Source: Aequorivita sp. CIP111184
Lineage (GTDB): Bacteria; Bacteroidota; Bacteroidia; Flavobacteriales; Flavobacteriaceae
Direction of reading: 5' to 3'
Length of the DNA: 64,000 bases
Assembly (NCBI RefSeq): GCF_900489465.1
Contig: NZ_UEFQ01000019.1
Location: 62,001 to 126,000 of the forward strand
Below, in pieces: positions 1 through 64,000 of the stretch. The notes beneath the pieces are model-generated. The model worked only from the letters and a program-made list of their open reading frames with translations. It ran no database searches and was not told the origin of the DNA. Positions within the stretch are counted from its first letter, which is position 1. Every line of letters starts with the position of its first letter. Both the position numbers and the translations under genes were made by a program.

Positions 1-400
1 CGCTTTCACCCATCCATTGCATAAATTCCATATCGATGGGCTGGGGTTCATGGCGACAGTCTACTAGAACAAATGCGAGTACCATTTGTTCTCGCTTCTC
101 AAAATAATTAGTAATAAATTTTTGAAAAACCTTCTTGCTGCTTTTTGAAACGCGGGCGTAACCGTAACCCGGCAAATCTACCAAATACCAGTTTTTGTTG
201 ATGAGAAAGTGATTGATAAGTTGCGTTTTTCCTGGTCTACCTGAAGTTTTTGCCAAGCTTTTGCGCAACATAAGCATATTTATTAGGGAAGATTTCCCCA
301 CATTACTTCTGCCAATAAAAGCGTATTCGGGCATACGGTCTTTTGGACATTTGGCAACATCACTGTTGCTCATCACAAATTCCGCAGATTTAATTTGCAT
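1..400 (-). CDS. engB: Ribosome biogenesis GTP-binding protein EngB/YihA (partial, C-terminus off window)
   Basis: This TRAFAC-class GTPase takes part in assembly of the large ribosomal subunit. The 133 visible residues begin at an ATG whose complement ends at base 400. They show the P-loop GRSNVGKSS at about residues 30-38, the switch region with TSGRPGKTQ, and the G3 motif [11 protein letters not shown], which is the EngB signature. The G4 motif (TKxD) would lie beyond base 1, so the gene is truncated by the window and not broken; the family is usually about 200 residues. It lies 53 bases downstream of the alpha/beta hydrolase on the same strand and is probably co-transcribed with it. Identification is firm. 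Confidence 0.95.
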
Positions 401-453
401 TGTTTTTAATTATAAGTTATTCTGGAAATTACGCGTTTTAAAAACCTGAATCG

Positions 454-1218
454 TTAATAGCCTCGCTTTTCCAACCAGGAATAAAGTAATTTGTTAAATT
501 CGTCCGGATGCTCCATCATGGCGGCGTGACCACATTTATCAATCCAAAAAAGTTCAGAATCCGGTAAAAGTTCATCAAATTCTATTGCCACCTCTGGAGG
601 AGTAACATTATCATTTTTTCCCCAGATAATACAGGTTGGATTGTGCATTTTTGGCAAATCCTTCGCCATATTGTGCCTAATGGCACTTTTTGCAATTGCC
701 AGTGTTCTAATTAGTTTATTTCTGTCGTTTACGGTTTCGTAAACATCGTCTACAATTTCCTTTGTGGCAACTGCAGGGTCATAAAAAACGTTTTCGGCTT
801 TTTGTTTTATGTATTCATAATCACCACGTTTTGGGTAGCTTTCGCCCATGGCACTTTCGTACAGTCCAGAACTTCCAGTAATTATTAATGCTTTCACCTT
901 TTCAGGGTACATTTTTGTGCAGAGTAGACCGATATGTCCACCTAGGGAATTTCCCAATAGAATTACTTCCTCGTAGCCCAAATGGTCAATAAACTGCGAT
1001 ACGTATTTTGCGAAATTTTTCACATTTGTTCGCAATAAAGTCATTTTATAAATAGGCAATTCCGGAATTAGGATTTTGTAACCTTTTGGAGGAAAGAAAT
1101 TAGCAACCCCGTCAAAATTACTCAATCCCCCCATAAGCCCATGAAGGATGATTATTGGAGTGCCTTCACCTATTTCTAAATATGAAAATTTTCCTTCTTT
1201 CTTTAAGTTTTCCGACAT
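454..1218 (-). CDS. Alpha/beta hydrolase
   Basis: A 254-residue alpha/beta-hydrolase-fold enzyme of unknown substrate. Visible features are the oxyanion-hole motif HGLMGG near the N-terminus, the nucleophile elbow GNSLGG (Ser), a likely acid in the strand WGKNDNVTPP, and the catalytic His in DKCGHAAMMEHP. An ATG 39 bases upstream (1257) would add 13 residues that lack family character. I prefer 1218 because a -7-like box (1245-1252, minus strand) lies between the two, and the protein then starts MSENLKKEG. No signal peptide is present, so it is probably cytoplasmic. The gene is divergent from mraZ and followed by engB. Family assignment is strong; the reaction is unknown. Confidence 0.88.
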   Translation of the reverse strand: MSENLKKEGKFSYLEIGEGTPIIILHGLMGGLSNFDGVANFFPPKGYKILIPELPIYKMTLLRTNVKNFAKYVSQFIDHLGYEEVILLGNSLGGHIGLLCTKMYPEKVKALIITGSSGLYESAMGESYPKRGDYEYIKQKAENVFYDPAVATKEIVDDVYETVNDRNKLIRTLAIAKSAIRHNMAKDLPKMHNPTCIIWGKNDNVTPPEVAIEFDELLPDSELFWIDKCGHAAMMEHPDEFNKLLYSWLEKRGY

Positions 1219-1244
1219 GCGTTGGTTGCTGCAATTTAGAATGA

Positions 1245-1252
1245 CAAAAGTA
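1245..1252 (-). promoter_or_regulatory. Probable -7 promoter element of the alpha/beta hydrolase gene
   Basis: Read on the minus strand this is TACTTTTG, matching the Bacteroidota -7 consensus TAnnTTTG. It lies 26 bases before the chosen ATG (1218). I see no clear -33 TTTG at the usual spacing, so this is a moderate call. It argues against the longer ORF start at 1257. Confidence 0.4.
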
Positions 1253-1324
1253 AACAAAATTATTTCATAAGATCTATTTATAATTACGCTTTGTTGATTA
1301 CTGCTCCGATTTCACTTTATCTAC

Positions 1325-1376
1325 AAAGTGGTGAAACTTATCAACAAAGTGGTAGAATGTGGTAAAATGTGGTAAA
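1325..1376 (+). promoter_or_regulatory. Probable MraZ operator: four GTGGT direct repeats
   Basis: Four copies of a box close to AAWGTGGTRRA have GTGGT at 1328, 1349, 1359 and 1369. The spacings are 21, 10 and 10 bases, so all lie on one face of the helix. MraZ proteins are known to bind short direct repeats upstream of their own gene (TGGGA boxes with 5-base spacers in E. coli, AAAGTG boxes in mollicutes). The array sits directly upstream of the mraZ -7 element and covers the -33 region, as expected for autorepression. The assignment to MraZ is an inference from position and repeat geometry. Confidence 0.75.
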
Positions 1377-1383
1377 AGTTATA

Positions 1384-1391
1384 TATATTTG
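1384..1391 (+). promoter_or_regulatory. -7 element of the mraZ/division cluster promoter
   Basis: TATATTTG matches the Bacteroidota -7 consensus TAnnTTTG. It lies 32 bases before the mraZ ATG, giving a short leader of about 25-30 bases. No good -33 TTTG is seen; that position is occupied by the GTGGT repeats. Confidence 0.6.
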
Positions 1392-1423
1392 AAACTACAA
1401 ATTACAAACACGGAATATTCACA

Positions 1424-1897
1424 ATGCTCAATCTAATAGGCACATACGAATGTAAGGCAGACGTAAAGGGACGGGTCATGGTGCCTGCGCCTTTAAAAAA
1501 GCAGCTGGCATCTTTAGCGCCAGAAGGGTTTGTGATTAAACGTGCCGTGTTTCAGCCTTGTTTGGAAATGTATCCAATGAAGGAGTGGGATGCTCTAATG
1601 CTGAAAATGGGCGAACTTAATCGTTTTAGCAGAAAAAATAACGATTTCATTAGAAGATTTACTGCTGGTGTAAAAACAGTAGAGCTTGATGCTACAGGCC
1701 GTTTATTGATCCCTAAAGACCTGCTTTCTTTTGCGGGGATTAGTAAAGAAATAGTGCTCTCTTCCGCAATAAATATTATTGAGATTTGGGACAAAGATAA
1801 GTATGAACAAGCCATTGATGATGCTGCAGATGATTTTGCTGATTTGGCCGAAGAAGTAATGGGGAATAAAAGCAGTAATGGTGATGGAATATCATAA
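1424..1897 (+). CDS. mraZ: Transcriptional regulator MraZ
   Basis: A 157-residue DNA-binding protein with two SpoVT/AbrB-type swapped-hairpin repeats. The first is around residues 5-55 (IGTYECKADVKGRVMVPAPL) and the second around 80-130 (VELDATGRLLIPKDLLSFAG). MraZ forms ring oligomers and controls the division and cell wall cluster that it heads, acting on direct repeats in its own promoter. Here such repeats are present at 1325-1376. Length is usual for the family apart from a short acidic tail. The 3' end overlaps rsmH by about 14-20 bases, which suggests translational coupling. Identification is firm. Confidence 0.97.
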   Translation: MLNLIGTYECKADVKGRVMVPAPLKKQLASLAPEGFVIKRAVFQPCLEMYPMKEWDALMLKMGELNRFSRKNNDFIRRFTAGVKTVELDATGRLLIPKDLLSFAGISKEIVLSSAINIIEIWDKDKYEQAIDDAADDFADLAEEVMGNKSSNGDGIS

Positions 1898-2780
1898 CCC
1901 GGTTTTGCTGAATGAAACAGTCCAAGGGCTAAATATAAAACCCGATGGAGTTTATGTGGACGTTACTTTTGGCGGGGGCGGACACTCCCGAGAAATATTA
2001 AATCAATTAGGACCAAGCGGAAAACTTATTGCTTTTGACCAAGATAAAGATGCTTTGGAAAATGCGATTGAAGACCCAAGGTTTCTGCTCATCAACCAAA
2101 ATTTTAGGTTTTTGAAACAATTTTTAAGATTCCATGGCTATAAAACAGTTGATGGAATTTTGGGTGATTTCGGTGTTTCGTCGCATCAGTTCGATGTTGC
2201 CGAAAGAGGATTTTCAACACGTTTTGAAGCCAATTTAGATATGCGTATGAATCGTGACACAAACTTTTCGGCGTATACGGTTGTCAATAAATATGAAGAA
2301 GTGCAATTAAGAAATGTACTGTCAGACTATGGTGAGCTACGAAGTGCTGCCGCAATGGCGCGTGTAATTATTGAGGCAAGGCAAGAAGAAAAAATAAAAA
2401 CGAGTGAACAGCTAAAAAAGGTGCTCAGCAGATTTCTGCCCGCACATAAAGAGAATAAAATTCTAGCCCAGATTTATCAGGCTATTAGGATTGAAGTAAA
2501 TCAAGAGTTGGAAGCTTTGAAGGAATTTTTACTTCAAACAAATGAAGTTTTAAAAGCTGGCGGAAGAATCAGTTTAATAAGCTATCATTCCTTGGAAGAC
2601 AGATTGGTAAAGCGCTATATCCGTAACGGGATGTTTGAAGGCGAGCCTGAAAAAGATGTTTTTGGAAGAGTGGAAGTTCCTTTCAAAGCAGTTGGGAAAT
2701 TTATAATTCCTTCGAAAGAAGAAATAAAACAGAATAACCGCGCCCGAAGTGCAAAGCTTCGTATTGCTGAGAAAATATAA
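1884..2780 (+). CDS. rsmH: 16S rRNA (cytosine(1402)-N(4))-methyltransferase RsmH (MraW)
   Basis: This SAM-dependent enzyme makes the N4-methyl group of m4Cm1402 in the 16S rRNA decoding centre. The SAM-binding motif VDVTFGGGGHS lies near residues 25-35, followed by FDQDKDAL; the late motif ISYHSLEDRLVKRY is also typical. I start it at the ATG at 1884 (MEYHNPVLLNE), since homologues begin just before the HxPVLL block; an ATG at 1878 would add two residues. About 298 residues, usual for the family. It overlaps mraZ and is followed within 2 bases by ftsL, so it is part of the same operon. Confidence 0.96.
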   Translation: MEYHNPVLLNETVQGLNIKPDGVYVDVTFGGGGHSREILNQLGPSGKLIAFDQDKDALENAIEDPRFLLINQNFRFLKQFLRFHGYKTVDGILGDFGVSSHQFDVAERGFSTRFEANLDMRMNRDTNFSAYTVVNKYEEVQLRNVLSDYGELRSAAAMARVIIEARQEEKIKTSEQLKKVLSRFLPAHKENKILAQIYQAIRIEVNQELEALKEFLLQTNEVLKAGGRISLISYHSLEDRLVKRYIRNGMFEGEPEKDVFGRVEVPFKAVGKFIIPSKEEIKQNNRARSAKLRIAEKI

Positions 2781-2781
2781 A

Positions 2782-3102
2782 ATGAAAGACGGTTTTTATA
2801 ACATAATAAAAGGAAAGTTTTTGGTAAGTGATGACGCGCTGAAAAACTGGCGCTTTATTATTTTTCTTTCAGTCTTGGCTTTGGTGATGATAGGTAGTTC
2901 TCACACTGCGGATAAAAAAGTGCATAAAATATCAAAGCTTAATGCTGAGGTTAAAGAATTGAAAAGCGAGTATGTGGACGTTCGGATGTTGTTGATGCAA
3001 GCCCGAATGGAAAGTAAAATAATAGCAGCAATGGAAAGTCGCGGACTGCAACCGTCTGGAACACCGCCTAAGAGAATCCTGATTGTGAAAAAAAAAGACT
3101 AA
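2782..3102 (+). CDS. ftsL: FtsL-like cell division protein
   Basis: A 106-residue single-pass membrane protein: a short cytoplasmic part, one hydrophobic segment at about residues 28-44 (FIIFLSVLALVMIG), then a heptad-rich periplasmic coiled coil (KISKLNAEVKELKSEYVDVRMLL). This is the build of FtsL, which recruits the FtsW-FtsI synthase with FtsB and FtsQ. Sequence conservation of FtsL is low, so the call rests on topology and on the position between rsmH and ftsI, which is the normal place. I chose the ATG at 2782, one base after the rsmH stop; the longer frame from 2749 would run inside rsmH. Confidence 0.85.
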   Translation: MKDGFYNIIKGKFLVSDDALKNWRFIIFLSVLALVMIGSSHTADKKVHKISKLNAEVKELKSEYVDVRMLLMQARMESKIIAAMESRGLQPSGTPPKRILIVKKKD

Positions 3103-3142
3103 AAAAATATAATAATTGAAAATCGAGAACTGATAACCGAAC

Positions 3143-5143
3143 ATGGCTTTTGAAGAAAAAAACATATTGAACCGCTTATACATCATTGCCGGATGTATGT
3201 TTCTCTTCGCGCTTGCCATCAGCATTAAGTTGATGAATATTCAGTTTGTAGACGGCGAGAAATATCGTGAACTGGCAAAGGAAAATACTACAAAGAACTT
3301 TGTAATTCCTGCAAATAGAGGTAACGTTTATGCAGATGATGGCAGTCTCTTAGCTACTTCCGTTCCTAAGTATGATATTCGTTTTGATGCAGTAACGGTT
3401 TCTTCCGAAGATTTCAAAGAAAACTTGCTGCCGCTTTCCGAAGGCTTGAGCAAAATGTTTGGAAAACCGGTTTCCTATTACCAAAACATGTTTCGAAAAG
3501 CCCGCGCAGATAAAAACCGCTACCTGTTGGTGGTTAAAAATTTGGGCTACTCTAATTATATTAAAGTGAAAAATTTGCCTCTTTTTCGAAAAGGACCCTA
3601 CAAAGGCGGCATTATCGTGGAACAACGAACTGTTCGTGAACATCCCATTGGTTTAATTGCACAGCGGACCGTTGGCGATGAGGCTTTTGATCGTCCCGGC
3701 TATTATGCCGTGGGTCTTGAAGGTGCATTTAACGATTTATTGACTGGAAAGGAAGGACATCGCTTAAAGCAAAAAATTGCTCAAGGTCAGTGGAAACCGG
3801 TTTACGACGAAAACGAAATTGAACCGCAAGATGGTTTCGATATTATTTCAACAATAAACGTAAACATACAAGATATTGCGCATCACGCATTATTAAAGCA
3901 ATTGGAATACTACGAAGCCGAACACGGGACGGTAATCGTAATGGAAGTGGCAACCGGTGAAATAAAAGCAGTTTCAAATTTGGGCCGCACTTCTGATGGG
4001 ACTTATTATGAAAAACTAAATTACGCGATCGGTGAATCCCATGAACCTGGATCTACTTTCAAAGTAATGGCTTTTATGGCTGCTTTGGAAGATAAAGTTA
4101 TTGACACAAGTTCCGTAATTGATACTGGAAATGGTAGAAAATTATTTTACGGGAGGCCTATTAATGATTCCCACCGGGGAGGTTTTGGAAAAATTTCTGC
4201 CGCACGAGTTTTGGAAGTTTCTTCAAACATTGGAATGGCCACAATTATAAATGACAATTATTCTAAAAATCCGAATAAATTCATTGATCGTTTAAAAAGT
4301 TGGCATTTAAACGAAAAGACGGGAGTGGCAATTAAAGGCGAGGGGAAACCGATGATACCAGAGCCGGGCGATAAAAAATGGAGCAAGAATGCGTTGCCAT
4401 CTATGGCGTATGGCTATAATTTACGATTGACGCCTTTGCAAACACTTACTTTCTATAACGCAATTGCAAATCATGGGGTAATGGTAAAACCTCGCTTTAT
4501 ACAAGAAGTGAGAGCTTGGAATGAAAAAGTAACAACTTACGATACTAAGGTTATAAACCCTCAAATCTGCTCCGATGAAACGTTGAAACAGGTACGAGAA
4601 ATACTTAAGAATACAGTGAAACGCGGAACTGGAAAATCACTCTATTCTCCAGATTTTTCAATGGCAGGCAAAACAGGAACCGCCCAAACCGAATATTGGA
4701 TGCCAGACTGGAAGAATAACCGTCGCTATATTTCTTCATTTGCAGGCTTTTTTCCAGCGGAAAATCCAAAATATTCCTGCATCGTGATTATTCATAAGCC
4801 AAGTACCAAAAAAGGATTTTATGGCGCCGATGTTTCCGGACCTGTTTTTAAAAGAATTGCACAAAAAATATTTACTGATTCTCCGAATATCGATTCCGTG
4901 GAAGGAGTTGAAAAAATAGATCCGGTGATTGAAAAAGATTTTGAAAAGTATTACACAAAGTTGCAGCAACCCGCCAAAACGATTCCCAATGTTACCGAAA
5001 TGGCAGGAATGGACGCCGTTTCATTATTGGAAAACCTTGGGATGCGAGTACAAGTTGTTGGCAACGGAACTGTTTCCAGCCAATCTATAAAATCTGGAGA
5101 AAATCTTAAAAAAGGACAATTAATAACCTTGAATCTATCGTGA
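3143..5143 (+). CDS. ftsI: Penicillin-binding protein FtsI (PBP3) with PASTA domain
   Basis: The class B transpeptidase for septal peptidoglycan, 666 residues. An N-terminal membrane anchor lies at about residues 12-32, the PBP dimerisation domain at about 50-220, and the transpeptidase domain at about 250-590. Catalytic motifs are STFK (Ser at about 304), SSN in EVSSNIG, and KTGT in AGKTGTAQT. A single PASTA domain (about 610-666, starting TIPNVTEMAG) closes the protein; this is absent from E. coli FtsI but common in Bacteroidota. It acts in the periplasm with FtsW, encoded downstream. The stop codon overlaps the murE start by 4 bases (GTGA). Confidence 0.96.
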   Translation: MAFEEKNILNRLYIIAGCMFLFALAISIKLMNIQFVDGEKYRELAKENTTKNFVIPANRGNVYADDGSLLATSVPKYDIRFDAVTVSSEDFKENLLPLSEGLSKMFGKPVSYYQNMFRKARADKNRYLLVVKNLGYSNYIKVKNLPLFRKGPYKGGIIVEQRTVREHPIGLIAQRTVGDEAFDRPGYYAVGLEGAFNDLLTGKEGHRLKQKIAQGQWKPVYDENEIEPQDGFDIISTINVNIQDIAHHALLKQLEYYEAEHGTVIVMEVATGEIKAVSNLGRTSDGTYYEKLNYAIGESHEPGSTFKVMAFMAALEDKVIDTSSVIDTGNGRKLFYGRPINDSHRGGFGKISAARVLEVSSNIGMATIINDNYSKNPNKFIDRLKSWHLNEKTGVAIKGEGKPMIPEPGDKKWSKNALPSMAYGYNLRLTPLQTLTFYNAIANHGVMVKPRFIQEVRAWNEKVTTYDTKVINPQICSDETLKQVREILKNTVKRGTGKSLYSPDFSMAGKTGTAQTEYWMPDWKNNRRYISSFAGFFPAENPKYSCIVIIHKPSTKKGFYGADVSGPVFKRIAQKIFTDSPNIDSVEGVEKIDPVIEKDFEKYYTKLQQPAKTIPNVTEMAGMDAVSLLENLGMRVQVVGNGTVSSQSIKSGENLKKGQLITLNLS

Positions 5144-6603
5144 TATTATTAAAGGACATATTGTACAAAGTTACCATCGAAAGCGTCGTTGGAAGTACTT
5201 CTATGGCCATAAACAATCTAGAATTTGATTCGCGAAAAGTTTCTTTAAACGATGTTTTTATTGCAATAAAAGGAACTGTTTCAGATGGGCATCAGTTTAT
5301 TAAAAAAGCTGCAGACCAAGGCGCATTGGCAATTATTTGCGAAACCTTGCCTGAAAATATTGTGAATGGAATCACTTACGTTCAAGTTTCAGATTCGCAT
5401 AAAGCTTTGGCAATTATGGCCGCTAACTATTACGGAAATCCTTCCGCTGAATTGAAACTTGTTGGAATAACCGGAACCAATGGAAAAACAACGGTTTCTT
5501 CACTTTTATATCAGCTTTTCAAAAAAGCTGGAATGGAAGCTGGCTTGCTTTCCACTGTAAAAATAATGGTTGGCGATATAGAATTCAAAGCTACACATAC
5601 AACGCCAGATTCTTTAACGATCAATAAATATCTGCGCAAAATGGTTGATGCGGGTGTGGAATATTGTTTTATGGAAGTAAGTTCCCACGGAATCCATCAA
5701 AAACGTACCGAAGCACTTCATTTTGTGGGTGGTGTTTTTACTAATCTTTCACACGATCATTTAGATTATCACAAAGATTTCGCAGAATACCGCGATGTAA
5801 AAAAATCCTTTTTTGATGAATTGCCTAAAACTGCTTTTGCATTGGTAAATGTTGATGACAAAAACGGTGTGGTAATGCTTCAAAATACGAAAGCAAAAAA
5901 GCAAACCTACGCTTTAAAAACCTATGCAGATTATAAAGCTCAAGTTTTGGAAAGCCAATTCACAGGGCAACTTTTAAAAATAAATAATCAGGAATTGTGG
6001 GTGAGATTGATAGGCGGTTTTAACGCATATAATTTATTGGCCATCTTCGGAACTGCAAAACTTTTAGGATTGGAGGAATTAGAAATACTTCAAATAATGA
6101 GCACTTTGGAAAGTGTAGACGGCCGTTTTCAATATTTGATATCTGAAAAGAAAATTACAGCAATTGTAGATTACGCACACACACCAGATGCATTGAAAAA
6201 TGTTTTAGAAACCATAAACAGTATTCGAACAGGTAATGAAGAAGTTATTACAGTTGTAGGCTGCGGGGGCGATCGAGATGCGCAAAAACGTCCTGTTATG
6301 GGTAACATTGCAGCTTCATTGAGTACAAAAGTGGTTTTCACTAGCGACAATCCACGTACTGAAAATCCTGAAAAAATCATAGAACAAATCGAGACAGGCG
6401 TTCCTGCCGAACATTATAAAAAAACAATTTCAATCACCAACAGAAAAGAAGCCATAAAGGCTGCCTGCCAAATGGCAAATGAAAATGATATCATTTTAAT
6501 TGCCGGAAAAGGTCACGAAACCTATCAAGAAATTAACGGAGAACGCTTTGATTTTGATGATTTCAAAATAGTGAACCAACTTTTAGCAACCCTAAACAAA
6601 TAG
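5140..6603 (+). CDS. murE: UDP-N-acetylmuramoyl-tripeptide synthetase MurE (meso-DAP type)
   Basis: The ATP-dependent Mur ligase that adds the third amino acid to UDP-MurNAc-dipeptide in the cytoplasm, 487 residues. The ATP-binding loop GITGTNGKTTVSS is near residue 108. The motif DNPRTENP (near residue 408) is the DNPR signature of enzymes using meso-diaminopimelate and not lysine, so the wall should be DAP-type. It starts with GTG at 5140, overlapping the ftsI stop, which suggests translational coupling. The next gene, mraY, follows after 3 bases. Full length, with all three Mur ligase domains. Confidence 0.97.
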   Translation: MILLKDILYKVTIESVVGSTSMAINNLEFDSRKVSLNDVFIAIKGTVSDGHQFIKKAADQGALAIICETLPENIVNGITYVQVSDSHKALAIMAANYYGNPSAELKLVGITGTNGKTTVSSLLYQLFKKAGMEAGLLSTVKIMVGDIEFKATHTTPDSLTINKYLRKMVDAGVEYCFMEVSSHGIHQKRTEALHFVGGVFTNLSHDHLDYHKDFAEYRDVKKSFFDELPKTAFALVNVDDKNGVVMLQNTKAKKQTYALKTYADYKAQVLESQFTGQLLKINNQELWVRLIGGFNAYNLLAIFGTAKLLGLEELEILQIMSTLESVDGRFQYLISEKKITAIVDYAHTPDALKNVLETINSIRTGNEEVITVVGCGGDRDAQKRPVMGNIAASLSTKVVFTSDNPRTENPEKIIEQIETGVPAEHYKKTISITNRKEAIKAACQMANENDIILIAGKGHETYQEINGERFDFDDFKIVNQLLATLNK

Positions 6604-6606
6604 CCA

Positions 6607-7839
6607 ATGCTTTATTACCTATTTGAATATTTGGATAAAACATACGATTTGCCGGGCGCAGGCTTATTCAATTTTATTACGTTCCGAGCTATTTTGGCGG
6701 TTATTCTTTCGCTTTTTATCGCTTCGGTTTATGGAAAAAAAATAATTAATTATTTGAGAAGAAAACAAGTTGGAGAATCTATCCGGGATTTAGGTTTAGA
6801 AGGCCAAAACGAAAAAGCGGGCACGCCAACTATGGGAGGAATCATTATAATTCTTGCCACTTTGGTTCCAGTTTTACTTTTTGCGAAGCTTGAAAATATT
6901 TATGTAATCCTGCTGATTGTTACTACACTTTGGATGGGAACCATCGGTTTTATTGATGATTATATCAAAAAATTTAAAAACGACAAGCAAGGTTTGCCGG
7001 GTAAATTTAAAATTATCGGCCAAGTGGGTTTAGGGCTTTTTGTGGGCGCCACAATGTATTTTCATCCAGATATTGTTGTTCAACGAAATATTGTGGATCC
7101 GGGCACAGAGACTGAAATAATAGCAAAAGGACCAACCAATGAATTTTATGTTAAGGACAAAGCGATGCTAACCACTATTCCTTTCGTAAAAGAAAATGAG
7201 TTTAACTATTCAGAATTAATTAGCTGGGCTGGAGAAAATTACAAAAGCTATGTATGGCTGATTTTCATTCCAATTGTAATTTTTATTATCACCGCAGTCT
7301 CCAATGGCGCAAATCTCACTGACGGAATTGATGGACTAGCGGCGGGAACATCCGCAATTATTGGAGTGACACTCGCGCTCTTTGCTTGGGTTTCCGGCAA
7401 CGTTATTCTTTCTGACTACCTAAACATTATGTACATCCCAAATACGGGAGAGATGACCATTTTCATCACGGCATTCGTAGGGGCGCTTATCGGGTTTTTA
7501 TGGTATAATGCCTATCCAGCACAAGTGTTTATGGGCGATACAGGAAGCTTGACAATTGGTGGGATTATAGCGGTAATTGCAATTGCAGTTAGAAAAGAAT
7601 TATTAATACCAATCCTTTGCGGCGTTTTTCTGATGGAAAATCTTTCGGTGGTTTTGCAAGTAGGTTGGTTTAAATACACGAAGAAAAAGTTTGGTGAAGG
7701 AAGACGGATTTTCAGAATGTCGCCCTTACATCATCATTATCAAATAAAGGGGCTTCACGAAAGTAAGATTGTAACACGATTTTGGATCGTTGGAATTTTT
7801 CTGGCCATAATTACTATTGTTACACTTAAAATTAGATAA
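6607..7839 (+). CDS. mraY: Phospho-N-acetylmuramoyl-pentapeptide transferase MraY
   Basis: This inner membrane enzyme joins phospho-MurNAc-pentapeptide to undecaprenyl phosphate, giving lipid I. There are ten or so hydrophobic segments. Active-site motifs are [10 protein letters not shown] (Asp-Asp), [26 protein letters not shown] and the histidine cluster PLHHHYQ near the C-terminus. At 410 residues it is about 50 longer than E. coli MraY; the extra length is mainly an insertion at about residues 155-215, between two membrane segments and probably periplasmic. Such insertions are usual in Bacteroidota. Its stop is followed one base later by the murD start. Confidence 0.97.
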
Positions 7840-7840
7840 A

Positions 7841-9178
7841 GTGAAGCAACTGTTGGTGATTCTAGGAGGAGGCGAAAGCGGAGTTGGAACTGCCATTTTA
7901 GGCAAAAAGGAAGGGTTCGAAGTATTTGTTTCAGACTTCGGAAAGATAAAAGAGAAGTACAAAGAAGTTCTTATAAATAATGGGATTGAATGGGAAGAGG
8001 AAGGCCATTCCGAAGAAAAAATTCTTACAGCAGCTATAGTGATGAAAAGTCCGGGAATTCCCGATAAGGCACCAATCATTAAAAAGCTGCACGAGAAAGG
8101 AGTGAAGGTTATTTCTGAAATTGAGTTTGCTGCAAAATATACCAAAGCAACAATAGTAGGAATTACCGGAAGTAACGGAAAAACAACCATCGCAAGTTTG
8201 ACTTATGATTTGCTGAAAAACGGAGGATTGAATGTGGCTTTGGGAGGAAACATTGGGAAGAGTTTCGCGGAACAGGTTTCCGAAGAAAAGTATGAAAATT
8301 TTGTATTGGAACTCAGCAGTTTTCAGCTTGACGGCATTGAAACCTTTGCACCACACATTGCAGTTTTAACCAATTTAAGTCCAGATCATTTGGATAGATA
8401 TGATTATAAATATGAAAATTATATCGCTTCAAAATTCAGGATAACGATGAATCAAACGTCGCAGGACTATTTTATATATGACGCAGACGATGTGGAAATA
8501 ATTAAATGGCTTTCGCAAAACCCAATAAAATCGCAACCGCTACCCTTTTCAACTAAAAAAGAACTGAATCAGGGAGCATTTAAAAGAAATAACGAAATAA
8601 TAATAAAAATAAATAATAAAGAATTCAATATGCCAATCGCAACAATAGGAATCCAAGGAGAACACAATGTTAAAAATGCAATGGCTGCTTCAACAGTTGC
8701 CACTTTATTGAGAATTAGAAAACAGACAATTCGTGAGAGTTTGGAAGGATTTCAAGGCGTTGAACACCGACTTGAAAAAGTTTTGAAAATCAACAATGTA
8801 CTTTACATAAACGATTCTAAAGCCACAAATGTGAATGCAACTTTTTACGCTCTAGACAGTATGGAGAATCCAACCGTTTGGATTTTAGGAGGAGTGGATA
8901 AAGGAAACGATTATAGTGAACTTTTGCCATTGGTAAACGAAAAAGTAAAGGCAATTATCTGTTTGGGAGTTGATAATGAAAAAATCATTAATGCTTTTGG
9001 AAACGTTGTTGATACAATAATTGAAACAGATTCAATGGCAATGGCAGTACAAGTTGCATATAAATTGGCAGAAAGAAATAACACTGTACTTCTTTCCCCT
9101 GCTTGTGCTAGTTTTGATTTATTTGAAAACTACGAAGACCGTGGAAGACAATTTAAGGAAGCAGTTAGGAATTTATAA
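7841..9178 (+). CDS. murD: UDP-N-acetylmuramoyl-L-alanine--D-glutamate ligase MurD
   Basis: Adds D-glutamate to UDP-MurNAc-L-Ala, in the cytoplasm. I start it at GTG 7841 (VKQLLVILGGGESG), one base after the mraY stop, because the glycine-rich N-terminal motif GGGESGVG normally begins within the first 15 residues; a TTG at 7817 inside mraY would add eight residues. The length is then 445. The Mur ligase ATP loop GITGSNGKTTIASL is near residue 110, and the C-terminal part carries INDSKATN and the SPACASFDLFENYEDRG block typical of MurD. Confidence 0.95.
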   Translation: MKQLLVILGGGESGVGTAILGKKEGFEVFVSDFGKIKEKYKEVLINNGIEWEEEGHSEEKILTAAIVMKSPGIPDKAPIIKKLHEKGVKVISEIEFAAKYTKATIVGITGSNGKTTIASLTYDLLKNGGLNVALGGNIGKSFAEQVSEEKYENFVLELSSFQLDGIETFAPHIAVLTNLSPDHLDRYDYKYENYIASKFRITMNQTSQDYFIYDADDVEIIKWLSQNPIKSQPLPFSTKKELNQGAFKRNNEIIIKINNKEFNMPIATIGIQGEHNVKNAMAASTVATLLRIRKQTIRESLEGFQGVEHRLEKVLKINNVLYINDSKATNVNATFYALDSMENPTVWILGGVDKGNDYSELLPLVNEKVKAIICLGVDNEKIINAFGNVVDTIIETDSMAMAVQVAYKLAERNNTVLLSPACASFDLFENYEDRGRQFKEAVRNL

Positions 9179-9204
9179 CATTTTTTAAATACAAGATATT
9201 TCCA

Positions 9205-10395
9205 GTGAAAAACATTTTTCAATACATACAGGGCGATCGAGCAATTTGGGGAGTAGTAGGCCTTTTGGCGCTATTTTCCTTTTTGCCTGTTTATAGCGCG
9301 AGCAGTAATCTTGCGTACTTGTATGGAGATGGAAGTACACTGCCTTATTTATTTAAACATTTTGCGCATTTAGTTTTAGGGTTTGCCATTTTGTATGGTG
9401 TACATAAAATTCCATACCACTATTTCCGTGGCTTGTCAATTATTGCAGTTCCCGTAGTAATATTGCTTTTAATTATTACTATGGCCGAAGGAACTACAAT
9501 TGAAGGTGCTAACGCGAGTCGTTGGATTCGGGTGCCTTTTGTGGGGGTTACATTCCAGACTTCAACATTGGCCGGTGTGGTTTTGATGACTTATGTTGCG
9601 CGCTATTTATCGCGAATCAAGGATAAAACCGTTACTTTTAAAGAAACAATCTTGCCGCTTTGGATTCCTGTATTTATTGTACTTGCTTTAATTCTGCCAG
9701 CTAACTTTTCTACTACTGCCATTTTCTTTTTAATGATTGTGATATTGGTTTTTATCGGCGGTTATCCATTGAGATATTTAGGAATCATTCTTGGTGCCGG
9801 CCTAATTTTTCTAACCTTGTTTGTATTGGCCGCAAAGGCATTTCCAGGAGTTTTTCCCAATCGTGTAGATACGTGGATTAGTCGTGTTGAAAATTTTAGT
9901 GATGATAAAGATACCGAAGCAGACTATCAAATAGAAAAAGCGAAAATAGCAATCGCGTCAGGCGGTGTAACTGGTTTAGGTCCGGGTAAAAGTGTTCAGA
10001 AAAACTTTTTGCCTCAGTCTTCTTCAGATTTTATTTACGCAATAATTGTTGAAGAATTTGGCCTGTTAGGTGGTTTGTTTTTAATGGTTCTCTATTTGTT
10101 TCTTCTTTTCAGAATTGTTGTCGTAGCGCATAAATCAACCTCTATTTTTGGAAAATTACTTGTTATTGGCGTTGGTTTACCAATCATTTTTAGAGCGATG
10201 ATAAACATGGCAGTTGCGGTGGAGTTATTCCCAGTAACCGGTCAAAACTTGCCATTAATAAGTAGTGGAGGAACCTCCATCTGGATGACGTGTTTGGCGT
10301 TGGGTATGGTTTTAAGCGTAAGTGCTAAAAGAGAAGTTGTTGTAAAAGAAGAAAAAGAAGAAAATCCATTGGATATTTTAAGCGAAGCAATTTGA
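9205..10395 (+). CDS. ftsW: Septal peptidoglycan polymerase FtsW
   Basis: A SEDS-family glycosyltransferase working with FtsI at the septum, 396 residues with about ten transmembrane segments. Family hallmarks are the large periplasmic loop with the WISRVENF block after segment 7, and the late motif [14 protein letters not shown] short charged cytoplasmic tail ([13 protein letters not shown]) ends the protein. Start is GTG at 9205. RodA belongs to the same family; the place between murD and murG decides for FtsW. Its TGA stop overlaps the TTG start of murG. Confidence 0.94.
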
Positions 10396-11486
10396 AACAT
10401 AAATTCATCATATCAGGCGGAGGAACCGGAGGTCATATTTACCCAGCGGTTGCTATTGCGAATGAGTTAAAAATTCGTTTCCCCGAGGCTGAATTTTTGT
10501 TTGTAGGCGCAAAGGATAGAATGGAGATGGAGAAAGTTCCGCAAGCAGGTTATAAAATTAAAGGTCTTTGGATTTCAGGTTTACAAAGAAGTTTATCACT
10601 TCAAAATTTGGCTTTTCCGTTAAAACTTGTTTCTAGTTTGCAGAAATCCCAGAAAATTCTAAAGGATTTTAAGCCCGATATTGCTATAGGCACAGGTGGT
10701 TATGCCAGTGCTCCATTACTTCGAATGGCAGCTTTAAGAGGTGTTCCTTGCTTGATTCAAGAGCAGAACAGCCATGCTGGAATCACGAATAAGTGGTTGA
10801 GCAATAAAGTTGAAAAAATATGTGTGGCTTATGAAGGGATGGAAAAATTCTTTCCCCAAGAAAAAATAAGGCTTACAGGCAATCCTGTTCGTCAGGATTT
10901 ACTTGAAATTTCTTCCAAAAAAGAAGAGGCCATGGCTTTCTTCAATTTAAAAAAAGAGAAGAAAACATTATTGGTTTTGGGAGGAAGTTTAGGCGCGCGG
11001 CGAATAAATGAATTGATTGAAAAATCATTGCCATTTTTTGAAAAAAACAACTTGCAAGTCATTTGGCAATGTGGAAAATTTTACGAAGAAACCTATAAAA
11101 ACAAAGCAACCGAAACCGTGCAGGTTCATGCTTTTTTAAATCGCATGGATTTGGCATATGCGGCGAGTGATTTCATTATATCAAGAGCGGGAGCGCTTTC
11201 GGTTTCAGAATTGTGTTTGGTAGGAAAACCTGTTGTATTTATTCCTTCGCCAAATGTGGCGGAAGATCACCAGACCAAGAATGCGATGGCAATTTCAGAG
11301 AAAAATGCCGCATTGTTACTTAAAGAAAGTGATCTGGATTCTAATTTTGAAAATGAATTTTCTGGATTGATTTCTTCCGAAGAAAAGCAGAAGACATTTT
11401 CCGAAAATATTAAAAAACTGGCAAAACCAAATGCTACAAAGGATATAGTTGAAGAGATTGAAAAATTATTAAAAGATAGAAATTGA
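10392..11486 (+). CDS. murG: UDP-N-acetylglucosamine transferase MurG
   Basis: This membrane-associated GT28 glycosyltransferase adds GlcNAc to lipid I, giving lipid II. The N-terminal loop [16 protein letters not shown] is at about residues 8-23, [13 protein letters not shown] near 127, [10 protein letters not shown] near 197, and the UDP-GlcNAc site [12 protein letters not shown] near 260. Full length at 364 residues. It starts with TTG at 10392, overlapping the ftsW stop by 3 bases, and itself overlaps the TTG start of murC at its end. These overlaps imply coupled translation. Confidence 0.96.
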
Positions 11487-12838
11487 GTAACCTTAAAAAC
11501 ATACAAACTTTTTATTTTGTTGGCATCGGTGGCATTGGAATGAGTGCGCTTGCTCGTTATTTTAAAATGCAGGGCAAAGCTGTTTTTGGATATGATAAAA
11601 CGTCAACAGATTTAACGGATGAATTGATTGCCGAAGGAATTCCCGTGACTTTTATTGATGAAATTTCTGAAATTCAAAAAGAAGTCCTCTCAAGTGAAAA
11701 TGTATTGATTGTCTATACGCCAGCAATTCCGAAGGCAAATAAAATTTTGGTTCATTTCTTTTCTGAAGATTTTTCAATTATGAAACGCGCCGAACTTTTG
11801 GGTGAAGTTTCAAAAAATACACTTTGTCTGGCTGTTGCTGGAACACACGGTAAAACAACAACTTCTGCAATTTTGGGACATTTATTAGCGGAATGCAATA
11901 TGCCAGTAACAGCTTTTTTAGGTGGAATTGCAGAGAACTACAATTCAAACTTTATTTACAAAGGCAGTGAAATAACTGTGGTGGAAGCTGATGAGTTTGA
12001 CCGTTCATTTCTGCAACTGCGTCCGGATATTGCTTGTATAACTTCTATGGATGCTGATCATTTGGATATTTATGGAGATGCTTCGGAAATAGAAAACGCT
12101 TTTAGAACCTTTGCAAGTTTAGTTGAAAAGGACGAAAATATTTTTATTAAAAATAATCTTCCGTTGGATGGAATAACTGTTGGGGTTGAAGAACCGGCAG
12201 ATTATGAAGCGCAAAACGTGAAAATAAAAGACGGATCATATCTTTTCGATTTAAAAACCCCGAACGGAACTTTGGAAAATTTAACCTTCCATCTTCCCGG
12301 TCACCATAATCTTACAAATGCCATTATGGCTTTGGGCATGGCAATTTTAGCAGGCTCCCCGACCGATTGCCTGTCCAAAGCATTGGCAACTTTTAAAGGA
12401 GTAAAAAGGCGGTTTTCATATAAAATTAAATCAGAGAATTTGGTTTTAATAGATGATTACGCACATCATCCAACAGAGATTGATGCATTGTTTCAAGCAG
12501 TGGATGAAATGTATCCGAACGATCACAAACAGATTGTTTTTCAACCACATCTTTTTAGTAGAACCAGAGATTTTGCAGCTAGTTTCGCTAAAAGTCTTTC
12601 ACAGTTTGACGAAGTAGTATTGTTAGATATCTACCCAGCCCGAGAAGAACCCATTGAAGGAATTACTTCAGAATGGCTTTTAAATCAAATAGATGCGCAA
12701 CATAAAAGATTGATCTTCAAATCAGCTATAGCTGAAGTGTTGTTGGAATCGAAGTGCAGGATAAAACTACTGGTAGGTGCAGGAGACATTGGTGCTGAAG
12801 TAAATAAAATAACCCTAAAACTGAAGAATGAAGCGTAG
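11483..12838 (+). CDS. murC: UDP-N-acetylmuramate--L-alanine ligase MurC
   Basis: The first Mur ligase, joining L-alanine to UDP-MurNAc in the cytoplasm. 451 residues with the N-terminal [13 protein letters not shown] nucleotide-binding loop, the ATP loop [13 protein letters not shown] near residue 116, and the conserved [10 protein letters not shown] block near 325. Starts with TTG at 11483, overlapping the murG stop. It is followed by ftsQ with an 11-base overlap. MurB and ddl, which often sit here in proteobacteria, are absent, as expected for Bacteroidota. Confidence 0.96.
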
Positions 12839-13544
12839 TCTCGAAATCATAAAATTTATTTTCTTGCTAGGGTTGATGGCATTCCTTTTCAGCTTTACCA
12901 AAAAGAGAAACAATGCTCGAAAAATTACAAAACTAGACGTTGAATTTGTAGATGAAAATAGTCCTTTTATCACCTACAATACAGTTAATAAATTGTTGAT
13001 ACAAAATCAAGAGAAGGTTACGAGCATAGGCAAAGAAACTTTAGTTTTGAAGAAGATGGAGCAGAGACTGCGTGAAAACCCTATGGTTCGTGACGCTCAG
13101 GTCTATATATCGGTTGATGGTGCTTTGGGGGCAAAAATTGAACAGCGCAAACCTATTGGTAGAGTGTCTGCTTCGCCAGATTATTATTTAGACGCAGATG
13201 GTAAAATGATGCCGTTGTCTGATGTTTATTCTGCGAGAGTACCCATAATTACGGGGACTTCAAAAAATAATTTCAATGAAGTTACTCCATTGATGCTTAA
13301 AATTGAGAAGGATGATTTTATGAGAAGCAGCGTGGTAGGTATAAATCGAAAGCCAGATGGAGACATTGAGCTGGAGCTTCGAAAAGTGAATTTTAAAGTG
13401 CTTTTTGGAAAACCGGAAAACATTGAAAAAAAGTTTCAAAACTTTAAAGCGTTTTATAAAAAAACAAAACAAGACAGTACGCTATATGGGTACAATATGG
13501 TAAACCTGAAATTTAACAGTCAGGTAATAGCCACAAAAAAGTAA
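12828..13544 (+). CDS. ftsQ: Cell division protein FtsQ
   Basis: A 238-residue bitopic membrane protein that links FtsL/FtsB to the divisome. One N-terminal hydrophobic segment (about residues 8-24, IKFIFLLGLMAFLFSF) is followed by a periplasmic part with a POTRA-like region around residues 40-105 and the FtsQ beta domain after it. Sequence similarity in this family is weak. The call rests on topology, size, and position between murC and ftsA. The start lies within the last codons of murC. Confidence 0.88.
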   Translation: MKRSLEIIKFIFLLGLMAFLFSFTKKRNNARKITKLDVEFVDENSPFITYNTVNKLLIQNQEKVTSIGKETLVLKKMEQRLRENPMVRDAQVYISVDGALGAKIEQRKPIGRVSASPDYYLDADGKMMPLSDVYSARVPIITGTSKNNFNEVTPLMLKIEKDDFMRSSVVGINRKPDGDIELELRKVNFKVLFGKPENIEKKFQNFKAFYKKTKQDSTLYGYNMVNLKFNSQVIATKK

Positions 13545-13548
13545 GGCC

Positions 13549-14907
13549 ATGGAAAACGAAAATATTGCTGTAGGATTGGACATTGGGACTACCAAAATAG
13601 TCGCTATGATTGGTAGAAAGAACGATTATGGCAAAATGGAAGTATTAGGAATCGGAAAAGCCAAAAGTCTTGGTGTGCACCGTGGGGTTGTTAACAATAT
13701 TACCCAAACCATCCAGTCCATTCAACAGGCGGTTCAGGATGCTGAAACTTCTTCGGGGATGAAAATAAAAGAAGTGGTTGTTGGTATTGCAGGCCAGCAC
13801 ATACGTAGTTTACAACACAGCGATTACATTACGCGCCCCAATGGGGAAGATGTTATTAGTGAAGAAGATATTGACAGACTTTGTAATCAAGTGCACAAAT
13901 TGGTAATGCTTCCTGGTGAAGAAATATTGCATGTATTGCCACAAGATTTTAAAGTTGACGGACAAGCTGAAATAAAGGAACCTATAGGAATGTACGGCGC
14001 ACGTTTGGAAGCTAATTTCCACGTGGTTGTTGGGCAGGTTTCTTCTATCAGAAATGTTGGAAGATGTATTAAAAGTGCAGGCTTAGAACTATCTGCAATT
14101 ACGTTGGAGCCTTTGGCATCTGCAAAAGCAGTTTTGAGCCAAGAGGAAAAAGAAGCAGGTGTTGCATTAATTGATATTGGAGGGGGTACGACAGATTTGG
14201 CAATTTTCAAAGATGGAATAATTCGGCACACAGCTGTAATTCCCTTTGGCGGAAATGTGATTACTGAAGATATTAAAGAAGGTTGTTCTATTATTGAAAA
14301 GCAGGCAGAATTGCTGAAAATAAAATTTGGCTCAGCATGGCCAGGTGAAAATAAAGACAACGAAATAGTTTCTATTCCAGGTCTTCGTGGTAGAGAGCCG
14401 AAAGAAATAAGTTTAAAAAATCTTTCAAAAATAATCCACGCACGTGTAATCGAGATTATCGAGCAGGTGTATATGGAAATTAAAAATTACGGGCACGAAG
14501 ATCAAAAAAAGAAACTTATTGCAGGAATAGTACTTACAGGAGGTGGAGCGCAACTTCAGCATATCAAGCAATTGGTGGAATATATTACCGGCATGGATAC
14601 ACGAATAGGCTATCCAAACGAGCATTTAGCTGGGGATAGTGATTCAGAAACCACCAGCCCTATGTATGCCACAGCAGTTGGTCTTGTGCTGAATAGTTTG
14701 GAAAGCAAAGAAAAATCTTCATTAATGAAACGTTTTTCTCACGAAGAAAGTGAACAAGAAAAAGAGGAGAAGGCTGAAGTACCGAAAGCTGACCTAGAGA
14801 TTGAAAAAGAGGAAGAAAAATTCAAAGAAAAAGAACAGAAGACATCAAAAAAGTTTTTTGATAAATGGGCCGAAAAATTCAAAGAGTTTTTGGATAACGC
14901 GGAGTAA
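13549..14907 (+). CDS. ftsA: Cell division protein FtsA
   Basis: An actin-fold ATPase that tethers FtsZ filaments to the membrane, 452 residues. Phosphate loops are VGLDIGTTKIVAMIG near residue 8 and LIDIGGGTTDLAIF near 205; the adenosine motif is VLTGGGAQLQHI near 328. After a charged linker rich in Glu and Lys (about residues 390-430) comes an amphipathic C-terminal helix (KKFFDKWAEKFKEFLDN), the expected membrane-targeting sequence. It lies 4 bases after ftsQ and 42 bases before ftsZ. Confidence 0.96.
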   Translation: MENENIAVGLDIGTTKIVAMIGRKNDYGKMEVLGIGKAKSLGVHRGVVNNITQTIQSIQQAVQDAETSSGMKIKEVVVGIAGQHIRSLQHSDYITRPNGEDVISEEDIDRLCNQVHKLVMLPGEEILHVLPQDFKVDGQAEIKEPIGMYGARLEANFHVVVGQVSSIRNVGRCIKSAGLELSAITLEPLASAKAVLSQEEKEAGVALIDIGGGTTDLAIFKDGIIRHTAVIPFGGNVITEDIKEGCSIIEKQAELLKIKFGSAWPGENKDNEIVSIPGLRGREPKEISLKNLSKIIHARVIEIIEQVYMEIKNYGHEDQKKKLIAGIVLTGGGAQLQHIKQLVEYITGMDTRIGYPNEHLAGDSDSETTSPMYATAVGLVLNSLESKEKSSLMKRFSHEESEQEKEEKAEVPKADLEIEKEEEKFKEKEQKTSKKFFDKWAEKFKEFLDNAE

Positions 14908-14949
14908 TAAAAAATTGAAAAAAGAAAAAGACCACAAATAGAAAAAAAT

Positions 14950-16902
14950 ATGAGCAGCAAAACAGAATTTGACAACATTTCCTTCGATCTGCCGAAAAAC
15001 CAATCCAACGTAATCAAGGTAATTGGAGTAGGCGGGGGAGGAAGTAACGCCATAAACCATATGTTCAGCCAGGGCATAAAGGGAGTTGATTTTGTAATAT
15101 GTAATACAGATTCACAAGCATTGGAAAACAGTCCGGTACCTAATAAAATTCAGTTGGGAGTTTCCCTTACAGAAGGTTTGGGAGCAGGTGCAAATCCTAA
15201 AGTGGGTGAGCAGTCTGCTGTGGAAAGCATGGAAGAGATTCGCAGTATGCTTACCACAAACACCAAAATGATTTTCATCACTGCCGGAATGGGCGGAGGT
15301 ACGGGTACTGGTGCAGCGCCAATTATTGCAAAAATGGCTAAGGATATGGATATTCTTACAGTGGGGATAGTTACTATTCCGTTCCAGTTTGAAGGAAAAA
15401 CCAGAAATGAACAAGCCCATATTGGGGTTGAAAAGTTGCGCCAAAATGTAGATTCTTTGGTGGTTATCAATAACAATAAGTTACGTGAAGTATATGGAAA
15501 CCTAGGTTTTAAGGCTGGTTTCTCAAAAGCTGATGAAGTTTTGGCCACCGCTGCTCGTGGTATAGCCGAAGTAATCACACACCACTATACTCAAAACATT
15601 GACCTTCGGGATGCCAAAACCGTACTTGCTAATAGTGGTACCGCCATTATGGGAAGCGCTACAGCCTCTGGAGCCAATAGAGCAAAAGAAGCCATTGGAA
15701 GAGCCTTGGATTCACCATTGCTGAACGACAATAAAATTAAAGGTGCCAAAAACGTTCTACTGCTTATCGTTTCTGGAACAGATGAGATCACCATTGATGA
15801 AATTGGCGAGATAAGTGACCATATTCAAGACGAAGCTGGCCATAGTGCTAACATTATTATGGGTGTGGGTGAAGAAGAAAGCCTTGAGGGTTCTATTTCA
15901 ATTACCGTGATTGCAACGGGGTTTAACTTTGAGCAACAAAACGAAATAGTAAATACAGAAACAAAAAAAATAATTCATACGCTTGAAGACGAGCAAAAGG
16001 CGGAACAGACCCTTACGCCAAAAGCTACAGCTTCTCCCATTCGGTTTCCTGAAAAAGCCCTAAAAGCAGAAGCTCCAGTAGTAAAGCATACGCTTTTTGA
16101 TGACGAGGAGGTGGAAGAAAAATTGCCTTTTAAAGGGTATATCAAGACTTCCGAGTTACTTAAAAACTTGCATGTTTCCTATGAAGAAGTTGAAGCTGAA
16201 AATATTGACCAATTCAGCCAAGTGGAAGTCAATAAAATAAATGTAAACGAGTTTGTTATCGTTGAGGCTCCAAAAAAACAGGAAGAAGAAAAGAAAAATA
16301 CTTTTGAAAATGATGCAGAAGAACAGATACTAATGTTTGATCTTCCAATTAATTCTTTTAAAAAATCTTCAGAAAACGAAAAAAAAGAAGAAACAGTTTT
16401 CTTTAATTTGGAAGAAATTGAAGTTCAGGATCACGTTGAGATTATTCCTATAACAGAAGTTTCGGGTGAAGGAATTAAGCGTTATAGTTTGGACGATTAT
16501 CAGGAAGTTGAAAACCGTTTAAACAATGCCAAGCCTTCAAAAGTAATTGCCGACGAAATTCCGGAGGAGGAGATTGTTTTTGAAAAAAGAACTCTTTCTG
16601 AGCCGGATAAAAACAGTACAGACACTAATGATGAAGGAGATCCATTAAATTCGCCAATCTCAAAAATTTTGAGTGATCGTACCGAAGAGCGCAAAAGAAA
16701 AATGAAGGAGTTCAATTATAAATTCAAGAATAGTCCTTCGCGTATTGATGAGATTGAAAAGCAACCTGCATACAAACGTATGGGCATTGATCTGAACGAA
16801 AGCAAAAATGAAACCAATATTTCTAGAACTTCCGTGAATACGGATGACGATGAGATTGAGCTGCGTAAAAACAATTCATTTCTACATGATAATGTAGACT
16901 AA
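14950..16902 (+). CDS. ftsZ: Cell division protein FtsZ, long C-terminal form
   Basis: The tubulin-like GTPase that forms the division ring. The GTPase core covers about residues 15-325, with GVGGGGSNAINHM, the tubulin signature GMGGGTGTGAAP near residue 115, and the T7-loop region SKADEVLATAARGIAEV. A roughly 275-residue acidic, low-complexity linker follows; the total of 650 residues compares with 383 in E. coli. A peptide resembling the conserved FtsA-binding C-terminal motif (QPAYKRMGI, near residue 605) is followed by 40 further acidic residues, so it is not at the very end. It is the last gene before a strong terminator. Confidence 0.97.
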   Translation: MSSKTEFDNISFDLPKNQSNVIKVIGVGGGGSNAINHMFSQGIKGVDFVICNTDSQALENSPVPNKIQLGVSLTEGLGAGANPKVGEQSAVESMEEIRSMLTTNTKMIFITAGMGGGTGTGAAPIIAKMAKDMDILTVGIVTIPFQFEGKTRNEQAHIGVEKLRQNVDSLVVINNNKLREVYGNLGFKAGFSKADEVLATAARGIAEVITHHYTQNIDLRDAKTVLANSGTAIMGSATASGANRAKEAIGRALDSPLLNDNKIKGAKNVLLLIVSGTDEITIDEIGEISDHIQDEAGHSANIIMGVGEEESLEGSISITVIATGFNFEQQNEIVNTETKKIIHTLEDEQKAEQTLTPKATASPIRFPEKALKAEAPVVKHTLFDDEEVEEKLPFKGYIKTSELLKNLHVSYEEVEAENIDQFSQVEVNKINVNEFVIVEAPKKQEEEKKNTFENDAEEQILMFDLPINSFKKSSENEKKEETVFFNLEEIEVQDHVEIIPITEVSGEGIKRYSLDDYQEVENRLNNAKPSKVIADEIPEEEIVFEKRTLSEPDKNSTDTNDEGDPLNSPISKILSDRTEERKRKMKEFNYKFKNSPSRIDEIEKQPAYKRMGIDLNESKNETNISRTSVNTDDDEIELRKNNSFLHDNVD

Positions 16903-16926
16903 GTAATACCTTTTCACTTAAGGCAG

Positions 16927-16965
16927 GGCCCGAATTTCAGTTTTTGATTTCGGGCCTTTTTTTTT
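16927..16965 (+). terminator. Intrinsic terminator of the division cluster
   Basis: The 8-base stem GGCCCGAA (16927-16934) pairs with TTCGGGCC (16949-16956), with a 14-base loop, followed by nine T residues. It lies 24 bases after the ftsZ stop. Confidence 0.9.
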
Positions 16966-17001
16966 AACGACTTTTTGATTTCAACAATCTAAATTTAACT
17001 G

Positions 17002-17032
17002 TTTCCAGTTTCCGCTTTATTAAGTATCTTCG
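17002..17032 (+). promoter_or_regulatory. Probable promoter of yqeY
   Basis: A -33-like TTTC (17002-17005) is followed after 19 bases by TATCTTCG (17025-17032), a close match to TAnnTTTG. The ATG of the next gene is 24 bases further on. The position after the ftsZ terminator supports an independent promoter. Confidence 0.5.
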
Positions 17033-17056
17033 CACTCTACAAAAAATCACACAGAA

Positions 17057-17506
17057 ATGAGCTTACAGGAAAAGGTAATGGAGGCAATGAAAGCCGCAAT
17101 GAAATCAAAAGATGCACAATCTTTAGAGGCATTACGCTCCGTAAAATCTGCTTTACTTTTGGCGCAGACTGAAACTGGCTCTAAAACAGAATTGACTGAA
17201 GATGAAGAAATAAAATTACTTCAAAAACAGGTAAAGCAAAGAAAGGATAGTGCTGCTATATATGAAAAGCAAAATCGACTTGATCTGGCTGAACCAGAAT
17301 TGATACAAGCAAAAGTAATAGAACAGTTTTTGCCACAACAGTTAAGTGAAGAAGAAGTAAGTAAAATTGTTGATAAAATAATTACTGAAACGGGAGCATC
17401 ATCAATGGCAGATATGGGAAAGGTAATGGGCTTGGCTAGCGCACAGCTTGCGGGAAAAGCTGATGGTAAAACCATTTCAACAGTGGTGAAGGCTAGATTG
17501 TCTTAA
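17057..17506 (+). CDS. GatB/YqeY domain protein
   Basis: A 149-residue soluble protein of the YqeY family, which resembles the tRNA-binding tail domain of GatB, the amidotransferase subunit. It is helical throughout, with the N-terminal block MKAAMKSKDAQSLEALRSVKSAL, the central KQRKDSAAIYEKQNR and the C-terminal GKADGKTISTVVKARL. The free-standing protein has no settled function; a role in tRNA binding or charging is an inference from the GatB similarity. It stands alone behind its own promoter, just before tRNA-Arg. Confidence 0.9.
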   Translation: MSLQEKVMEAMKAAMKSKDAQSLEALRSVKSALLLAQTETGSKTELTEDEEIKLLQKQVKQRKDSAAIYEKQNRLDLAEPELIQAKVIEQFLPQQLSEEEVSKIVDKIITETGASSMADMGKVMGLASAQLAGKADGKTISTVVKARLS

Positions 17507-17518
17507 AATAATTTTAAT

Positions 17519-17592
17519 GGCCGCGTGGCGCAACTGAATAGCGCATCAGATTTCGGCTCTGAGGGTTGGGGGTTTGAATCCCTTCGCGGTCA
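17519..17592 (+). tRNA. tRNA-Arg (anticodon TCG)
   Basis: The 74-base cloverleaf folds cleanly. The acceptor stem GGCCGCG pairs with CGCGGTC with one G-U; the D stem is GCGC/GCGC; the anticodon stem TCAGA/TCTGA encloses TTTCGGC, which gives anticodon TCG. The T arm is GGGGG/CCCTT around TTTGAAT, and the discriminator is A. The 3' CCA is not encoded. It starts 12 bases after the yqeY stop. Confidence 0.95.
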
Positions 17593-17597
17593 CGAAT

Positions 17598-17659
17598 AAA
17601 TGAAAAGGGAGAAAAAAGTTTTGAGTAAGCTCAAGAAACTTTTTTCTCCCTTTTCATTT
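17598..17659 (+). repeat. Near-perfect 62-base palindrome behind tRNA-Arg
   Basis: The left arm starts AAATGAAAAGGGAG and the right arm ends CTCCCTTTTCATTT. The arms pair over about 28 bases with a single bulged base near the apex; the loop is TAAG between TTGAG and CTCAA. The stem includes an A6/T6 run. It can act as a terminator for tRNA-Arg and, from the other side, for the convergent DUF1569 gene. Confidence 0.85.
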
Positions 17660-17660
17660 T

Positions 17661-17697
17661 CAAAGCCGAGCTTTGAGGGATCACCACAGGTAATCCC
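17661..17697. repeat. Two further small inverted repeats
   Basis: CAAAGC and GCTTTG (17661-17675) flank a 3-base loop. GGGAT and ATCCC (17677-17697) enclose an inner ACC/GGT pair with one mismatch and loop ACA. They follow the large palindrome without a gap. Confidence 0.65.
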
Positions 17698-17717
17698 GTT
17701 CGTAAATTACCCCAATT

Positions 17718-17757
17718 TTGAGCAAGCTCAAGGAACTTTTTTTCTCCGTTTTCATTA
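17718..17757. repeat. Diverged direct repeat of the right half of the 62-base palindrome
   Basis: About 40 bases here match 17621-17659 with four or five changes, at an offset of 97 bases. The left arm of the palindrome is not repeated. This looks like an imperfect duplication or the remnant of a second copy of a small palindromic element. Confidence 0.6.
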
Positions 17758-17772
17758 TCAAGACTCTTTTTT

Positions 17773-18213
17773 CTAGGCGCCAAATTGTTTTAAATGATGG
17801 TCCAAATGTTTGTATTGCATTTGCCCCCATTGTTGCGGCGTAAATTTTCCAAAAAGCGGATGTGGATCCCATTGTGTTTTATTTTTCTTTGTGTGGAATT
17901 CATCCACTAATTTTTCAAGCTCAGCGCGTTCGGTTTCAAAATTCTTGTTTTCTGAAATTTTGAAAGACTTTGCAGTCGGCAAATTCTGTCGCCAAGGTTT
18001 GTCGTTATAAAGAGATTTTTTGAAAAGAAACGCTAAAGGAAAAAACTGTTTTTTTAAATTTATTTTACCCAATGAAATATTTAAGGGTTGTTGGCAGTGG
18101 TGAAGTGCTTGGCCAACGTCCATTTTCCCCCACTTTCTTTCGCTTTCTGAAGTTAGTGAATTTAACCTATCTTTTATTTCTGTTAAGGATTCTGTCTCAA
18201 AAAGTGATTTCAT
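17773..18213 (-). CDS. DUF1569 family protein (DinB-like fold)
   Basis: A 146-residue helical protein that I assign to DUF1569, a relative of the DinB/YfiT metal-binding four-helix proteins. Possible metal ligands are His in DVGQALHHCQQP near residue 58 and the C-terminal HLDHHLKQFG. The central WDPHPLFGKFTPQQWGQMQYKH stretch is characteristic of the family. Substrate and role are unknown; relatives of this fold include thiol-dependent transferases. It has no signal peptide. It points towards tRNA-Arg and is divergent from the radC gene. Confidence 0.8.
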   Translation of the reverse strand: MKSLFETESLTEIKDRLNSLTSESERKWGKMDVGQALHHCQQPLNISLGKINLKKQFFPLAFLFKKSLYNDKPWRQNLPTAKSFKISENKNFETERAELEKLVDEFHTKKNKTQWDPHPLFGKFTPQQWGQMQYKHLDHHLKQFGA

Positions 18214-18297
18214 TATTTAAAATTTAAAATTGAGATATAAATTTATTCATTAAAAATTCGATAATCGGCTACCCTTAAAATTGTTTTCAAAAAAATT

Positions 18298-18312
18298 ATG
18301 CGGTTTCCGCAT
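18298..18312. promoter_or_regulatory. Small perfect dyad upstream of the radC gene
   Basis: ATGCGG and CCGCAT are separated by TTT. The dyad lies in the divergent DUF1569/radC spacer, 7 bases before a TATCTTTA box (18320-18327) that resembles a -7 element for the radC gene. It could be an operator or chance. Confidence 0.35.
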
Positions 18313-18343
18313 TCCTAGTTATCTTTATAAAAAAGCCTTACAT

Positions 18344-19039
18344 ATGGAAGAAAACACTTCTTTTTCCATAAAAAACTGGAACGAAGACGACCGCCCGCGC
18401 GAAAAATTACTACTTAAAGGACGAATAGCTCTTAGTGATGCCGAGCTAATTGCAATCCTTATTGGTTCAGGCAGTCGCAATGAAAGTGCCGTTTCTTTAA
18501 GCCAACGAATTTTAGCGTCGGTCGATAATAATTTAAGCGAACTGGGAAGGCTATCCATTCCTGAATTAATTGAATTCAAAGGGATAGGAGAGGCCAAGGC
18601 AATAAGTATAGCTGCAGCAATGGAACTGGGGCGAAGAAGAAGAACGGGTGAAGCCTTGGAACGTAAAAAAATTACTTCCAGTAACTCGGTTTTCGAATAT
18701 GTACAGCCCATTATTGGCGAACTTCCACACGAAGAATTTTGGATATTATATTTAAACAATTCCAACAAAGTTATAAAGAGCGCCCAACTAAGTAAAGGTG
18801 GAATAACCGGAACAGTGGTAGATGTTAGATTGGCTTTTAAGGAAGCTTTGCAGCTTGGAGCTGTGGGTATTATTTTGGCTCACAATCATCCATCAGGAAC
18901 CTTAAGGCCTAGCCAAGCAGATATTCAACTTACTAAAAAATTGAAAGTAGCTGGAGATAGCTTGGACATAAAAGTGCTGGATCACCTCATAATTACCGAA
19001 AAAGCGTACTTTAGCTTTGCCGATGAAAATATGCTGTAA
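18344..19039 (+). CDS. radC: RadC family protein (JAB/MPN metalloprotein)
   Basis: A 231-residue protein with an N-terminal helix-hairpin-helix region (about residues 45-75, LSELGRLSIPELIEFKGIGEAKAISI) and a C-terminal JAB1/MPN-type metal-binding domain carrying the hallmark HNHPSG followed by SQADIQLT. RadC was once tied to DNA repair, but its biochemical role is unsettled. I start it at the ATG at 18344 (MEENTSFSIKNW); an upstream start at 18281 would add 21 residues that are not family-like and would run through the dyad and the -7-like box. Confidence 0.92.
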   Translation: MEENTSFSIKNWNEDDRPREKLLLKGRIALSDAELIAILIGSGSRNESAVSLSQRILASVDNNLSELGRLSIPELIEFKGIGEAKAISIAAAMELGRRRRTGEALERKKITSSNSVFEYVQPIIGELPHEEFWILYLNNSNKVIKSAQLSKGGITGTVVDVRLAFKEALQLGAVGIILAHNHPSGTLRPSQADIQLTKKLKVAGDSLDIKVLDHLIITEKAYFSFADENML

Positions 19040-19045
19040 TCCGCT

Positions 19046-20341
19046 ATGATTTTAATCTACACCCAAAAACTTACCCCCCGTATTTCCTATATCTTTAAGC
19101 ATATTTGCTTGCGCATTTTGGGTATTGATGTTTTGTTCACATCTGTAATTGAGGAGTTTATTTCACATACTGGTCCTAAAATTTCTTATGTGAAAAAGCC
19201 TTTGGGTAACGAACTTTTCTTTCAAAGTTATGGTCTTTTGGAACAACAAGGTTTTGAGTCTATTGACATAACTGTAAAAAAATGGGGTGATACATTTGGT
19301 TTTTTTTCGGTTTCAGCGCAAAGCCATTTGCCATTTGATATCTTTTCTGCCAGTTTTTATATGATTTCTCGTTATGAGGAATATCTACCTCATGTAAAAG
19401 ATGAAACTGGGCGTTTTATGGCATCGGAAAGCTTGGCTTTAAAAGAGGGATTTCTCCATCAACCTGTTGTAGATATTTGGACATATATTTTCAAGGAAAA
19501 ACTTTTGGAAGCTTTTCCCGAAATGATTTTCCCAGAAAAAAAACTAACGGTTCACCCTGTAATCGAGGCCGCCCAGCCATACGCTTATAAACAAAAAGGT
19601 ATTTTTCGTACTTTTGTGGGGTATGCAAATAGTTTTTTTCAAGGGAAGCTCAGAAACATTATAGCCCGTACTCAAGTAATATCGGGATTAAAACGCGATC
19701 CATTGGACACATTTAAATGGATTGTAAACAAAGCCACAAGAAGCAAATTTAATCTTACCGTTTTCTTTCTTTTGGGCAATTCCCTTGTCTTTGATGAAAG
19801 CATGAACACGCATAGGCAGAAGTTCAAAATGCTCATAAAATATGTGTCTGATTATAAAGAAGTGGGGCTTATTTTTTCATATGGCTCATTGAGTAATTAT
19901 GAATTGCTGAAAAGTGAAAAGCGCCGAATGGAAGAAATTACAAATCGTTCCTTGGGGAGTTCCATGAATTCTGAATATTTGGTAAACCTACCTGATATAT
20001 ACCGCCATTTAGTAGAGCTGGAAGTGAAAAAAGATTATACCATGGTATTTCGTGATACGGTTGGCTTTAGGGCCGGCACTTGCACGCCTTTTCTTTTCTA
20101 TGATTTGGATTACGAAATTAAAACACCTTTAGTAGTTCATCCAGCAGCAATGACCACATTTGCTTTTCAAAAGAAATATGCGTCAGATATTGAAAAAACG
20201 ATAAACAGTACCATAAATGCGGTAGCTAAAGTTAATGGAACTTTTACGATGATTTTTTCAAACAAGGACTTTGCTTACACAGAAAACAATAAAGTTTGGC
20301 GGAACATATTTTCTGAAAAATTAGACGAATATGCCCAATAG
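19046..20341 (+). CDS. Polysaccharide deacetylase-related protein (DUF7033-like)
   Basis: A 431-residue protein of a kind often annotated in Flavobacteriaceae as polysaccharide deacetylase family. The N-terminal half, with RYEEYLPHVKDETGRFMASESLA near residue 112, matches my memory of DUF7033. The C-terminal half has the alternating strand/helix pattern of a deacetylase barrel (LTVFFLLGNSLVFDE, VGLIFSYGSLSNYELL, RDTVGFRAGTC). No signal peptide is visible, and I cannot identify the full Asp/His metal triad, so catalytic activity is uncertain. The last 11 bases overlap the next gene. Envelope sugar modification is a guess. Confidence 0.6.
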   Translation: MILIYTQKLTPRISYIFKHICLRILGIDVLFTSVIEEFISHTGPKISYVKKPLGNELFFQSYGLLEQQGFESIDITVKKWGDTFGFFSVSAQSHLPFDIFSASFYMISRYEEYLPHVKDETGRFMASESLALKEGFLHQPVVDIWTYIFKEKLLEAFPEMIFPEKKLTVHPVIEAAQPYAYKQKGIFRTFVGYANSFFQGKLRNIIARTQVISGLKRDPLDTFKWIVNKATRSKFNLTVFFLLGNSLVFDESMNTHRQKFKMLIKYVSDYKEVGLIFSYGSLSNYELLKSEKRRMEEITNRSLGSSMNSEYLVNLPDIYRHLVELEVKKDYTMVFRDTVGFRAGTCTPFLFYDLDYEIKTPLVVHPAAMTTFAFQKKYASDIEKTINSTINAVAKVNGTFTMIFSNKDFAYTENNKVWRNIFSEKLDEYAQ

Positions 20342-21020
20342 TAATATTACAGACGTTTTTTTTGATCTAGACCATACCCTGTGGGATTTTGACAAAAACT
20401 CTGCTTTGGCGTTTGAACGAGTTTTTCAAAAACATGAAATTGATTTACCTGTAAAAGATTTCTTGAAAGAATACGAGCCCATTAATTTAATTTATTGGAA
20501 AAAATATAGGGAAGAAACGGTTACAAAAGAGCAACTTCGAAGGGGACGACTTACCGAGACTTTTGATTTTTTCAATATACAATTTCCACTTGAAACAATA
20601 GATATACTGGCAACTTGCTACATTGAAGAACTTCCTATAGACAATCACCTTTTTGATGATGCAATTGAAATTCTTGAATACCTTTCTAAAAAATATAATC
20701 TTCACATAATAACTAACGGTTTTGAGGAAGTACAGTATCTCAAGCTTAAAAACAGTGATATAAAAAAATATTTTTTCTCTATCACCACTTCAGAAGAGGT
20801 AGGGTTAAAGAAGCCCAATCCTGTTATATTTGAAACTGCTCTCATAAAAGCTTCCACCGTGCCACAAAAAAGTATAATGATTGGCGACAGTTTTGAAGCT
20901 GATATTGTTGGAGCAGAAAACGTGGGAATGCATACATTATTTTTTAATTTCAGAAATGAAATTGTGGCCGACACTTATTTTTCTGTTACTAAACTTTCGG
21001 AAATTAAAAAGTATTTGTAG
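20331..21020 (+). CDS. YjjG-family noncanonical pyrimidine nucleotidase (HAD)
   Basis: A 229-residue haloacid dehalogenase-type phosphatase. The nucleophile motif is FFDLDHTLWDF (residues 9-19, Asp-Leu-Asp), motif II is the IITNGF strand near 124, the motif III lysine is in VGLKKPNP near 160, and motif IV is MIGDSFEADIVGA near 182. The pattern and the cap size match the YjjG house-cleaning nucleotidases, which hydrolyse unusual pyrimidine monophosphates; other HAD substrates remain possible. It overlaps the preceding gene by 11 bases, so the two are probably co-translated. Confidence 0.85.
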   Translation: MPNSNITDVFFDLDHTLWDFDKNSALAFERVFQKHEIDLPVKDFLKEYEPINLIYWKKYREETVTKEQLRRGRLTETFDFFNIQFPLETIDILATCYIEELPIDNHLFDDAIEILEYLSKKYNLHIITNGFEEVQYLKLKNSDIKKYFFSITTSEEVGLKKPNPVIFETALIKASTVPQKSIMIGDSFEADIVGAENVGMHTLFFNFRNEIVADTYFSVTKLSEIKKYL

Positions 21021-21070
21021 TAATAATCCTGCATAAAAATACGTTAACCACAAGTAAATTATCCCCACTT

Positions 21071-21616
21071 ATGAATAAATCCCTATCCCTACCTATCTTT
21101 GCGGTATGTTTATGTCTTTTTTTTACGGCCTGCATACAGGATACCAATTTTGACCAAGCCGAGGATATTGCCCTAACTCCAGTTGTTGAACTGGACTTGA
21201 TTTATTTCAACCTTCGGGCCGATCAATTTTTTGATACTATAAATTCCAGTCCAATCCTTACCGTTCGTGATACTACCGAGATTAAATTTCTGGACGATAG
21301 TAGCTTACAGGAAAGCCTGAAAAGAGCTGAGTTCTATTTTAAGTTTACAAATAGCATTCCCCGAACTTTTCAAGTAGATTTTCAATTTTTAAGTGAAACC
21401 AACGATACCACATATGTTACAGGCACTTCGGTTGCGGAAGGCACGCTAGCCGCTCCCATAATTACGGAATTTATTGAAAATGTAGAAGGCGATGATATTT
21501 TGCAAATTACGCAAGCAAATAAGGTTGTGGTTTCGGTAACCATACCTTCTTCTGATGAAAATTTGGAAGGTACATTGAATCTAAAATCCAAAACCACCTA
21601 CTTTTTGGAATACTAA
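21071..21616 (+). CDS. Hypothetical lipoprotein
   Basis: A 181-residue protein with a lipoprotein signal peptide: basic start, hydrophobic core and lipobox FTAC, with the acylated Cys at residue 21. The mature part begins IQDTNFDQAEDIAL and is rich in beta strands, with no domain I recognise. It lies only 4 bases before the DUF5723 barrel gene, which is itself coupled to a secreted protein gene, so the three probably act together at the outer membrane. Function unknown. Confidence 0.75.
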   Translation: MNKSLSLPIFAVCLCLFFTACIQDTNFDQAEDIALTPVVELDLIYFNLRADQFFDTINSSPILTVRDTTEIKFLDDSSLQESLKRAEFYFKFTNSIPRTFQVDFQFLSETNDTTYVTGTSVAEGTLAAPIITEFIENVEGDDILQITQANKVVVSVTIPSSDENLEGTLNLKSKTTYFLEY

Positions 21617-21620
21617 TACC

Positions 21621-23036
21621 ATGCGAAATTTTTTAACTATCATACTATCCCTTTTGGGCTTCTTTGCTATTTCTCAAAATAAGCAAATACTTTATGGTTT
21701 TGATGATGTTCCCCAGTCATTAATGCTCAATCCTGGAATGAAAGTAACCCAAAAAAAACATTATGGGATTCCTTTTTTGTCCCAAATACACTTTAATGGA
21801 GGTTCATCGGGAGTATCAGTATATGATATTTTTAAAGATGGAAATGACAATATAAATGACCGGATAACAAAAAAAATATTCGAAATGAAGAATACTGATT
21901 TCTTCACAGCCACACAGCAGTTAGAAATTATCAATTTTGGGTGGCGTGCGAAGAATGAAATATATTTTTCGGGAGGTATTTATCAAGAATTTGATTTTAT
22001 AACTTACTTCCCAAGAGATTTGGCAATTCTTGCGTGGGAAGGAAACCGCGATTATTTGAATTATGAATTCGATTTGGGAGAAATAAGCACGACCGGTGAT
22101 TTTATGACCGTGTATCATTTTGGAGTAAATAAACAGATTACGGATAAACTAACAGTAGGAGCGCGGATTAAATTATATTCCAGCATGTTTAGCTATAGAA
22201 GTGTTGATAATACGGGAACTTTTGTAACTACATTGGGAGATGAAAATGCTGAAAATATCTACGAGCATACTGTTCGAAATGCAGATGTTACTGTAGAAAC
22301 CTCTGGTTATGCTTCACTACGGGAATTGGATGGTTCTGCTCAGGTTACAAGTGAAATTTTGGGGCGTGCTTTTTTTGGAGGTAACTTAGGAGTAGGAGTG
22401 GACTTGGGTTTTACTTATGATATTAATGAAGCTTTCACTTTCTCTGCGAGTGCACAGGATGTTGGCGCTATTTTTCATTCAAAAGATGTTGAAAGTTATC
22501 GCGCTCACGGAGACTACACATTGAACGGGATAAATCTAGTTTTTCCTCCATTGAATCAAGGTGAATCTACATTTCCGTATTATAATAATCTAGAGGATGA
22601 AATAGAACGCGAAATTCCTATTGATACGCTTCATAAGTCATATACACAATTTCGCCCCGTAAAATTTAATGCAGCATTAAGTTTTGGTTTTGGTAGATTT
22701 AACTCCTCTGGGGCTTGTGATTGTTTAAATATGGGGGGAGGCACGCTTCACAAACAGAATGTAGGGCTTCAATTTTATTCTATTTTTAGGCCGAAAGGAC
22801 CACAAATGGCTGGAACTTTTTTTTACCACAGGAGGCTCACAGAGTATCTTTCGGCGAAAGCAACTTATACCGTAGATTCCTATTCGTTTTCTAATGTTGG
22901 CCTTGGTGTTTCAGCAGATATTGGAAAATTTAATGTCTATATAGCTGCTGATAACCTGATAAAATATAGCAATTTGGCAAAAGCAAAAAGTGTATCTTTA
23001 CAATTAGGTTTTAATATTATAATTGACGAAGAATGA
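21621..23036 (+). CDS. DUF5723 family outer membrane protein
   Basis: A 471-residue protein with a signal peptide (cleavage after about residue 18, FFAISQN) and the early block LYGFDDVPQSLMLNPGM that I associate with DUF5723. The rest shows alternating aromatic strands typical of a PorV/FadL-like beta barrel, such as ITDKLTVGARIKLYSSMFSY and FNVYIAADNLIKYSN. A Cys-x-Cys pair (SSGACDCLNMGGG) occurs near residue 370. The function is not known. The stop overlaps the start of the next gene by 4 bases (ATGA). Confidence 0.75.
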   Translation: MRNFLTIILSLLGFFAISQNKQILYGFDDVPQSLMLNPGMKVTQKKHYGIPFLSQIHFNGGSSGVSVYDIFKDGNDNINDRITKKIFEMKNTDFFTATQQLEIINFGWRAKNEIYFSGGIYQEFDFITYFPRDLAILAWEGNRDYLNYEFDLGEISTTGDFMTVYHFGVNKQITDKLTVGARIKLYSSMFSYRSVDNTGTFVTTLGDENAENIYEHTVRNADVTVETSGYASLRELDGSAQVTSEILGRAFFGGNLGVGVDLGFTYDINEAFTFSASAQDVGAIFHSKDVESYRAHGDYTLNGINLVFPPLNQGESTFPYYNNLEDEIEREIPIDTLHKSYTQFRPVKFNAALSFGFGRFNSSGACDCLNMGGGTLHKQNVGLQFYSIFRPKGPQMAGTFFYHRRLTEYLSAKATYTVDSYSFSNVGLGVSADIGKFNVYIAADNLIKYSNLAKAKSVSLQLGFNIIIDEE

Positions 23037-23830
23037 CACGATTTTTACTACTTTCAATTTCTTTCTTACTTGCCACAAACGCTTTTTCACAAAATACAAA
23101 TTTGAGTGATTACAGCTACGTTGTAATTCCTGAACAGTTTGATTTTTTAAAGGGTAGAGATCTGTATCAAATGAACTCTATGTCAAAATTTTATTTTGAC
23201 AAAAGCGGATTCAATGCTTATTTGGCAGATTCTGCTCCCAATGCCAACCGTTGTGATGGTCTTTATGCAAATGTTGAAGAGCTTAAAAGTATATTAGGAA
23301 CAAAATTACAAATAGTATTAAAAGACTGTAACGATAACGAAATATACAGAAGCCAAGAAGGAAAAAGCAAGTATAAAGAATATGATAAAACATATCAAGA
23401 TGCGCTTAGAAAAGCATTTAATAGTGTTGAAGCAATGGGGGTGAATCAAAAAGATTTGGTGCTGCTAACTGATAGTAGCAATAGTACCGCGGTTTCTAAA
23501 CAAACAAATATAAATTCAGAGGAGCCTGAATTAACAAAACCAAAAGTTTCAAGAGTTTCGGGAATCTTGCTTCCCGACGCAAAATTTTCAAATTATTCCA
23601 ATAATGGAAAAACCTTTTTACTTAGAAAAACCACAGAAGGTTATTCTTTATATGAAGAATCTGCTAGTTCTGAAGATGGACTCTTGCTAAAAGGAAAAAT
23701 AATAGTGATGGACAATGTGGTGAGATATATGGATTCTTCCGGAAATGTATCTGATGCTGCTTTTGATCCTTCGGGGAATCTAATTGTTGGAAATGGTTCT
23801 TCTAAAATGATCTATCTGTCCCAGAACTAA
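23033..23830 (+). CDS. Hypothetical secreted protein
   Basis: 265 residues with a clear Sec signal peptide (MTRFLLLSISFLLATNAFSQ). The mature N-terminal half (YSYVVIPEQFDFLKG to about residue 145) resembles small periplasmic proteins found in many Flavobacteriaceae, but I cannot name a family. The C-terminal part is strand-rich with Gly-Asp turns. The start overlaps the stop of the DUF5723 gene, and its 3' end overlaps the convergent rarA by 4 bases. Function unknown; probably a partner of the two envelope proteins upstream. Confidence 0.7.
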   Translation: MTRFLLLSISFLLATNAFSQNTNLSDYSYVVIPEQFDFLKGRDLYQMNSMSKFYFDKSGFNAYLADSAPNANRCDGLYANVEELKSILGTKLQIVLKDCNDNEIYRSQEGKSKYKEYDKTYQDALRKAFNSVEAMGVNQKDLVLLTDSSNSTAVSKQTNINSEEPELTKPKVSRVSGILLPDAKFSNYSNNGKTFLLRKTTEGYSLYEESASSEDGLLLKGKIIVMDNVVRYMDSSGNVSDAAFDPSGNLIVGNGSSKMIYLSQN

Positions 23831-25104
23831 AAATTGTATTTTTCTTTCCAAAGCTGTTTTAAATAATTTTTCAACGCATTTTCTTTTGGGTTGTTTCCAG
23901 GTTTATAAAACGTGGTACCTTTTATTTCTTCAGGTAAAAATTCATGCGGAACAAAATTGCCTTCATAATTGTGCGCATACTCATATTCCTTTCCGTAGCC
24001 CAATTGTTTCATAAGCTTCGTTGGGGCATTTCTTATAGATAAAGGTACAGATAGGTCGCCTGTTTGCCGAACAGTTTGTTGTGCCTCGCCAATGGCTTTG
24101 TAGGATGCATTGCTTTTAGGTGACGTTGCCAAATATATTGCACATTGACTCAAAATAATTCGAGCTTCTGGATAACCGATGGTATTTACTGCTTGAAAGG
24201 TACTGTTAGCGAGTAATAAAGCATTGGGGTTTGCATTCCCAATATCTTCGGAAGAGAGAATTACCATTCTGCGAGCGATGAATTTTATGTCTTCACCGCC
24301 TTCAATCATTCTGGCCAACCAATATACGGCAGCATTCGGATCACTGCCTCGAATTGATTTTATAAAAGCTGAAATGATATCGTAATGTTGTTCACCAGTT
24401 TTGTCATAAAGCACCGTGTTTTTTTGTGCTTTTTGCATTACGAGTTCGTTGGTGATTAAAACTTTGTCGCTGCTTTCCGAAAGAATCACCAACTCCAAAA
24501 TATTCAAGAGTTTTCTTGCATCACCGCCTGAAAGCCTTATTAACGCTTCAGTTTCCTGCAATTTTACTTTTTTAGAGGATAGAAGTTTGTCTTCTTTGAT
24601 GGCTTTTTTGAGCAGGGCTTCCAAATCTTCGCGGCTAAAAGCTTCCAAAACGTAAACCTGACACCGCGATAAAAGTGCAGGGATTACTTCAAAACTTGGG
24701 TTTTCAGTAGTAGCACCTATAAGTGTTATCCAGCCTTTTTCTACAGCGCCAAGCAGTGAATCTTGCTGCGATTTGCTGAAACGATGTATTTCATCAATAA
24801 AAAGAATCGGGTTTTTTGTAGAAAACAGTGTGTCGCTTTTCTTCGCTTTCTCAATCACTTCTCTAACTGCCGCCACACCGCTGTCCACTGCGCTTAATGT
24901 ATAAAAAGGCCTTCCGCTTTCATTGGCTATAATATTTGCGAGCGTGGTTTTCCCCGTTCCGGGCGGTCCCCAAAAAAGCATTGAGGGAATCATTCCGGTT
25001 TTTAATTGGGAGGTAAGCGAACCCTTAGGTCCAACCAAATGTTGCTGACTTAAATATCCTTCGAGATTATTGGGGCGAATTCGTTCGGCGAGTGGAGCGT
25101 TCAT
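23827..25104 (-). CDS. rarA: Replication-associated recombination protein A (RarA/MgsA)
   Basis: An AAA+ ATPase of the clamp-loader clade acting at stalled replication forks, 425 residues. Walker A is GPPGTGKTTLANIIA near residue 45, Walker B is LFIDEIHRFSKSQQD near 100, and sensor 1 is in LIGATTENPSFEV near 130. The C-terminal tetramerisation region has the family blocks SDPNAAVYWLARMIEGGEDIKFIARR and ASEDIG-like SSEDIGNANP. Full length. It is divergent from the rhomboid gene and ends inside the end of the convergent secreted protein gene. Confidence 0.95.
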   Translation of the reverse strand: MNAPLAERIRPNNLEGYLSQQHLVGPKGSLTSQLKTGMIPSMLFWGPPGTGKTTLANIIANESGRPFYTLSAVDSGVAAVREVIEKAKKSDTLFSTKNPILFIDEIHRFSKSQQDSLLGAVEKGWITLIGATTENPSFEVIPALLSRCQVYVLEAFSREDLEALLKKAIKEDKLLSSKKVKLQETEALIRLSGGDARKLLNILELVILSESSDKVLITNELVMQKAQKNTVLYDKTGEQHYDIISAFIKSIRGSDPNAAVYWLARMIEGGEDIKFIARRMVILSSEDIGNANPNALLLANSTFQAVNTIGYPEARIILSQCAIYLATSPKSNASYKAIGEAQQTVRQTGDLSVPLSIRNAPTKLMKQLGYGKEYEYAHNYEGNFVPHEFLPEEIKGTTFYKPGNNPKENALKNYLKQLWKEKYNF

Positions 25105-25111
25105 ATATATG

Positions 25112-25119
25112 CAAAATTA
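25112..25119 (-). promoter_or_regulatory. -7-like element of rarA
   Basis: Read on the minus strand this is TAATTTTG, a match to TAnnTTTG. Only 7 bases separate it from the rarA ATG, so a transcript from here would be nearly leaderless. No good -33 element is seen. Confidence 0.35.
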
Positions 25120-25155
25120 CAATTTTAATAAATCGGTTTCACTGACAATTTATCA

Positions 25156-25163
25156 TAAATTTG
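25156..25163 (+). promoter_or_regulatory. -7-like element of the rhomboid gene
   Basis: TAAATTTG matches TAnnTTTG and lies 31 bases before the ATG. The -33 region is weak (TTTC with a 15-base spacer). Confidence 0.35.
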
Positions 25164-25194
25164 ATTTTGGGTTTGTTTTTGTAATTAAGTATTT

Positions 25195-25956
25195 ATGTCA
25201 AATCAATTGAAATTTTCTAATTCCGTAATTCTCTATCCTTTACTTTTTGTTATGGTGTTATGGATAGTTTTTTGGGTAGAAAGTGTTTTTGGATATAATT
25301 TCAATTCCTATGGTATTTATCCCAGAAAGATAGAGGGCTTACGTGGTGTAATTTTTAGTCCATTTATTCACGGTAATTTAGAACATCTATTTAACAATTC
25401 TGTTCCCTTATTTGTCTTGACGGCTGCGCTATTTTATTTTTATAGAAATGTACGTTGGAAAGTATTGTTTTTTGGTCTTCTATTGACAGGTTTTGCCACT
25501 TGGTGTATTGGCCGGGCGTCTTTGCACATTGGTGCAAGTGGGGTAGTATACTTACTTGTGGCTTTTTTGTTTTTTAGGGGAATCTTTTCCAAACAGTTTC
25601 AACTTACTGCACTGGCATTGGTTGTTGTCTTTCTTTATGGAGGAATGCTTTGGTATGTGTTTCCTGTAAATCCCGATATTTCTTGGGAAGGACATCTTTC
25701 AGGTTTTTTTGTTGGAATTTTGTTTGCATTTATATACAAAGAAATTCCTATAGAAAACAAAAAGTATGATTGGGAAAAAGAAGATTATAACCCTGAAAAT
25801 GATCCATTTTTAAAGCAGTTTGATGAAAATGGTAATTTTATTGAATTGCCAAAAGAACTTCCGAAAGAAGAGGCGTTAGAACCAAAACCTCTTGGCATTA
25901 GAATAATATATAGCTTAAAAAAGAATCCCGAAAATAAAACTGATAAGCAGTTATAA
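25195..25956 (+). CDS. Rhomboid family intramembrane serine protease
   Basis: A 253-residue membrane protein with about six transmembrane segments in the first 190 residues. Catalytic features of rhomboids are present: HGNLEHLFNNSVPL (the His/Asn block of segment 2), GASGVVYLL with the nucleophile Ser near residue 121, and the general-base His in WEGHLSGFFVG near 164. A hydrophilic C-terminal tail of about 65 residues follows. It cleaves transmembrane substrates, which are unknown here. Its 3' end overlaps the convergent rlmB by 6 bases. Confidence 0.92.
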   Translation: MSNQLKFSNSVILYPLLFVMVLWIVFWVESVFGYNFNSYGIYPRKIEGLRGVIFSPFIHGNLEHLFNNSVPLFVLTAALFYFYRNVRWKVLFFGLLLTGFATWCIGRASLHIGASGVVYLLVAFLFFRGIFSKQFQLTALALVVVFLYGGMLWYVFPVNPDISWEGHLSGFFVGILFAFIYKEIPIENKKYDWEKEDYNPENDPFLKQFDENGNFIELPKELPKEEALEPKPLGIRIIYSLKKNPENKTDKQL

Positions 25957-26691
25957 ACGTCTTTGGCGTGTTACTTCATAAAGCAATGCTCCACAAGCTA
26001 CAGACACGTTTAATGAATTTATTTCACCGAGTAGGGGTAATGAAGCTTTTTGATCTACCAAGCTCAAAACAGATTTTGAAACTCCTTTATCCTCAGAACC
26101 CATGATGATTGCCAATGGTGCTGTTAAATCTAAAGAATATATTTCTGATTGGGTTTTTTCTGTAGCGGCAATAGTTGTTATTCCTGAGCCTTGAAGATAG
26201 AAGATAGCGTCTTTTATATGCTCTACTTTACAAATTGGAATTTTAAAAATTGCACCAGCAGAGGTTTTTACTGTATCACCGGAAACGGGTGCGCCTCCTG
26301 TTTTTTGTATAATAACCGCATCAACACCTGTGCATTCAGCTGTTCTTAAGATTGCTCCAAAATTTCTAACATCAGTAATTTGATCCAAAATTAAAAATAG
26401 AGGTGCTTTTTTATTTTCTAAAACTTTTTCAACTACTTCTTCCAATGAATGGAAAGCAACTGGAGAGGTAACTGCAACAATGCCTTGATGATTTCCTTTT
26501 GTAAGTTTGTTAAGTTTTTCAAAAGGAACAATGCTTACCGGAATGTTTTCTCTCTCAAGATCTTTGATGATATTTTCAATCTTATCACTATCAATTCCTT
26601 TTTGAATAAAAACTTTATCAAAAACAATTTTTGAAGACAGTGCTTCCTTTACGGGGTAAATTCCAAAAATGGTACTGGTTTTATCTCGCAT
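25951..26691 (-). CDS. rlmB: 23S rRNA (guanosine(2251)-2'-O)-methyltransferase RlmB
   Basis: A SpoU/TrmH-family knotted methyltransferase of 246 residues. The N-terminal substrate-binding domain starts TIFGIYPVKEAL. The catalytic domain has the three SpoU motifs: LDQITDVRNFGAILRTAE near residue 98, IIMGSEDKGVS near 195, and LGEINSLNVSVACGALLYE near 220. RlmB methylates the ribose of G2251 in the P-site loop of 23S rRNA. Other SpoU enzymes share these motifs, so the exact target is inferred from domain layout and length. Confidence 0.9.
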   Translation of the reverse strand: MRDKTSTIFGIYPVKEALSSKIVFDKVFIQKGIDSDKIENIIKDLERENIPVSIVPFEKLNKLTKGNHQGIVAVTSPVAFHSLEEVVEKVLENKKAPLFLILDQITDVRNFGAILRTAECTGVDAVIIQKTGGAPVSGDTVKTSAGAIFKIPICKVEHIKDAIFYLQGSGITTIAATEKTQSEIYSLDLTAPLAIIMGSEDKGVSKSVLSLVDQKASLPLLGEINSLNVSVACGALLYEVTRQRRL

Positions 26692-26729
26692 ACTTATAGT
26701 TTAGTCTTCAATTTATATAATATTGGTTG

Positions 26730-26737
26730 CAAAGGTA
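26730..26737 (-). promoter_or_regulatory. -7 element of rlmB
   Basis: TACCTTTG on the minus strand is a full match to TAnnTTTG and lies 38 bases before the rlmB ATG. A -33 TTTG is not evident. Confidence 0.45.
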
Positions 26738-26779
26738 AAGAGAATAACGAATGTATTTTTATAAATAGGCATTAAAAAA

Positions 26780-26807
26780 AAAGCATCCCTTGAAAAAGGG
26801 ATGCTTT
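26780..26807 (-). terminator. Terminator of the SusC/SusD operon
   Basis: A perfect 12-base stem (AAAGCATCCCTT pairing with AAGGGATGCTTT) with a GAAA loop, followed on the minus strand by a run of T (A residues 26774-26780 on the plus strand). It lies just beyond the stop of the small lipoprotein gene at 26830. Confidence 0.88.
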
Positions 26808-26829
26808 ATAAATATTAGTAAGTTAAAAA

Positions 26830-27255
26830 TTAATTTTTAACTCCTATTAGAGTTCTTCCTCCAGAAACAATATTAGCGTCTCCTTGAATTGCGATACGGA
26901 AAAAACGTCTAGTATCATCAATAGAATTATCTATAGCAGTAACGCCAAATTTTACTTCACGTGTATTTGCTGGAACGGTAACTGTACTTTCAAAAGAATA
27001 GTTCTCAGGCGCAGTTGGCAATGTATCTACTGGTACAGTAATCACTGTAAAAGTTCTTGCAGAACTTGATAAATCAGATACAAAAAGACTAACGCTATCT
27101 GTTTTGGAACCACCTTCTGGAACACTAATGTTCTTAGTGAGGGTAATAAAACCTACAGTAGTTTTGCGTTCTGCGTTATAGTCGTCATACGTCTCGCAAG
27201 AAACAGTAACGATTGCTAAGGCAAGTATTACAAGTAATATATTAACTTTTTTCAT
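26830..27255 (-). CDS. Small SusCD-associated lipoprotein, beta-sandwich type
   Basis: 141 residues with a lipoprotein signal ending in lipobox TVSC (Cys 20). The mature part looks like one beta-sandwich domain: the strand pattern and the late block VPANTREVKFGVTAIDNSIDD followed by RRFFRIAIQG resemble a Calx-beta-like repeat, but I would not assign the family firmly. It is the last gene of the susC-susD operon, 21 bases after susD. By analogy with SusE-type proteins it may be a surface ligand-binding accessory of the transporter. Substrate unknown. Confidence 0.65.
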   Translation of the reverse strand: MKKVNILLVILALAIVTVSCETYDDYNAERKTTVGFITLTKNISVPEGGSKTDSVSLFVSDLSSSARTFTVITVPVDTLPTAPENYSFESTVTVPANTREVKFGVTAIDNSIDDTRRFFRIAIQGDANIVSGGRTLIGVKN

Positions 27256-27276
27256 TTTTATAGATTTTAAGAATTA

Positions 27277-28719
27277 TTAGTACCCAGGATTTTGAACAAG
27301 GTTAGGGTTTAGATCCTTTGCTGTTTGCGGAATAGGTAATTGAAATTTATTGCTTGCAGCAGGTAATGATAATTGATCAGATGCTGTTCCTGAACCATCA
27401 GCTAAGTCACCAGCGTTTGAACGTTCAACAGCTTGTCCCCATCTTTTTAAGTCAAAGAAACGCTGATATTCAAAAGCAAATTCTAATCTTCTTTCTAAAC
27501 GTATTGCATCACGTAAAGCAGTACCGGTTTCGCCACTTGGAGGTGTTAAATATCTTTTAGTTCTAACAGCATCCAAGGCAGTTCTTGCTTGACCTTCTAA
27601 ACCTAAGTTGAAATAAGCCTCAGCTTTGTTCATAGAAGCTTCTGCAGCGCGGAATATTTTAATGTCCACTTTTCCAGGAGCTCCACCATCTCTTTTATAC
27701 AACTTTTTTATTGCATTAAAGCTCAAAAGGTTACCATTGTTGGCATTAGTAGCTTGAAATGTATAAGCATCTTTACGGATGTCATCATCAGCAAAAAGGT
27801 TATAAAGTTCAAAAGAGATAACATATTCTGGAATTAAAGTAGTATTACTTCCTTGACTCCAAGTTACACCTATACTATTGTTTAGAATTGGTGCTTCAAC
27901 TGGTATGTAAAAGGCTAAACCTTCTTGATTTCCATCTTCCCAAACACCAACAACTTTATTGCGGGGAGCGATAGGGGTAGTAACAGCATTAGCAGCATCA
28001 ATGGAATTTTGCCATTGACCCATATATAAATATACTCTTGATAATAGAATATTAACGGCATCTTTGCCCATTCTTCCAGCTCCGTTATCAGCATTGATAT
28101 TTGCTGCGGCATCTTTTAGATCCACTACCAATTTATCATATACGCTTCCAACTGTTTCTCTAGCAGGTTCTGCCAAAGGATCAGGTTCTGTTAAATAAGC
28201 AATACCTAAACTTCCATTAGCATCACCAGATTGGGTTGGTATTTTTCCGAAAAATGTTACAAGGTCAAAATGTGCCAATGCTCTTAAAGCTTTTGCTTCA
28301 GCAATTATATTAGCTTTGTTTTCACCTTCAAATGTTTCACTTTTAGATAAAAGTACATTTGCACGATATATTAATTGATATGCACGCTCGTACAAACCTC
28401 CCATTGGCTCATCAGAAGCTCCATAACGCCAGTTGTGAAGTGTTCTTCTTGTTCCTCGACCCTTTTGGGCGAAAGTAACATTGTCTGACAATACATCCGG
28501 TGCATCAAGCATTCCGCCTGAGTCGCTTCCTCCATAAAAGGAATCAAAAGTTAGTGATGCATATACACCTCGAATTGCATTTTCAAAATCGGCAGCCGTT
28601 ACATAGGCATTTTCAGTACCAAATTCATCAAAAGGTACTTGATCCAGTTCATTATCACAAGAGGTAAAGCCCCCTATGATTAATGCTAAAACTGTTATTT
28701 TATAAAATATTTTTTTCAT
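27277..28719 (-). CDS. SusD/RagB family nutrient-binding lipoprotein
   Basis: 480 residues. A lipoprotein signal ends in lipobox FTSC (Cys 21), so the mature protein sits on the outer membrane. The helical TPR-like scaffold of the family is visible in ANIIAEAKALRALAHFDLVTFFGKIP (split here over residues about 130-155), and the C-terminal block RLERRLEFAFEYQRFFDLKRWGQAV is the RagB/SusD signature. It forms the lid of the SusC barrel encoded directly upstream (18-base gap). The substrate cannot be read from sequence, and no glycosidase or peptidase gene is adjacent. Confidence 0.94.
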   Translation of the reverse strand: MKKIFYKITVLALIIGGFTSCDNELDQVPFDEFGTENAYVTAADFENAIRGVYASLTFDSFYGGSDSGGMLDAPDVLSDNVTFAQKGRGTRRTLHNWRYGASDEPMGGLYERAYQLIYRANVLLSKSETFEGENKANIIAEAKALRALAHFDLVTFFGKIPTQSGDANGSLGIAYLTEPDPLAEPARETVGSVYDKLVVDLKDAAANINADNGAGRMGKDAVNILLSRVYLYMGQWQNSIDAANAVTTPIAPRNKVVGVWEDGNQEGLAFYIPVEAPILNNSIGVTWSQGSNTTLIPEYVISFELYNLFADDDIRKDAYTFQATNANNGNLLSFNAIKKLYKRDGGAPGKVDIKIFRAAEASMNKAEAYFNLGLEGQARTALDAVRTKRYLTPPSGETGTALRDAIRLERRLEFAFEYQRFFDLKRWGQAVERSNAGDLADGSGTASDQLSLPAASNKFQLPIPQTAKDLNPNLVQNPGY

Positions 28720-28737
28720 TTTACTTTTTTTTTAGAA

Positions 28738-31700
28738 TTAGAAACTAACATCCAAACCTACTTGGATTGATTTGGTGTTTGGATAGCTATACAATGTTGC
28801 TTCACCCGGTGCTACTGCATCTGCAAAAGAAATAGTTTCTCCAGATGAAAGACCTACTTCAGGATCACCCCAGAATTTTGTAAAGGTCAAAAGGTTTTGT
28901 CCTTGTGCATAAATTCTTAAAGAGCTTATTGGAGTTTTTTCTAAATATTTGTTCGGGAAACTATATGATAACGTTACATTACGCATACGGATATAATCTC
29001 CTTTTTCTAGCCATCTGTCTGAATTTCCTGAAACAGTTGCATCGTCTGCAGCATAAATTGGACTAGGAAGTACTCCAGTGTCTCCAGGTTGTTGCCAATA
29101 ATTGAAAGCATTTGTAGCTTGATTATCTGCAATTGCTAAACCATCAGATTCACGATCAGAACGAACAAAGTTATTGATCCAGTTTCCAGCTTTGAAAACA
29201 AAATCTGTACGAAGACCAAATCCTTTATATGTGATGTTTGAGAAAAATCCACCTTCTTTATCAGCAATGGTTGATTTTCCTTGAAATACACGGTTGTCAT
29301 TTTCATCTGTTGGAAGGTCTGAAGCAAAATAAGTGTTGCCATCAGCACCATAGAATAAAGAACGTCCAGTTCCAGGATCTACACCAGCATAACGTATTAA
29401 AAAATGCTCATTAATTTTTCTTCCCTCACTATAACGAATATTAAATGCTGTTGTTGGAGTAACATCTTCTCCATCAGGTAAAGAAACAACTTCTGTATCT
29501 AGGAAGATAATATTTCCACCCAAAGTCCAAGTAAAATCAGGACTTCTGAAAATATCAGCTTTTAATGAAATTTCAAGACCTTTATTTTGAATTTCTCCAA
29601 GGTTTCCAGCAATACCTTTTACATTAGTTGGGTCAATTATACCTGCCTCATAAGCTGTTGGAATTGGAAAAAGAAGATCACTAGTGTTTCTAATAAAATA
29701 ATCAGACACCAAACTAACTCTTTTATTGAACATATTAAGTTCTAAACCAACGTTATATGTTTCAGTTGTTTCCCACTGTAATTCTGGATTTGCTACACGA
29801 GCTGGAATAGTACTAGATCCACCTGGGTATGAACCAAAGTCTACAGTACCCTGAGAGGCATAACGGTTAATACCCGTTCTGTTACCTACAGTTCCATAAG
29901 CAGCTCTAATCTTCAAGTCATTTACTGCGTCAATTGCAAAGAAATCTTCTTTAGCAATGTTCCACCCAAGACTTCCACTGTAGAAAGTTCCGAATCTTAC
30001 ATCAGTACCAAAGTTAGAAGAACCATCACGACGAACGGAAGCAGAAAGAAGATATTTTTCTTTATAGTCATAATCTGCAAATGCTCCGTAAGAAACTAAT
30101 GTTAATCTGCTTCTGTTAGTGAAACCATCATCAAGAGTAGCGGCGTTGCTTTGAGTTGTTAACAATGCTGATGGGAAACCTTTACTTCTTACAAAAGCAC
30201 GGTTAAACTCATTCATGTTGTATTCATATAGACCCAAAACGTTTAAGCTGTGATTGTTTTTCTTTAAATTATAAACCAAACGGTTACTTACCGTGAAATC
30301 TAATCTGTGTTGTTGGTCATCAAATTTATTTCCTGTTGGATTATCAGCACCTTCTAAAATCACGTCCAATATTCCACCTGGCTTAGAATAGCTCTCTCGT
30401 CTAGTTGCACCCCAGTTAACGGCAACGTTAAAACCGTAACTCCAGTTTTTGCTGAATGTTACTACTGCGTCTACACTACCAATTGTTTGGTTGTCAATAT
30501 CTTCTGAAGGCTCAGATAATAAAGCTCCACGAATAGGAAAGCCTGTATGGGTAGGGTTGTAGATAGGGTTTCCGTTATCATCAACTTGTGTAGTTCCGTC
30601 TTCGTTAAGTAAAAACTCAGTTTCGTATGCGTTGTAATCAAGTATTCCACGGAATGGGTTTTGAGTATTGTTTCTATCGCGAGGTTCGTCGCTCATAGAT
30701 CGGGAGTAACCAACGTTAACACCAACAGAAAGCCATTCTTTTGCGTCGAAATTTACATTTAAACGTGTTCCTAATCTTTCGAAACCATCAATATTATCAA
30801 TGATACCTGTGTTTCTATCGTTTGATACAGAAAAATAATAATCTACTTTGTCTGCACCGCCAGAGATAGCTACACTGTTGTTCTGAATTATACCATCTTT
30901 TAAAATAGTGTCACTCCAGTCTATTTCTCTGTCTAAAAGTTGTTGACGTTCTGGAGAACCAGGTTGTGTAGTTACTCCAGGTAAACCTGCAGCACCACTA
31001 ACACCTAATGCATAAAGCTCTGCTTCATATTGCATTTTTTCAGATGCATTCATCATAGTGTAATTTGGGTTTATCATAGAAGAAACCCCATATCTAGAAC
31101 TAAAACGGATTACAGCATCTTTATTTCTATTACCATTTTTGGTTGTAATTACAACTACACCGTTTGCCCCACGCGACCCGTAACGAGCAGTAGTAGCGGC
31201 ATCTTTTAAAATGGTAATGTTCTCAATGTCTTCATTGGGAATGTTTGCAAGATCTTGTTCTCTAATTGGAGCGCCATCCACAATATAAAGTGGAGAAGAT
31301 GCACCACCAACAAGAGATCCTGTTCCACGAATACGAACAAAAGCTCCTTGACCTGGCTTACCGTTGGCTGCAGTTACCTGCACACCCGCGGCTTTTCCTT
31401 GCAGCATATTGTCTATACTGGTTGTTGGAGCCATTTGGGAAAGTTCTGCAGCTGAAATTGAAACAACTGCCGAAGTTTGTACCGTTTGGTTTCTTGTAGA
31501 ATACCCAGTAACAACAACTTCTTCTAAAGCAGCAGCATCTGGCTGCAATGAAACGTTGATAGTATTCTGAGATCCTACTTTTACTTCCTTGGCGCTGAAA
31601 CCTACATAACTAAAAGCAATGGTCTGTCCCACATTTGCAGAGACGGTAAAATTTCCGTCAAAATCTGTCTGTGTTCCAGAACTTGTGCCCTTAATAATAA

Positions 31701-31830
31701 CGTTTGCACCAGGCAATGGCAGACCTGTGTCGTCCGTCACCGTACCTGTAATAGTTTTTTGCTGCGCGAAGGTAAGCTGCACAACTAACGCTAATAATAG
31801 CGTTAAAATTCCACTAAACTTTGTTCTCAT
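28738..31830 (-). CDS. SusC/RagA family TonB-dependent outer membrane transporter
   Basis: 1030 residues. A signal peptide (about 1-22, ending LTFAQ) precedes a CarboxypepD_reg-like beta-sandwich (about 25-110, ITGTVTDDTGLPLPGANV). The TonB-box region and plug follow (about 110-225), with LQGKAAGVQV, VRIRGTGSL and the SusC-typical PLYIVDGAPI. The remainder is the 22-stranded barrel, ending in the aromatic strand SIQVGLDVSF. With the downstream SusD it imports an unknown oligomer across the outer membrane using TonB energy. The set has its own terminator and no neighbouring degradative enzyme or sigma/anti-sigma pair. Confidence 0.95.
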   Translation of the reverse strand: MRTKFSGILTLLLALVVQLTFAQQKTITGTVTDDTGLPLPGANVIIKGTSSGTQTDFDGNFTVSANVGQTIAFSYVGFSAKEVKVGSQNTINVSLQPDAAALEEVVVTGYSTRNQTVQTSAVVSISAAELSQMAPTTSIDNMLQGKAAGVQVTAANGKPGQGAFVRIRGTGSLVGGASSPLYIVDGAPIREQDLANIPNEDIENITILKDAATTARYGSRGANGVVVITTKNGNRNKDAVIRFSSRYGVSSMINPNYTMMNASEKMQYEAELYALGVSGAAGLPGVTTQPGSPERQQLLDREIDWSDTILKDGIIQNNSVAISGGADKVDYYFSVSNDRNTGIIDNIDGFERLGTRLNVNFDAKEWLSVGVNVGYSRSMSDEPRDRNNTQNPFRGILDYNAYETEFLLNEDGTTQVDDNGNPIYNPTHTGFPIRGALLSEPSEDIDNQTIGSVDAVVTFSKNWSYGFNVAVNWGATRRESYSKPGGILDVILEGADNPTGNKFDDQQHRLDFTVSNRLVYNLKKNNHSLNVLGLYEYNMNEFNRAFVRSKGFPSALLTTQSNAATLDDGFTNRSRLTLVSYGAFADYDYKEKYLLSASVRRDGSSNFGTDVRFGTFYSGSLGWNIAKEDFFAIDAVNDLKIRAAYGTVGNRTGINRYASQGTVDFGSYPGGSSTIPARVANPELQWETTETYNVGLELNMFNKRVSLVSDYFIRNTSDLLFPIPTAYEAGIIDPTNVKGIAGNLGEIQNKGLEISLKADIFRSPDFTWTLGGNIIFLDTEVVSLPDGEDVTPTTAFNIRYSEGRKINEHFLIRYAGVDPGTGRSLFYGADGNTYFASDLPTDENDNRVFQGKSTIADKEGGFFSNITYKGFGLRTDFVFKAGNWINNFVRSDRESDGLAIADNQATNAFNYWQQPGDTGVLPSPIYAADDATVSGNSDRWLEKGDYIRMRNVTLSYSFPNKYLEKTPISSLRIYAQGQNLLTFTKFWGDPEVGLSSGETISFADAVAPGEATLYSYPNTKSIQVGLDVSF

Positions 31831-31859
31831 TTTTATAAATTATTTGAATTAGCCAACGG

Positions 31860-31891
31860 CAAAAATCATAATAAAAAGTTAATTACACAAG
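31860..31891 (-). promoter_or_regulatory. Possible promoter of the SusC/SusD operon
   Basis: On the minus strand a -33-like CTTG (31888-31891) is followed after 20 bases by GATTTTTG (31860-31867), one mismatch from TAnnTTTG. The susC ATG is 30 bases further on. Confidence 0.4.
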
Positions 31892-31949
31892 TATTTAATC
31901 CCAAAATTTAAGTTTTATTTAGCAATGAAGATTGTTTTAGTGCGATACT

Positions 31950-33647
31950 TTAAAATTTTGAAGAAACACTTATGTGAATTTTAGTGTTTGAGAGTGTGAA
32001 GGTTTGATTTTCTGAATTACCGTTTGCTACATTAAACCGAAATAAGCCTGCCTTTGTCTTTAATCCTAGGCCCAGTCCGAAGCTATATAGTTTTTGTTTC
32101 AATGATATAGTTTGGTTCTCAAAATATCCTACATCTATTATGCTATGAAGGTATACCTCGTCTGTGAATTGGTATCTGTATTCAGTGTTAATCACAGAGA
32201 AAAGTGATGCGTCTATACTATTCTCATTAAAGCCCCGTATGCTGTTTATACCGCCAAACCTGAATAATTCATTTACAAGATAGGTGTCGCTGATAAGGAC
32301 GCTCGTTGTATTCTGCACGAAGATTGAATTCTTATAATTGAGGTTAAAAATGTTATTAAGGGTGGTTTCAAAAAATAATTGATCTTCGCTGGTGCTTTCT
32401 TTTTCACGGGAACCAATACCTGTGTCAAGTAATATTTTAGTTTTTATTGGAAAGAGTTTTTTGTTTTGTGATTTTACATAGGTAGCTCCCAAAATAAAAA
32501 ACTTCGATTTAAAATCTTCAATGGGCGTACCCGCAATTACTTCGTCAAGCAAATTGCTGGAGTCATACCCTTTATAGCCGATATAGGTTGTTGACTTTGG
32601 GTTTATCTGGTATGTAGCCCGAATTTCTTGTGCGGCAGTTATGAAAGTGCTGTCTCGTTTAAAAATTTTCAATTCGCCACTTAATCCAAATGGGCTCTTC
32701 AGTAAATAAGGTAAAGTTATTTTGGCCCTAAAGTTTACTTGTTCCTGTCCATCTGCCTTATAGTTTATTAAAAGTTGCTCTCCATAATTTAGGTTGTTGT
32801 TCAGTTCCAGATTGAGATAGCCATTTAGTTCCAGCTTTTGGGTTTCTTCGTTGGTGGCAAAACCCAGTATACCGTCAAAAAGATTATTGTTCTGCTTTTC
32901 CAAATAAAAATAGACAGTAGTAGAGTCTTTTCTAAAAAGAGCTTCGGGAGGTTTAATTGTGTTTACAAATCCTAAACTGTTTATATTTTCGTTTTGTTCC
33001 ACCAATTTTTTTTGATTGAAAAGCTTTCTTTTTTTAACTCCTGCATAATATTTTAAAAATGATCTTGGAAACTTATCATATCCTTTTATAGCAATTGAGT
33101 CTATGGTGCGTATGTTTCCATTTTCAACAAATAGAGTTGCATTTAAGTTTCCTGCCTCATCTTTTTCAAGTTCTGTCAATTTTAGCTTGGCAAAGGCATT
33201 TCCTTTTTGGTTGCGAAGTGTAGTTAGCTTCCTCAGTGAAGCTGGAATTGTTTCAAAGGGGAGGATAAAATATTCATCGCTAATTTCAGAGGAAACAATT
33301 TGGAGCTCTTTTTTGCTGAAATCTACTTCAGAATAATAAACTTTAATTACGCTATATTTTTTTCCAAGGAAGAATTCTCCAACATAGCTACTATCATTTT
33401 TTTTTTGAAGTTGAAGCAGTTCGCTTTCAATAAACCCCATGCGTTGGAACTTTAGATGAAGCGTGTCTGTTTCTTTTTGTAGTGTAGCAAGGTCTTTAAA
33501 AGATTTTTGCATTAATAAAGAATCCTTTATTCCTTGGGAAATAGGTTTTTCTGCCTGTATGGAAAGCGTAAGTTCTTGCGCGTATATTCCGAAGAAAAAG
33601 CAGTTGTATATATTAAGGTATAGAAAAATGTACAGAATTTTTTTCAA
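31950..33647 (-). CDS. Omp85/TamA-like outer membrane protein
   Basis: 565 residues beginning with TTG and a Sec signal peptide (MKKILYIFLYLNIYNCFFFG then IYAQE). The region about 40-250 shows POTRA-like beta-alpha-alpha-beta units, including IDSIAIKGYDKFPRSFLKYY, which is a typical last-POTRA block. The C-terminal half is a barrel with the Omp85 motif FGGINSIRGF near residue 480, ending in Phe (SVSSKF). BamA homologues are longer (over 750 residues), so a TamA- or FhaC-like role in membrane protein insertion or export fits better. It stands alone, with no TamB-like partner in the window. Confidence 0.82.
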   Translation of the reverse strand: MKKILYIFLYLNIYNCFFFGIYAQELTLSIQAEKPISQGIKDSLLMQKSFKDLATLQKETDTLHLKFQRMGFIESELLQLQKKNDSSYVGEFFLGKKYSVIKVYYSEVDFSKKELQIVSSEISDEYFILPFETIPASLRKLTTLRNQKGNAFAKLKLTELEKDEAGNLNATLFVENGNIRTIDSIAIKGYDKFPRSFLKYYAGVKKRKLFNQKKLVEQNENINSLGFVNTIKPPEALFRKDSTTVYFYLEKQNNNLFDGILGFATNEETQKLELNGYLNLELNNNLNYGEQLLINYKADGQEQVNFRAKITLPYLLKSPFGLSGELKIFKRDSTFITAAQEIRATYQINPKSTTYIGYKGYDSSNLLDEVIAGTPIEDFKSKFFILGATYVKSQNKKLFPIKTKILLDTGIGSREKESTSEDQLFFETTLNNIFNLNYKNSIFVQNTTSVLISDTYLVNELFRFGGINSIRGFNENSIDASLFSVINTEYRYQFTDEVYLHSIIDVGYFENQTISLKQKLYSFGLGLGLKTKAGLFRFNVANGNSENQTFTLSNTKIHISVSSKF

Positions 33648-33749
33648 ACGGGGCGATAATTAGCATTGTAAAACTAACGTTTCAAGTTGCCATTTCATAT
33701 TCAAAATAAAAAAATTATGAAAGTATGCTGAAAATTAATTCAGTAAGGT

Positions 33750-33780
33750 TTGATTAGTGGAAAAATATTTCTACATTTGC
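33750..33780 (+). promoter_or_regulatory. Promoter of the ribosomal protein supercluster
   Basis: TTTG (33750-33753), a 19-base spacer and TACATTTG (33773-33780) form a perfect Bacteroidota TTTG-N19-TAnnTTTG promoter. Transcription should begin about 5 bases later. The rpsL ATG is at 33835. Confidence 0.85.
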
Positions 33781-33783
33781 ATC

Positions 33784-33799
33784 CCCTAAAAATAGGGGT
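33784..33799 (+). promoter_or_regulatory. Stem-loop at the predicted 5' end of the rpsL mRNA
   Basis: CCCCTA and TAGGGG enclose an AAAA loop, followed by a T-rich stretch. It starts within a few bases of the expected transcription start, so it may cap the mRNA 5' end or act as a short attenuator. Confidence 0.55.
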
Positions 33800-33834
33800 G
33801 TTTTATTTTTAAACATTAATAATACATATTTTAT

Positions 33835-34209
33835 ATGCCAACAATTTCACAATTAGTACGTAAAGGAAGGACCAAAATAACCAAGAAGAGTAAATCGGTT
33901 GCTTTGGATTCGTGCCCACAACGTCGTGGTGTTTGTACGCGTGTATATACTACTACACCTAAGAAACCAAACTCTGCTATGCGTAAAGTAGCAAGGGTTA
34001 GGCTTACAAACGGTAAAGAGGTAAACGCATACATCCCAGGCGAAGGTCACAATCTCCAAGAGCACTCGATAGTATTGGTTAGAGGTGGAAGGGTAAAAGA
34101 TTTGCCAGGAGTTAGGTATCACATTGTTCGTGGAGCTTTAGACACCGCAGGTGTTGCAGGCCGCACACAACGTAGATCTAAGTACGGAGCAAAACGCCCA
34201 AAGAAGTAA
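33835..34209 (+). CDS. rpsL: Ribosomal protein S12
   Basis: A 124-residue 30S protein at the decoding centre. The streptomycin-site motif [15 protein letters not shown] is at about residues 43-57, and the loop [12 protein letters not shown] at about 86-97 carries the conserved Asp that is often methylthiolated. Lysine at the classic streptomycin-resistance position in TPKKPNS is the sensitive form. It is first in a str-type arrangement, rpsL-rpsG-fusA-rpsJ, with a strong promoter upstream. Confidence 0.98.
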
Positions 34210-34220
34210 AAATGAAAACG

Positions 34221-34254
34221 GGTTAAGAATAAATTGAAAAATTGATTCTCAACC
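34221..34254 (+). promoter_or_regulatory. Long hairpin in the rpsL-rpsG spacer (candidate S7 site)
   Basis: GGTT, AGAAT and AATT pair with AATT, ATTCT and AACC: 13 base pairs with two single mismatches, closed by a GAAA tetraloop. It lies 16 bases before the rpsG ATG. In E. coli S7 represses translation by binding structure in the same spacer, so a similar role is plausible here. Confidence 0.55.
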
Positions 34255-34269
34255 ATTAACAAAAAACAA

Positions 34270-34746
34270 ATGAGAAAAAGACAGGCCAAAAAAAGACCAC
34301 TTTTACCAGATCCAAGGTTTAACGACCAGTTGGTTACGCGTTTCGTAAACAACATGATGTGGGATGGAAAAAAGAGTGTCGCCTTCAAAGTTTTCTATGA
34401 TGCTATTGACATTGTAGATGAAAAGAAACAAGACGAGGAAAAAACTGCGTTGGAGCTTTGGAAAGATGCACTTTCCAATGTTATGCCTCACGTAGAGGTG
34501 CGTAGTCGTAGAGTTGGTGGGGCAACCTTCCAAATTCCTATGCAAATACGCCCAGACCGTAAAATTGCAACTGCAATGAAATGGTTAATTACCTTTTCAA
34601 GAAAAAGAAACGAGAAATCCATGGCTGCAAAACTTGCAGGTGAGATTCTTGCTGCTGCCAAAGAAGAAGGCGCTGCTGTAAAGAAACGTATGGATACTCA
34701 CAAAATGGCAGAAGCTAACAAAGCATTCTCACATTTCAGATTCTAA
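34270..34746 (+). CDS. rpsG: Ribosomal protein S7
   Basis: A 158-residue primary assembly protein of the 30S head. The basic N-terminus MRKRQAKKR, the central block [24 protein letters not shown] near residues 76-100, and the C-terminal [17 protein letters not shown]-like end (here [15 protein letters not shown]) are characteristic. S7 is the usual autoregulator of str operons; a hairpin precedes its start. It is separated from rpsL by 60 bases, the widest gap in this part, and is followed after 3 bases by fusA. Confidence 0.98.
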
Positions 34747-34749
34747 AAA

Positions 34750-36885
34750 ATGGCACAAAGAGATTTAAAATACACAAGAAATATTGGGATTGCCGCGCAC
34801 ATTGACGCCGGTAAGACTACAACTACAGAGCGTATCCTTTTTTATACTGGGGTAAGCCATAAAATTGGTGAGGTTCACGATGGAGCTGCAACCATGGACT
34901 GGATGGAGCAAGAGCAGGAGCGTGGTATTACTATTACTTCAGCTGCTACCACTTGTACTTGGAAGTTTCCAATGGAAAATGCCGAAGTGCTTCCTGAAAC
35001 GCATGAATACAATTTCAACATTATTGACACTCCCGGCCACGTTGATTTTACCGTAGAGGTAAACCGTTCGCTGCGTGTTCTTGATGGCTTGGTGTTTCTT
35101 TTTAGTGCAGTTGATGGTGTTGAGCCACAATCTGAGACTAACTGGAGGCTTGCGGATAACTATAAAGTGCCTCGTATTGGTTTCGTTAACAAAATGGACC
35201 GTCAAGGAGCAAACTTTATGGAGGTTTGTCAGCAAGTAAAAGATATGTTGGGTTCCAATGCGGTGCCTATTGTATTGAATATTGGTGAAGAAGATACCTT
35301 TAAAGGAATTGTTGATCTTGTAAAGAACCGTGCTGTAATTTGGCATGAAGATTCTTTCGGAGCAACCTTTGATGTTGTTGAAATTCCTGAAGACCTTAAA
35401 GCAGAAGCTAAATTATTACGTGGTAAACTTATTGAAGAAGTTGCTGCTTATGATGAAAACTTGCTTGAAAAGTATATGGAAGATGAAGATTCAATTACTG
35501 AAGATGAAGTGCATGCTGCGCTTCGTGCTGCGGTAATGGATATGAGTATCATTCCAATGGTATGTGGTTCTTCATTTAAAAACAAAGGCGTTCAGTTTCT
35601 TTTAGATGCTGTTTGTCGTTACTTACCTTCTCCAATGGATAAAGAAGGTATTATCGGGGTTAACCCAGATACTGAAAAAGAAGAAATTCGCAAGCCAGAT
35701 GTTACTGCTCCTTTTGCAGCATTAGCATTTAAAATTGCAACAGATCCTTTCGTGGGTCGTTTGGCTTTCTTCCGTGTTTATTCAGGGCGTTTGGATGCGG
35801 GTTCTTATATTTTGAACAATCGTTCAGGAAAAAAAGAGCGTATTTCCCGTATCTACCAAATGCATTCCAATAAGCAAAATGCTATCGATTTTATTGAAGC
35901 TGGAGATATTGGAGCGGCAGTTGGTTTTAAAGATATTAAGACTGGAGATACCATGTCTGATGAAAAACACCCAATTGTTTTAGAGAGTATGGACTTCCCT
36001 GATCCCGTTATTGGTATCGCGGTGGAGCCTAAAACAAAAGTAGATGTTGATAAATTGGGTATGGCTTTATCAAAACTTGCCGAAGAAGACCCAACATTCC
36101 AAGTACGTACAGACGAAGCTTCTGGACAGACTATTATTTCCGGAATGGGAGAGCTTCACTTAGATATTATTGTAGACCGTTTGCGTCGCGAATTTAAAGT
36201 TGAAGTAAACCAAGGTCAGCCACAGGTTGAGTATAAAGAAGCTATTACAAAAGTTGCTGATCACCGAGAAGTTTACAAAAAACAATCTGGTGGTCGTGGT
36301 AAATTTGCTGATATTGTTTTCACACTTGAACCAGCTGAAGAAGGTAAAATTGGTTTGGAATTCGTAAACGCTGTAAAAGGTGGTAACGTGCCAAAAGAAT
36401 TTATCCCTTCTGTTGAAAAAGGTTTCAAACAAGCAATGGTTAATGGCCCGCTTGCAGGTTTTGAAGTTGACAGTATGAAAGTTACTTTAAAAGATGGATC
36501 TTTCCACCCTGTGGATTCTGATGCGCTATCTTTTGAGCTAGCTGCCAAAATTGGTTTCAAAGAAGTTGCCAAAAAAGCAGGAGCAGTAATACTTGAACCT
36601 ATTATGAAACTTGAGGCACTTACGCCAGAAGAATATATGGGTGATATTGTTGGTGACCTTAACCGTCGTCGTGGAACAATCACTAATATGAGTGACCGCG
36701 CCGGAGCAAAAGTTATCAAGGCTGAAGTGCCACTTTCTGAAATGTTTGGTTACGTAACCACATTAAGAACATTGTCTTCAGGTCGTGCAACTTCAACTAT
36801 GGAATTTTCACATTATGCTGAAACACCTTCTAATATTTCAGAAAGTGTAATAGCAGCAGCAAGAGGAACCGCTAACGTAAATTAA
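34750..36885 (+). CDS. fusA: Elongation factor G
   Basis: The translational GTPase that drives translocation, 711 residues. G-domain motifs are [15 protein letters not shown] (G1) near residue 16, the switch I region [25 protein letters not shown] (G3) near 96, and NKMDRQGA (G4) near 150. Domains II to V follow in normal order, with the domain IV block [16 protein letters not shown]. The length and motifs are those of a canonical EF-G. tuf, which follows fusA in proteobacterial str operons, is absent; rpsJ comes next after 8 bases. Confidence 0.98.
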
Positions 36886-36893
36886 TTTCAGCA

Positions 36894-37199
36894 ATGAGTC
36901 AAAAAATAAGAATAAAACTAAAATCTTACGATCACAATTTAGTGGACAAATCTGCTGAAAAAATCGTTAAGACTGTAAAGAGTACTGGAGCTGTAGTTAC
37001 AGGACCAATTCCTTTGCCAACACACAAAAAAATCTTTACCGTATTGCGTTCTCCACACGTGAACAAGAAAAGTAGAGAGCAATTCCAACTAAGTTCTTAC
37101 AAAAGACTTTTGGATATCTACAGTTCTTCTTCAAAAACAATTGATGCTCTAATGAAATTAGAGTTGCCAAGTGGAGTAGAAGTAGAGATTAAAGTATAG
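36894..37199 (+). CDS. rpsJ: Ribosomal protein S10
   Basis: A 101-residue 30S protein that also serves as NusE in antitermination. Signature blocks are [14 protein letters not shown] at the N-terminus, [31 protein letters not shown] in the middle (residues about 35-65), and the C-terminal [11 protein letters not shown]. It ends the rpsL-fusA group and is separated from rplC by a 180-base spacer holding three hairpins, one shaped like an intrinsic terminator. Confidence 0.97.
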
Positions 37200-37202
37200 T
37201 GT

Positions 37203-37283
37203 CATTTCCGCGAAGGCGGAAATCTTATCAGGAGGAACGGAATGTTCCTTTATAAAATGTCCTGAGCTTGTAAGCAAGGGAAA
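37203..37283 (+). repeat. Dispersed-type intergenic repeats in the rpsJ-rplC spacer
   Basis: ATTTCCGC-GAAG-GCGGAAAT (37204-37223) is a perfect 8-base-pair hairpin of the GTCATTyCnGCGAAgGC type common in Bacteroidota intergenic DNA. AGGAAC/GTTCCT (37233-37249) is a second hairpin. TCCTGAGCTTG (37260-37270) recalls the CCCTGAGCTTGTC repeat also present at 51158. Confidence 0.6.
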
Positions 37284-37303
37284 AACGGAAACAAAATAAT
37301 ATT

Positions 37304-37335
37304 CAGGGTTGAATTTATTTTGACCCTGTTTTTTT
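37304..37335 (+). terminator. Intrinsic terminator/attenuator between rpsJ and rplC
   Basis: A 10-base-pair stem (CAGGGTTGAA with TTTGACCCTG, two G-U pairs) has a 5-base loop and is followed directly by seven T residues (37329-37335). It lies 45 bases before the rplC ATG. This is the form of a Rho-independent terminator inside the S10 gene series. Confidence 0.7.
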
Positions 37336-37379
37336 GAATAGAAATATTAAAATAAGTAATAATAACTAAATAATTAAAT

Positions 37380-37991
37380 ATGTCTGGGTTAATTGGAAGA
37401 AAGATAGGGATGACCAGCATCTTTGACGAGAACGGAAAGAATATTCCGTGTACCGTTATTGAAGCAGGACCCTGTGTTGTCACCCAAGTCAGAACCATAG
37501 AGGTTGACGGGTACAATGCTCTTCAACTTGGTTTCGATGACAAGAAGACTGTAACTAAAGCTGCTGAAGGGCACGCAAAAAAAGCAGGAACCGTTGCAAA
37601 ACGCAAAGTTGTTGAATTCAAGGGATTTGAAGAAAAATACAAATTAGGTGACACAATTACTGTGGAGCATTTTATTGAAGGTGAGTTCGTAGATATTGCG
37701 GGTACATCTAAAGGTAAAGGTTTCCAAGGGGTTGTTAAACGTCACGGTTTTGGTGGTGTGGGGCAAGCGACTCACGGTCAGCACAACCGTTTACGTGCGC
37801 CAGGTTCTATTGGAGCTGCTTCTTATCCTGCGAGAGTATTCAAAGGAATGAGAATGGCAGGCCAAATGGGGAACGAAAGAGTAAAAGTTGAAAATTTAAG
37901 AGTTTTGAAAGTAGTTCCTGAAAAGAATCTACTTGTGGTAAAAGGAGCAGTTCCTGGCCATAAAAACGCTTATGTAATGATCGAGAAATAA
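37380..37991 (+). CDS. rplC: Ribosomal protein L3
   Basis: A 203-residue early-assembly 50S protein near the peptidyl transferase centre. The N-terminal [19 protein letters not shown] and the glutamine loop [29 protein letters not shown] (about residues 115-143), which reaches into the ribosome core, identify it. Its last base is shared with the rplD ATG. It begins the S10-type block after the rpsJ-rplC spacer. Confidence 0.97.
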
Positions 37992-38620
37992 TGAAGGTAG
38001 CTGTATTAGACATAAACGGAAAAGACACAGGTCGGAAAGTTGAACTTTCTGCAGATGTGTTCGGAATAGAGCCTAACAATCACGCAGTTTATCTTGATGT
38101 GAAGCAATATCTTGCCAATCAAAGACAAGGAACTCACAAAGCTAAAGAACGTGCTGAAATTTCTGGTTCTACCAGAAAGATAAAGAAACAAAAAGGAACT
38201 GGTACTGCTCGTGCGGGTAGCATCAAATCTGGTGTATTTAAAGGTGGTGGTAGAATGTTTGGACCACGTCCACGTAGCTACTCTTTTAAATTGAACAAAA
38301 ACCTAAAGCGTTTGGCACGTAAATCTGCTCTATCGATGAAGGCTAACGATAAAGCCATTTTTGTAATGGAAGACCTTAATTTTGACGCTCCAAAAACCAA
38401 GAATTTTACCTCGGTTTTGAAGAGTTTAGGTCTTGATGACAAAAAATCTTTATTTGTGTTGGGAGACTTAAATAATAATGTATATTTGTCCTCTCGCAAT
38501 TTGAAAGGTACTGAAGTTATAACTAACTCACAATTAAGTACTTATAAAATTATGAATGCAAACAGTTTAGTGCTGTTTGAAGGTTCTTTGGAAGGAATTG
38601 AAACAAACTTAAGTAAATAG
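37991..38620 (+). CDS. rplD: Ribosomal protein L4
   Basis: A 209-residue 50S protein with an extended loop lining the exit tunnel: [26 protein letters not shown], spanning about residues 60-85. The globular part has the [14 protein letters not shown] helix. In E. coli L4 represses its operon by binding the S10 leader and stimulating termination; here a terminator-like hairpin lies upstream of rplC. The ATG overlaps the rplC stop by one base. Confidence 0.97.
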
Positions 38621-38627
38621 AAACAAG

Positions 38628-38918
38628 ATGAACATCTTAATTAAACCTATAATTACGGAAAAAGCTACTAAGGATGCTGAAGACAAAAATGTTTTTGGCT
38701 TTGTAGTTAACCCAAAGGCGAATAAGGTAGAAATCAAGAAAGCGGTGGAAGCTGCTTACGGAGTTTCTGTTGAAAAAGTTCGCACAATGAATGTCCGCCC
38801 TGATAGGAAGACCCGTTATACAAAAACAGGTGTCCAGACTGGTAAAACGAATGCTTACAAAAAAGCAATTGTACAGGTGGCGGAAGGTGATACAATAGAT
38901 TTTTACAGTAACATCTAA
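38628..38918 (+). CDS. rplW: Ribosomal protein L23
   Basis: A 96-residue 50S protein at the tunnel exit, where trigger factor and SRP dock. Typical blocks are IIKPIITEKAT at the N-terminus (here LIKPIITEKATKDAED), FVVNPKANKVEIKKAVEAAYGV near residues 25-46, and KTGVQTGKTNAYKKAIV. It lies between rplD and rplB with 7- and 26-base gaps. Confidence 0.97.
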   Translation: MNILIKPIITEKATKDAEDKNVFGFVVNPKANKVEIKKAVEAAYGVSVEKVRTMNVRPDRKTRYTKTGVQTGKTNAYKKAIVQVAEGDTIDFYSNI

Positions 38919-38944
38919 GGTAACTTAGATCTAATTAGACACAA

Positions 38945-39769
38945 ATGTCAGTAAGAAAATTAAAACCAATCACCCCGGGTCAGCGTTTTAGGGTTGTAAA
39001 TGGTTTTGACGCCATTACAACCGATAAGCCGGAGAAGTCTTTACTTGCTCCGAACAAAAGATCTGGTGGTAGAAACAGTCAAGGTAAAATGACCATGCGC
39101 TACATAGGTGGTGGTCATAAAAAGAAATATCGAATTATCGATTTTAAACGTGACAAAGCAGGTGTTCCTGCTACTGTTGCAAGTATACAATACGATCCAA
39201 ACCGTACTGCGTTTATCGCACTTTTGAACTATCAAGATGGTGAAAAACGATATGTAATTGCGCAAAACGGATTACAAGTTGGGCAAAATATCCTATCCGG
39301 TGATGCAGTAGCTCCCGAGATTGGAAACGCAATGTCACTTTCAGCTATTCCATTAGGTACTATTATTTCTTGCATCGAGCTTCGTCCCGGTCAAGGAGCT
39401 ATTATGGCTCGTAGTGCTGGTGCATTCGCGCAGCTTATGGCTCGTGATGGAAAATATGCTACCGTTAAACTTCCCTCAGGTGAAACCCGATTAATTTTGG
39501 TAAACTGTATGGCTACCATTGGTGCTGTATCAAACAGTGACCACCAATTATTAGTTTCTGGTAAGGCTGGTAGAAGTAGATGGTTAGGTAGAAGACCACG
39601 TACAAGACCAGTTGTGATGAACCCTGTTGATCACCCAATGGGTGGTGGTGAAGGTAAATCTTCTGGAGGTCATCCACGTTCTAGAAAAGGTATCCCTGCA
39701 AAAGGTTACAGAACCCGTACTAAAACGAAAGCGAGTAATAAATATATCTTAGAACGAAGAAAGAAATAA
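38945..39769 (+). CDS. rplB: Ribosomal protein L2
   Basis: A 274-residue primary 23S rRNA-binding protein needed for peptidyl transferase activity. The N-terminal [15 protein letters not shown], the central [18 protein letters not shown], and the C-terminal [21 protein letters not shown] block with the conserved His (about residues 220-240) are diagnostic. Full length and in standard order. Confidence 0.98.
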
Positions 39770-39772
39770 GTT

Positions 39773-40051
39773 ATGGCAAGATCGTTAAAAAAAGGACCGT
39801 TCGTTCATTACAAACTAGACAAGAAAGTTCAACAAAATGTTGATGATAATAAGAAGACTGTAATCAAGACTTGGTCACGTGCTTCTATGATTACACCAGA
39901 TTTTGTTGGTCAAACCATCGCTGTACACAACGGGCGCCAATTTGTTCCTGTGTATGTAACAGAAAACATGGTTGGGCATAAACTAGGAGAATTTTCACCT
40001 ACAAGATCATTCCGTGGTCACGCAGGTGCTAAAAACAAAGGTAAAAAATAA
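39773..40051 (+). CDS. rpsS: Ribosomal protein S19
   Basis: A 92-residue 30S head protein. [15 protein letters not shown] at the start, [39 protein letters not shown] in the middle and the basic tail AGAKNKGKK are typical. It lies 3 bases after rplB and 6 before rplV. Confidence 0.97.
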
Positions 40052-40057
40052 TAGGCC

Positions 40058-40468
40058 ATGGGAGTTCGTAAAAGAGAAAGAGCAGAAGCAATCAAGGAAG
40101 CAAAGAAGACAATGTACTTTGCTAAATTGAACAATTGCCCCACTTCACCAAGAAAAATGCGTTTAATGGCAGACTTGGTTCGTGGTGAGAAAATAGACAA
40201 AGCACTTAATATTTTGAAGTTTAGTTCAAAAGAATCTTCACGCAAATTGGAGAAACTACTTTTGTCTGCCATTAATAACTGGCAACAAAAGAACGAAGAC
40301 GCTTCATTGGAAGATGCAGATCTTTTTGTTAAGGAAATCCGTGTGGATGGTGGAACAATGTTGAAAAGACTTCGTCCAGCACCACAAGGCCGCGCACACA
40401 GAATTAGAAAGCGCTCCAACCACGTAACACTGGTATTGGCAGCTAACGATAACACACAAAGCAATTAA
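40058..40468 (+). CDS. rplV: Ribosomal protein L22
   Basis: A 136-residue 50S protein with a beta-hairpin at the exit tunnel constriction. The core has [20 protein letters not shown] near residues 24-43 and the hairpin region [25 protein letters not shown] near 105-130, where macrolide resistance mutations occur in other bacteria. A short N-terminal extension ([17 protein letters not shown]) precedes the domain. Confidence 0.97.
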
Positions 40469-40472
40469 TTAA

Positions 40473-41201
40473 ATGGGACAGAAGACAAATCCAATCGGAA
40501 ATCGCCTGGGTATCATTAGAGGTTGGGAATCCAACTGGTACGGAGGCAACGACTACGGCGATAAACTTGCCGAAGACGACAAGATCAGGAAATACATCCA
40601 CGCTCGTTTAAGTAAAGCTAGTGTGAGTAGAGTAATTATTGAGCGTACGCTTAAGCTTGTAACCGTTACTATAACCACTGCCCGTCCCGGTATCATTATC
40701 GGTAAAGGTGGTCAGGAAGTAGACAAGCTAAAAGAAGAGCTTAAAAAAATTACAGATAAAGAGGTACAGATCAACATTCACGAGATCAAAAGACCTGAGC
40801 TTGATGCATTTTTGGTAGCTGCAAGTATTGCACGCCAAATTGAAAGCCGTATTTCATACCGTCGTGCTATTAAAATGGCAATCGCGGCAACAATGCGAAT
40901 GAATGCTGAAGGTATTAAGGTACAGATTTCTGGACGTTTGAACGGAGCTGAAATGGCTCGTTCAGAATCTTACAAAGAAGGTCGTATTCCTTTATCAACT
41001 TTTAGAGCCGATATTGACTACGCTTTAGTTGAGGCACACACTACCTATGGTAGATTGGGTGTTAAAGTATGGATTATGAAAGGCGAAGTATATGGAAAAA
41101 GAGAGCTTTCCCCACTTGTTGGTTTATCAACTGGCAAAAAAGGTGGTGGTAAAGGAGCTCCAGCAGGACGCGGTGGCAACAAAGCACGTCGCAGAAAGTA
41201 A
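40473..41201 (+). CDS. rpsC: Ribosomal protein S3
   Basis: A 242-residue 30S protein at the mRNA entry site. It starts [20 protein letters not shown]; the KH domain has [22 protein letters not shown] near residues 68-90 (GxxG is GKGG), and the C-terminal domain includes [24 protein letters not shown]. The C-terminal tail is rich in Gly, Lys and Arg. Standard position between rplV and rplP. Confidence 0.98.
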
Positions 41202-41219
41202 TTTTTTAAATAGAAGAAA

Positions 41220-41639
41220 ATGTTACAACCTAAAAGAACAAAGTACCGTAAACAAATGAAAGGCCGTATGAAAGGCGATGCCGGTCGTGGCAATCAGCTA
41301 GCGTACGGAACCTTCGGTATAAAATCGTTGGAATCAGAATTTCTTACAGCAAGACAAATTGAAGCTGCTCGTATTGCCGCTACTCGATTTATGAAAAGAG
41401 AAGGTTCTATCTGGATTATGATTTTTCCCGATAAGCCAATTACCAAAAAACCTCTTGAAGTACGTATGGGTAAAGGTAAAGGAGCTGTAGAATATTACGC
41501 TGCTGTAGTAAAACCAGGAAGAATGCTTTTCGAAGTATCTGGTGTTACCCTTGAAACAGCAAAAGAAGCTTTACGCCTTGCGGCACAAAAGCTTCCCGTT
41601 AAAACTAAATTTGTAATGTCTCGGGATTTCCAAGCATAA
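41220..41639 (+). CDS. rplP: Ribosomal protein L16
   Basis: A 139-residue 50S protein near the A site. [19 protein letters not shown] at the start, [24 protein letters not shown] near residues 32-55, and [19 protein letters not shown] near 82-100 (conserved Arg just before, often hydroxylated in other species) identify it. Confidence 0.97.
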
Positions 41640-41650
41640 TTTTTTGAACG

Positions 41651-41842
41651 ATGAAACAATCAGAAATTAAAAAAGCATCAACGGCTGAACTTCAGGAAGC
41701 TTTCGCTGACTCTAGAAAAGCTTATTCAGACCTTAAAATGGCTCATACCATTTCGCCGTTGGAAAATCCAATTCAACTAAGATCCCAAAGAAGGGTGATA
41801 GCAAGATTAGCGACGGAACTAACTAATAGAGAAGTGCAATAA
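41651..41842 (+). CDS. rpmC: Ribosomal protein L29
   Basis: A 63-residue two-helix 50S protein near the tunnel exit. The pattern MKQSEIKKASTAELQEAF, then LKMAHTISPLENPIQLRSQRRVIARL, is that of L29. It lies between rplP and rpsQ in the universal order. Confidence 0.95.
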   Translation: MKQSEIKKASTAELQEAFADSRKAYSDLKMAHTISPLENPIQLRSQRRVIARLATELTNREVQ

Positions 41843-41857
41843 CTGTACAGCTGAAAG

Positions 41858-42121
41858 ATGGAAGAAATTAAAAGAAACTTAAGAAAAGAACGTATAGGTG
41901 TAGTAACCAGCAACAAAATGGACAAGTCCATTGTAGTTGCAGAGGTGAAAAAAGTAAAGCATCCTATGTACGGAAAGTTCGTTTTGAAAACGAAAAAATA
42001 CGTAGCACACGACGAGACAAACAACTGTAACGAAGGTGATACTGTAAAGATCATGGAAACAAGACCTTTGAGTAAAACCAAATGTTGGAGATTAGTAGAA
42101 ATAATTGAAAGAGCGAAGTAA
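41858..42121 (+). CDS. rpsQ: Ribosomal protein S17
   Basis: An 87-residue OB-fold 30S protein. Signature parts are [41 protein letters not shown] near residues 35-53, and the end [22 protein letters not shown]. It is followed after 2 bases by rplN. Confidence 0.97.
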
Positions 42122-42123
42122 TT

Positions 42124-42492
42124 ATGTTACAACAAGAATCAAGACTCAAAGTCGCAGATAATACCGGTGCTAAGGAAGTACTTACTATTCGTGTATTAGG
42201 CGGTACTAAAAGAAGGTATGCTTCAATTGGTGATAAAATTGTAGTTTCTGTAAAAGAAGCCACTCCAAACGGAAGTATTAAAAAAGGAGCAGTTTCTACA
42301 GCAGTTGTAGTTCGTACTGTTAAGGAAATAAGAAGACCTGACGGTTCTTACATCCGCTTTGACGACAACGCTTGTGTACTTTTGAACGCCCAAGGCGAGA
42401 TGAGAGGAACACGTGTTTTCGGACCAGTAGCAAGAGAGCTTCGTGACAAGCAATTTATGAAAATAGTATCATTGGCACCAGAGGTGCTTTAA
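42124..42492 (+). CDS. rplN: Ribosomal protein L14
   Basis: A 122-residue 50S protein at the subunit interface. It starts [19 protein letters not shown] and carries the conserved [18 protein letters not shown] near residues 70-88 and [16 protein letters not shown] near 96-112. The next gene starts 1 base after its stop. Confidence 0.98.
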
Positions 42493-42493
42493 T

Positions 42494-42820
42494 ATGAAAA
42501 CTAAGATGACAAAGCTTAAAATAAAATCAGGCGATACAGTAGTAGTTACTGCCGGGGACCACAAAGGTTCTGAAGGTAAAGTGATGAAAATATTCCTTGA
42601 CAAAAACAAAGCAATCGTAGAAGGAGTAAATATGGTTTCAAAACATGAGAAGCCAAGTGCAAAAAACCCACAAGGTGGAATTGCAAAGAAAGAAGCTCCT
42701 ATCCATATTTCAAACCTTTCGTTGGTTGATCCAAAATCTGGAAAAGCTACACGTGTAGGGTATAAAACCGAAGATGGTAAAAAAGTACGGTTTTCAAAAC
42801 AATCGAATCAAGCAATATAG
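42494..42820 (+). CDS. rplX: Ribosomal protein L24
   Basis: A 108-residue 50S assembly initiator with an N-terminal KOW motif: [25 protein letters not shown] at about residues 10-34, then [25 protein letters not shown] second ATG at 42506 would give a 104-residue protein; I keep 42494 because it directly follows the rplN stop. Confidence 0.96.
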
Positions 42821-42822
42821 TT

Positions 42823-43374
42823 ATGGCATATTCACCAAGACTTAAAGAAGAGTATAAAAGCAAAGTGATCAATTCACTTACTGACGAATTTGGTTACAAA
42901 AACGTCATGCAGGTACCTAAATTAGAGCGTATCGTTGTTTCCCGCGGAGTGGGTGCAGCAGTAGCTGATAAGAAACTTATTGACTATTCGGTTGATGAGT
43001 TTACAAAAATAACTGGGCAAAAAGCGATTTCAACAAACTCTAAAAAAGACGTTGCAAACTTCAAACTTCGTAAAGGCATGCCAATTGGTGTGAAAGTTAC
43101 GTTGCGTGGAGAGCGTATGTATGAATTTTTGGATAGATTGGTAACTTCAGCTTTGCCAAGGGTACGTGACTTTAACGGAATTAAAGCAACCGGTTTTGAC
43201 GGAAGAGGAAATTACTCTTTGGGAATTACTGAGCAAATTATCTTCCCAGAAATCGATATCGATAAAGTGAAGAAAATTGAAGGGATGAATATTACATTCA
43301 TTACTTCTGCAGCTACTGATAAAGAAGCGAAATCATTACTACAAGAATTGGGATTACCCTTTAAAAAGAACTAA
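42823..43374 (+). CDS. rplE: Ribosomal protein L5
   Basis: A 183-residue 5S rRNA-binding protein of the 50S central protuberance. Blocks [28 protein letters not shown] at the N-terminus, [25 protein letters not shown] near residues 66-90, and [19 protein letters not shown] near 127-145 are characteristic. Confidence 0.98.
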
Positions 43375-43377
43375 GAG

Positions 43378-43647
43378 ATGGCTAAAGAATCAATGAAAGC
43401 CCGCGAGGTTAAGAGACAAAAAACGGTATTGAAGTATGCTGCCAAACGTAAAGCTTTAAAAGAAGCTGGTGATTGGGAAGGTTTACAAAAACTACCAAAA
43501 AATGCCTCACCAGTACGTTTGCACAACCGTTGCAAATTAACCGGAAGACCAAGAGGGTATATGAGAACTTTTGGAATTTCACGTGTAACTTTCCGTGAAA
43601 TGGCAAATTCAGGGTTAATTCCAGGAGTGCGCAAAGCATCTTGGTAA
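43378..43647 (+). CDS. rpsN: Ribosomal protein S14 (zinc-free type)
   Basis: An 89-residue 30S protein of the long, zinc-independent type: [15 protein letters not shown], then [34 protein letters not shown]. Only one Cys (NRCKLTG) remains where zinc-ribbon S14 proteins have four. It is followed by an 85-base spacer with a hairpin before rpsH. Confidence 0.97.
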
Positions 43648-43682
43648 GAACATATTTACTGTTCAAAAGAAAAAGTATAAAC

Positions 43683-43713
43683 TGGTCGTAGGTTTGGAAT
43701 AGTCCAAAAACCA
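43683..43713 (+). promoter_or_regulatory. Hairpin in the rpsN-rpsH spacer (candidate S8 site)
   Basis: TTTGGA and TCCAAA pair around ATAG (43693-43708). An outer TGGT/ACCA pair (43683-43686, 43710-43713) is separated by an asymmetric internal loop. It lies 20 bases before the rpsH ATG. S8 is the known repressor of spc-type operons, but binding here is only inferred. Confidence 0.4.
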
Positions 43714-43732
43714 CTTCCGAAAATTGAAATAA

Positions 43733-44134
43733 ATGAATACAGATCCAATTTCAGATTATCTAACACGTGTTAGAAATGCTGCGAAAGCCGGACATCGCGT
43801 AGTAGAGATTCCAGCTTCAAACCTTAAAAAGGAGATTACAAAGATCCTTTTTGATCAAGGTTACATTTTAAGCTACAAATTTGATGACGAAAGTACCCCG
43901 CAAGGGATCATCAAAATTGCGTTGAAATACGACAAGCTTACTAAAGAATCAGTGATCAAGAAAATTCAAAGAATAAGTAAACCAGGTTTACGTAAATACG
44001 CAGGTTCAACAGAACTTCCTCGTATTCTGAACGGTTTGGGTATTGCCATAGTTTCTACTTCTTCAGGAGTTATGACCGGCAAACAAGCCAAGGAACAGAA
44101 TGTAGGTGGCGAAGTATTGTGTTACGTTTACTAA
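43733..44134 (+). CDS. rpsH: Ribosomal protein S8
   Basis: A 133-residue primary 16S rRNA-binding protein. It begins MNTDPISDYLTRVRNAAKAGH; the C-terminal RNA-binding part has RILNGLGIAIVSTSSGVMTGKQAKEQNVGGEVLCYVY, the universal S8 ending. In E. coli S8 also represses spc operon translation. A hairpin in the spacer just upstream could serve such control. Confidence 0.98.
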   Translation: MNTDPISDYLTRVRNAAKAGHRVVEIPASNLKKEITKILFDQGYILSYKFDDESTPQGIIKIALKYDKLTKESVIKKIQRISKPGLRKYAGSTELPRILNGLGIAIVSTSSGVMTGKQAKEQNVGGEVLCYVY

Positions 44135-44149
44135 AAAATAGACAAAGAA

Positions 44150-44692
44150 ATGTCAAGAATAGGTAAAAACCCGGTAGCAATCCCACAAGGAGTTACAGTT
44201 GATGTAAAAGACAATGTAATTACCGTAAAAGGAAAATTAGGCGAGTTAACACAGCAATATGCTGATGTAACGGTGAAAGTTGAAGACGGACAAGTATTGG
44301 TTGAACGCCCTTCAGATTCGAAAGATCATACCGCTAAGCACGGTCTTTATAGATCTTTAATCAATAATATGATTGAAGGTGTAAGCAACGGATGGACCAA
44401 GCAATTGGAATTGGTAGGTGTGGGTTACCGCGCTAGCAACCAAGGACAAAAATTGGATTTGGCTTTAGGATATTCTCACAACATTGTTTTGGAAATTGCT
44501 CCAGAAGTAAAAGTTGAAACGGTATCTGATAAAGGTAAAAATCCAATCGTAAAATTAACTTCACACGATAAGCAATTGGTAGGACAAGTAGCGGCAAAAA
44601 TCCGTGGCTTCCGTAGACCAGAACCTTACAAAGGAAAAGGTATTAAATTTGTAGGTGAACAATTAAGAAGAAAAGCAGGTAAATCTGCATAA
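44150..44692 (+). CDS. rplF: Ribosomal protein L6
   Basis: A 180-residue 50S protein with two repeated alpha/beta domains. It starts [17 protein letters not shown]; the second domain has [25 protein letters not shown] near residues 85-110, and the C-terminal [26 protein letters not shown] is diagnostic. Confidence 0.98.
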
Positions 44693-44703
44693 CAAATAGA
44701 GTT

Positions 44704-45060
44704 ATGGCATTATCAAAGTACGAAAGAAGAGAGCGCTTGCGCATGAGGATCAGAAAAACGGTAGAGGGGACCGAAAGTCGCCCACGTTTAGCTGTTTTCC
44801 GCAGCAACAAAGAAATATACGCTCAAATTATTGACGATGTAAATGGAAAGACCATTACCGCTGCATCTTCAAGAGATAAAGACATTGACGCTTCAAAAGT
44901 AAACAAAGTTGAAGCGGCAAAATTGGTAGGAAAAGCAATCGCAGAAAAAGCTGTTAAAGCAGGTGTTGAAGCCATTGCTTTTGATAGAGGCGGTTACTTA
45001 TACCACGGAAGAGTAAAATCATTAGCTGAAGGTGCACGAGAAGGTGGCCTTAAATTCTAA
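44704..45060 (+). CDS. rplR: Ribosomal protein L18
   Basis: A 118-residue 5S rRNA-binding protein. A basic N-terminus ([19 protein letters not shown]) precedes [20 protein letters not shown] near residues 27-46, and the C-terminal [26 protein letters not shown] is the family ending. Confidence 0.97.
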
Positions 45061-45068
45061 GTCATATT

Positions 45069-45593
45069 ATGTATCAAGATTATAAAAACGTAGAATTAGT
45101 AAAACCAGGAGGACTTGAATTGAAAGACCGCTTGGTAGGTGTACAACGTGTAACCAAGGTGACCAAAGGTGGTCGTGCCTTCGGATTTTCAGCTATTGTA
45201 GTTGTTGGAGACGAAAAAGGAGTGGTAGGCCACGGACTTGGTAAATCCAAGGATGTTGCAAGCGCAATAGCAAAAGCTATTGAAGATGCTAAGAAAAACT
45301 TAGTTCGCATTCCACTTAACAAAGTAACTCTTCCACACGAACAAAAAGGAAAATACGGCGGAGCCCGAGTTAATCTTCTTCCAGCTGCGCCTGGTACAGG
45401 AGTTATTGCTGGTGGTGCTGTTCGTGCCGTATTGGAGGCAGTAGGAGTTCACGATGTATTGTCAAAATCACAAGGATCTTCCAACCCACACAACGTGGTA
45501 AAAGCTACTTTTGATGCTCTTTTGCAAATGCGAAGTGCACAAACTGTAGCCAACCAACGTGGAATTTCACTTGAAAAAGTATTCAAAGGATAA
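45069..45593 (+). CDS. rpsE: Ribosomal protein S5
   Basis: A 174-residue 30S protein involved in accuracy and mRNA unwinding at the entry site. The N-terminal double-stranded RNA-binding-like domain has [30 protein letters not shown] near residues 26-55; the second domain has [32 protein letters not shown] near 103-135. Confidence 0.98.
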
Positions 45594-45605
45594 AATATCA
45601 GAGCG

Positions 45606-45785
45606 ATGGCAAAAATTAAAGTAACAAAGGTAAGAAGCGTTATAAAGCGCCCAAAAAACCAAAAAAGAATCATGGAATCTTTGGGTCTTCACAAGATGAA
45701 CCAAACTGTTGAACATGAAGATACGCCAAACATTCTTGGTATGATCAATAAAGTTAATCACTTGGTTTCTGTTGAAACCAAATAA
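45606..45785 (+). CDS. rpmD: Ribosomal protein L30
   Basis: A 59-residue 50S protein, short enough to be missed by length cut-offs. The frame runs ATG to TAA without interruption and reads [19 protein letters not shown], then [21 protein letters not shown] and [16 protein letters not shown]. The LGL-x-K-x-x-x-T core and the size fit L30, and it lies between rpsE and rplO as in other spc operons. Confidence 0.95.
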
Positions 45786-45798
45786 GGACACATTAAAA

Positions 45799-46251
45799 AT
45801 GGATTTAAGTAACTTACAACCCGCCGCAGGATCGGCGAAAAACAAAGGCAAGCGAGTAGGTCGCGGACAAGGTTCCGGTAAAGGTGGTACTGCCACCCGC
45901 GGACATAAAGGTGCAAAATCACGTTCAGGTTATTCCAAGAAAATTGGATTTGAAGGTGGACAAATGCCAATACAACGTCGTGTTCCTAAGTTTGGATTTA
46001 CAAACATCAACCGTAAAGAATACAAAGGTATCAACATTGATACTTTGCAACAATTGGTTGATGACAAAAAAATAAATGATACTGTTGACTTCGAAGCTCT
46101 AGTAGGTTTGGGTCTTGCTGGAAAAAGCGAAATGGTGAAGATTTTAGGAAGAGGCGAAATAAAAGCAAAATTAAAGGTATCTGCTCACAAGTTCACTGCC
46201 TCGGCAAAAGAAGCTATTGAAGCTGCCGGTGGCGAAGTAGTAACATTGTAA
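45799..46251 (+). CDS. rplO: Ribosomal protein L15
   Basis: A 150-residue late-assembly 50S protein. The glycine- and arginine-rich N-terminal extension (GKRVGRGQGSGKGGTATRGHKG) near residues 18-40 and the block GFEGGQMPIQRRVPKFGF near 50-67 are typical. I start at the ATG at 45799 (MDLSNLQPAAGS), as homologues do; an in-frame ATG at 45772 lies inside rpmD. Confidence 0.97.
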   Translation: MDLSNLQPAAGSAKNKGKRVGRGQGSGKGGTATRGHKGAKSRSGYSKKIGFEGGQMPIQRRVPKFGFTNINRKEYKGINIDTLQQLVDDKKINDTVDFEALVGLGLAGKSEMVKILGRGEIKAKLKVSAHKFTASAKEAIEAAGGEVVTL

Positions 46252-46263
46252 CAAAAGCTAAGG

Positions 46264-47607
46264 ATGAAATTTATCGATACCTTAAAAAATGTTTGGAAAA
46301 TAGAGGAACTGCGTAATCGCATTCTGCTTACTCTTGGAATGCTATTGGTTTACCGTTTTGGTGCGCAAGTAGTGCTTCCCGGAATTGATGCAGATATGTT
46401 GGCACAGTTCGCAGGTAAATTCAATGCCGGTGGTATTGGTGGATTACTAAACGCATTTACAGGAGGAGCTTTTGCTAACGCTTCTGTTTTTGCATTAGGT
46501 ATTATGCCATATATTTCTGCTTCCATTGTTGTACAGTTGATGCAGATTGCTGTTCCTTACCTTCAGAAATTACAGAAAGAAGGCGAGAGTGGCCGTAAGA
46601 AAATCAATCAAATTACACGTTGGTTAACGATAGGAATTTGTTTGGTGCAAGCCCCAAGTTATCTTGCAGGCCTTCCAGCAATGGGTGTTCCAGCAGAAGC
46701 TTTTATAATGGGCCAAAGCTTAATGTTCTATGTTTCTTCAGTAATTATATTGGTAACAGGAACAATATTTGCAATGTGGCTGGGTGAAAAAATCACCGAC
46801 AAAGGAATTGGTAACGGTATTTCCATACTTATTATGGTAGGTATCATTGCACGTTTGCCACAATCATTTGCTCAGGAATTTGTTTCAAGAGTTATTGAAT
46901 CAAACGGTGGTTTGATTATGATACTTATTGAATTGGTTATCTGGTTTATAATTATTCTATTATCAATTATGTTGGTAATGGCAGTTCGAAAGATACCTGT
47001 ACAATATGCAAGAAGAACAGCAAGTGGTGGTTACGAAAAGAATATTTTCGGAGCACGACAATTTATTCCATTAAAATTGAACGCTTCTGGGGTAATGCCA
47101 ATTATATTTGCGCAAGCAATTATGTTTGTACCATCTGCAGTTGCTAGTCTTTCCGAAAGTGATTTTGCTCAGGGAATTCAAGCTACATTCAGTGATATAT
47201 TTGGATTATGGTACAACTTGGTTTTCGCAATATTGATTATCATATTCACCTATTTCTATACAGCTATCACTGTTCCGACAAACAAGATGGCTGACGATTT
47301 GAAGCGAAGCGGTGGTTTCATTCCAGGTATTAAGCCAGGATCACAAACGGCTGAATATTTAGACCGAATAATGTCACAAATTACCCTTCCGGGATCTGTG
47401 TTTTTAGCATTAATCGCTATTGCACCAGCATTTGCGGTTAAGTTATTAGGCATTCAGCAAGGTTGGGCACTATTTTACGGTGGTACATCACTATTGATTA
47501 TGGTTGGTGTGGCTATTGATACAATGCAACAAGTAAACTCGTATTTGTTGAACCGTCATTACGATGGTTTGATGAAAAGCGGCAAAAATAGAAAGGCAGT
47601 AGCATAA
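46264..47607 (+). CDS. secY: Preprotein translocase subunit SecY
   Basis: The channel subunit of the Sec translocon in the inner membrane, 447 residues with ten transmembrane segments. Typical blocks are [41 protein letters not shown] near residues 80-120, the [10 protein letters not shown] loop near 242, and [13 protein letters not shown] near 345. It follows rplO by 12 bases. adk and map, which often follow secY in other phyla, are absent; infA comes directly. Confidence 0.98.
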
Positions 47608-47609
47608 TT

Positions 47610-47825
47610 ATGGCAAAACAAAGCGCAATAGAACAAGATGGAAGTATAGTGGAAGCACTATCAAACGCGATGTTCCGTGTAGAATTGGAAAATGGTCATA
47701 TTGTAACAGCACACATTTCAGGCAAGATGCGTATGCACTACATTAAATTGTTGCCCGGAGATAAAGTGAAATTAGAAATGAGCCCTTATGATTTAAGTAA
47801 GGCAAGAATAACATACAGATACTAA
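47610..47825 (+). CDS. infA: Translation initiation factor IF-1
   Basis: A 71-residue OB-fold protein that binds the 30S A site during initiation. [32 protein letters not shown], then [37 protein letters not shown], are nearly universal IF-1 sequences. It lies 2 bases after secY and before rpmJ. Confidence 0.98.
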
Positions 47826-47869
47826 TACAACGGACCTCACGGTTCATTGAAATATAAAAACAGAAACAG

Positions 47870-47986
47870 ATGAAAGTAAGAGCATCCGTAAAGAAAAGAA
47901 GTGCCGACTGCAAGATTGTTCGCAGAAAAGGCAGATTATATGTAATTAACAAAAAGAACCCAAAGTTCAAACAAAGACAAGGATAA
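47870..47986 (+). CDS. rpmJ: Ribosomal protein L36 (zinc-free type)
   Basis: A 38-residue 50S protein, ATG at 47870 to TAA at 47986. It reads [20 protein letters not shown] and continues [18 protein letters not shown]. Zinc-ribbon L36 has ligands C-x2-C plus a later C and H; here only one Cys (ADCK) is left, and the later Cys position is Asn and the His position Phe, so this is the C-minus form. It lies between infA and rpsM. Confidence 0.95.
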
Positions 47987-47989
47987 GTT

Positions 47990-48364
47990 ATGGCAAGAAT
48001 CGCAGGTGTAGATATCCCGAAGCACAAAAGGGGTGTAATCGCGTTAACGTATATCTTCGGAATCGGTAAAAGCCGTGCCCAAGATATTCTGAAAAAAGCC
48101 GAGGTTAACGAAGACAAAAAAGTAAGTGAATGGAACGATGATGAAATCGGTGCTATTCGTGACGCTGTATCGTCTTTCAAAATCGAAGGTGAATTACGTA
48201 GTGAAGTTCAATTGAGCATTAAACGCTTAATGGACATTGGTTGTTACAGAGGTATTCGTCACAGATCGGGTCTTCCGTTAAGAGGACAACGTACTAAGAA
48301 TAACTCTCGTACAAGAAAAGGAAAACGTAAAACTGTTGCTAACAAGAAAAAAGCAACTAAATAA
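47990..48364 (+). CDS. rpsM: Ribosomal protein S13
   Basis: A 124-residue 30S head protein contacting the 50S subunit and P-site t[34 protein letters not shown] and the C-terminal [26 protein letters not shown] are diagnostic. It begins the alpha-operon block rpsM-rpsK-rpsD-rpoA-rplQ. Confidence 0.98.
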
Positions 48365-48375
48365 AACCTAGAGTT

Positions 48376-48777
48376 ATGGCAAAGACAACGTCTAAGACTA
48401 CAAAAACAGTTAAAAAACGCAAGGTTAATGTTGAATCAGTTGGTGAAGCACACATTACAGCTTCCTTCAACAACATTATCGTTTCGTTAACTAATAAAAA
48501 CGGAGATGTTATATCTTGGTCCTCAGCCGGTAAAATGGGCTTTCGTGGATCTAAGAAAAACACTCCTTATGCAGCTCAATTGGCATCAGAAGATTGCGCA
48601 AAAGTTGCTCACGATGCCGGATTGCGTAAAGTAAAAGTTTATGTAAAAGGGCCAGGAAACGGTAGAGAATCTGCAATACGATCCATCCACAACGCAGGAA
48701 TTGAAGTTACAGAGATTATCGATGTTACGCCAATGCCGCACAACGGATGCCGTCCTCCAAAAAGAAGAAGAGTTTAA
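48376..48777 (+). CDS. rpsK: Ribosomal protein S11
   Basis: A 133-residue 30S platform protein. [42 protein letters not shown] at about residues 30-70 and the ending [17 protein letters not shown] are characteristic. An 89-base spacer with a long inverted repeat separates it from rpsD. Confidence 0.98.
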
Positions 48778-48797
48778 TTAATTATAAATATCAATCT

Positions 48798-48849
48798 GAA
48801 GGGTAAAAAACTAAAGGATTAACGTAAGACCTTAATTTAGTTTTCCTTC
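48798..48849 (+). promoter_or_regulatory. Long inverted repeat in the rpsK-rpsD spacer (candidate S4 site)
   Basis: GAAGG (48798-48802) pairs with CCTTC (48845-48849), and AAAACTAAA (48807-48815) pairs with TTTAGTTTT (48836-48844), giving 14 base pairs with one bulge. An apical GG/CC or AAGG/CCTT pairing is also possible. It ends 17 bases before the rpsD ATG. S4 regulates its own synthesis in other bacteria. Confidence 0.5.
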
Positions 48850-48866
48850 ATAACCTTAAATTAGAA

Positions 48867-49472
48867 ATGGCAAGATATACTGGTCCAAAAACTAAAATCG
48901 CCCGTAAGTTCGGGGAAGCAATCTTCGGAGACGATAAATCTTTCGAAAAGAGAAATTACCCTCCAGGGCAACACGGTAACACACGTCGTCGTGGAAAAAA
49001 ATCTGAATATGCAATCCAATTGATGGAGAAGCAAAAAGCAAAATATACCTATGGTATTTTGGAGCGTCAATTCAGAAACATGTTCAAAAAAGCAACTGCT
49101 GCACCTGGTATTACAGGTCAAGTATTGCTTCAATTGGCGGAGTCTCGTCTAGATAACGTAGTGTATCGTATGGGGATTTCTCCAAGTCGCTCTGGTGCTA
49201 GACAATTAGTTTCTCACCGTCATATCACCGTTAATGGTGAAAAAGTAAACATTCCATCTTACCAGTTGAAAGCTGGAGATGTAGTGGCCGTTAGAGAGAA
49301 ATCAAAATCTCTTAGCGCAATCAACGATTCGTTGGCAAATGCAAGTCATGTGTATGAGTGGATCACTTGGAATAGCGAAACCAAACAAGGAACATTTGTT
49401 TCTGTCCCTGAGCGAATCCAGATTCCAGAAAACATTAACGAGCAGTTTATCGTCGAATTATATTCTAAATAA
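48867..49472 (+). CDS. rpsD: Ribosomal protein S4 (zinc-free type)
   Basis: A 201-residue primary 16S rRNA-binding protein. N-terminal [37 protein letters not shown]; it contains no Cys, so it lacks the zinc site found in some S4 proteins. The S4 RNA-binding domain has [33 protein letters not shown] near residues 92-125. S4 often controls its own operon; an inverted repeat precedes it. Confidence 0.98.
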
Positions 49473-49493
49473 TAAAAACACAGAAAGTCAATT

Positions 49494-50486
49494 ATGGCAG
49501 TATTTAGTTTTCAGAAGCCTGATAAAGTTATAATGGTAAATTCTACCGATTTCGAAGGGAAATTTGAATTTCGTCCTTTGGAACCAGGTTACGGACTTAC
49601 CATTGGTAACGCATTAAGACGTGTACTACTTTCCTCTTTGGAAGGATTCGCCATCACTTCGGTTCGCATCGAAGGTGTGGATCACGAATTTTCTACCATC
49701 GCTGGTGTAGTGGAAGATGTTACCGAAATTATTTTGAACCTGAAACAAGTTCGTTTCAAAAGACAGATTGACGAGATAGACAACGAAACCGTTACTATTT
49801 CCGTTTCTGGAAACGAGCAGTTAAAGGCTGGTGATTTCCAAAAATTCATTTCAGGATTCCAAGTATTGAACCCAGAATTGGTTCTTTGCAATATGGATCC
49901 AAAAGTGAATCTTAATTTCGAAATCACTATCGAAAAAGGTCGTGGCTATGTTCCCGCTGAAGAGAACAAAAAAGCGAACGCTCCTTTAGGAACCATCTTT
50001 ACAGATTCTATCTACACTCCAATAAAAAATGTGAAGTACAGCATTGAAAACTTCCGTGTAGAGCAAAAAACAGATTACGAAAAATTAGTTTTTGAAATCG
50101 TTACAGACGGATCTATTCACCCAAAAGATGCTTTGACCGAAGCTGCAAAAACATTGATTCACCACTTTATGTTGTTCAGCGATGAGCGTATTACTTTAGA
50201 GGCTGATGAGATTGCACAAACTGAAACTTATGATGAAGAATCCCTTCATATGCGTCAGTTGCTTAAAACAAAATTAGTAGATATGGACCTTTCTGTTCGT
50301 GCGCTAAACTGTTTGAAAGCTGCAGAGGTTGATACCTTGGGAGATCTTGTTTCTTTCAACAAAAATGACTTGATGAAGTTCCGCAACTTCGGTAAAAAAT
50401 CGCTTACAGAGCTTGAAGAGCTTGTAAATGTAAAAGGCCTAAACTTCGGAATGGATCTTGCAAAATATAAATTAGATAAAGATTAG
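49494..50486 (+). CDS. rpoA: RNA polymerase subunit alpha
   Basis: A 330-residue subunit that nucleates RNA polymerase assembly. The N-terminal domain has [32 protein letters not shown] near residues 31-62; the C-terminal domain (about 255-320) has [43 protein letters not shown], containing the DNA- and activator-contacting helix. It lies between rpsD and rplQ, as is universal. Confidence 0.98.
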
Positions 50487-50501
50487 TTAATACGTCATAT
50501 T

Positions 50502-50527
50502 TTGCTCCCCAAAATGGGTCGTAGCAA
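50502..50527 (+). promoter_or_regulatory. Hairpin in the rpoA-rplQ spacer
   Basis: TTGCT pairs with AGCAA, and CCC with GGG inside it, around AAAAT. There is no T tract, so it is not a terminator. It may be a processing or stability element. Confidence 0.35.
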
Positions 50528-50551
50528 GATGATGATTAAAACAAAAATGTC

Positions 50552-51061
50552 ATGAGACACGGAAAAAAAATAAATCACTTAGGAAGAAAAACCGCCCACA
50601 GACATTCAATGTTGGCAAACATGGCTTGTTCACTTGTTGAACACAAACGTATCAACACTACAGTAGCGAAAGCGAAAGCGTTGAAAAAATTTGTTGAGCC
50701 ATTGGTAACAAAATCTAAGGAAGACACTACCCATAACCGTCGTTTGGTTTTTGCAAAAATGCGTCAAAAAGAAGCAGTTGCAGAACTTTTTAGAACTGTT
50801 GCACCAAAAGTTGGTGATCGTCCAGGAGGTTACACCCGAATCATTAAATTGGGTAACCGTCTAGGTGATAACGCTGATATGGCAATGATAGAGCTTGTAG
50901 ATTTCAACGAAATTTATAATGTAGGCAAAGCTACCAAGAAGAAAACTACGCGTAGAAGTCGTCGTGGAAGCGGAACTCCTACTGAAGCTGATGCTGCTGC
51001 ACCAGCTGCAAAAGCCGCTCCAGCAAAAGCTGAAAGTAAAGCTAAGAAAGAAGAAGAATAG
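50552..51061 (+). CDS. rplQ: Ribosomal protein L17
   Basis: A 169-residue 50S protein. The conserved domain (residues 1-125) starts [28 protein letters not shown] and contains [31 protein letters not shown] Bacteroidota-type C-terminal tail of about 40 residues, rich in Ala, Lys and Glu ([19 protein letters not shown]), is extra compared with E. coli. It is the last gene of the translation supercluster, followed by a terminator. Confidence 0.97.
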
Positions 51062-51085
51062 ATGAATTTAAATTCATTAAATAAC

Positions 51086-51120
51086 AAAGGGATAAGCGTT
51101 TTCGTTTATCCCTTTTTTTT
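51086..51120 (+). terminator. Terminator of the ribosomal protein supercluster
   Basis: A 13-base-pair stem (AAAGGGATAAGCG with CGTTTATCCCTTT, one G-T pair) has a TTTT loop and a T8 run overlapping the stem end. It lies 25 bases after the rplQ stop. Confidence 0.92.
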
Positions 51121-51124
51121 ATAC

Positions 51125-51132
51125 TATTTTTG
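51125..51132 (+). promoter_or_regulatory. -7 element of carA
   Basis: TATTTTTG fits TAnnTTTG and lies 5 bases after the rplQ terminator. The -33 position, 20 bases upstream, is TTCG inside the terminator hairpin. The leader to the carA ATG is about 70 bases. Confidence 0.5.
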
Positions 51133-51157
51133 CAAAGATTTTTGAGAAACCTAAAAT

Positions 51158-51182
51158 TGTCACCCTGAGCTTGTCAAAGGGT
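51158..51182. repeat. Dispersed-type intergenic repeat (GTCACCCTGAGCTTGTC family)
   Basis: TGTCACCCTGAGCTTGTC followed by AAAGGGT forms a small hairpin (ACCCT/AGGGT with inner TGA/TCA). Near-identical sequences are, to my knowledge, widespread between genes in Bacteroidota. It lies in the carA leader. Confidence 0.6.
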
Positions 51183-51204
51183 TGAAACTTGAAACCTTCT
51201 ATAA

Positions 51205-52326
51205 ATGAAATATCAAACACGAAAAAAAGCACTTATTTTACTCGCAGATGGAACCATTTTCTTCGGAAAAGCGGTTGGAAACAAAGAAGGCTCAGCCTTT
51301 GGAGAAGTTTGTTTCAATACAGGTATGACGGGCTATCAGGAAATTTTTACTGACCCATCCTACTTTGGACAAATTATGGTTGCCACTAACGCCCATATTG
51401 GGAATTATGGTGTTAATAAAGATGAAGTGGAATCTGATGGAATCAAAATTGCAGGTTTGGTTGTCCGTAATTTCAGCTACCATTATTCACGAGCTGCTGC
51501 AGATGACTCTTTGGAAGAATTTCTAAACAAAAACAATTTGCTAGCCATCAGCGATGTTGATACACGAGCCTTGGTAAGCTACATTCGCGACAATGGCGCA
51601 ATGAATGCGGTAATTTCTACCGAAGTTGATAACATTGAAGGGCTTAAAAAGCAATTGGCTGAAGTGCCTGAAATGAACGGTTTGGAGCTTGCTTCAAAAG
51701 TTTCTACTACAGCCCCTTATTTCTTTGGAAACGAAAATGCCAAATTTAAAATTTCAGCATTGGATTTGGGAATAAAGAAAAACATCCTCCGAAATCTTGA
51801 TAAAAGAGATTGCTACATAAAAGTTTTTCCATACAACGCCACTTTTTCAGATATGCAAGAATTTAATCCAGATGGCTATTTTATTTCAAACGGTCCTGGC
51901 GATCCGGAACCACTTCATGATGCAATAGAAGTTGTAAAAACAATTTTGGATAAAGAATTGCCAATGTTTGGCATTTGTTTAGGACATCAAGTTTTAGCTT
52001 TAGCAAACGGTATTTCAACCTATAAAATGCATAACGGCCACCGAGGCATAAACCATCCCGTTATGAATCTGTTAAGCGGTAAAGGTGAAATCACTTCACA
52101 GAACCACGGTTTCGCAATAAATAGAGAAGAAGCGGAAGCCAATCCAAATATTGAAATAACCCACGAGCATCTAAACGATCACACCGCAGCTGGAATACGA
52201 CTGAAAAATAAACCTGCCTTTTCGGTTCAGTATCATCCCGAAGCAAGTCCGGGACCGCACGATGCTTCGTATCTTTTTGATCAATTTATCGAGAGTATTG
52301 AAAACCATAAGTTGCAAACTGCATAA
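51205..52326 (+). CDS. carA: Carbamoyl phosphate synthase small subunit (glutamine-hydrolysing)
   Basis: The glutaminase subunit that feeds ammonia to CarB for carbamoyl phosphate, used for pyrimidines and arginine. 373 residues. The N-terminal domain has GEVCFNTGMTGYQEIFTDPSY near residues 33-53. The class I glutamine amidotransferase domain has ISNGPGDPEPL, the nucleophile Cys in MFGICLGHQVLA near 260, and the His/Glu pair in VQYHPEASPGPHD near 345. carB is not adjacent. The gene follows rplQ, as in other Flavobacteriia. Confidence 0.97.
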   Translation: MKYQTRKKALILLADGTIFFGKAVGNKEGSAFGEVCFNTGMTGYQEIFTDPSYFGQIMVATNAHIGNYGVNKDEVESDGIKIAGLVVRNFSYHYSRAAADDSLEEFLNKNNLLAISDVDTRALVSYIRDNGAMNAVISTEVDNIEGLKKQLAEVPEMNGLELASKVSTTAPYFFGNENAKFKISALDLGIKKNILRNLDKRDCYIKVFPYNATFSDMQEFNPDGYFISNGPGDPEPLHDAIEVVKTILDKELPMFGICLGHQVLALANGISTYKMHNGHRGINHPVMNLLSGKGEITSQNHGFAINREEAEANPNIEITHEHLNDHTAAGIRLKNKPAFSVQYHPEASPGPHDASYLFDQFIESIENHKLQTA

Positions 52327-52334
52327 AATATTAG

Positions 52335-52368
52335 ACCTGACAGGTTTCCAAAACTGGTCAGGTTTTTT
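52335..52368 (+). terminator. Terminator of carA
   Basis: ACCTGAC pairs with GTCAGGT; an inner helix GGTTT/AAAACT extends it after one mismatch, and a T6 run follows. The ACCTGACAGGTTT core is one I recall as a frequent intergenic hairpin in Flavobacteriaceae. Confidence 0.85.
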
Positions 52369-52388
52369 AATATTACACAATAAGATAA

Positions 52389-53699
<1,311 letters not shown>

Positions 53700-53716
53700 T
53701 TTTAAATCACTAATTT

Positions 53717-53745
53717 AAAAACCCTGCAAGCTGCGGGGTTTTTTT
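53717..53745 (+). terminator. Terminator of eno
   Basis: AAAACCCTGCA pairs with TGCGGGGTTTT (one T-G pair) around AGC, with a run of seven T residues overlapping the stem end. Confidence 0.9.
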
Positions 53746-53876
53746 ATATTCCGAAATTCGTTCAATAACCTATGATTTAAGGATTTTTTAACCTAAGATA
53801 ACGCAGTAATGCTAAAAAAATTGCTTGAGATTTCGTAAATTAGCATTTCTGAATAAATTAAAACACACAATATTTT

Positions 53877-55163
53877 ATGGCAAAGATGGCAACCCTCGAG
53901 ATAGATGGTAAAAAATACGAGTTTCCCATTGTGGAAGGAACTGAAAATGAATTAGGAATAGATATTAAAAGTCTTCGTACCGATACTAATGGTGTTGTTA
54001 CACTAGATCCAGGTTATAAAAATACGGGCGCTTGCGAAAGTGCAATTACCTTTTTAGATGGCGAAAAAGGAATTCTGAGATACCGCGGATATGCTATTGA
54101 AGAACTTGCCGAAAAAGCACACTTCTTAGAGGTTTGTTACCTGCTTATTTTTGGTGAATTACCTACTGAAACACAACTCAATAAATTTCACACAGATATA
54201 AAAGCACAATCCCATGTCGATGAGGATGTGAAACGTATTTTGGACGGTTTTCCAAAAGCTGCACATCCAATGGGAGTTTTATCTTCTTTAACGTCTGCAT
54301 TGGTGGCTTTTAACCCTTCTTCAGTGAATGTTGATAGTGAGGAAGATATGTACAAGGCAATTGTAAAAATTCTTGGAAAATTCCCTGTTTTAACTGCTTG
54401 GACATACAGAAAACGTATGGGGCTTCCGTTAGATTACGGCGGAGATTCCTTAGGTTATGTGGATAATTTTTTGAAAATGATGTTCAAAAAACCAAGTGGG
54501 GAATACTCAACCAATGAAACTGTTTTGGAAGCTTTAGATAAATTATTAATTCTTCATGCGGATCATGAACAGAACTGTTCTACATCAACCGTAAGAATCG
54601 TTGGTTCTTCACACGCCGGTTTGTTTGTTTCAATTTCTGCGGGAATTGCAGCTCTTTGGGGTCCACTTCACGGAGGTGCCAATCAAGCTGTTATAGAAAT
54701 GCTTGAAGCAATTAAAGAAGATGGCGGAGACACTAAGAAATTTATGGCGAAAGCAAAAGATAAAGATGATCCGTTCCGTTTGATGGGATTTGGACATAGG
54801 GTTTATAAAAACTTTGATCCACGTGCAAAAATCATTAAAAAAGCAGCCGATGACGTTTTAGAAAATTTAGGAATTGAAGATGAAATTCTAGATATTGCTA
54901 AAGCTTTAGAAAAAGAAGCATTGGAAGATCCATACTTTGTAGAAAGAAAATTATATCCAAATGTAGATTTCTATTCGGGAATAATTTATAGAGCACTTGG
55001 TATTCCAGTTGAAATGTTTACCCCGATGTTCGCTTTAGGGCGTTTACCAGGCTGGATTGCACAATGGAGAGAAATGCGTTTAAACAAAGAACCAATAGGG
55101 CGTCCTCGTCAAATCTATGTTGGCGAAACGCATAGAGAATTCTTGCCTGTTGAAAAGAGATAA
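53877..55163 (+). CDS. gltA: Citrate synthase
   Basis: The entry enzyme of the citric acid cycle, joining acetyl-CoA and oxaloacetate, 428 residues. The N-terminal small beta domain (MATLEIDGKKYEFPIVEGTENELG) marks the type II, hexameric bacterial form, which is usually NADH-sensitive. Catalytic residues lie in LHADHEQNCSTSTVR (first His), WGPLHGGANQAV and FGHRVYKNFDPRAK (second His), with the Asp region VDFYSGIIYRALG. It starts ATG at 53877 after a 131-base spacer in which I see no strong promoter. Confidence 0.97.
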   Translation: MAKMATLEIDGKKYEFPIVEGTENELGIDIKSLRTDTNGVVTLDPGYKNTGACESAITFLDGEKGILRYRGYAIEELAEKAHFLEVCYLLIFGELPTETQLNKFHTDIKAQSHVDEDVKRILDGFPKAAHPMGVLSSLTSALVAFNPSSVNVDSEEDMYKAIVKILGKFPVLTAWTYRKRMGLPLDYGGDSLGYVDNFLKMMFKKPSGEYSTNETVLEALDKLLILHADHEQNCSTSTVRIVGSSHAGLFVSISAGIAALWGPLHGGANQAVIEMLEAIKEDGGDTKKFMAKAKDKDDPFRLMGFGHRVYKNFDPRAKIIKKAADDVLENLGIEDEILDIAKALEKEALEDPYFVERKLYPNVDFYSGIIYRALGIPVEMFTPMFALGRLPGWIAQWREMRLNKEPIGRPRQIYVGETHREFLPVEKR

Positions 55164-55185
55164 ATCCTATTTTTTAATATATTTG

Positions 55186-55215
55186 AAAGCACTTCGGTAT
55201 CGAAGTGCTTTTTTT
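55186..55215 (+). terminator. Terminator of gltA
   Basis: AAAGCACTTCG pairs perfectly with CGAAGTGCTTT around GTAT, with a T9 run overlapping the stem end. It ends where the next -7 box begins. Confidence 0.9.
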
Positions 55216-55222
55216 ATATTTG
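55215..55222 (+). promoter_or_regulatory. -7 element giving a near-leaderless transcript
   Basis: TATATTTG is a full match to TAnnTTTG, only 4 bases before the ATG at 55227. The expected start of transcription falls at or within a few bases of the start codon. TTCG, 18 bases upstream inside the gltA terminator stem, could act as the -33 box. Confidence 0.5.
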
Positions 55223-55226
55223 CCTT

Positions 55227-56141
55227 ATGATTAAATTAAACATCAACGACGAAATTTCAAGATTGCGAGCTGTAATACTGGGCCGCGCAGATAGTAATGG
55301 TCCTATTCCCAAACTGGAAAACGCCTACGACCCTAAATCTGCTGAGCACATTAAAGGAGGCACGTATCCCAAAGATGAAGATATGGTTGATGAAATGGAA
55401 GCCGTTGCGGCTGTGTTCAAAAAATATGATGTTAAGGTCTATAGACCCCATTCCATAAAGGATTATAATCAAATATTTTCGCGTGATATCGCTTTTGTTA
55501 TTGAAGATAAATTTATAATTGCAAATATCCTTGAAGACCGTTCTATGGAAATTGAGGCCATTGAACATGTAATCAACCATATTGATTCTTCAAAAATTAT
55601 TAAATTTCCTGAAAATGCCCATATAGAGGGCGGCGACGTAATGCCTTGGGGAGATTATATTTTTGTGGGTGCCTATTATGGCGAAGATTATCCAAGTTTT
55701 ATTACGGCCCGAACCAATATGAATGCCGTTAAACATCTTCAGAAATTGTTTCCTCATAAAAAAGTTAAATCTTTCAATCTTAAAAAAAGCAATACTGTTG
55801 CTGATGAAAACGCACTGCATCTGGATTGTTGCTTTCAGCCCTTGGGAAGAGGAAAGGCAATAATACACAAAGAAGGATTTTTAATTGAAGAAGAATACGA
55901 ATGGCTTATTAATTTCTTCGGAAAAGAAAATTGTTTTCATATTAACAAGCAGGAAATGTATAATATGAACAGCAATATTTTCTCCATTTCTCCAAATGTT
56001 GTGATTTCAGAAAAAAACTTTACAAGATTAAATACTTGGCTTCGCGAACAGGGTTTTACTGTAGAAGAAGTTCCCTACGCCGAAATTTCAAAGCAGGAAG
56101 GCTTGCTTCGTTGTACTACAATGCCTCTTATTCGGGATTAA
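55227..56141 (+). CDS. Dimethylarginine dimethylaminohydrolase / arginine deiminase-like protein
   Basis: A 304-residue guanidino-modifying enzyme of the amidinotransferase (pentein) fold. Pentein features are the early Asp-rich FSRDIAFVIEDKFIIAN near residue 90, the catalytic His-Glu pair in AHIEGGDVM near 132, a second His in ENALHLDCCFQPLG near 195, and the C-terminal nucleophile Cys in LLRCTTMPLIRD near 296. It likely hydrolyses arginine or a methylated or related guanidine; which one cannot be told from sequence. It starts almost directly at its promoter. The link to carA and gltA is conserved in order but not clearly metabolic. Confidence 0.85.
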   Translation: MIKLNINDEISRLRAVILGRADSNGPIPKLENAYDPKSAEHIKGGTYPKDEDMVDEMEAVAAVFKKYDVKVYRPHSIKDYNQIFSRDIAFVIEDKFIIANILEDRSMEIEAIEHVINHIDSSKIIKFPENAHIEGGDVMPWGDYIFVGAYYGEDYPSFITARTNMNAVKHLQKLFPHKKVKSFNLKKSNTVADENALHLDCCFQPLGRGKAIIHKEGFLIEEEYEWLINFFGKENCFHINKQEMYNMNSNIFSISPNVVISEKNFTRLNTWLREQGFTVEEVPYAEISKQEGLLRCTTMPLIRD

Positions 56142-56171
56142 CGTAATTTCTTTTCTTTCAACCAAAAGCCC

Positions 56172-56197
56172 ATTATTTACGTATATATGTAAATAAT
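56172..56197. promoter_or_regulatory. 26-base dyad upstream of the barrel protein gene
   Basis: ATTATTTAC and GTAAATAAT are perfect 9-base inverted arms around GTATATAT. A short CCTTTTTA follows. It could be the terminator of the hydrolase gene or an operator for the gene at 56218; the A/T-only arms favour a protein-binding site or a weak terminator. Confidence 0.5.
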
Positions 56198-56217
56198 CCT
56201 TTTTATAGAAAAGTTCC

Positions 56218-57018
56218 ATGAAGATTTTGGTTTCCCTTACTTTTTCCTTGTTTATTTTTTCAAACAGTTTCTCGCAGGGAAAAATTGACGGATTTTATAA
56301 AGGGAGAGGTAAAGGTTCCGTGGTTCTTGGAGTTGGCTTTGAAGATCCCAAAAGTTACTTTGTGGGTACCGAAAGAATAGATTTAGGCCGAAATCTTTAC
56401 TACATAAATCTATATGCCACATACGGGATAACTGACAATCTTGATATAAATACCTCTCTTCCCTACTTGAGGAGCGACAATGAAAGTGATTTTCAGGATA
56501 TTTCAGTTATGTTGAAATATCGTTTTTTTCAATCTGCTTCTGAAAACGGAAATCTTGAATTTAGTTTAGGCACAGGTTTATCAACGCCAATTTCAAATTA
56601 TAATATTGGCGGACTCAATGATATTGGTCAACAAGCTACAATTATAGAAACCCGCGCAGTGGCACATTACAAATGGAATTCTGGTTGGTTTGCCACATTG
56701 CAAAGTGGTTTTTCCTTTAAATTTGAAGAAACCCCAAACAGCCTTCCCATTACCTTCAAAACGGGAAAAGCTTTGTCCGTATGGTATTACGACGTTTTTT
56801 ATGATTACCAATATTCTTTTGGCGGTATCGACTATCGGGGTACACCACGTCCTCAAAATTTCAGTGCATTGGGAGTTGATTATCATAAAGTGGGAGGCAC
56901 TTTGTATCGCTCTTTTTCAAAAAACTTTGGTTCTGCATTAAATCTATCTTATATTTTTGGTGGACGAAATACATTTCAAGGGTTTGCATACGGTTTATCA
57001 ATAGTGTACAATTTGTAA
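56218..57018 (+). CDS. Hypothetical outer membrane beta-barrel protein
   Basis: 266 residues with a signal peptide (MKILVSLTFSLFIFSNSFSQ). The mature protein is a run of amphipathic strands with turns such as YGITDNLDINTSLPYLRSD, LEFSLGTGLSTPI and GSALNLSYIFGGRN, closing with FAYGLSIVYNL. This resembles small transporter-type barrels related to the phenol-degradation MetA family, but I would not give it a substrate. It stands alone between the hydrolase and the DPP IV gene, preceded by a dyad. Confidence 0.65.
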   Translation: MKILVSLTFSLFIFSNSFSQGKIDGFYKGRGKGSVVLGVGFEDPKSYFVGTERIDLGRNLYYINLYATYGITDNLDINTSLPYLRSDNESDFQDISVMLKYRFFQSASENGNLEFSLGTGLSTPISNYNIGGLNDIGQQATIIETRAVAHYKWNSGWFATLQSGFSFKFEETPNSLPITFKTGKALSVWYYDVFYDYQYSFGGIDYRGTPRPQNFSALGVDYHKVGGTLYRSFSKNFGSALNLSYIFGGRNTFQGFAYGLSIVYNL

Positions 57019-57135
57019 GACATTGTAACTATTTGTTATTCGCATTAAATAACGCTTCAAAGGCTTATTTAACAAAAAAACCGCTCCCTCTTTCACAAAA
57101 AATTAGTAAACTTGGCGTATTAAAATTTTAACACT

Positions 57136-59313
57136 TTGAAAAAAATAATCTCCCTATCTTTTTTACTGCTGTTTATAACAGCTATCTCTACTCTTACTGC
57201 ACAACAAAAGAACATAACCCTAGAAGAAATTTGGGGTGGTGCCTTTCGCACACAAGGCTTGGATGTACTCCATTCAATGAACAATGGAAAAGAATATGCC
57301 GTGCTTAATTATGATAGGCAGGATAAGGTTTCAACCGTTGATGTCTATGATTATAAAAGCGGTGAAAAGGTAAAAACGCTTCTTAATAGTAAAGATTTAA
57401 AGGGAATTGATTTCGTAATTTCTTATGAGTTCAGTAAAGATGAATCCAAAATTCTTTTTTCAACTGAACTGAAACAGATATACCGACGTTCTTCACTTGG
57501 AACTTATTATGTTTACGATTTGAAAACAAAGGATTTCAGCCTTGTATCCACTAATAAAATTCAAGAGCCAACGTTCAGCAATGATGGTAGCAAAGTGGCT
57601 TACGGTTTTGAGAACAATCTTTATGTAAAAGATTTGAATTCTGGCGAAACCAAACAAATAACCTCAGACGGAAAGAAGAACAGCATAATCAACGGCATTA
57701 CAGATTGGGTATATGAGGAGGAATTTGCATTTGTTCGTGCTTTTGAATGGAGTAAAAGCGGTGATAAACTTGCCTATATAAAATTTGATGAAACGGAGGT
57801 TCCTGAATTTACTATGGACGTTTATGGTAATGATCTGTATCCTTTTGCAGACACTTTTAAATATCCAAAAGCAGGTGAGGCTAACTCAAAAGTTTCGTTG
57901 CAGTTTTATGACCTTGCTAGCGCTAAAACTACTTCTGTAGATCTTTCAAAATACAATAGTTATTACATTCCAAGATTACTTTGGACCGAAGACAATAATT
58001 TATTGAGCGTGCAGCTCGCCAATCGCCATCAAAATGTAATAGACTTGGTTTTTGTGGATGCTTCAAGCAATTCTACAAAATTAATTTTACAGGAAAAAGA
58101 TGATGCATACGTAGATGTAACAGATAATCTAACTTTTTTAAATAATAATAGTTTTTTCTGGACCAGCGAAAAGGATGGTTGGAACCATATTTATCAATAT
58201 GATAAAGATGGTAAGATGATGAATCAAGTAACCAAAGGTCCCTGGGAAGTAACCGCTTATTATGGTTTTGATCAAAACACCGGGCGTGTGTATTACCAAA
58301 GTACAGAAAACGGAAGTATTAACCGCGATGTGTATTCCATACTTCCTTCGGGAAAGAACAAAGCACGCTTGACGCAACAAACAGGGACTAATGATGCAGA
58401 TTTCAGTGCGGATTATACTTATTTTATCAATACTTTTTCTGATGCAAAAACCCCTTTCGTCTTTACACTTAGAGAAGCAAAAACAGGAAAATTGCTTCGC
58501 GAAATAAAAGACAACAGCGATTTAAAAAATCGACTAGCTTCATATAAAATTTCCCCTAAAGAGTTTTCAACCATAAATATCAATGGCGAAGATCTGAATA
58601 TGTATATGATCAAGCCATTAGATTTTGATGAAACAAAGCAGTATCCGCTATTTCTTTATCAATATTCAGGTCCCGGTTCTCAAAATGTATCCAATAGCTG
58701 GATTGGCACAAATGATTATTGGCATGAATTGCTTGCGCAGGAAGGTTATATTATAGCTTGTGTGGACGGCCGCGGAACGGGTTTTAAAGGAAGAGATTTC
58801 AAAAAAATGACCCAAAAGGAACTGGGTAAATATGAAGTTGAAGACCAAATAGCTGTCGCGAAAAAATTGAGTGAGCTGCCCTATATTGATGAATCCCGAA
58901 CTGGAATTTGGGGTTGGAGTTATGGTGGTTTTATGTCTTCCAACTGTCTTTTTCAAGGTGCCGATACTTTTGAAATGGCAATTGCCGTTGCCCCAGTTAC
59001 TAGCTGGAGATTTTATGACAGTATTTATACTGAAAGATATATGCAAACGCCCCAGGAAAATGCTTCAGGTTATGATGAGAACTCACCGCTTTCCCACGTA
59101 GATAAATTGAAAGGGAAATTCTTACTTGTTCACGGAAGTGCTGATGATAATGTGCACGTACAGAACAGTATGCGCCTGATAGAAGCATTAGTTCAAGCCA
59201 ACAAGCAGTTTGACTGGAGAATATATCCAGATAAAAACCACGGTATTTACGGGGGCAATACCCGATTGCATTTATATACTTTAATGACCGATTTCATCAA
59301 AAAAAACTTATAA
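57136..59313 (+). CDS. Dipeptidyl peptidase IV-type prolyl oligopeptidase (S9 family)
   Basis: A secreted serine exopeptidase of 725 residues that starts with TTG and has a signal peptide (about 1-22, ending STLTAQ). An N-terminal beta-propeller (about 40-470) carries DWVYEEEFAF near residue 194, the double-Glu motif that binds the free peptide N-terminus in DPP IV. The C-terminal alpha/beta hydrolase domain has GWSYGGFMSS (Ser near 596), the Asp in HGSADDNVHV near 673, and the His in DKNHGIYGG near 704. It releases dipeptides, typically Xaa-Pro. The two peptide transporters downstream could import the products. Confidence 0.93.
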   Translation: MKKIISLSFLLLFITAISTLTAQQKNITLEEIWGGAFRTQGLDVLHSMNNGKEYAVLNYDRQDKVSTVDVYDYKSGEKVKTLLNSKDLKGIDFVISYEFSKDESKILFSTELKQIYRRSSLGTYYVYDLKTKDFSLVSTNKIQEPTFSNDGSKVAYGFENNLYVKDLNSGETKQITSDGKKNSIINGITDWVYEEEFAFVRAFEWSKSGDKLAYIKFDETEVPEFTMDVYGNDLYPFADTFKYPKAGEANSKVSLQFYDLASAKTTSVDLSKYNSYYIPRLLWTEDNNLLSVQLANRHQNVIDLVFVDASSNSTKLILQEKDDAYVDVTDNLTFLNNNSFFWTSEKDGWNHIYQYDKDGKMMNQVTKGPWEVTAYYGFDQNTGRVYYQSTENGSINRDVYSILPSGKNKARLTQQTGTNDADFSADYTYFINTFSDAKTPFVFTLREAKTGKLLREIKDNSDLKNRLASYKISPKEFSTININGEDLNMYMIKPLDFDETKQYPLFLYQYSGPGSQNVSNSWIGTNDYWHELLAQEGYIIACVDGRGTGFKGRDFKKMTQKELGKYEVEDQIAVAKKLSELPYIDESRTGIWGWSYGGFMSSNCLFQGADTFEMAIAVAPVTSWRFYDSIYTERYMQTPQENASGYDENSPLSHVDKLKGKFLLVHGSADDNVHVQNSMRLIEALVQANKQFDWRIYPDKNHGIYGGNTRLHLYTLMTDFIKKNL

Positions 59314-59342
59314 AAATCAACACTAACTAATAATCGAATTTT

Positions 59343-60749
59343 ATGTCAGACGCACTTCAATACCAAAAGCAAAAGGAATTATTTGGCCATCCGGTAGGTC
59401 TTTATATACTATTTTTTACCGAAATGTGGGAACGCTTTTCCTATTATGGAATGCGTGCCATTTTGGTTCTTTACTTAGTTGCAGAAGCAGGTAGTGGCAA
59501 CCCTGGGCTGGGGTGGACAAATGGAGATGCTCTTTCGCTTTATGGAACTTACACAATGTTAGTTTATGTGGCTTCCATTCCTGGAGGCTGGATTGCTGAT
59601 AAATTTTTAGGGCAAAAACAGTCTGTATTGGTTGGTGGTATTTTACTTGTAGCTGGTCACGGAATCCTATCTATTGAGCAAATGTGGGCGTTTTATACAG
59701 GGCTTGGACTTATTATTGCCGGGGTAGGTATGTTAAAACCGAATATTTCTACCATGGTTGGGGGTCTTTATAAGACTGGCGATATTAGAAGAGATAAGGG
59801 TTTTACAATATTTTATATAGGTATTAACGTAGGTGCCTTTCTTTCAAGTTTGATAGTAGGTTACGTTGGTGAAGTTTATGGATGGCATTATGGTTTTGGA
59901 CTTGCCGCAATAGGGATGCTCTTAGGGTTGATTCAATATGTAGCTGGTCAAAAACATTTGAAATATGTTGGTAACAATACCAACAATTCAATTGATCCCG
60001 AAGAACAGGCAGCAATGAAAAGACCGCTTTCAAAAATTGAAAAAGATAGAATGATTGTATTGTTCATTTCTTTCATTTTGGTAATTGTATTCTGGGGTGC
60101 TTTTGAACAAGCAGGAGGTTTGATGAATATTTATGCTTCTGAAAAAACGAATAGAATGTTAATGGGGTGGGAGGTACCAGCTTCTTGGTTCCAATCTTTA
60201 AATGCACTTTTCATTATTGTTTTAGGTACAAGTGTTGCTGCTTATTGGGCACATAGAAAATTGAAAGGAAAAATTTCAACTTCCCTTTTTAAAATGTGTC
60301 TCGGCTTAATAATAATGGGTACAGGTTTCTTTTTTATGACAGGAGCAGCAGCTCAATATAATGCCGATGGTTCATCAGCTATGTATTGGTTAGTTGCGGC
60401 ATATTTATTCCACACAGTTGGAGAATTATGTTTGTCACCAGTGGCGCTTTCATATATTACAAAATTGGCTCCTCTAAAATACGCATCTCTTATGATGGGT
60501 GTGTACTTTGCAATGACCGGCTTTGGAAACAAAGTGGCGGGATTGCTTGGAGAATCTGCCTCAGATTTGGGAGAATACACCGTATTTACTGGAATTGCAA
60601 TTTTTTGTGTAGTCTTTGGATTATTAGTTATGTTAATTAGAAAGAAATTGGAAAAACTGACCCACGGCGCTGAAGATAATGAGCGTGAAATTAATGACGA
60701 TAATGAGCCGTATGAAATTGCGGATCCAGATTTCAATAAAGCAAATTAA
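59343..60749 (+). CDS. POT family peptide MFS transporter, copy 1
   Basis: A 468-residue proton-coupled oligopeptide transporter of the inner membrane with 12 or more transmembrane segments. The POT signature FTEMWERFSYYGMRAILVLYL near residues 26-46 contains the ExxER proton-coupling motif; GGWIADKFLGQKQSVLVGG and KPNISTMVGGLY follow. The C-terminal half has FQSLNALFIIVLG and the Glu region AYLFHTVGELCLSPVALSYITKLAP. A charged cytoplasmic tail of about 30 residues ends it. It lies 29 bases after the DPP IV gene and before a second POT gene, so it likely imports di- and tripeptides released outside. Confidence 0.93.
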   Translation: MSDALQYQKQKELFGHPVGLYILFFTEMWERFSYYGMRAILVLYLVAEAGSGNPGLGWTNGDALSLYGTYTMLVYVASIPGGWIADKFLGQKQSVLVGGILLVAGHGILSIEQMWAFYTGLGLIIAGVGMLKPNISTMVGGLYKTGDIRRDKGFTIFYIGINVGAFLSSLIVGYVGEVYGWHYGFGLAAIGMLLGLIQYVAGQKHLKYVGNNTNNSIDPEEQAAMKRPLSKIEKDRMIVLFISFILVIVFWGAFEQAGGLMNIYASEKTNRMLMGWEVPASWFQSLNALFIIVLGTSVAAYWAHRKLKGKISTSLFKMCLGLIIMGTGFFFMTGAAAQYNADGSSAMYWLVAAYLFHTVGELCLSPVALSYITKLAPLKYASLMMGVYFAMTGFGNKVAGLLGESASDLGEYTVFTGIAIFCVVFGLLVMLIRKKLEKLTHGAEDNEREINDDNEPYEIADPDFNKAN

Positions 60750-60782
60750 TTTCAGAAATATATTTAACCAAAGCATAAGCTG

Positions 60783-62573
60783 ATGAATACCGATATAGAA
60801 AATTTATTTAAAGACAAAGTTTTAGGACATCCTGCGGGACTTTTTATACTTTTCTTTACTGAAATGTGGGAGCGTTTCTCCTTTTACGGAATGCGTATCC
60901 TTTTGGTGCTGTTTTTAACTGCACCGCTACTTAGCGATAATCCCGGATGGGACTGGCCACGGGAGCATGCATTAGCGCTTATAGGTACATATGCTTCACT
61001 GCTTTATTTAACACCCATCATTGGTGGTTGGATAGCCGACAAAATAACAGGATATAGAATGGCGGTGGTTATTGGTTGTATTATTATGACTTTGGGACAT
61101 GCCTCAATGGCTATAGAAACAACAGCTTCATTTTATTTAGGTCTTACGCTTTTGGTTATTGGAACAGGTTTCTTTAAACCGAACATTACTTCCATCATTT
61201 CTGAAATGTATAAAGGCAAAGAATCCAAAAAAGATGGAGCCTATACGTTGTTTTACATGGGGGTTAATGCAGGGGCTTTTTTCGGAATGATGCTTTGTGG
61301 TTACTTAGCTGAAAATTTTGGATGGTCTTGGGGCTTTGGGCTTGCAGGTATTTTTATGTTTTTGGGTATGTTGCAATTTTTATTGGCGAATAAAATTTTC
61401 GGTGAAATTGGTGCTAAGCCTTCTAAGGTGCACGAAGTTGAAATACCTCAAGATATAAATGAGAAAAGACCCGAATTGCGCATAAATGAAGAAGATAAAG
61501 TGGCAATCAAATTGAATCCTTTCACGTTTTATGATTATATTCTTATTGTATTATCATCTGTTGGAGGCTTACTATATCTTTTTAATGATCCCTTAGAAAA
61601 AATCTACGACACCTCTTTAGTGCCATTTGAAATTGGAGGAATGAGCGGGACAAATATTGTAGTTCTAGCTGCATTGGCAATGTTCCTGATTTTATTAATC
61701 ACGCGTATTGCTCGTTATCTTCCAATAGTTCGAGATAGATTGATTGCTGTTTCAATTTTTGGACTTTTTACGGTTTTCTTTTTTGCGTTTTTTGAGCAAT
61801 CATTAGGTTCTATGACACTCTTTGCACAAGATTACACGAATAGAAATTTAACTGGAGATTCTGCAGTTATTTTTAAAATAATTGATGCCCTTTTAACAAC
61901 GGTGCCGTTAATAATAATTACTTGGGTAATCTTTTTGCTTGTTAAAAAGACACATAATAAAATAGCATGGTCAAACGTAGCGCTATCACTTGCTTTCGTA
62001 GGGATTTGGGGATTAGTTATTTTCCGTTTAATAGATAAATTCACACAGACAGAATTAGAAGTAGATGCCACCTGGTTTGGGATCCTTAATTCATTCTTTA
62101 TAATTACACTTGCTCCATTTTTTTCAAAATGGTGGGAGAGCAAATACAACCCAAGTGCTGCCATAAAATACGGAATTGGATTGGTTCTTTTGGGACTTGG
62201 ATTTGCAGTGCTTTCTTATGGAGCATCAGACATTCCTCCAGGCGCCATGACGGCTTCAGTAAGTATGATTTTTCTTATTTTGGCGTATCTACTGCATACC
62301 ATGGGTGAGCTTTGTCTTTCTCCCTTAGGTCTTTCTTATTTAAGTAAATTGGTGCCAGCGCGCATGATTGGTTTTATGTTTGGGGTTTGGTACCTTGCCA
62401 TTGCGGTGGGGCAAAAGGCTGCCAATACGATGGGTGGAATGATTGATAAAATTTCAGCAGAATATTCACTGGGAACTTTCTTTTTGATTTTCACTTTAAT
62501 TCCAATTGGAGTGGGTATTATTTCAATGTTATTAAACCCAATTCTAAAAAAATTAATGCACGGCATTCGTTAA
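60783..62573 (+). CDS. POT family peptide MFS transporter, copy 2 (long form)
   Basis: A 596-residue paralogue of the preceding gene: FTEMWERFSFYGMRILLVLFL near residue 25, GGWIADKITGYRMAVVIG, FKPNITSIISEMY and the late AYLLHTMGELCLSPLGLSYLSKLVP align block by block. The extra 130 residues lie mainly in the centre (about residues 210-310), a hydrophilic stretch (KPSKVHEVEIPQDINEKRPEL) followed by added hydrophobic segments. A separate substrate range from copy 1 is likely but unproven. It ends the operon before a terminator. Confidence 0.92.
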   Translation: MNTDIENLFKDKVLGHPAGLFILFFTEMWERFSFYGMRILLVLFLTAPLLSDNPGWDWPREHALALIGTYASLLYLTPIIGGWIADKITGYRMAVVIGCIIMTLGHASMAIETTASFYLGLTLLVIGTGFFKPNITSIISEMYKGKESKKDGAYTLFYMGVNAGAFFGMMLCGYLAENFGWSWGFGLAGIFMFLGMLQFLLANKIFGEIGAKPSKVHEVEIPQDINEKRPELRINEEDKVAIKLNPFTFYDYILIVLSSVGGLLYLFNDPLEKIYDTSLVPFEIGGMSGTNIVVLAALAMFLILLITRIARYLPIVRDRLIAVSIFGLFTVFFFAFFEQSLGSMTLFAQDYTNRNLTGDSAVIFKIIDALLTTVPLIIITWVIFLLVKKTHNKIAWSNVALSLAFVGIWGLVIFRLIDKFTQTELEVDATWFGILNSFFIITLAPFFSKWWESKYNPSAAIKYGIGLVLLGLGFAVLSYGASDIPPGAMTASVSMIFLILAYLLHTMGELCLSPLGLSYLSKLVPARMIGFMFGVWYLAIAVGQKAANTMGGMIDKISAEYSLGTFFLIFTLIPIGVGIISMLLNPILKKLMHGIR

Positions 62574-62595
62574 TACACAATACTTTATATCAAAC

Positions 62596-62623
62596 AAGCG
62601 TTCCTTTTTGTGGAACGCTTTTT
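62596..62623 (+). terminator. Terminator of the peptidase-transporter operon
   Basis: AAGCGTTCC pairs with GGAACGCTT around TTTTTGT, followed by TTT. It lies 22 bases after the second POT gene. Confidence 0.85.
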
Positions 62624-62657
62624 GTTTCATTTTTTTAGACTTTTTAAAAACTTTTCG

Positions 62658-63191
62658 ATGAAAAATATTTTACTACTTTTTTTACTTTTAACTATTGGTA
62701 CTGTTAATTCCCAAGAAATTAATTGGATGACAATGAATGAGGCTATAGCGGCGCAAAAGAAAACTCCCAAAAAGATTTTTATGGACGTTTACACTACATG
62801 GTGCGGACCCTGCAAAATGCTAGATAAAAATACCTTTAGCGACAAAGAAGTAATAGAATATGTCAATAAAAATTATTACGCTGTTAAGTTCAATGCTGAA
62901 GGAACAGAGAAGGTAGATTATCAGGATTTTGTATATACTAATCCCAATTATGATCCAGCTAGAAAAGGAAGAAACTCCCAACATTTATTTGCCCATGCCA
63001 TGAAAGTAACTGCCTACCCAACTGTAGTTTTCTTTCGTGAAAATGGAGATTTAATTCAGGCAGTTCCTGGGTATAGAACGCCACCACAACTTGAAATCTT
63101 CCTAAAGATGATCTACAGTGATGATTATTTGGAAATTATTACTGCCGAAGCTTGGGAAGAGTATCAGAAAAATTTTAAACCTACATTTTAG
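62658..63191 (+). CDS. Secreted thioredoxin-like protein
   Basis: A 177-residue periplasmic thioredoxin-fold protein. A signal peptide (MKNILLLFLLLTIGTVNSQ) is followed by EINWMTMNEAIAAQKKTPKKIFMDVYTTWCGPCKMLDKNTF, with the redox pair CGPC near residue 53, and the cis-Pro region KVTAYPTVVFF near 130. I start at the ATG at 62658, because the longer frame from 62610 begins inside the terminator hairpin and would place 16 residues before a perfect signal peptide. It probably reduces or exchanges disulfides in envelope proteins. The gene converges on comEC. Confidence 0.9.
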   Translation: MKNILLLFLLLTIGTVNSQEINWMTMNEAIAAQKKTPKKIFMDVYTTWCGPCKMLDKNTFSDKEVIEYVNKNYYAVKFNAEGTEKVDYQDFVYTNPNYDPARKGRNSQHLFAHAMKVTAYPTVVFFRENGDLIQAVPGYRTPPQLEIFLKMIYSDDYLEIITAEAWEEYQKNFKPTF

Positions 63192-63218
63192 AATAGCACT
63201 TTCGGTTTCATATTCGGG

Positions 63219-64000
63219 CTATTCTATTGAGAAAGCTCCTTGTTTTGCCGTATGGTAGAATGGGAGCTTTTTTAATTGGCAGCTTTTATCCCAGCGCTTT
63301 ACATAGGTAAAATAGTTGCTCCCATCCGCGATTATCTGCTCAGGTTTTAAACTATCAATTAATCGGCTGAGGTTCATTTTGGGGCTATTGGTTAGCAAAA
63401 TTGTATGTATTTTTTTTTGCTTTGGATAAATTCCTAAACTATCCAAAATCAAAATATTCTTTCTTTTATATTGAAATATTTGTGGAAGCCTTTCTTCCGA
63501 ATAACTAGTGATATTGACAGCATCTCTGAATGATTTTAAAGGATATTTTTCAGAAATGTTATTGGTTGAATCGCTTTTGAAAACAATAAGGTTCTTCCCA
63601 TTTTTATAGCCAATTAGGGTCTGTTTGCTTTTTTGAAAAATTAGTAATTGGTTTGCTGAAGTATTTAATTCATCATAAATATAAATTGCTGCTAATACCG
63701 AAATCGTAAAAAATGCAATGATCAATCTTCGATAGTTTATTCTTTTAAATAATAATCCAAGCGAGATTATTACAAGATAGGTGCCCAATACTTTTAAGCT
63801 AGAAAAGTGAATGTTTTTAAAGAGAAATTCATCTTGTACAGCGACCCAATGAATGAACCCGTTAAGCCCTTCAATCAAGAAATTATAACTTTCGGCTAAC
63901 CAATCTGGCAAACAATTAAAATTCGCTAAAAGAACGATTAATATTCCGCCACACATCAAAATGGTTAAAAAGGGAAGTACCACGAGATTGGTTACCAAAA
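63219..64000 (-). CDS. comEC: ComEC/Rec2 competence protein (C-terminal part, 5' end off window)
   Basis: About 260 C-terminal residues of a larger membrane protein; the frame is open to the window edge. It opens with TNLVVLPFLTILMCGGILIVLL, the end of the Competence membrane domain, then membrane segments around FSSLKVLGTYLVIISLGLLF and RRLIIAFFTISVLAAIYIY. The soluble end, rich in strands (NILILDSLGIYPKQ, HTILLTNSPKMNLSRLIDSLKPEQIIADGS), looks like a remnant of the beta-lactamase-like or ComEC C-terminal region without its metal ligands. ComEC forms the inner membrane channel for DNA uptake. The assignment rests on the C-terminal part only. Confidence 0.72.
   Translation of the reverse strand, partial: LVTNLVVLPFLTILMCGGILIVLLANFNCLPDWLAESYNFLIEGLNGFIHWVAVQDEFLFKNIHFSSLKVLGTYLVIISLGLLFKRINYRRLIIAFFTISVLAAIYIYDELNTSANQLLIFQKSKQTLIGYKNGKNLIVFKSDSTNNISEKYPLKSFRDAVNITSYSEERLPQIFQYKRKNILILDSLGIYPKQKKIHTILLTNSPKMNLSRLIDSLKPEQIIADGSNYFTYVKRWDKSCQLKKLPFYHTAKQGAFSIE

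Follow-up and report, generated by a model that had tools for sequence, protein, structure and literature searches.

A conserved RNA element between rpsJ and rplC of the Flavobacteriaceae as a candidate transcription attenuator of the ribosomal operon

The spacer between rpsJ and rplC of Aequorivita sp. CIP111184 contains a hairpin which, as the comparison of related sequences indicates, forms the 3' portion of an RNA element that is conserved and about 80 nt long. The element spans positions 37257-37335 of the window, i.e. of the whole 64,000-nucleotide stretch of DNA that was analysed, and its parts follow each other in the order AUGUCC, hairpin P1, GGAAAAACGG, antiterminator hairpin P2 and terminator (Table 1). 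We favour, with moderate confidence, the reading that the element is a transcription attenuator specific to the family, through which a ribosomal protein would limit the expression of its own operon. An earlier note on this DNA had pointed out the terminator-shaped hairpin; the conserved RNA on its 5' side (37257-37303) was absent from that account. The element itself seems to be undescribed, and the kind to which it belongs, the ribosomal protein leaders and attenuators, is already known.

Table 1. Features of the rpsJ-rplC element and of its surroundings (positions in the window).
Feature	Position	Strand	Remark
Promoter motif TTTG..TACATTTG before rpsL	33749..33779	+	consensus match; presumed source of read-through
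rpsJ (S10)	36894..37199	+	last gene 5' of the element
AUGUCC, near-invariant 5' block	37257..37262	+	ATGTCC in 146/149 leaders
P1 hairpin	37260..37281	+	covariation
GGAAAAACGG, near-invariant block	37279..37288	+	intact in 137/149 leaders
P2 antiterminator hairpin	37292..37322	+	37292-37299 with 37315-37322; 37301-37305 with 37310-37314
P3 pairing	last 8 bases of GGAAAAACGG (37279..37288) with 37326-37333	+	predicted
Terminator hairpin	37304..37328	+	10 pairs, loop of 5
U-tract (T7)	37329..37335	+	directly 3' of the stem
rplC (L3)	37380..37991	+	first gene 3' of the element
rplD (L4)	37991..38620	+	ligand candidate by analogy

The gene order in the window is rpsL, rpsG, fusA, rpsJ, spacer, rplC, rplD, rplW, and the identification of the genes bears out the order of rpsJ and rplC given in the earlier note. 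Ten frames after rplW were tested; nine of them are rplB, rpsS, rpsC, rplP, rpsQ, rplN, secY, rpsD and rpoA, and one had no match at the cut-off used. Further S10, spc and alpha genes are located behind rplW. The spacer is 180 bases long, and its 5' half (37200-37255), which lies outside the element, differs among relatives. A palindrome, GTCATTTCCGCGAAGGCGGAAATC, stands directly 3' of rpsJ (37200-37224), similar palindromes are found at the same spot in several relatives, and matches with 2-3 mismatches occur at three other sites of the genome (backward control: 1), so that it looks like a small repeated palindrome.

The hairpin before rplC is built as CAGGGTTGAA / TTTAT / TTTGACCCTG, with four G-C and two G-U among its ten pairs. 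The stem of ten pairs and the run of seven T are where the earlier note had placed them and pair as it had described, i.e. a G+C-bearing stem is followed at once by a U-tract at 37304-37335, which is the form of an intrinsic terminator. The fold of 37290-37345 has an energy of -13.2 kcal/mol (z -2.8), and 3 of 200 shuffles were as stable. A strict scan (stem of at least 10 pairs, at least 4 G-C, 7 of 8 T) found this hairpin as the sole site between 30000 and 48000. In the entire 64 kb the same scan found three distinct sites, as compared to a mean of 0.03 and a maximum of 1 in 60 shuffled windows; the other two lie at 51087-51089 (+) and 26805-26806 (-). A loose scan of 30000-48000 gave no excess (15 found, 13.9 expected).

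The element was found by comparing the rpsJ-rplC spacers of 27 genomes of the window's own genus with those of the 28 nearest other genera. From 37257 on, all 55 spacers have in common AUGUC, a hairpin, GAAAAACGG, an A-rich strand and the terminator, and both AUGUC and GAAAAACGG are invariant throughout. In the larger set of 149 leaders, on which the conservation values of the two blocks in Table 1 are based, two genomes (L192 and L193) are counted twice. The outer helix of the terminator is paired in 99.5% of the cells of the 55 sequences, with two-sided changes in 6 of 7 pairs. P1 shows two-sided changes in 6 of 8 pairs and standard pairs in 79.5% of the cells, a value that is so low because the middle of P1 is Watson-Crick paired (UCAAC-GAUG-GUUGG) in some sequences and forms a G.A-type internal loop (GAGC..GCGA) in others; of the 55 sequences, 20, 34 and 32 depart from standard pairing at the three central pairs, respectively. 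P1 and the terminator taken together are 90.5% paired and have two-sided changes in 12 of 18 pairs (slid controls: 33-60% paired), and it should be borne in mind that the relatedness of the sequences inflates all covariation counts and permutation tests given here. A further measure of covariation in P1, the number of further pair types, was not above shuffles (413 of 500). We also considered a leader peptide and rejected it, as there is no conserved short open reading frame: the frames that start at the AUG have from 2 to 55 codons, the commonest length being 2 codons (40 of 149 leaders).

The antiterminator P2 is well supported by the comparison of the sequences. Its pairing, as predicted, joins an upstream AAAAUAA or AAAAUAC to UUAUUUU or GUAUUUU just 5' of the 3' arm of the terminator, and UUCA to UGAA. 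P2 and the terminator have one strand in common, so that they are mutually exclusive, and both carry compensatory changes; in other words, the spacer holds an antiterminator that excludes the terminator and that has been kept by compensatory changes, which is the pattern of an attenuator. P2 is paired in 92.4% of the cells (slid controls: 37-61%) with two-sided changes in 7 of 13 pairs, and examples of arms that co-vary are AAAAAUUA/UAAUUUUU, AAACAU/AUGUUU and AAAACAAU/AUUGUUUU. When arms were exchanged between genomes, the score fell from 15.52 for the own arms to 13.46 (sd 0.18) for those of other genomes (116 distinct combinations), and the largest value of 300 permutations was 13.94. The scored set consists of 141 leaders, 8 of the 149 hairpins having been excluded for bulges or an N, and in this comparison as in that of the energies below L193, which repeats L121, is counted twice. 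The text pattern that was used for the 149 leaders missed four that are contained in A1 or R1 (L056, L102, L112 and L179). In RNA folds ending before CCCUG, P2 was seen by eye in 51 of 55 cases, and in the other four the cut was misplaced (L053, L055, L056 and L058). A pseudoknot between P2 and the terminator was discarded, since the arms overlap and would leave no loop free to cross the helix.

The last part of the folding model is P3, in which AAAAACGG would pair with CUGUUUUU, i.e. with the U-tract and the last part of the stem. A separate search for repeats gave the pairing in its entirety as a single inverted repeat of 19 bases (37281-37299 with 37315-37333, 79% complementary). As the 5' strand of P3 is invariable, no covariation was found for P3 across the leaders; the share of paired cells is 86.8%, as compared to 37-71% in slid versions. 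At least 5 pairs of P3 can form in 73 of the 141 leaders and fewer than 5 in the other 68. Hiding of the U-tract by P3, as we infer from the model, would fit the genus of the window best.

The element might act after transcription, as a site of binding or cleavage or as the 3' end of a small RNA from the 3' region of rpsJ. A stable intercistronic structure would be in keeping with this, and an end of this sort would remain whenever an RNA is terminated there; nevertheless, two mutually exclusive hairpins and, for the most part, a U-tract are conserved, which fits the control of termination better, and we regard a post-transcriptional role as very improbable. At least 5 T are found in the 8 bases after the hairpin in 112 of the 141 leaders with a scored hairpin, and fewer than 5 in 29.

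The balance between the two hairpins was followed by equilibrium folds of the window's RNA at growing lengths. The predicted probability of P2 is 0.97 with the end of the RNA at 37322-37325, the terminator reaches 0.96 with the end at 37328, P2 is back at 0.83 at 37335, and with ends at 37337-37340 the balance is roughly even (0.46 to 0.52 at 37340). P2 returns by 37335 because AAAAACGG pairs with CUGUUUUU in these folds. With 8 bases of the tract included, the calculated energies are -20.8 kcal/mol for the P2 state and -20.2 kcal/mol for the terminator state. For the 141 leaders the median advantage of the terminator is 4.8 kcal/mol before the U-tract (10th-90th percentile 1.8 to 10.5) and 4.9 kcal/mol after it (-0.8 to 11.2). 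The terminator is thus clearly the more stable structure in most of the family, and therefore the even balance in the window is not general.

These folds bear on one of the alternatives, a partial terminator that is conserved but not regulated, in which a fixed competition between P2 and the terminator would let a constant fraction of polymerases pass and so set the ratio of the str/S10 products to the downstream ones. The switch as such needs no ligand, as P2 comes first and is displaced by the terminator in the equilibrium folds. Such a fixed rate would leave unexplained why AUGUCC and GGAAAAACGG are near-invariant and why P1 co-varies, and we consider it unlikely, if still the most plausible of the competing explanations. 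The earlier note had reasoned that a terminator at this place must be leaky, regulated or followed by a new promoter. Of these, regulation gains from the conserved, covarying antiterminator that goes with the attenuator reading, and a new promoter is disfavoured, as no Bacteroidota promoter motif follows the hairpin.

The search for promoters was based on the Bacteroidota consensus (PMC9723704). The + strand of 33601-38000 contains just two copies of TAnnTTTG, one at 33772, before rpsL and with an upstream TTTG, and one at 36300, inside fusA. The rpsJ-rplC spacer of the window is thus free of Bacteroidota promoter motifs, and the statement of the earlier note that TAnnTTTG is missing after the hairpin holds. 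Among the named loci, TAnnTTTG lies within 110 bases of rpsL in 61 of 61, with an upstream TTTG in 58. A small hairpin, CCCCTAAAAATAGGGG, directly follows the rpsL promoter motif in the window (33749-33798), and in many named loci a similar short hairpin of varying sequence (e.g. CCCTCTAAAGAGAGGG) was seen by eye at the same place. This hairpin of the rpsL 5' end, which is perhaps a stabiliser of the mRNA, probably accounts for the terminator-like call at 33783.

An ordinary terminator at the end of str-rpsJ, with rplC transcribed from a promoter of its own after the hairpin, would go with the strong terminator shape and with three weak sigma-70-like matches (9 of 12) at 37320-37374. These matches are at chance level, the scan of the region having given 51 where 44.8 were expected; moreover, TAnnTTTG is missing after rpsJ in the window, and an operon end gives no account of the conserved antiterminator and P1. 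In the 149 element-bearing spacers TAnnTTTG occurs in 22, as against 14.3 (sd 3.7) in shuffled ones. Inspection by eye placed 14 of these within the hairpin and the remaining 8 upstream of the element, with none located after it. The longer TAnnTTTGC is upstream of the element in 7 of the 149, i.e. where it is present in such spacers it precedes the element. We therefore give an operon-end terminator hardly any credence. The element would thus be transcribed by polymerases arriving from str or else, perhaps, in some genomes form the 5' leader of an rplC transcript, and either placement suits control of the downstream operon better than the end of an operon. A -33 pattern at the tested spacing was found in only 1 (TTTG) or 2 (TTG) of the 149, these being among the 7 with TAnnTTTGC, and since so few upstream promoter motifs have a -33 partner, our confidence in the attenuator is slightly lowered.

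The element is distributed throughout most of the family. In the own genus it was found in all 27 genomes with an rplC match (28 genomes in the set, one having no such match), and in the other genera of the family in 122 of 140, each genus being represented by one genome. The 122 are made up of 28/28 nearest genera, 89/100 and 5/12; L192 and L200, which repeat L095 and L178, were omitted from the group of 12. The family set had 149 genomes, 143 of them with an rplC match and six without, and the 140 are what is left after removing two genomes of the own genus and G150, which has no DNA before rplC. Conservation of the stem and the T-run, proposed as a check in the earlier note, is thus borne out in this majority of genera and in the T counts given above. 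The gene rpsJ is upstream of rplC in the first 55 spacers and in 110 of the 112 later ones. In 17 of the 18 genera without the element the spacer measures 2 to 93 bases, and in the remaining one (L178) it is 402 bases long. Five genomes without the element (L087, L092, L122, L212 and L217) have unrelated plain hairpins in the rpsJ-rplC spacer.

In a collection of named sequences, 115 of the 117 pattern matches listed are the element; 112 of those listed lie within 500 bases before rplC and 3 are at the end of a stretch. The two others (L245 and L255) are from outside the family, have no terminator behind them as judged by eye, and were discarded as chance matches. The titles of 80 of the 117 listed matches include the genera Aequorivita, Winogradskyella, Maribacter, Robiginitalea, Gramella, Aquimarina, Cellulophaga, Lacinutrix, Lutibacter and Kordia. 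The named sequences most closely related to the window bear the label Aequorivita (L294, with 94.0% DNA identity across rpsJ-rplD). Taken together with the 122 of 140 genera, these 115 of 117 listed matches mean that a conserved structured RNA stands consistently before ribosomal protein genes, as is characteristic of a ribosomal leader.

Outside the family and within the same order the element was found in none of the 38 genomes examined, of 77 with rplC. A search of 295 genomes of the class with model R1 gave 14 matches, of which four are family genomes with the element; since a small number of candidates is scored in each genome, weakly similar relatives could escape this search. The ten others (30-36.5 bits) have neither rpsJ nor rplC in the surrounding 1.7-3.1 kb and were rejected as chance terminators. 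The five family genomes listed as unmatched in this search are all of the genus g127. In g127 five of five genomes have no element and carry TTTG..TAnnTTTG in the same spacer. We note two other arrangements in the same order. Genomes L338-L344 of family f2 have TAnnTTTGCA upstream of rplC and then a conserved stretch ACTCATTTTAGGG..AGTATGCCTA, which is possibly a different leader. L198, L201, L202 and L204 of family f79 have a similar G+C-rich hairpin in the spacer, followed by GATGTCC or GCTGTCC and no T-run, and this hairpin may be another type of rplC leader.

Ribosomal protein leaders are usually taken to be regulated by a protein that their operon encodes (PMC7247131), and this view underlies the mechanism that we propose. 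RNA polymerase coming from the rpsL promoter would transcribe rpsL-rpsG-fusA-rpsJ and then P1. P2 would form next, with AAAAUAA..AUUCA holding the strand UGAAU..UUAUUUUG, and as CCCUG of the 3' arm emerges the terminator would compete with P2 for that strand. Where P2 wins, transcription would go on into rplC and the S10-spc-alpha genes, and where the terminator wins, it would stop after rpsJ; in the window's genus the pairing of AAAAACGG with CUGUUUUU would help P2 and hide the U-tract. One of the proteins encoded by the downstream operon, in all probability a ribosomal protein, would bind P1 together with AUGUCC and GGAAAAACGG, and its excess would lead to termination. Termination in vivo, the ligand, the ligand's being a ribosomal protein and the direction of control are all four inferred. 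L4 as the ligand is a guess from E. coli, and no result favours it over L3, L23, L2 or S8.

The attenuator may also respond to a signal that is not one of the operon's ribosomal proteins, e.g. a small molecule or ion recognized by P1 and the A-rich strand, or a general factor of elongation or antitermination that loads at P1. A small hairpin followed by a conserved A-rich strand would suit such a signal, and there is no significant likeness to rRNA, the binding of a ribosomal protein being only proposed. With strict filters and 14 scored candidates, R1 gave a single place in the genome of the window, and the pattern GTCY..GGAAAAAYGG has one further match there (L219; backward control patterns gave 1 and 3 matches). 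A single place in the genome, as far as these tools show, and the fact that nearly all listed matches stand before ribosomal genes, suit feedback by an operon product better, and a signal of another kind is in our opinion improbable, somewhat more so than a fixed rate of termination.

As to the rRNA, an unbiased two-block matrix search against the 23S rRNA gave a best score that was reached by 30 of 200 shuffles; the score of the 16S rRNA, which was not shuffled, was lower. A likeness in the genome's own 23S rRNA, AUGUCCGAGAGGGAAA, was picked out post hoc in what we take to be the H40 region near the L20 site, and the best 23S place of the unbiased search is elsewhere; the likeness is thus a weak lead. 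A more far-reaching version of the feedback reading, which we offer tentatively and would not expect to hold in full, is that an undescribed, family-wide class of ribosomal leaders splits the fused str-S10-spc-alpha unit after S10. EF-G and S10, which is also the elongation factor NusE, would escape the feedback on the ribosomal proteins encoded behind the element, presumably roughly 25 in number. In this version AAAAACGG would hide the end of the terminator stem along with the U-tract, and P1 would be read by a ribosomal protein that possibly also binds the 23S hairpin AUGUCC..GGGAAA.

In Rfam 15 no ribosomal protein leader was matched in the window at the gathering level, or around the site at a relaxed level, where six weak matches nearby were far below the cut-offs of their families. 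Our search of the literature, to which supplements and most subscription papers did not belong, found no leader before rplC in Bacteroidota. The study of premature terminators by Naville and Gautheret (2010) offers a close parallel in its rpsL-leaders. These share with the element a terminator and an alternative antiterminator before a ribosomal operon, but the gene is a different one, and rplC, rpsJ and Bacteroidetes are absent from the main text (PMC2965389).

The S10 operon of E. coli is regulated by L4-dependent attenuation (PMC10931766), and as in that leader, a terminator hairpin here precedes rplC-rplD and the rest, the feedback being proposed in our case. Unlike the E. coli leader, the element comes after rpsJ, has another sequence and structure and a clear antiterminator, and has no match in Rfam. 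The suggestion of the earlier note that the hairpin of the E. coli S10 leader had been moved downstream thus finds no support: the element neither lies before rpsJ nor resembles the described S10/L4 leader. Eckert and Weinberg (2020) give S4, S15 and S16 leaders of Flavobacteria, L13 and S4 leaders of Bacteroidia, and an L4 leader of Archaeoglobi that precedes rplC (PMC7247131). Those are likewise conserved covarying RNAs before ribosomal genes, in part of the same bacteria, but none of the 20 motifs in Table 1 of their main text is before rplC in Bacteroidota. The rpsJ motif of Peptostreptococcaceae (PMC11109978) is also a structured RNA at the S10 region and a candidate ribosomal leader; it differs in standing before rpsJ and in belonging to another phylum, and its main text has no Bacteroid-, Flavobacteri- or rplC.

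The GUCCY-hairpin motif (PMC2864571) has a name that fits GUCC(Y) plus a hairpin, and Bacteroidetes are listed for it. As compared by name and listing alone, it could be related to the element, although it is given for two phyla, Bacteroidetes and Proteobacteria, whereas the element was found in one family, and the listing of Proteobacteria speaks against a relationship. Rfam cannot decide on this, because the row of the motif in the table of that paper shows no Rfam number. The conserved 5' elements of Flavobacteriaceae named in PMC9723704 stand before pheA, hisG, ftsY, acsA, alaS and rimP, with rplC not among them, and the species of that study may lack the element.

It is little known how Bacteroidota match the supply of ribosomal proteins to that of rRNA, and in the literature searched we found no account of a control that acts on their main ribosomal operon at rplC. 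If the proposed attenuator is real, a short element would be the one point of control for most ribosomal proteins in many Flavobacteriaceae, and S10 would be outside that control, unlike in E. coli. The natural comparison would then be between the lineages that have the switch, those that have a promoter motif before the switch, and the one that has a promoter motif instead of it.
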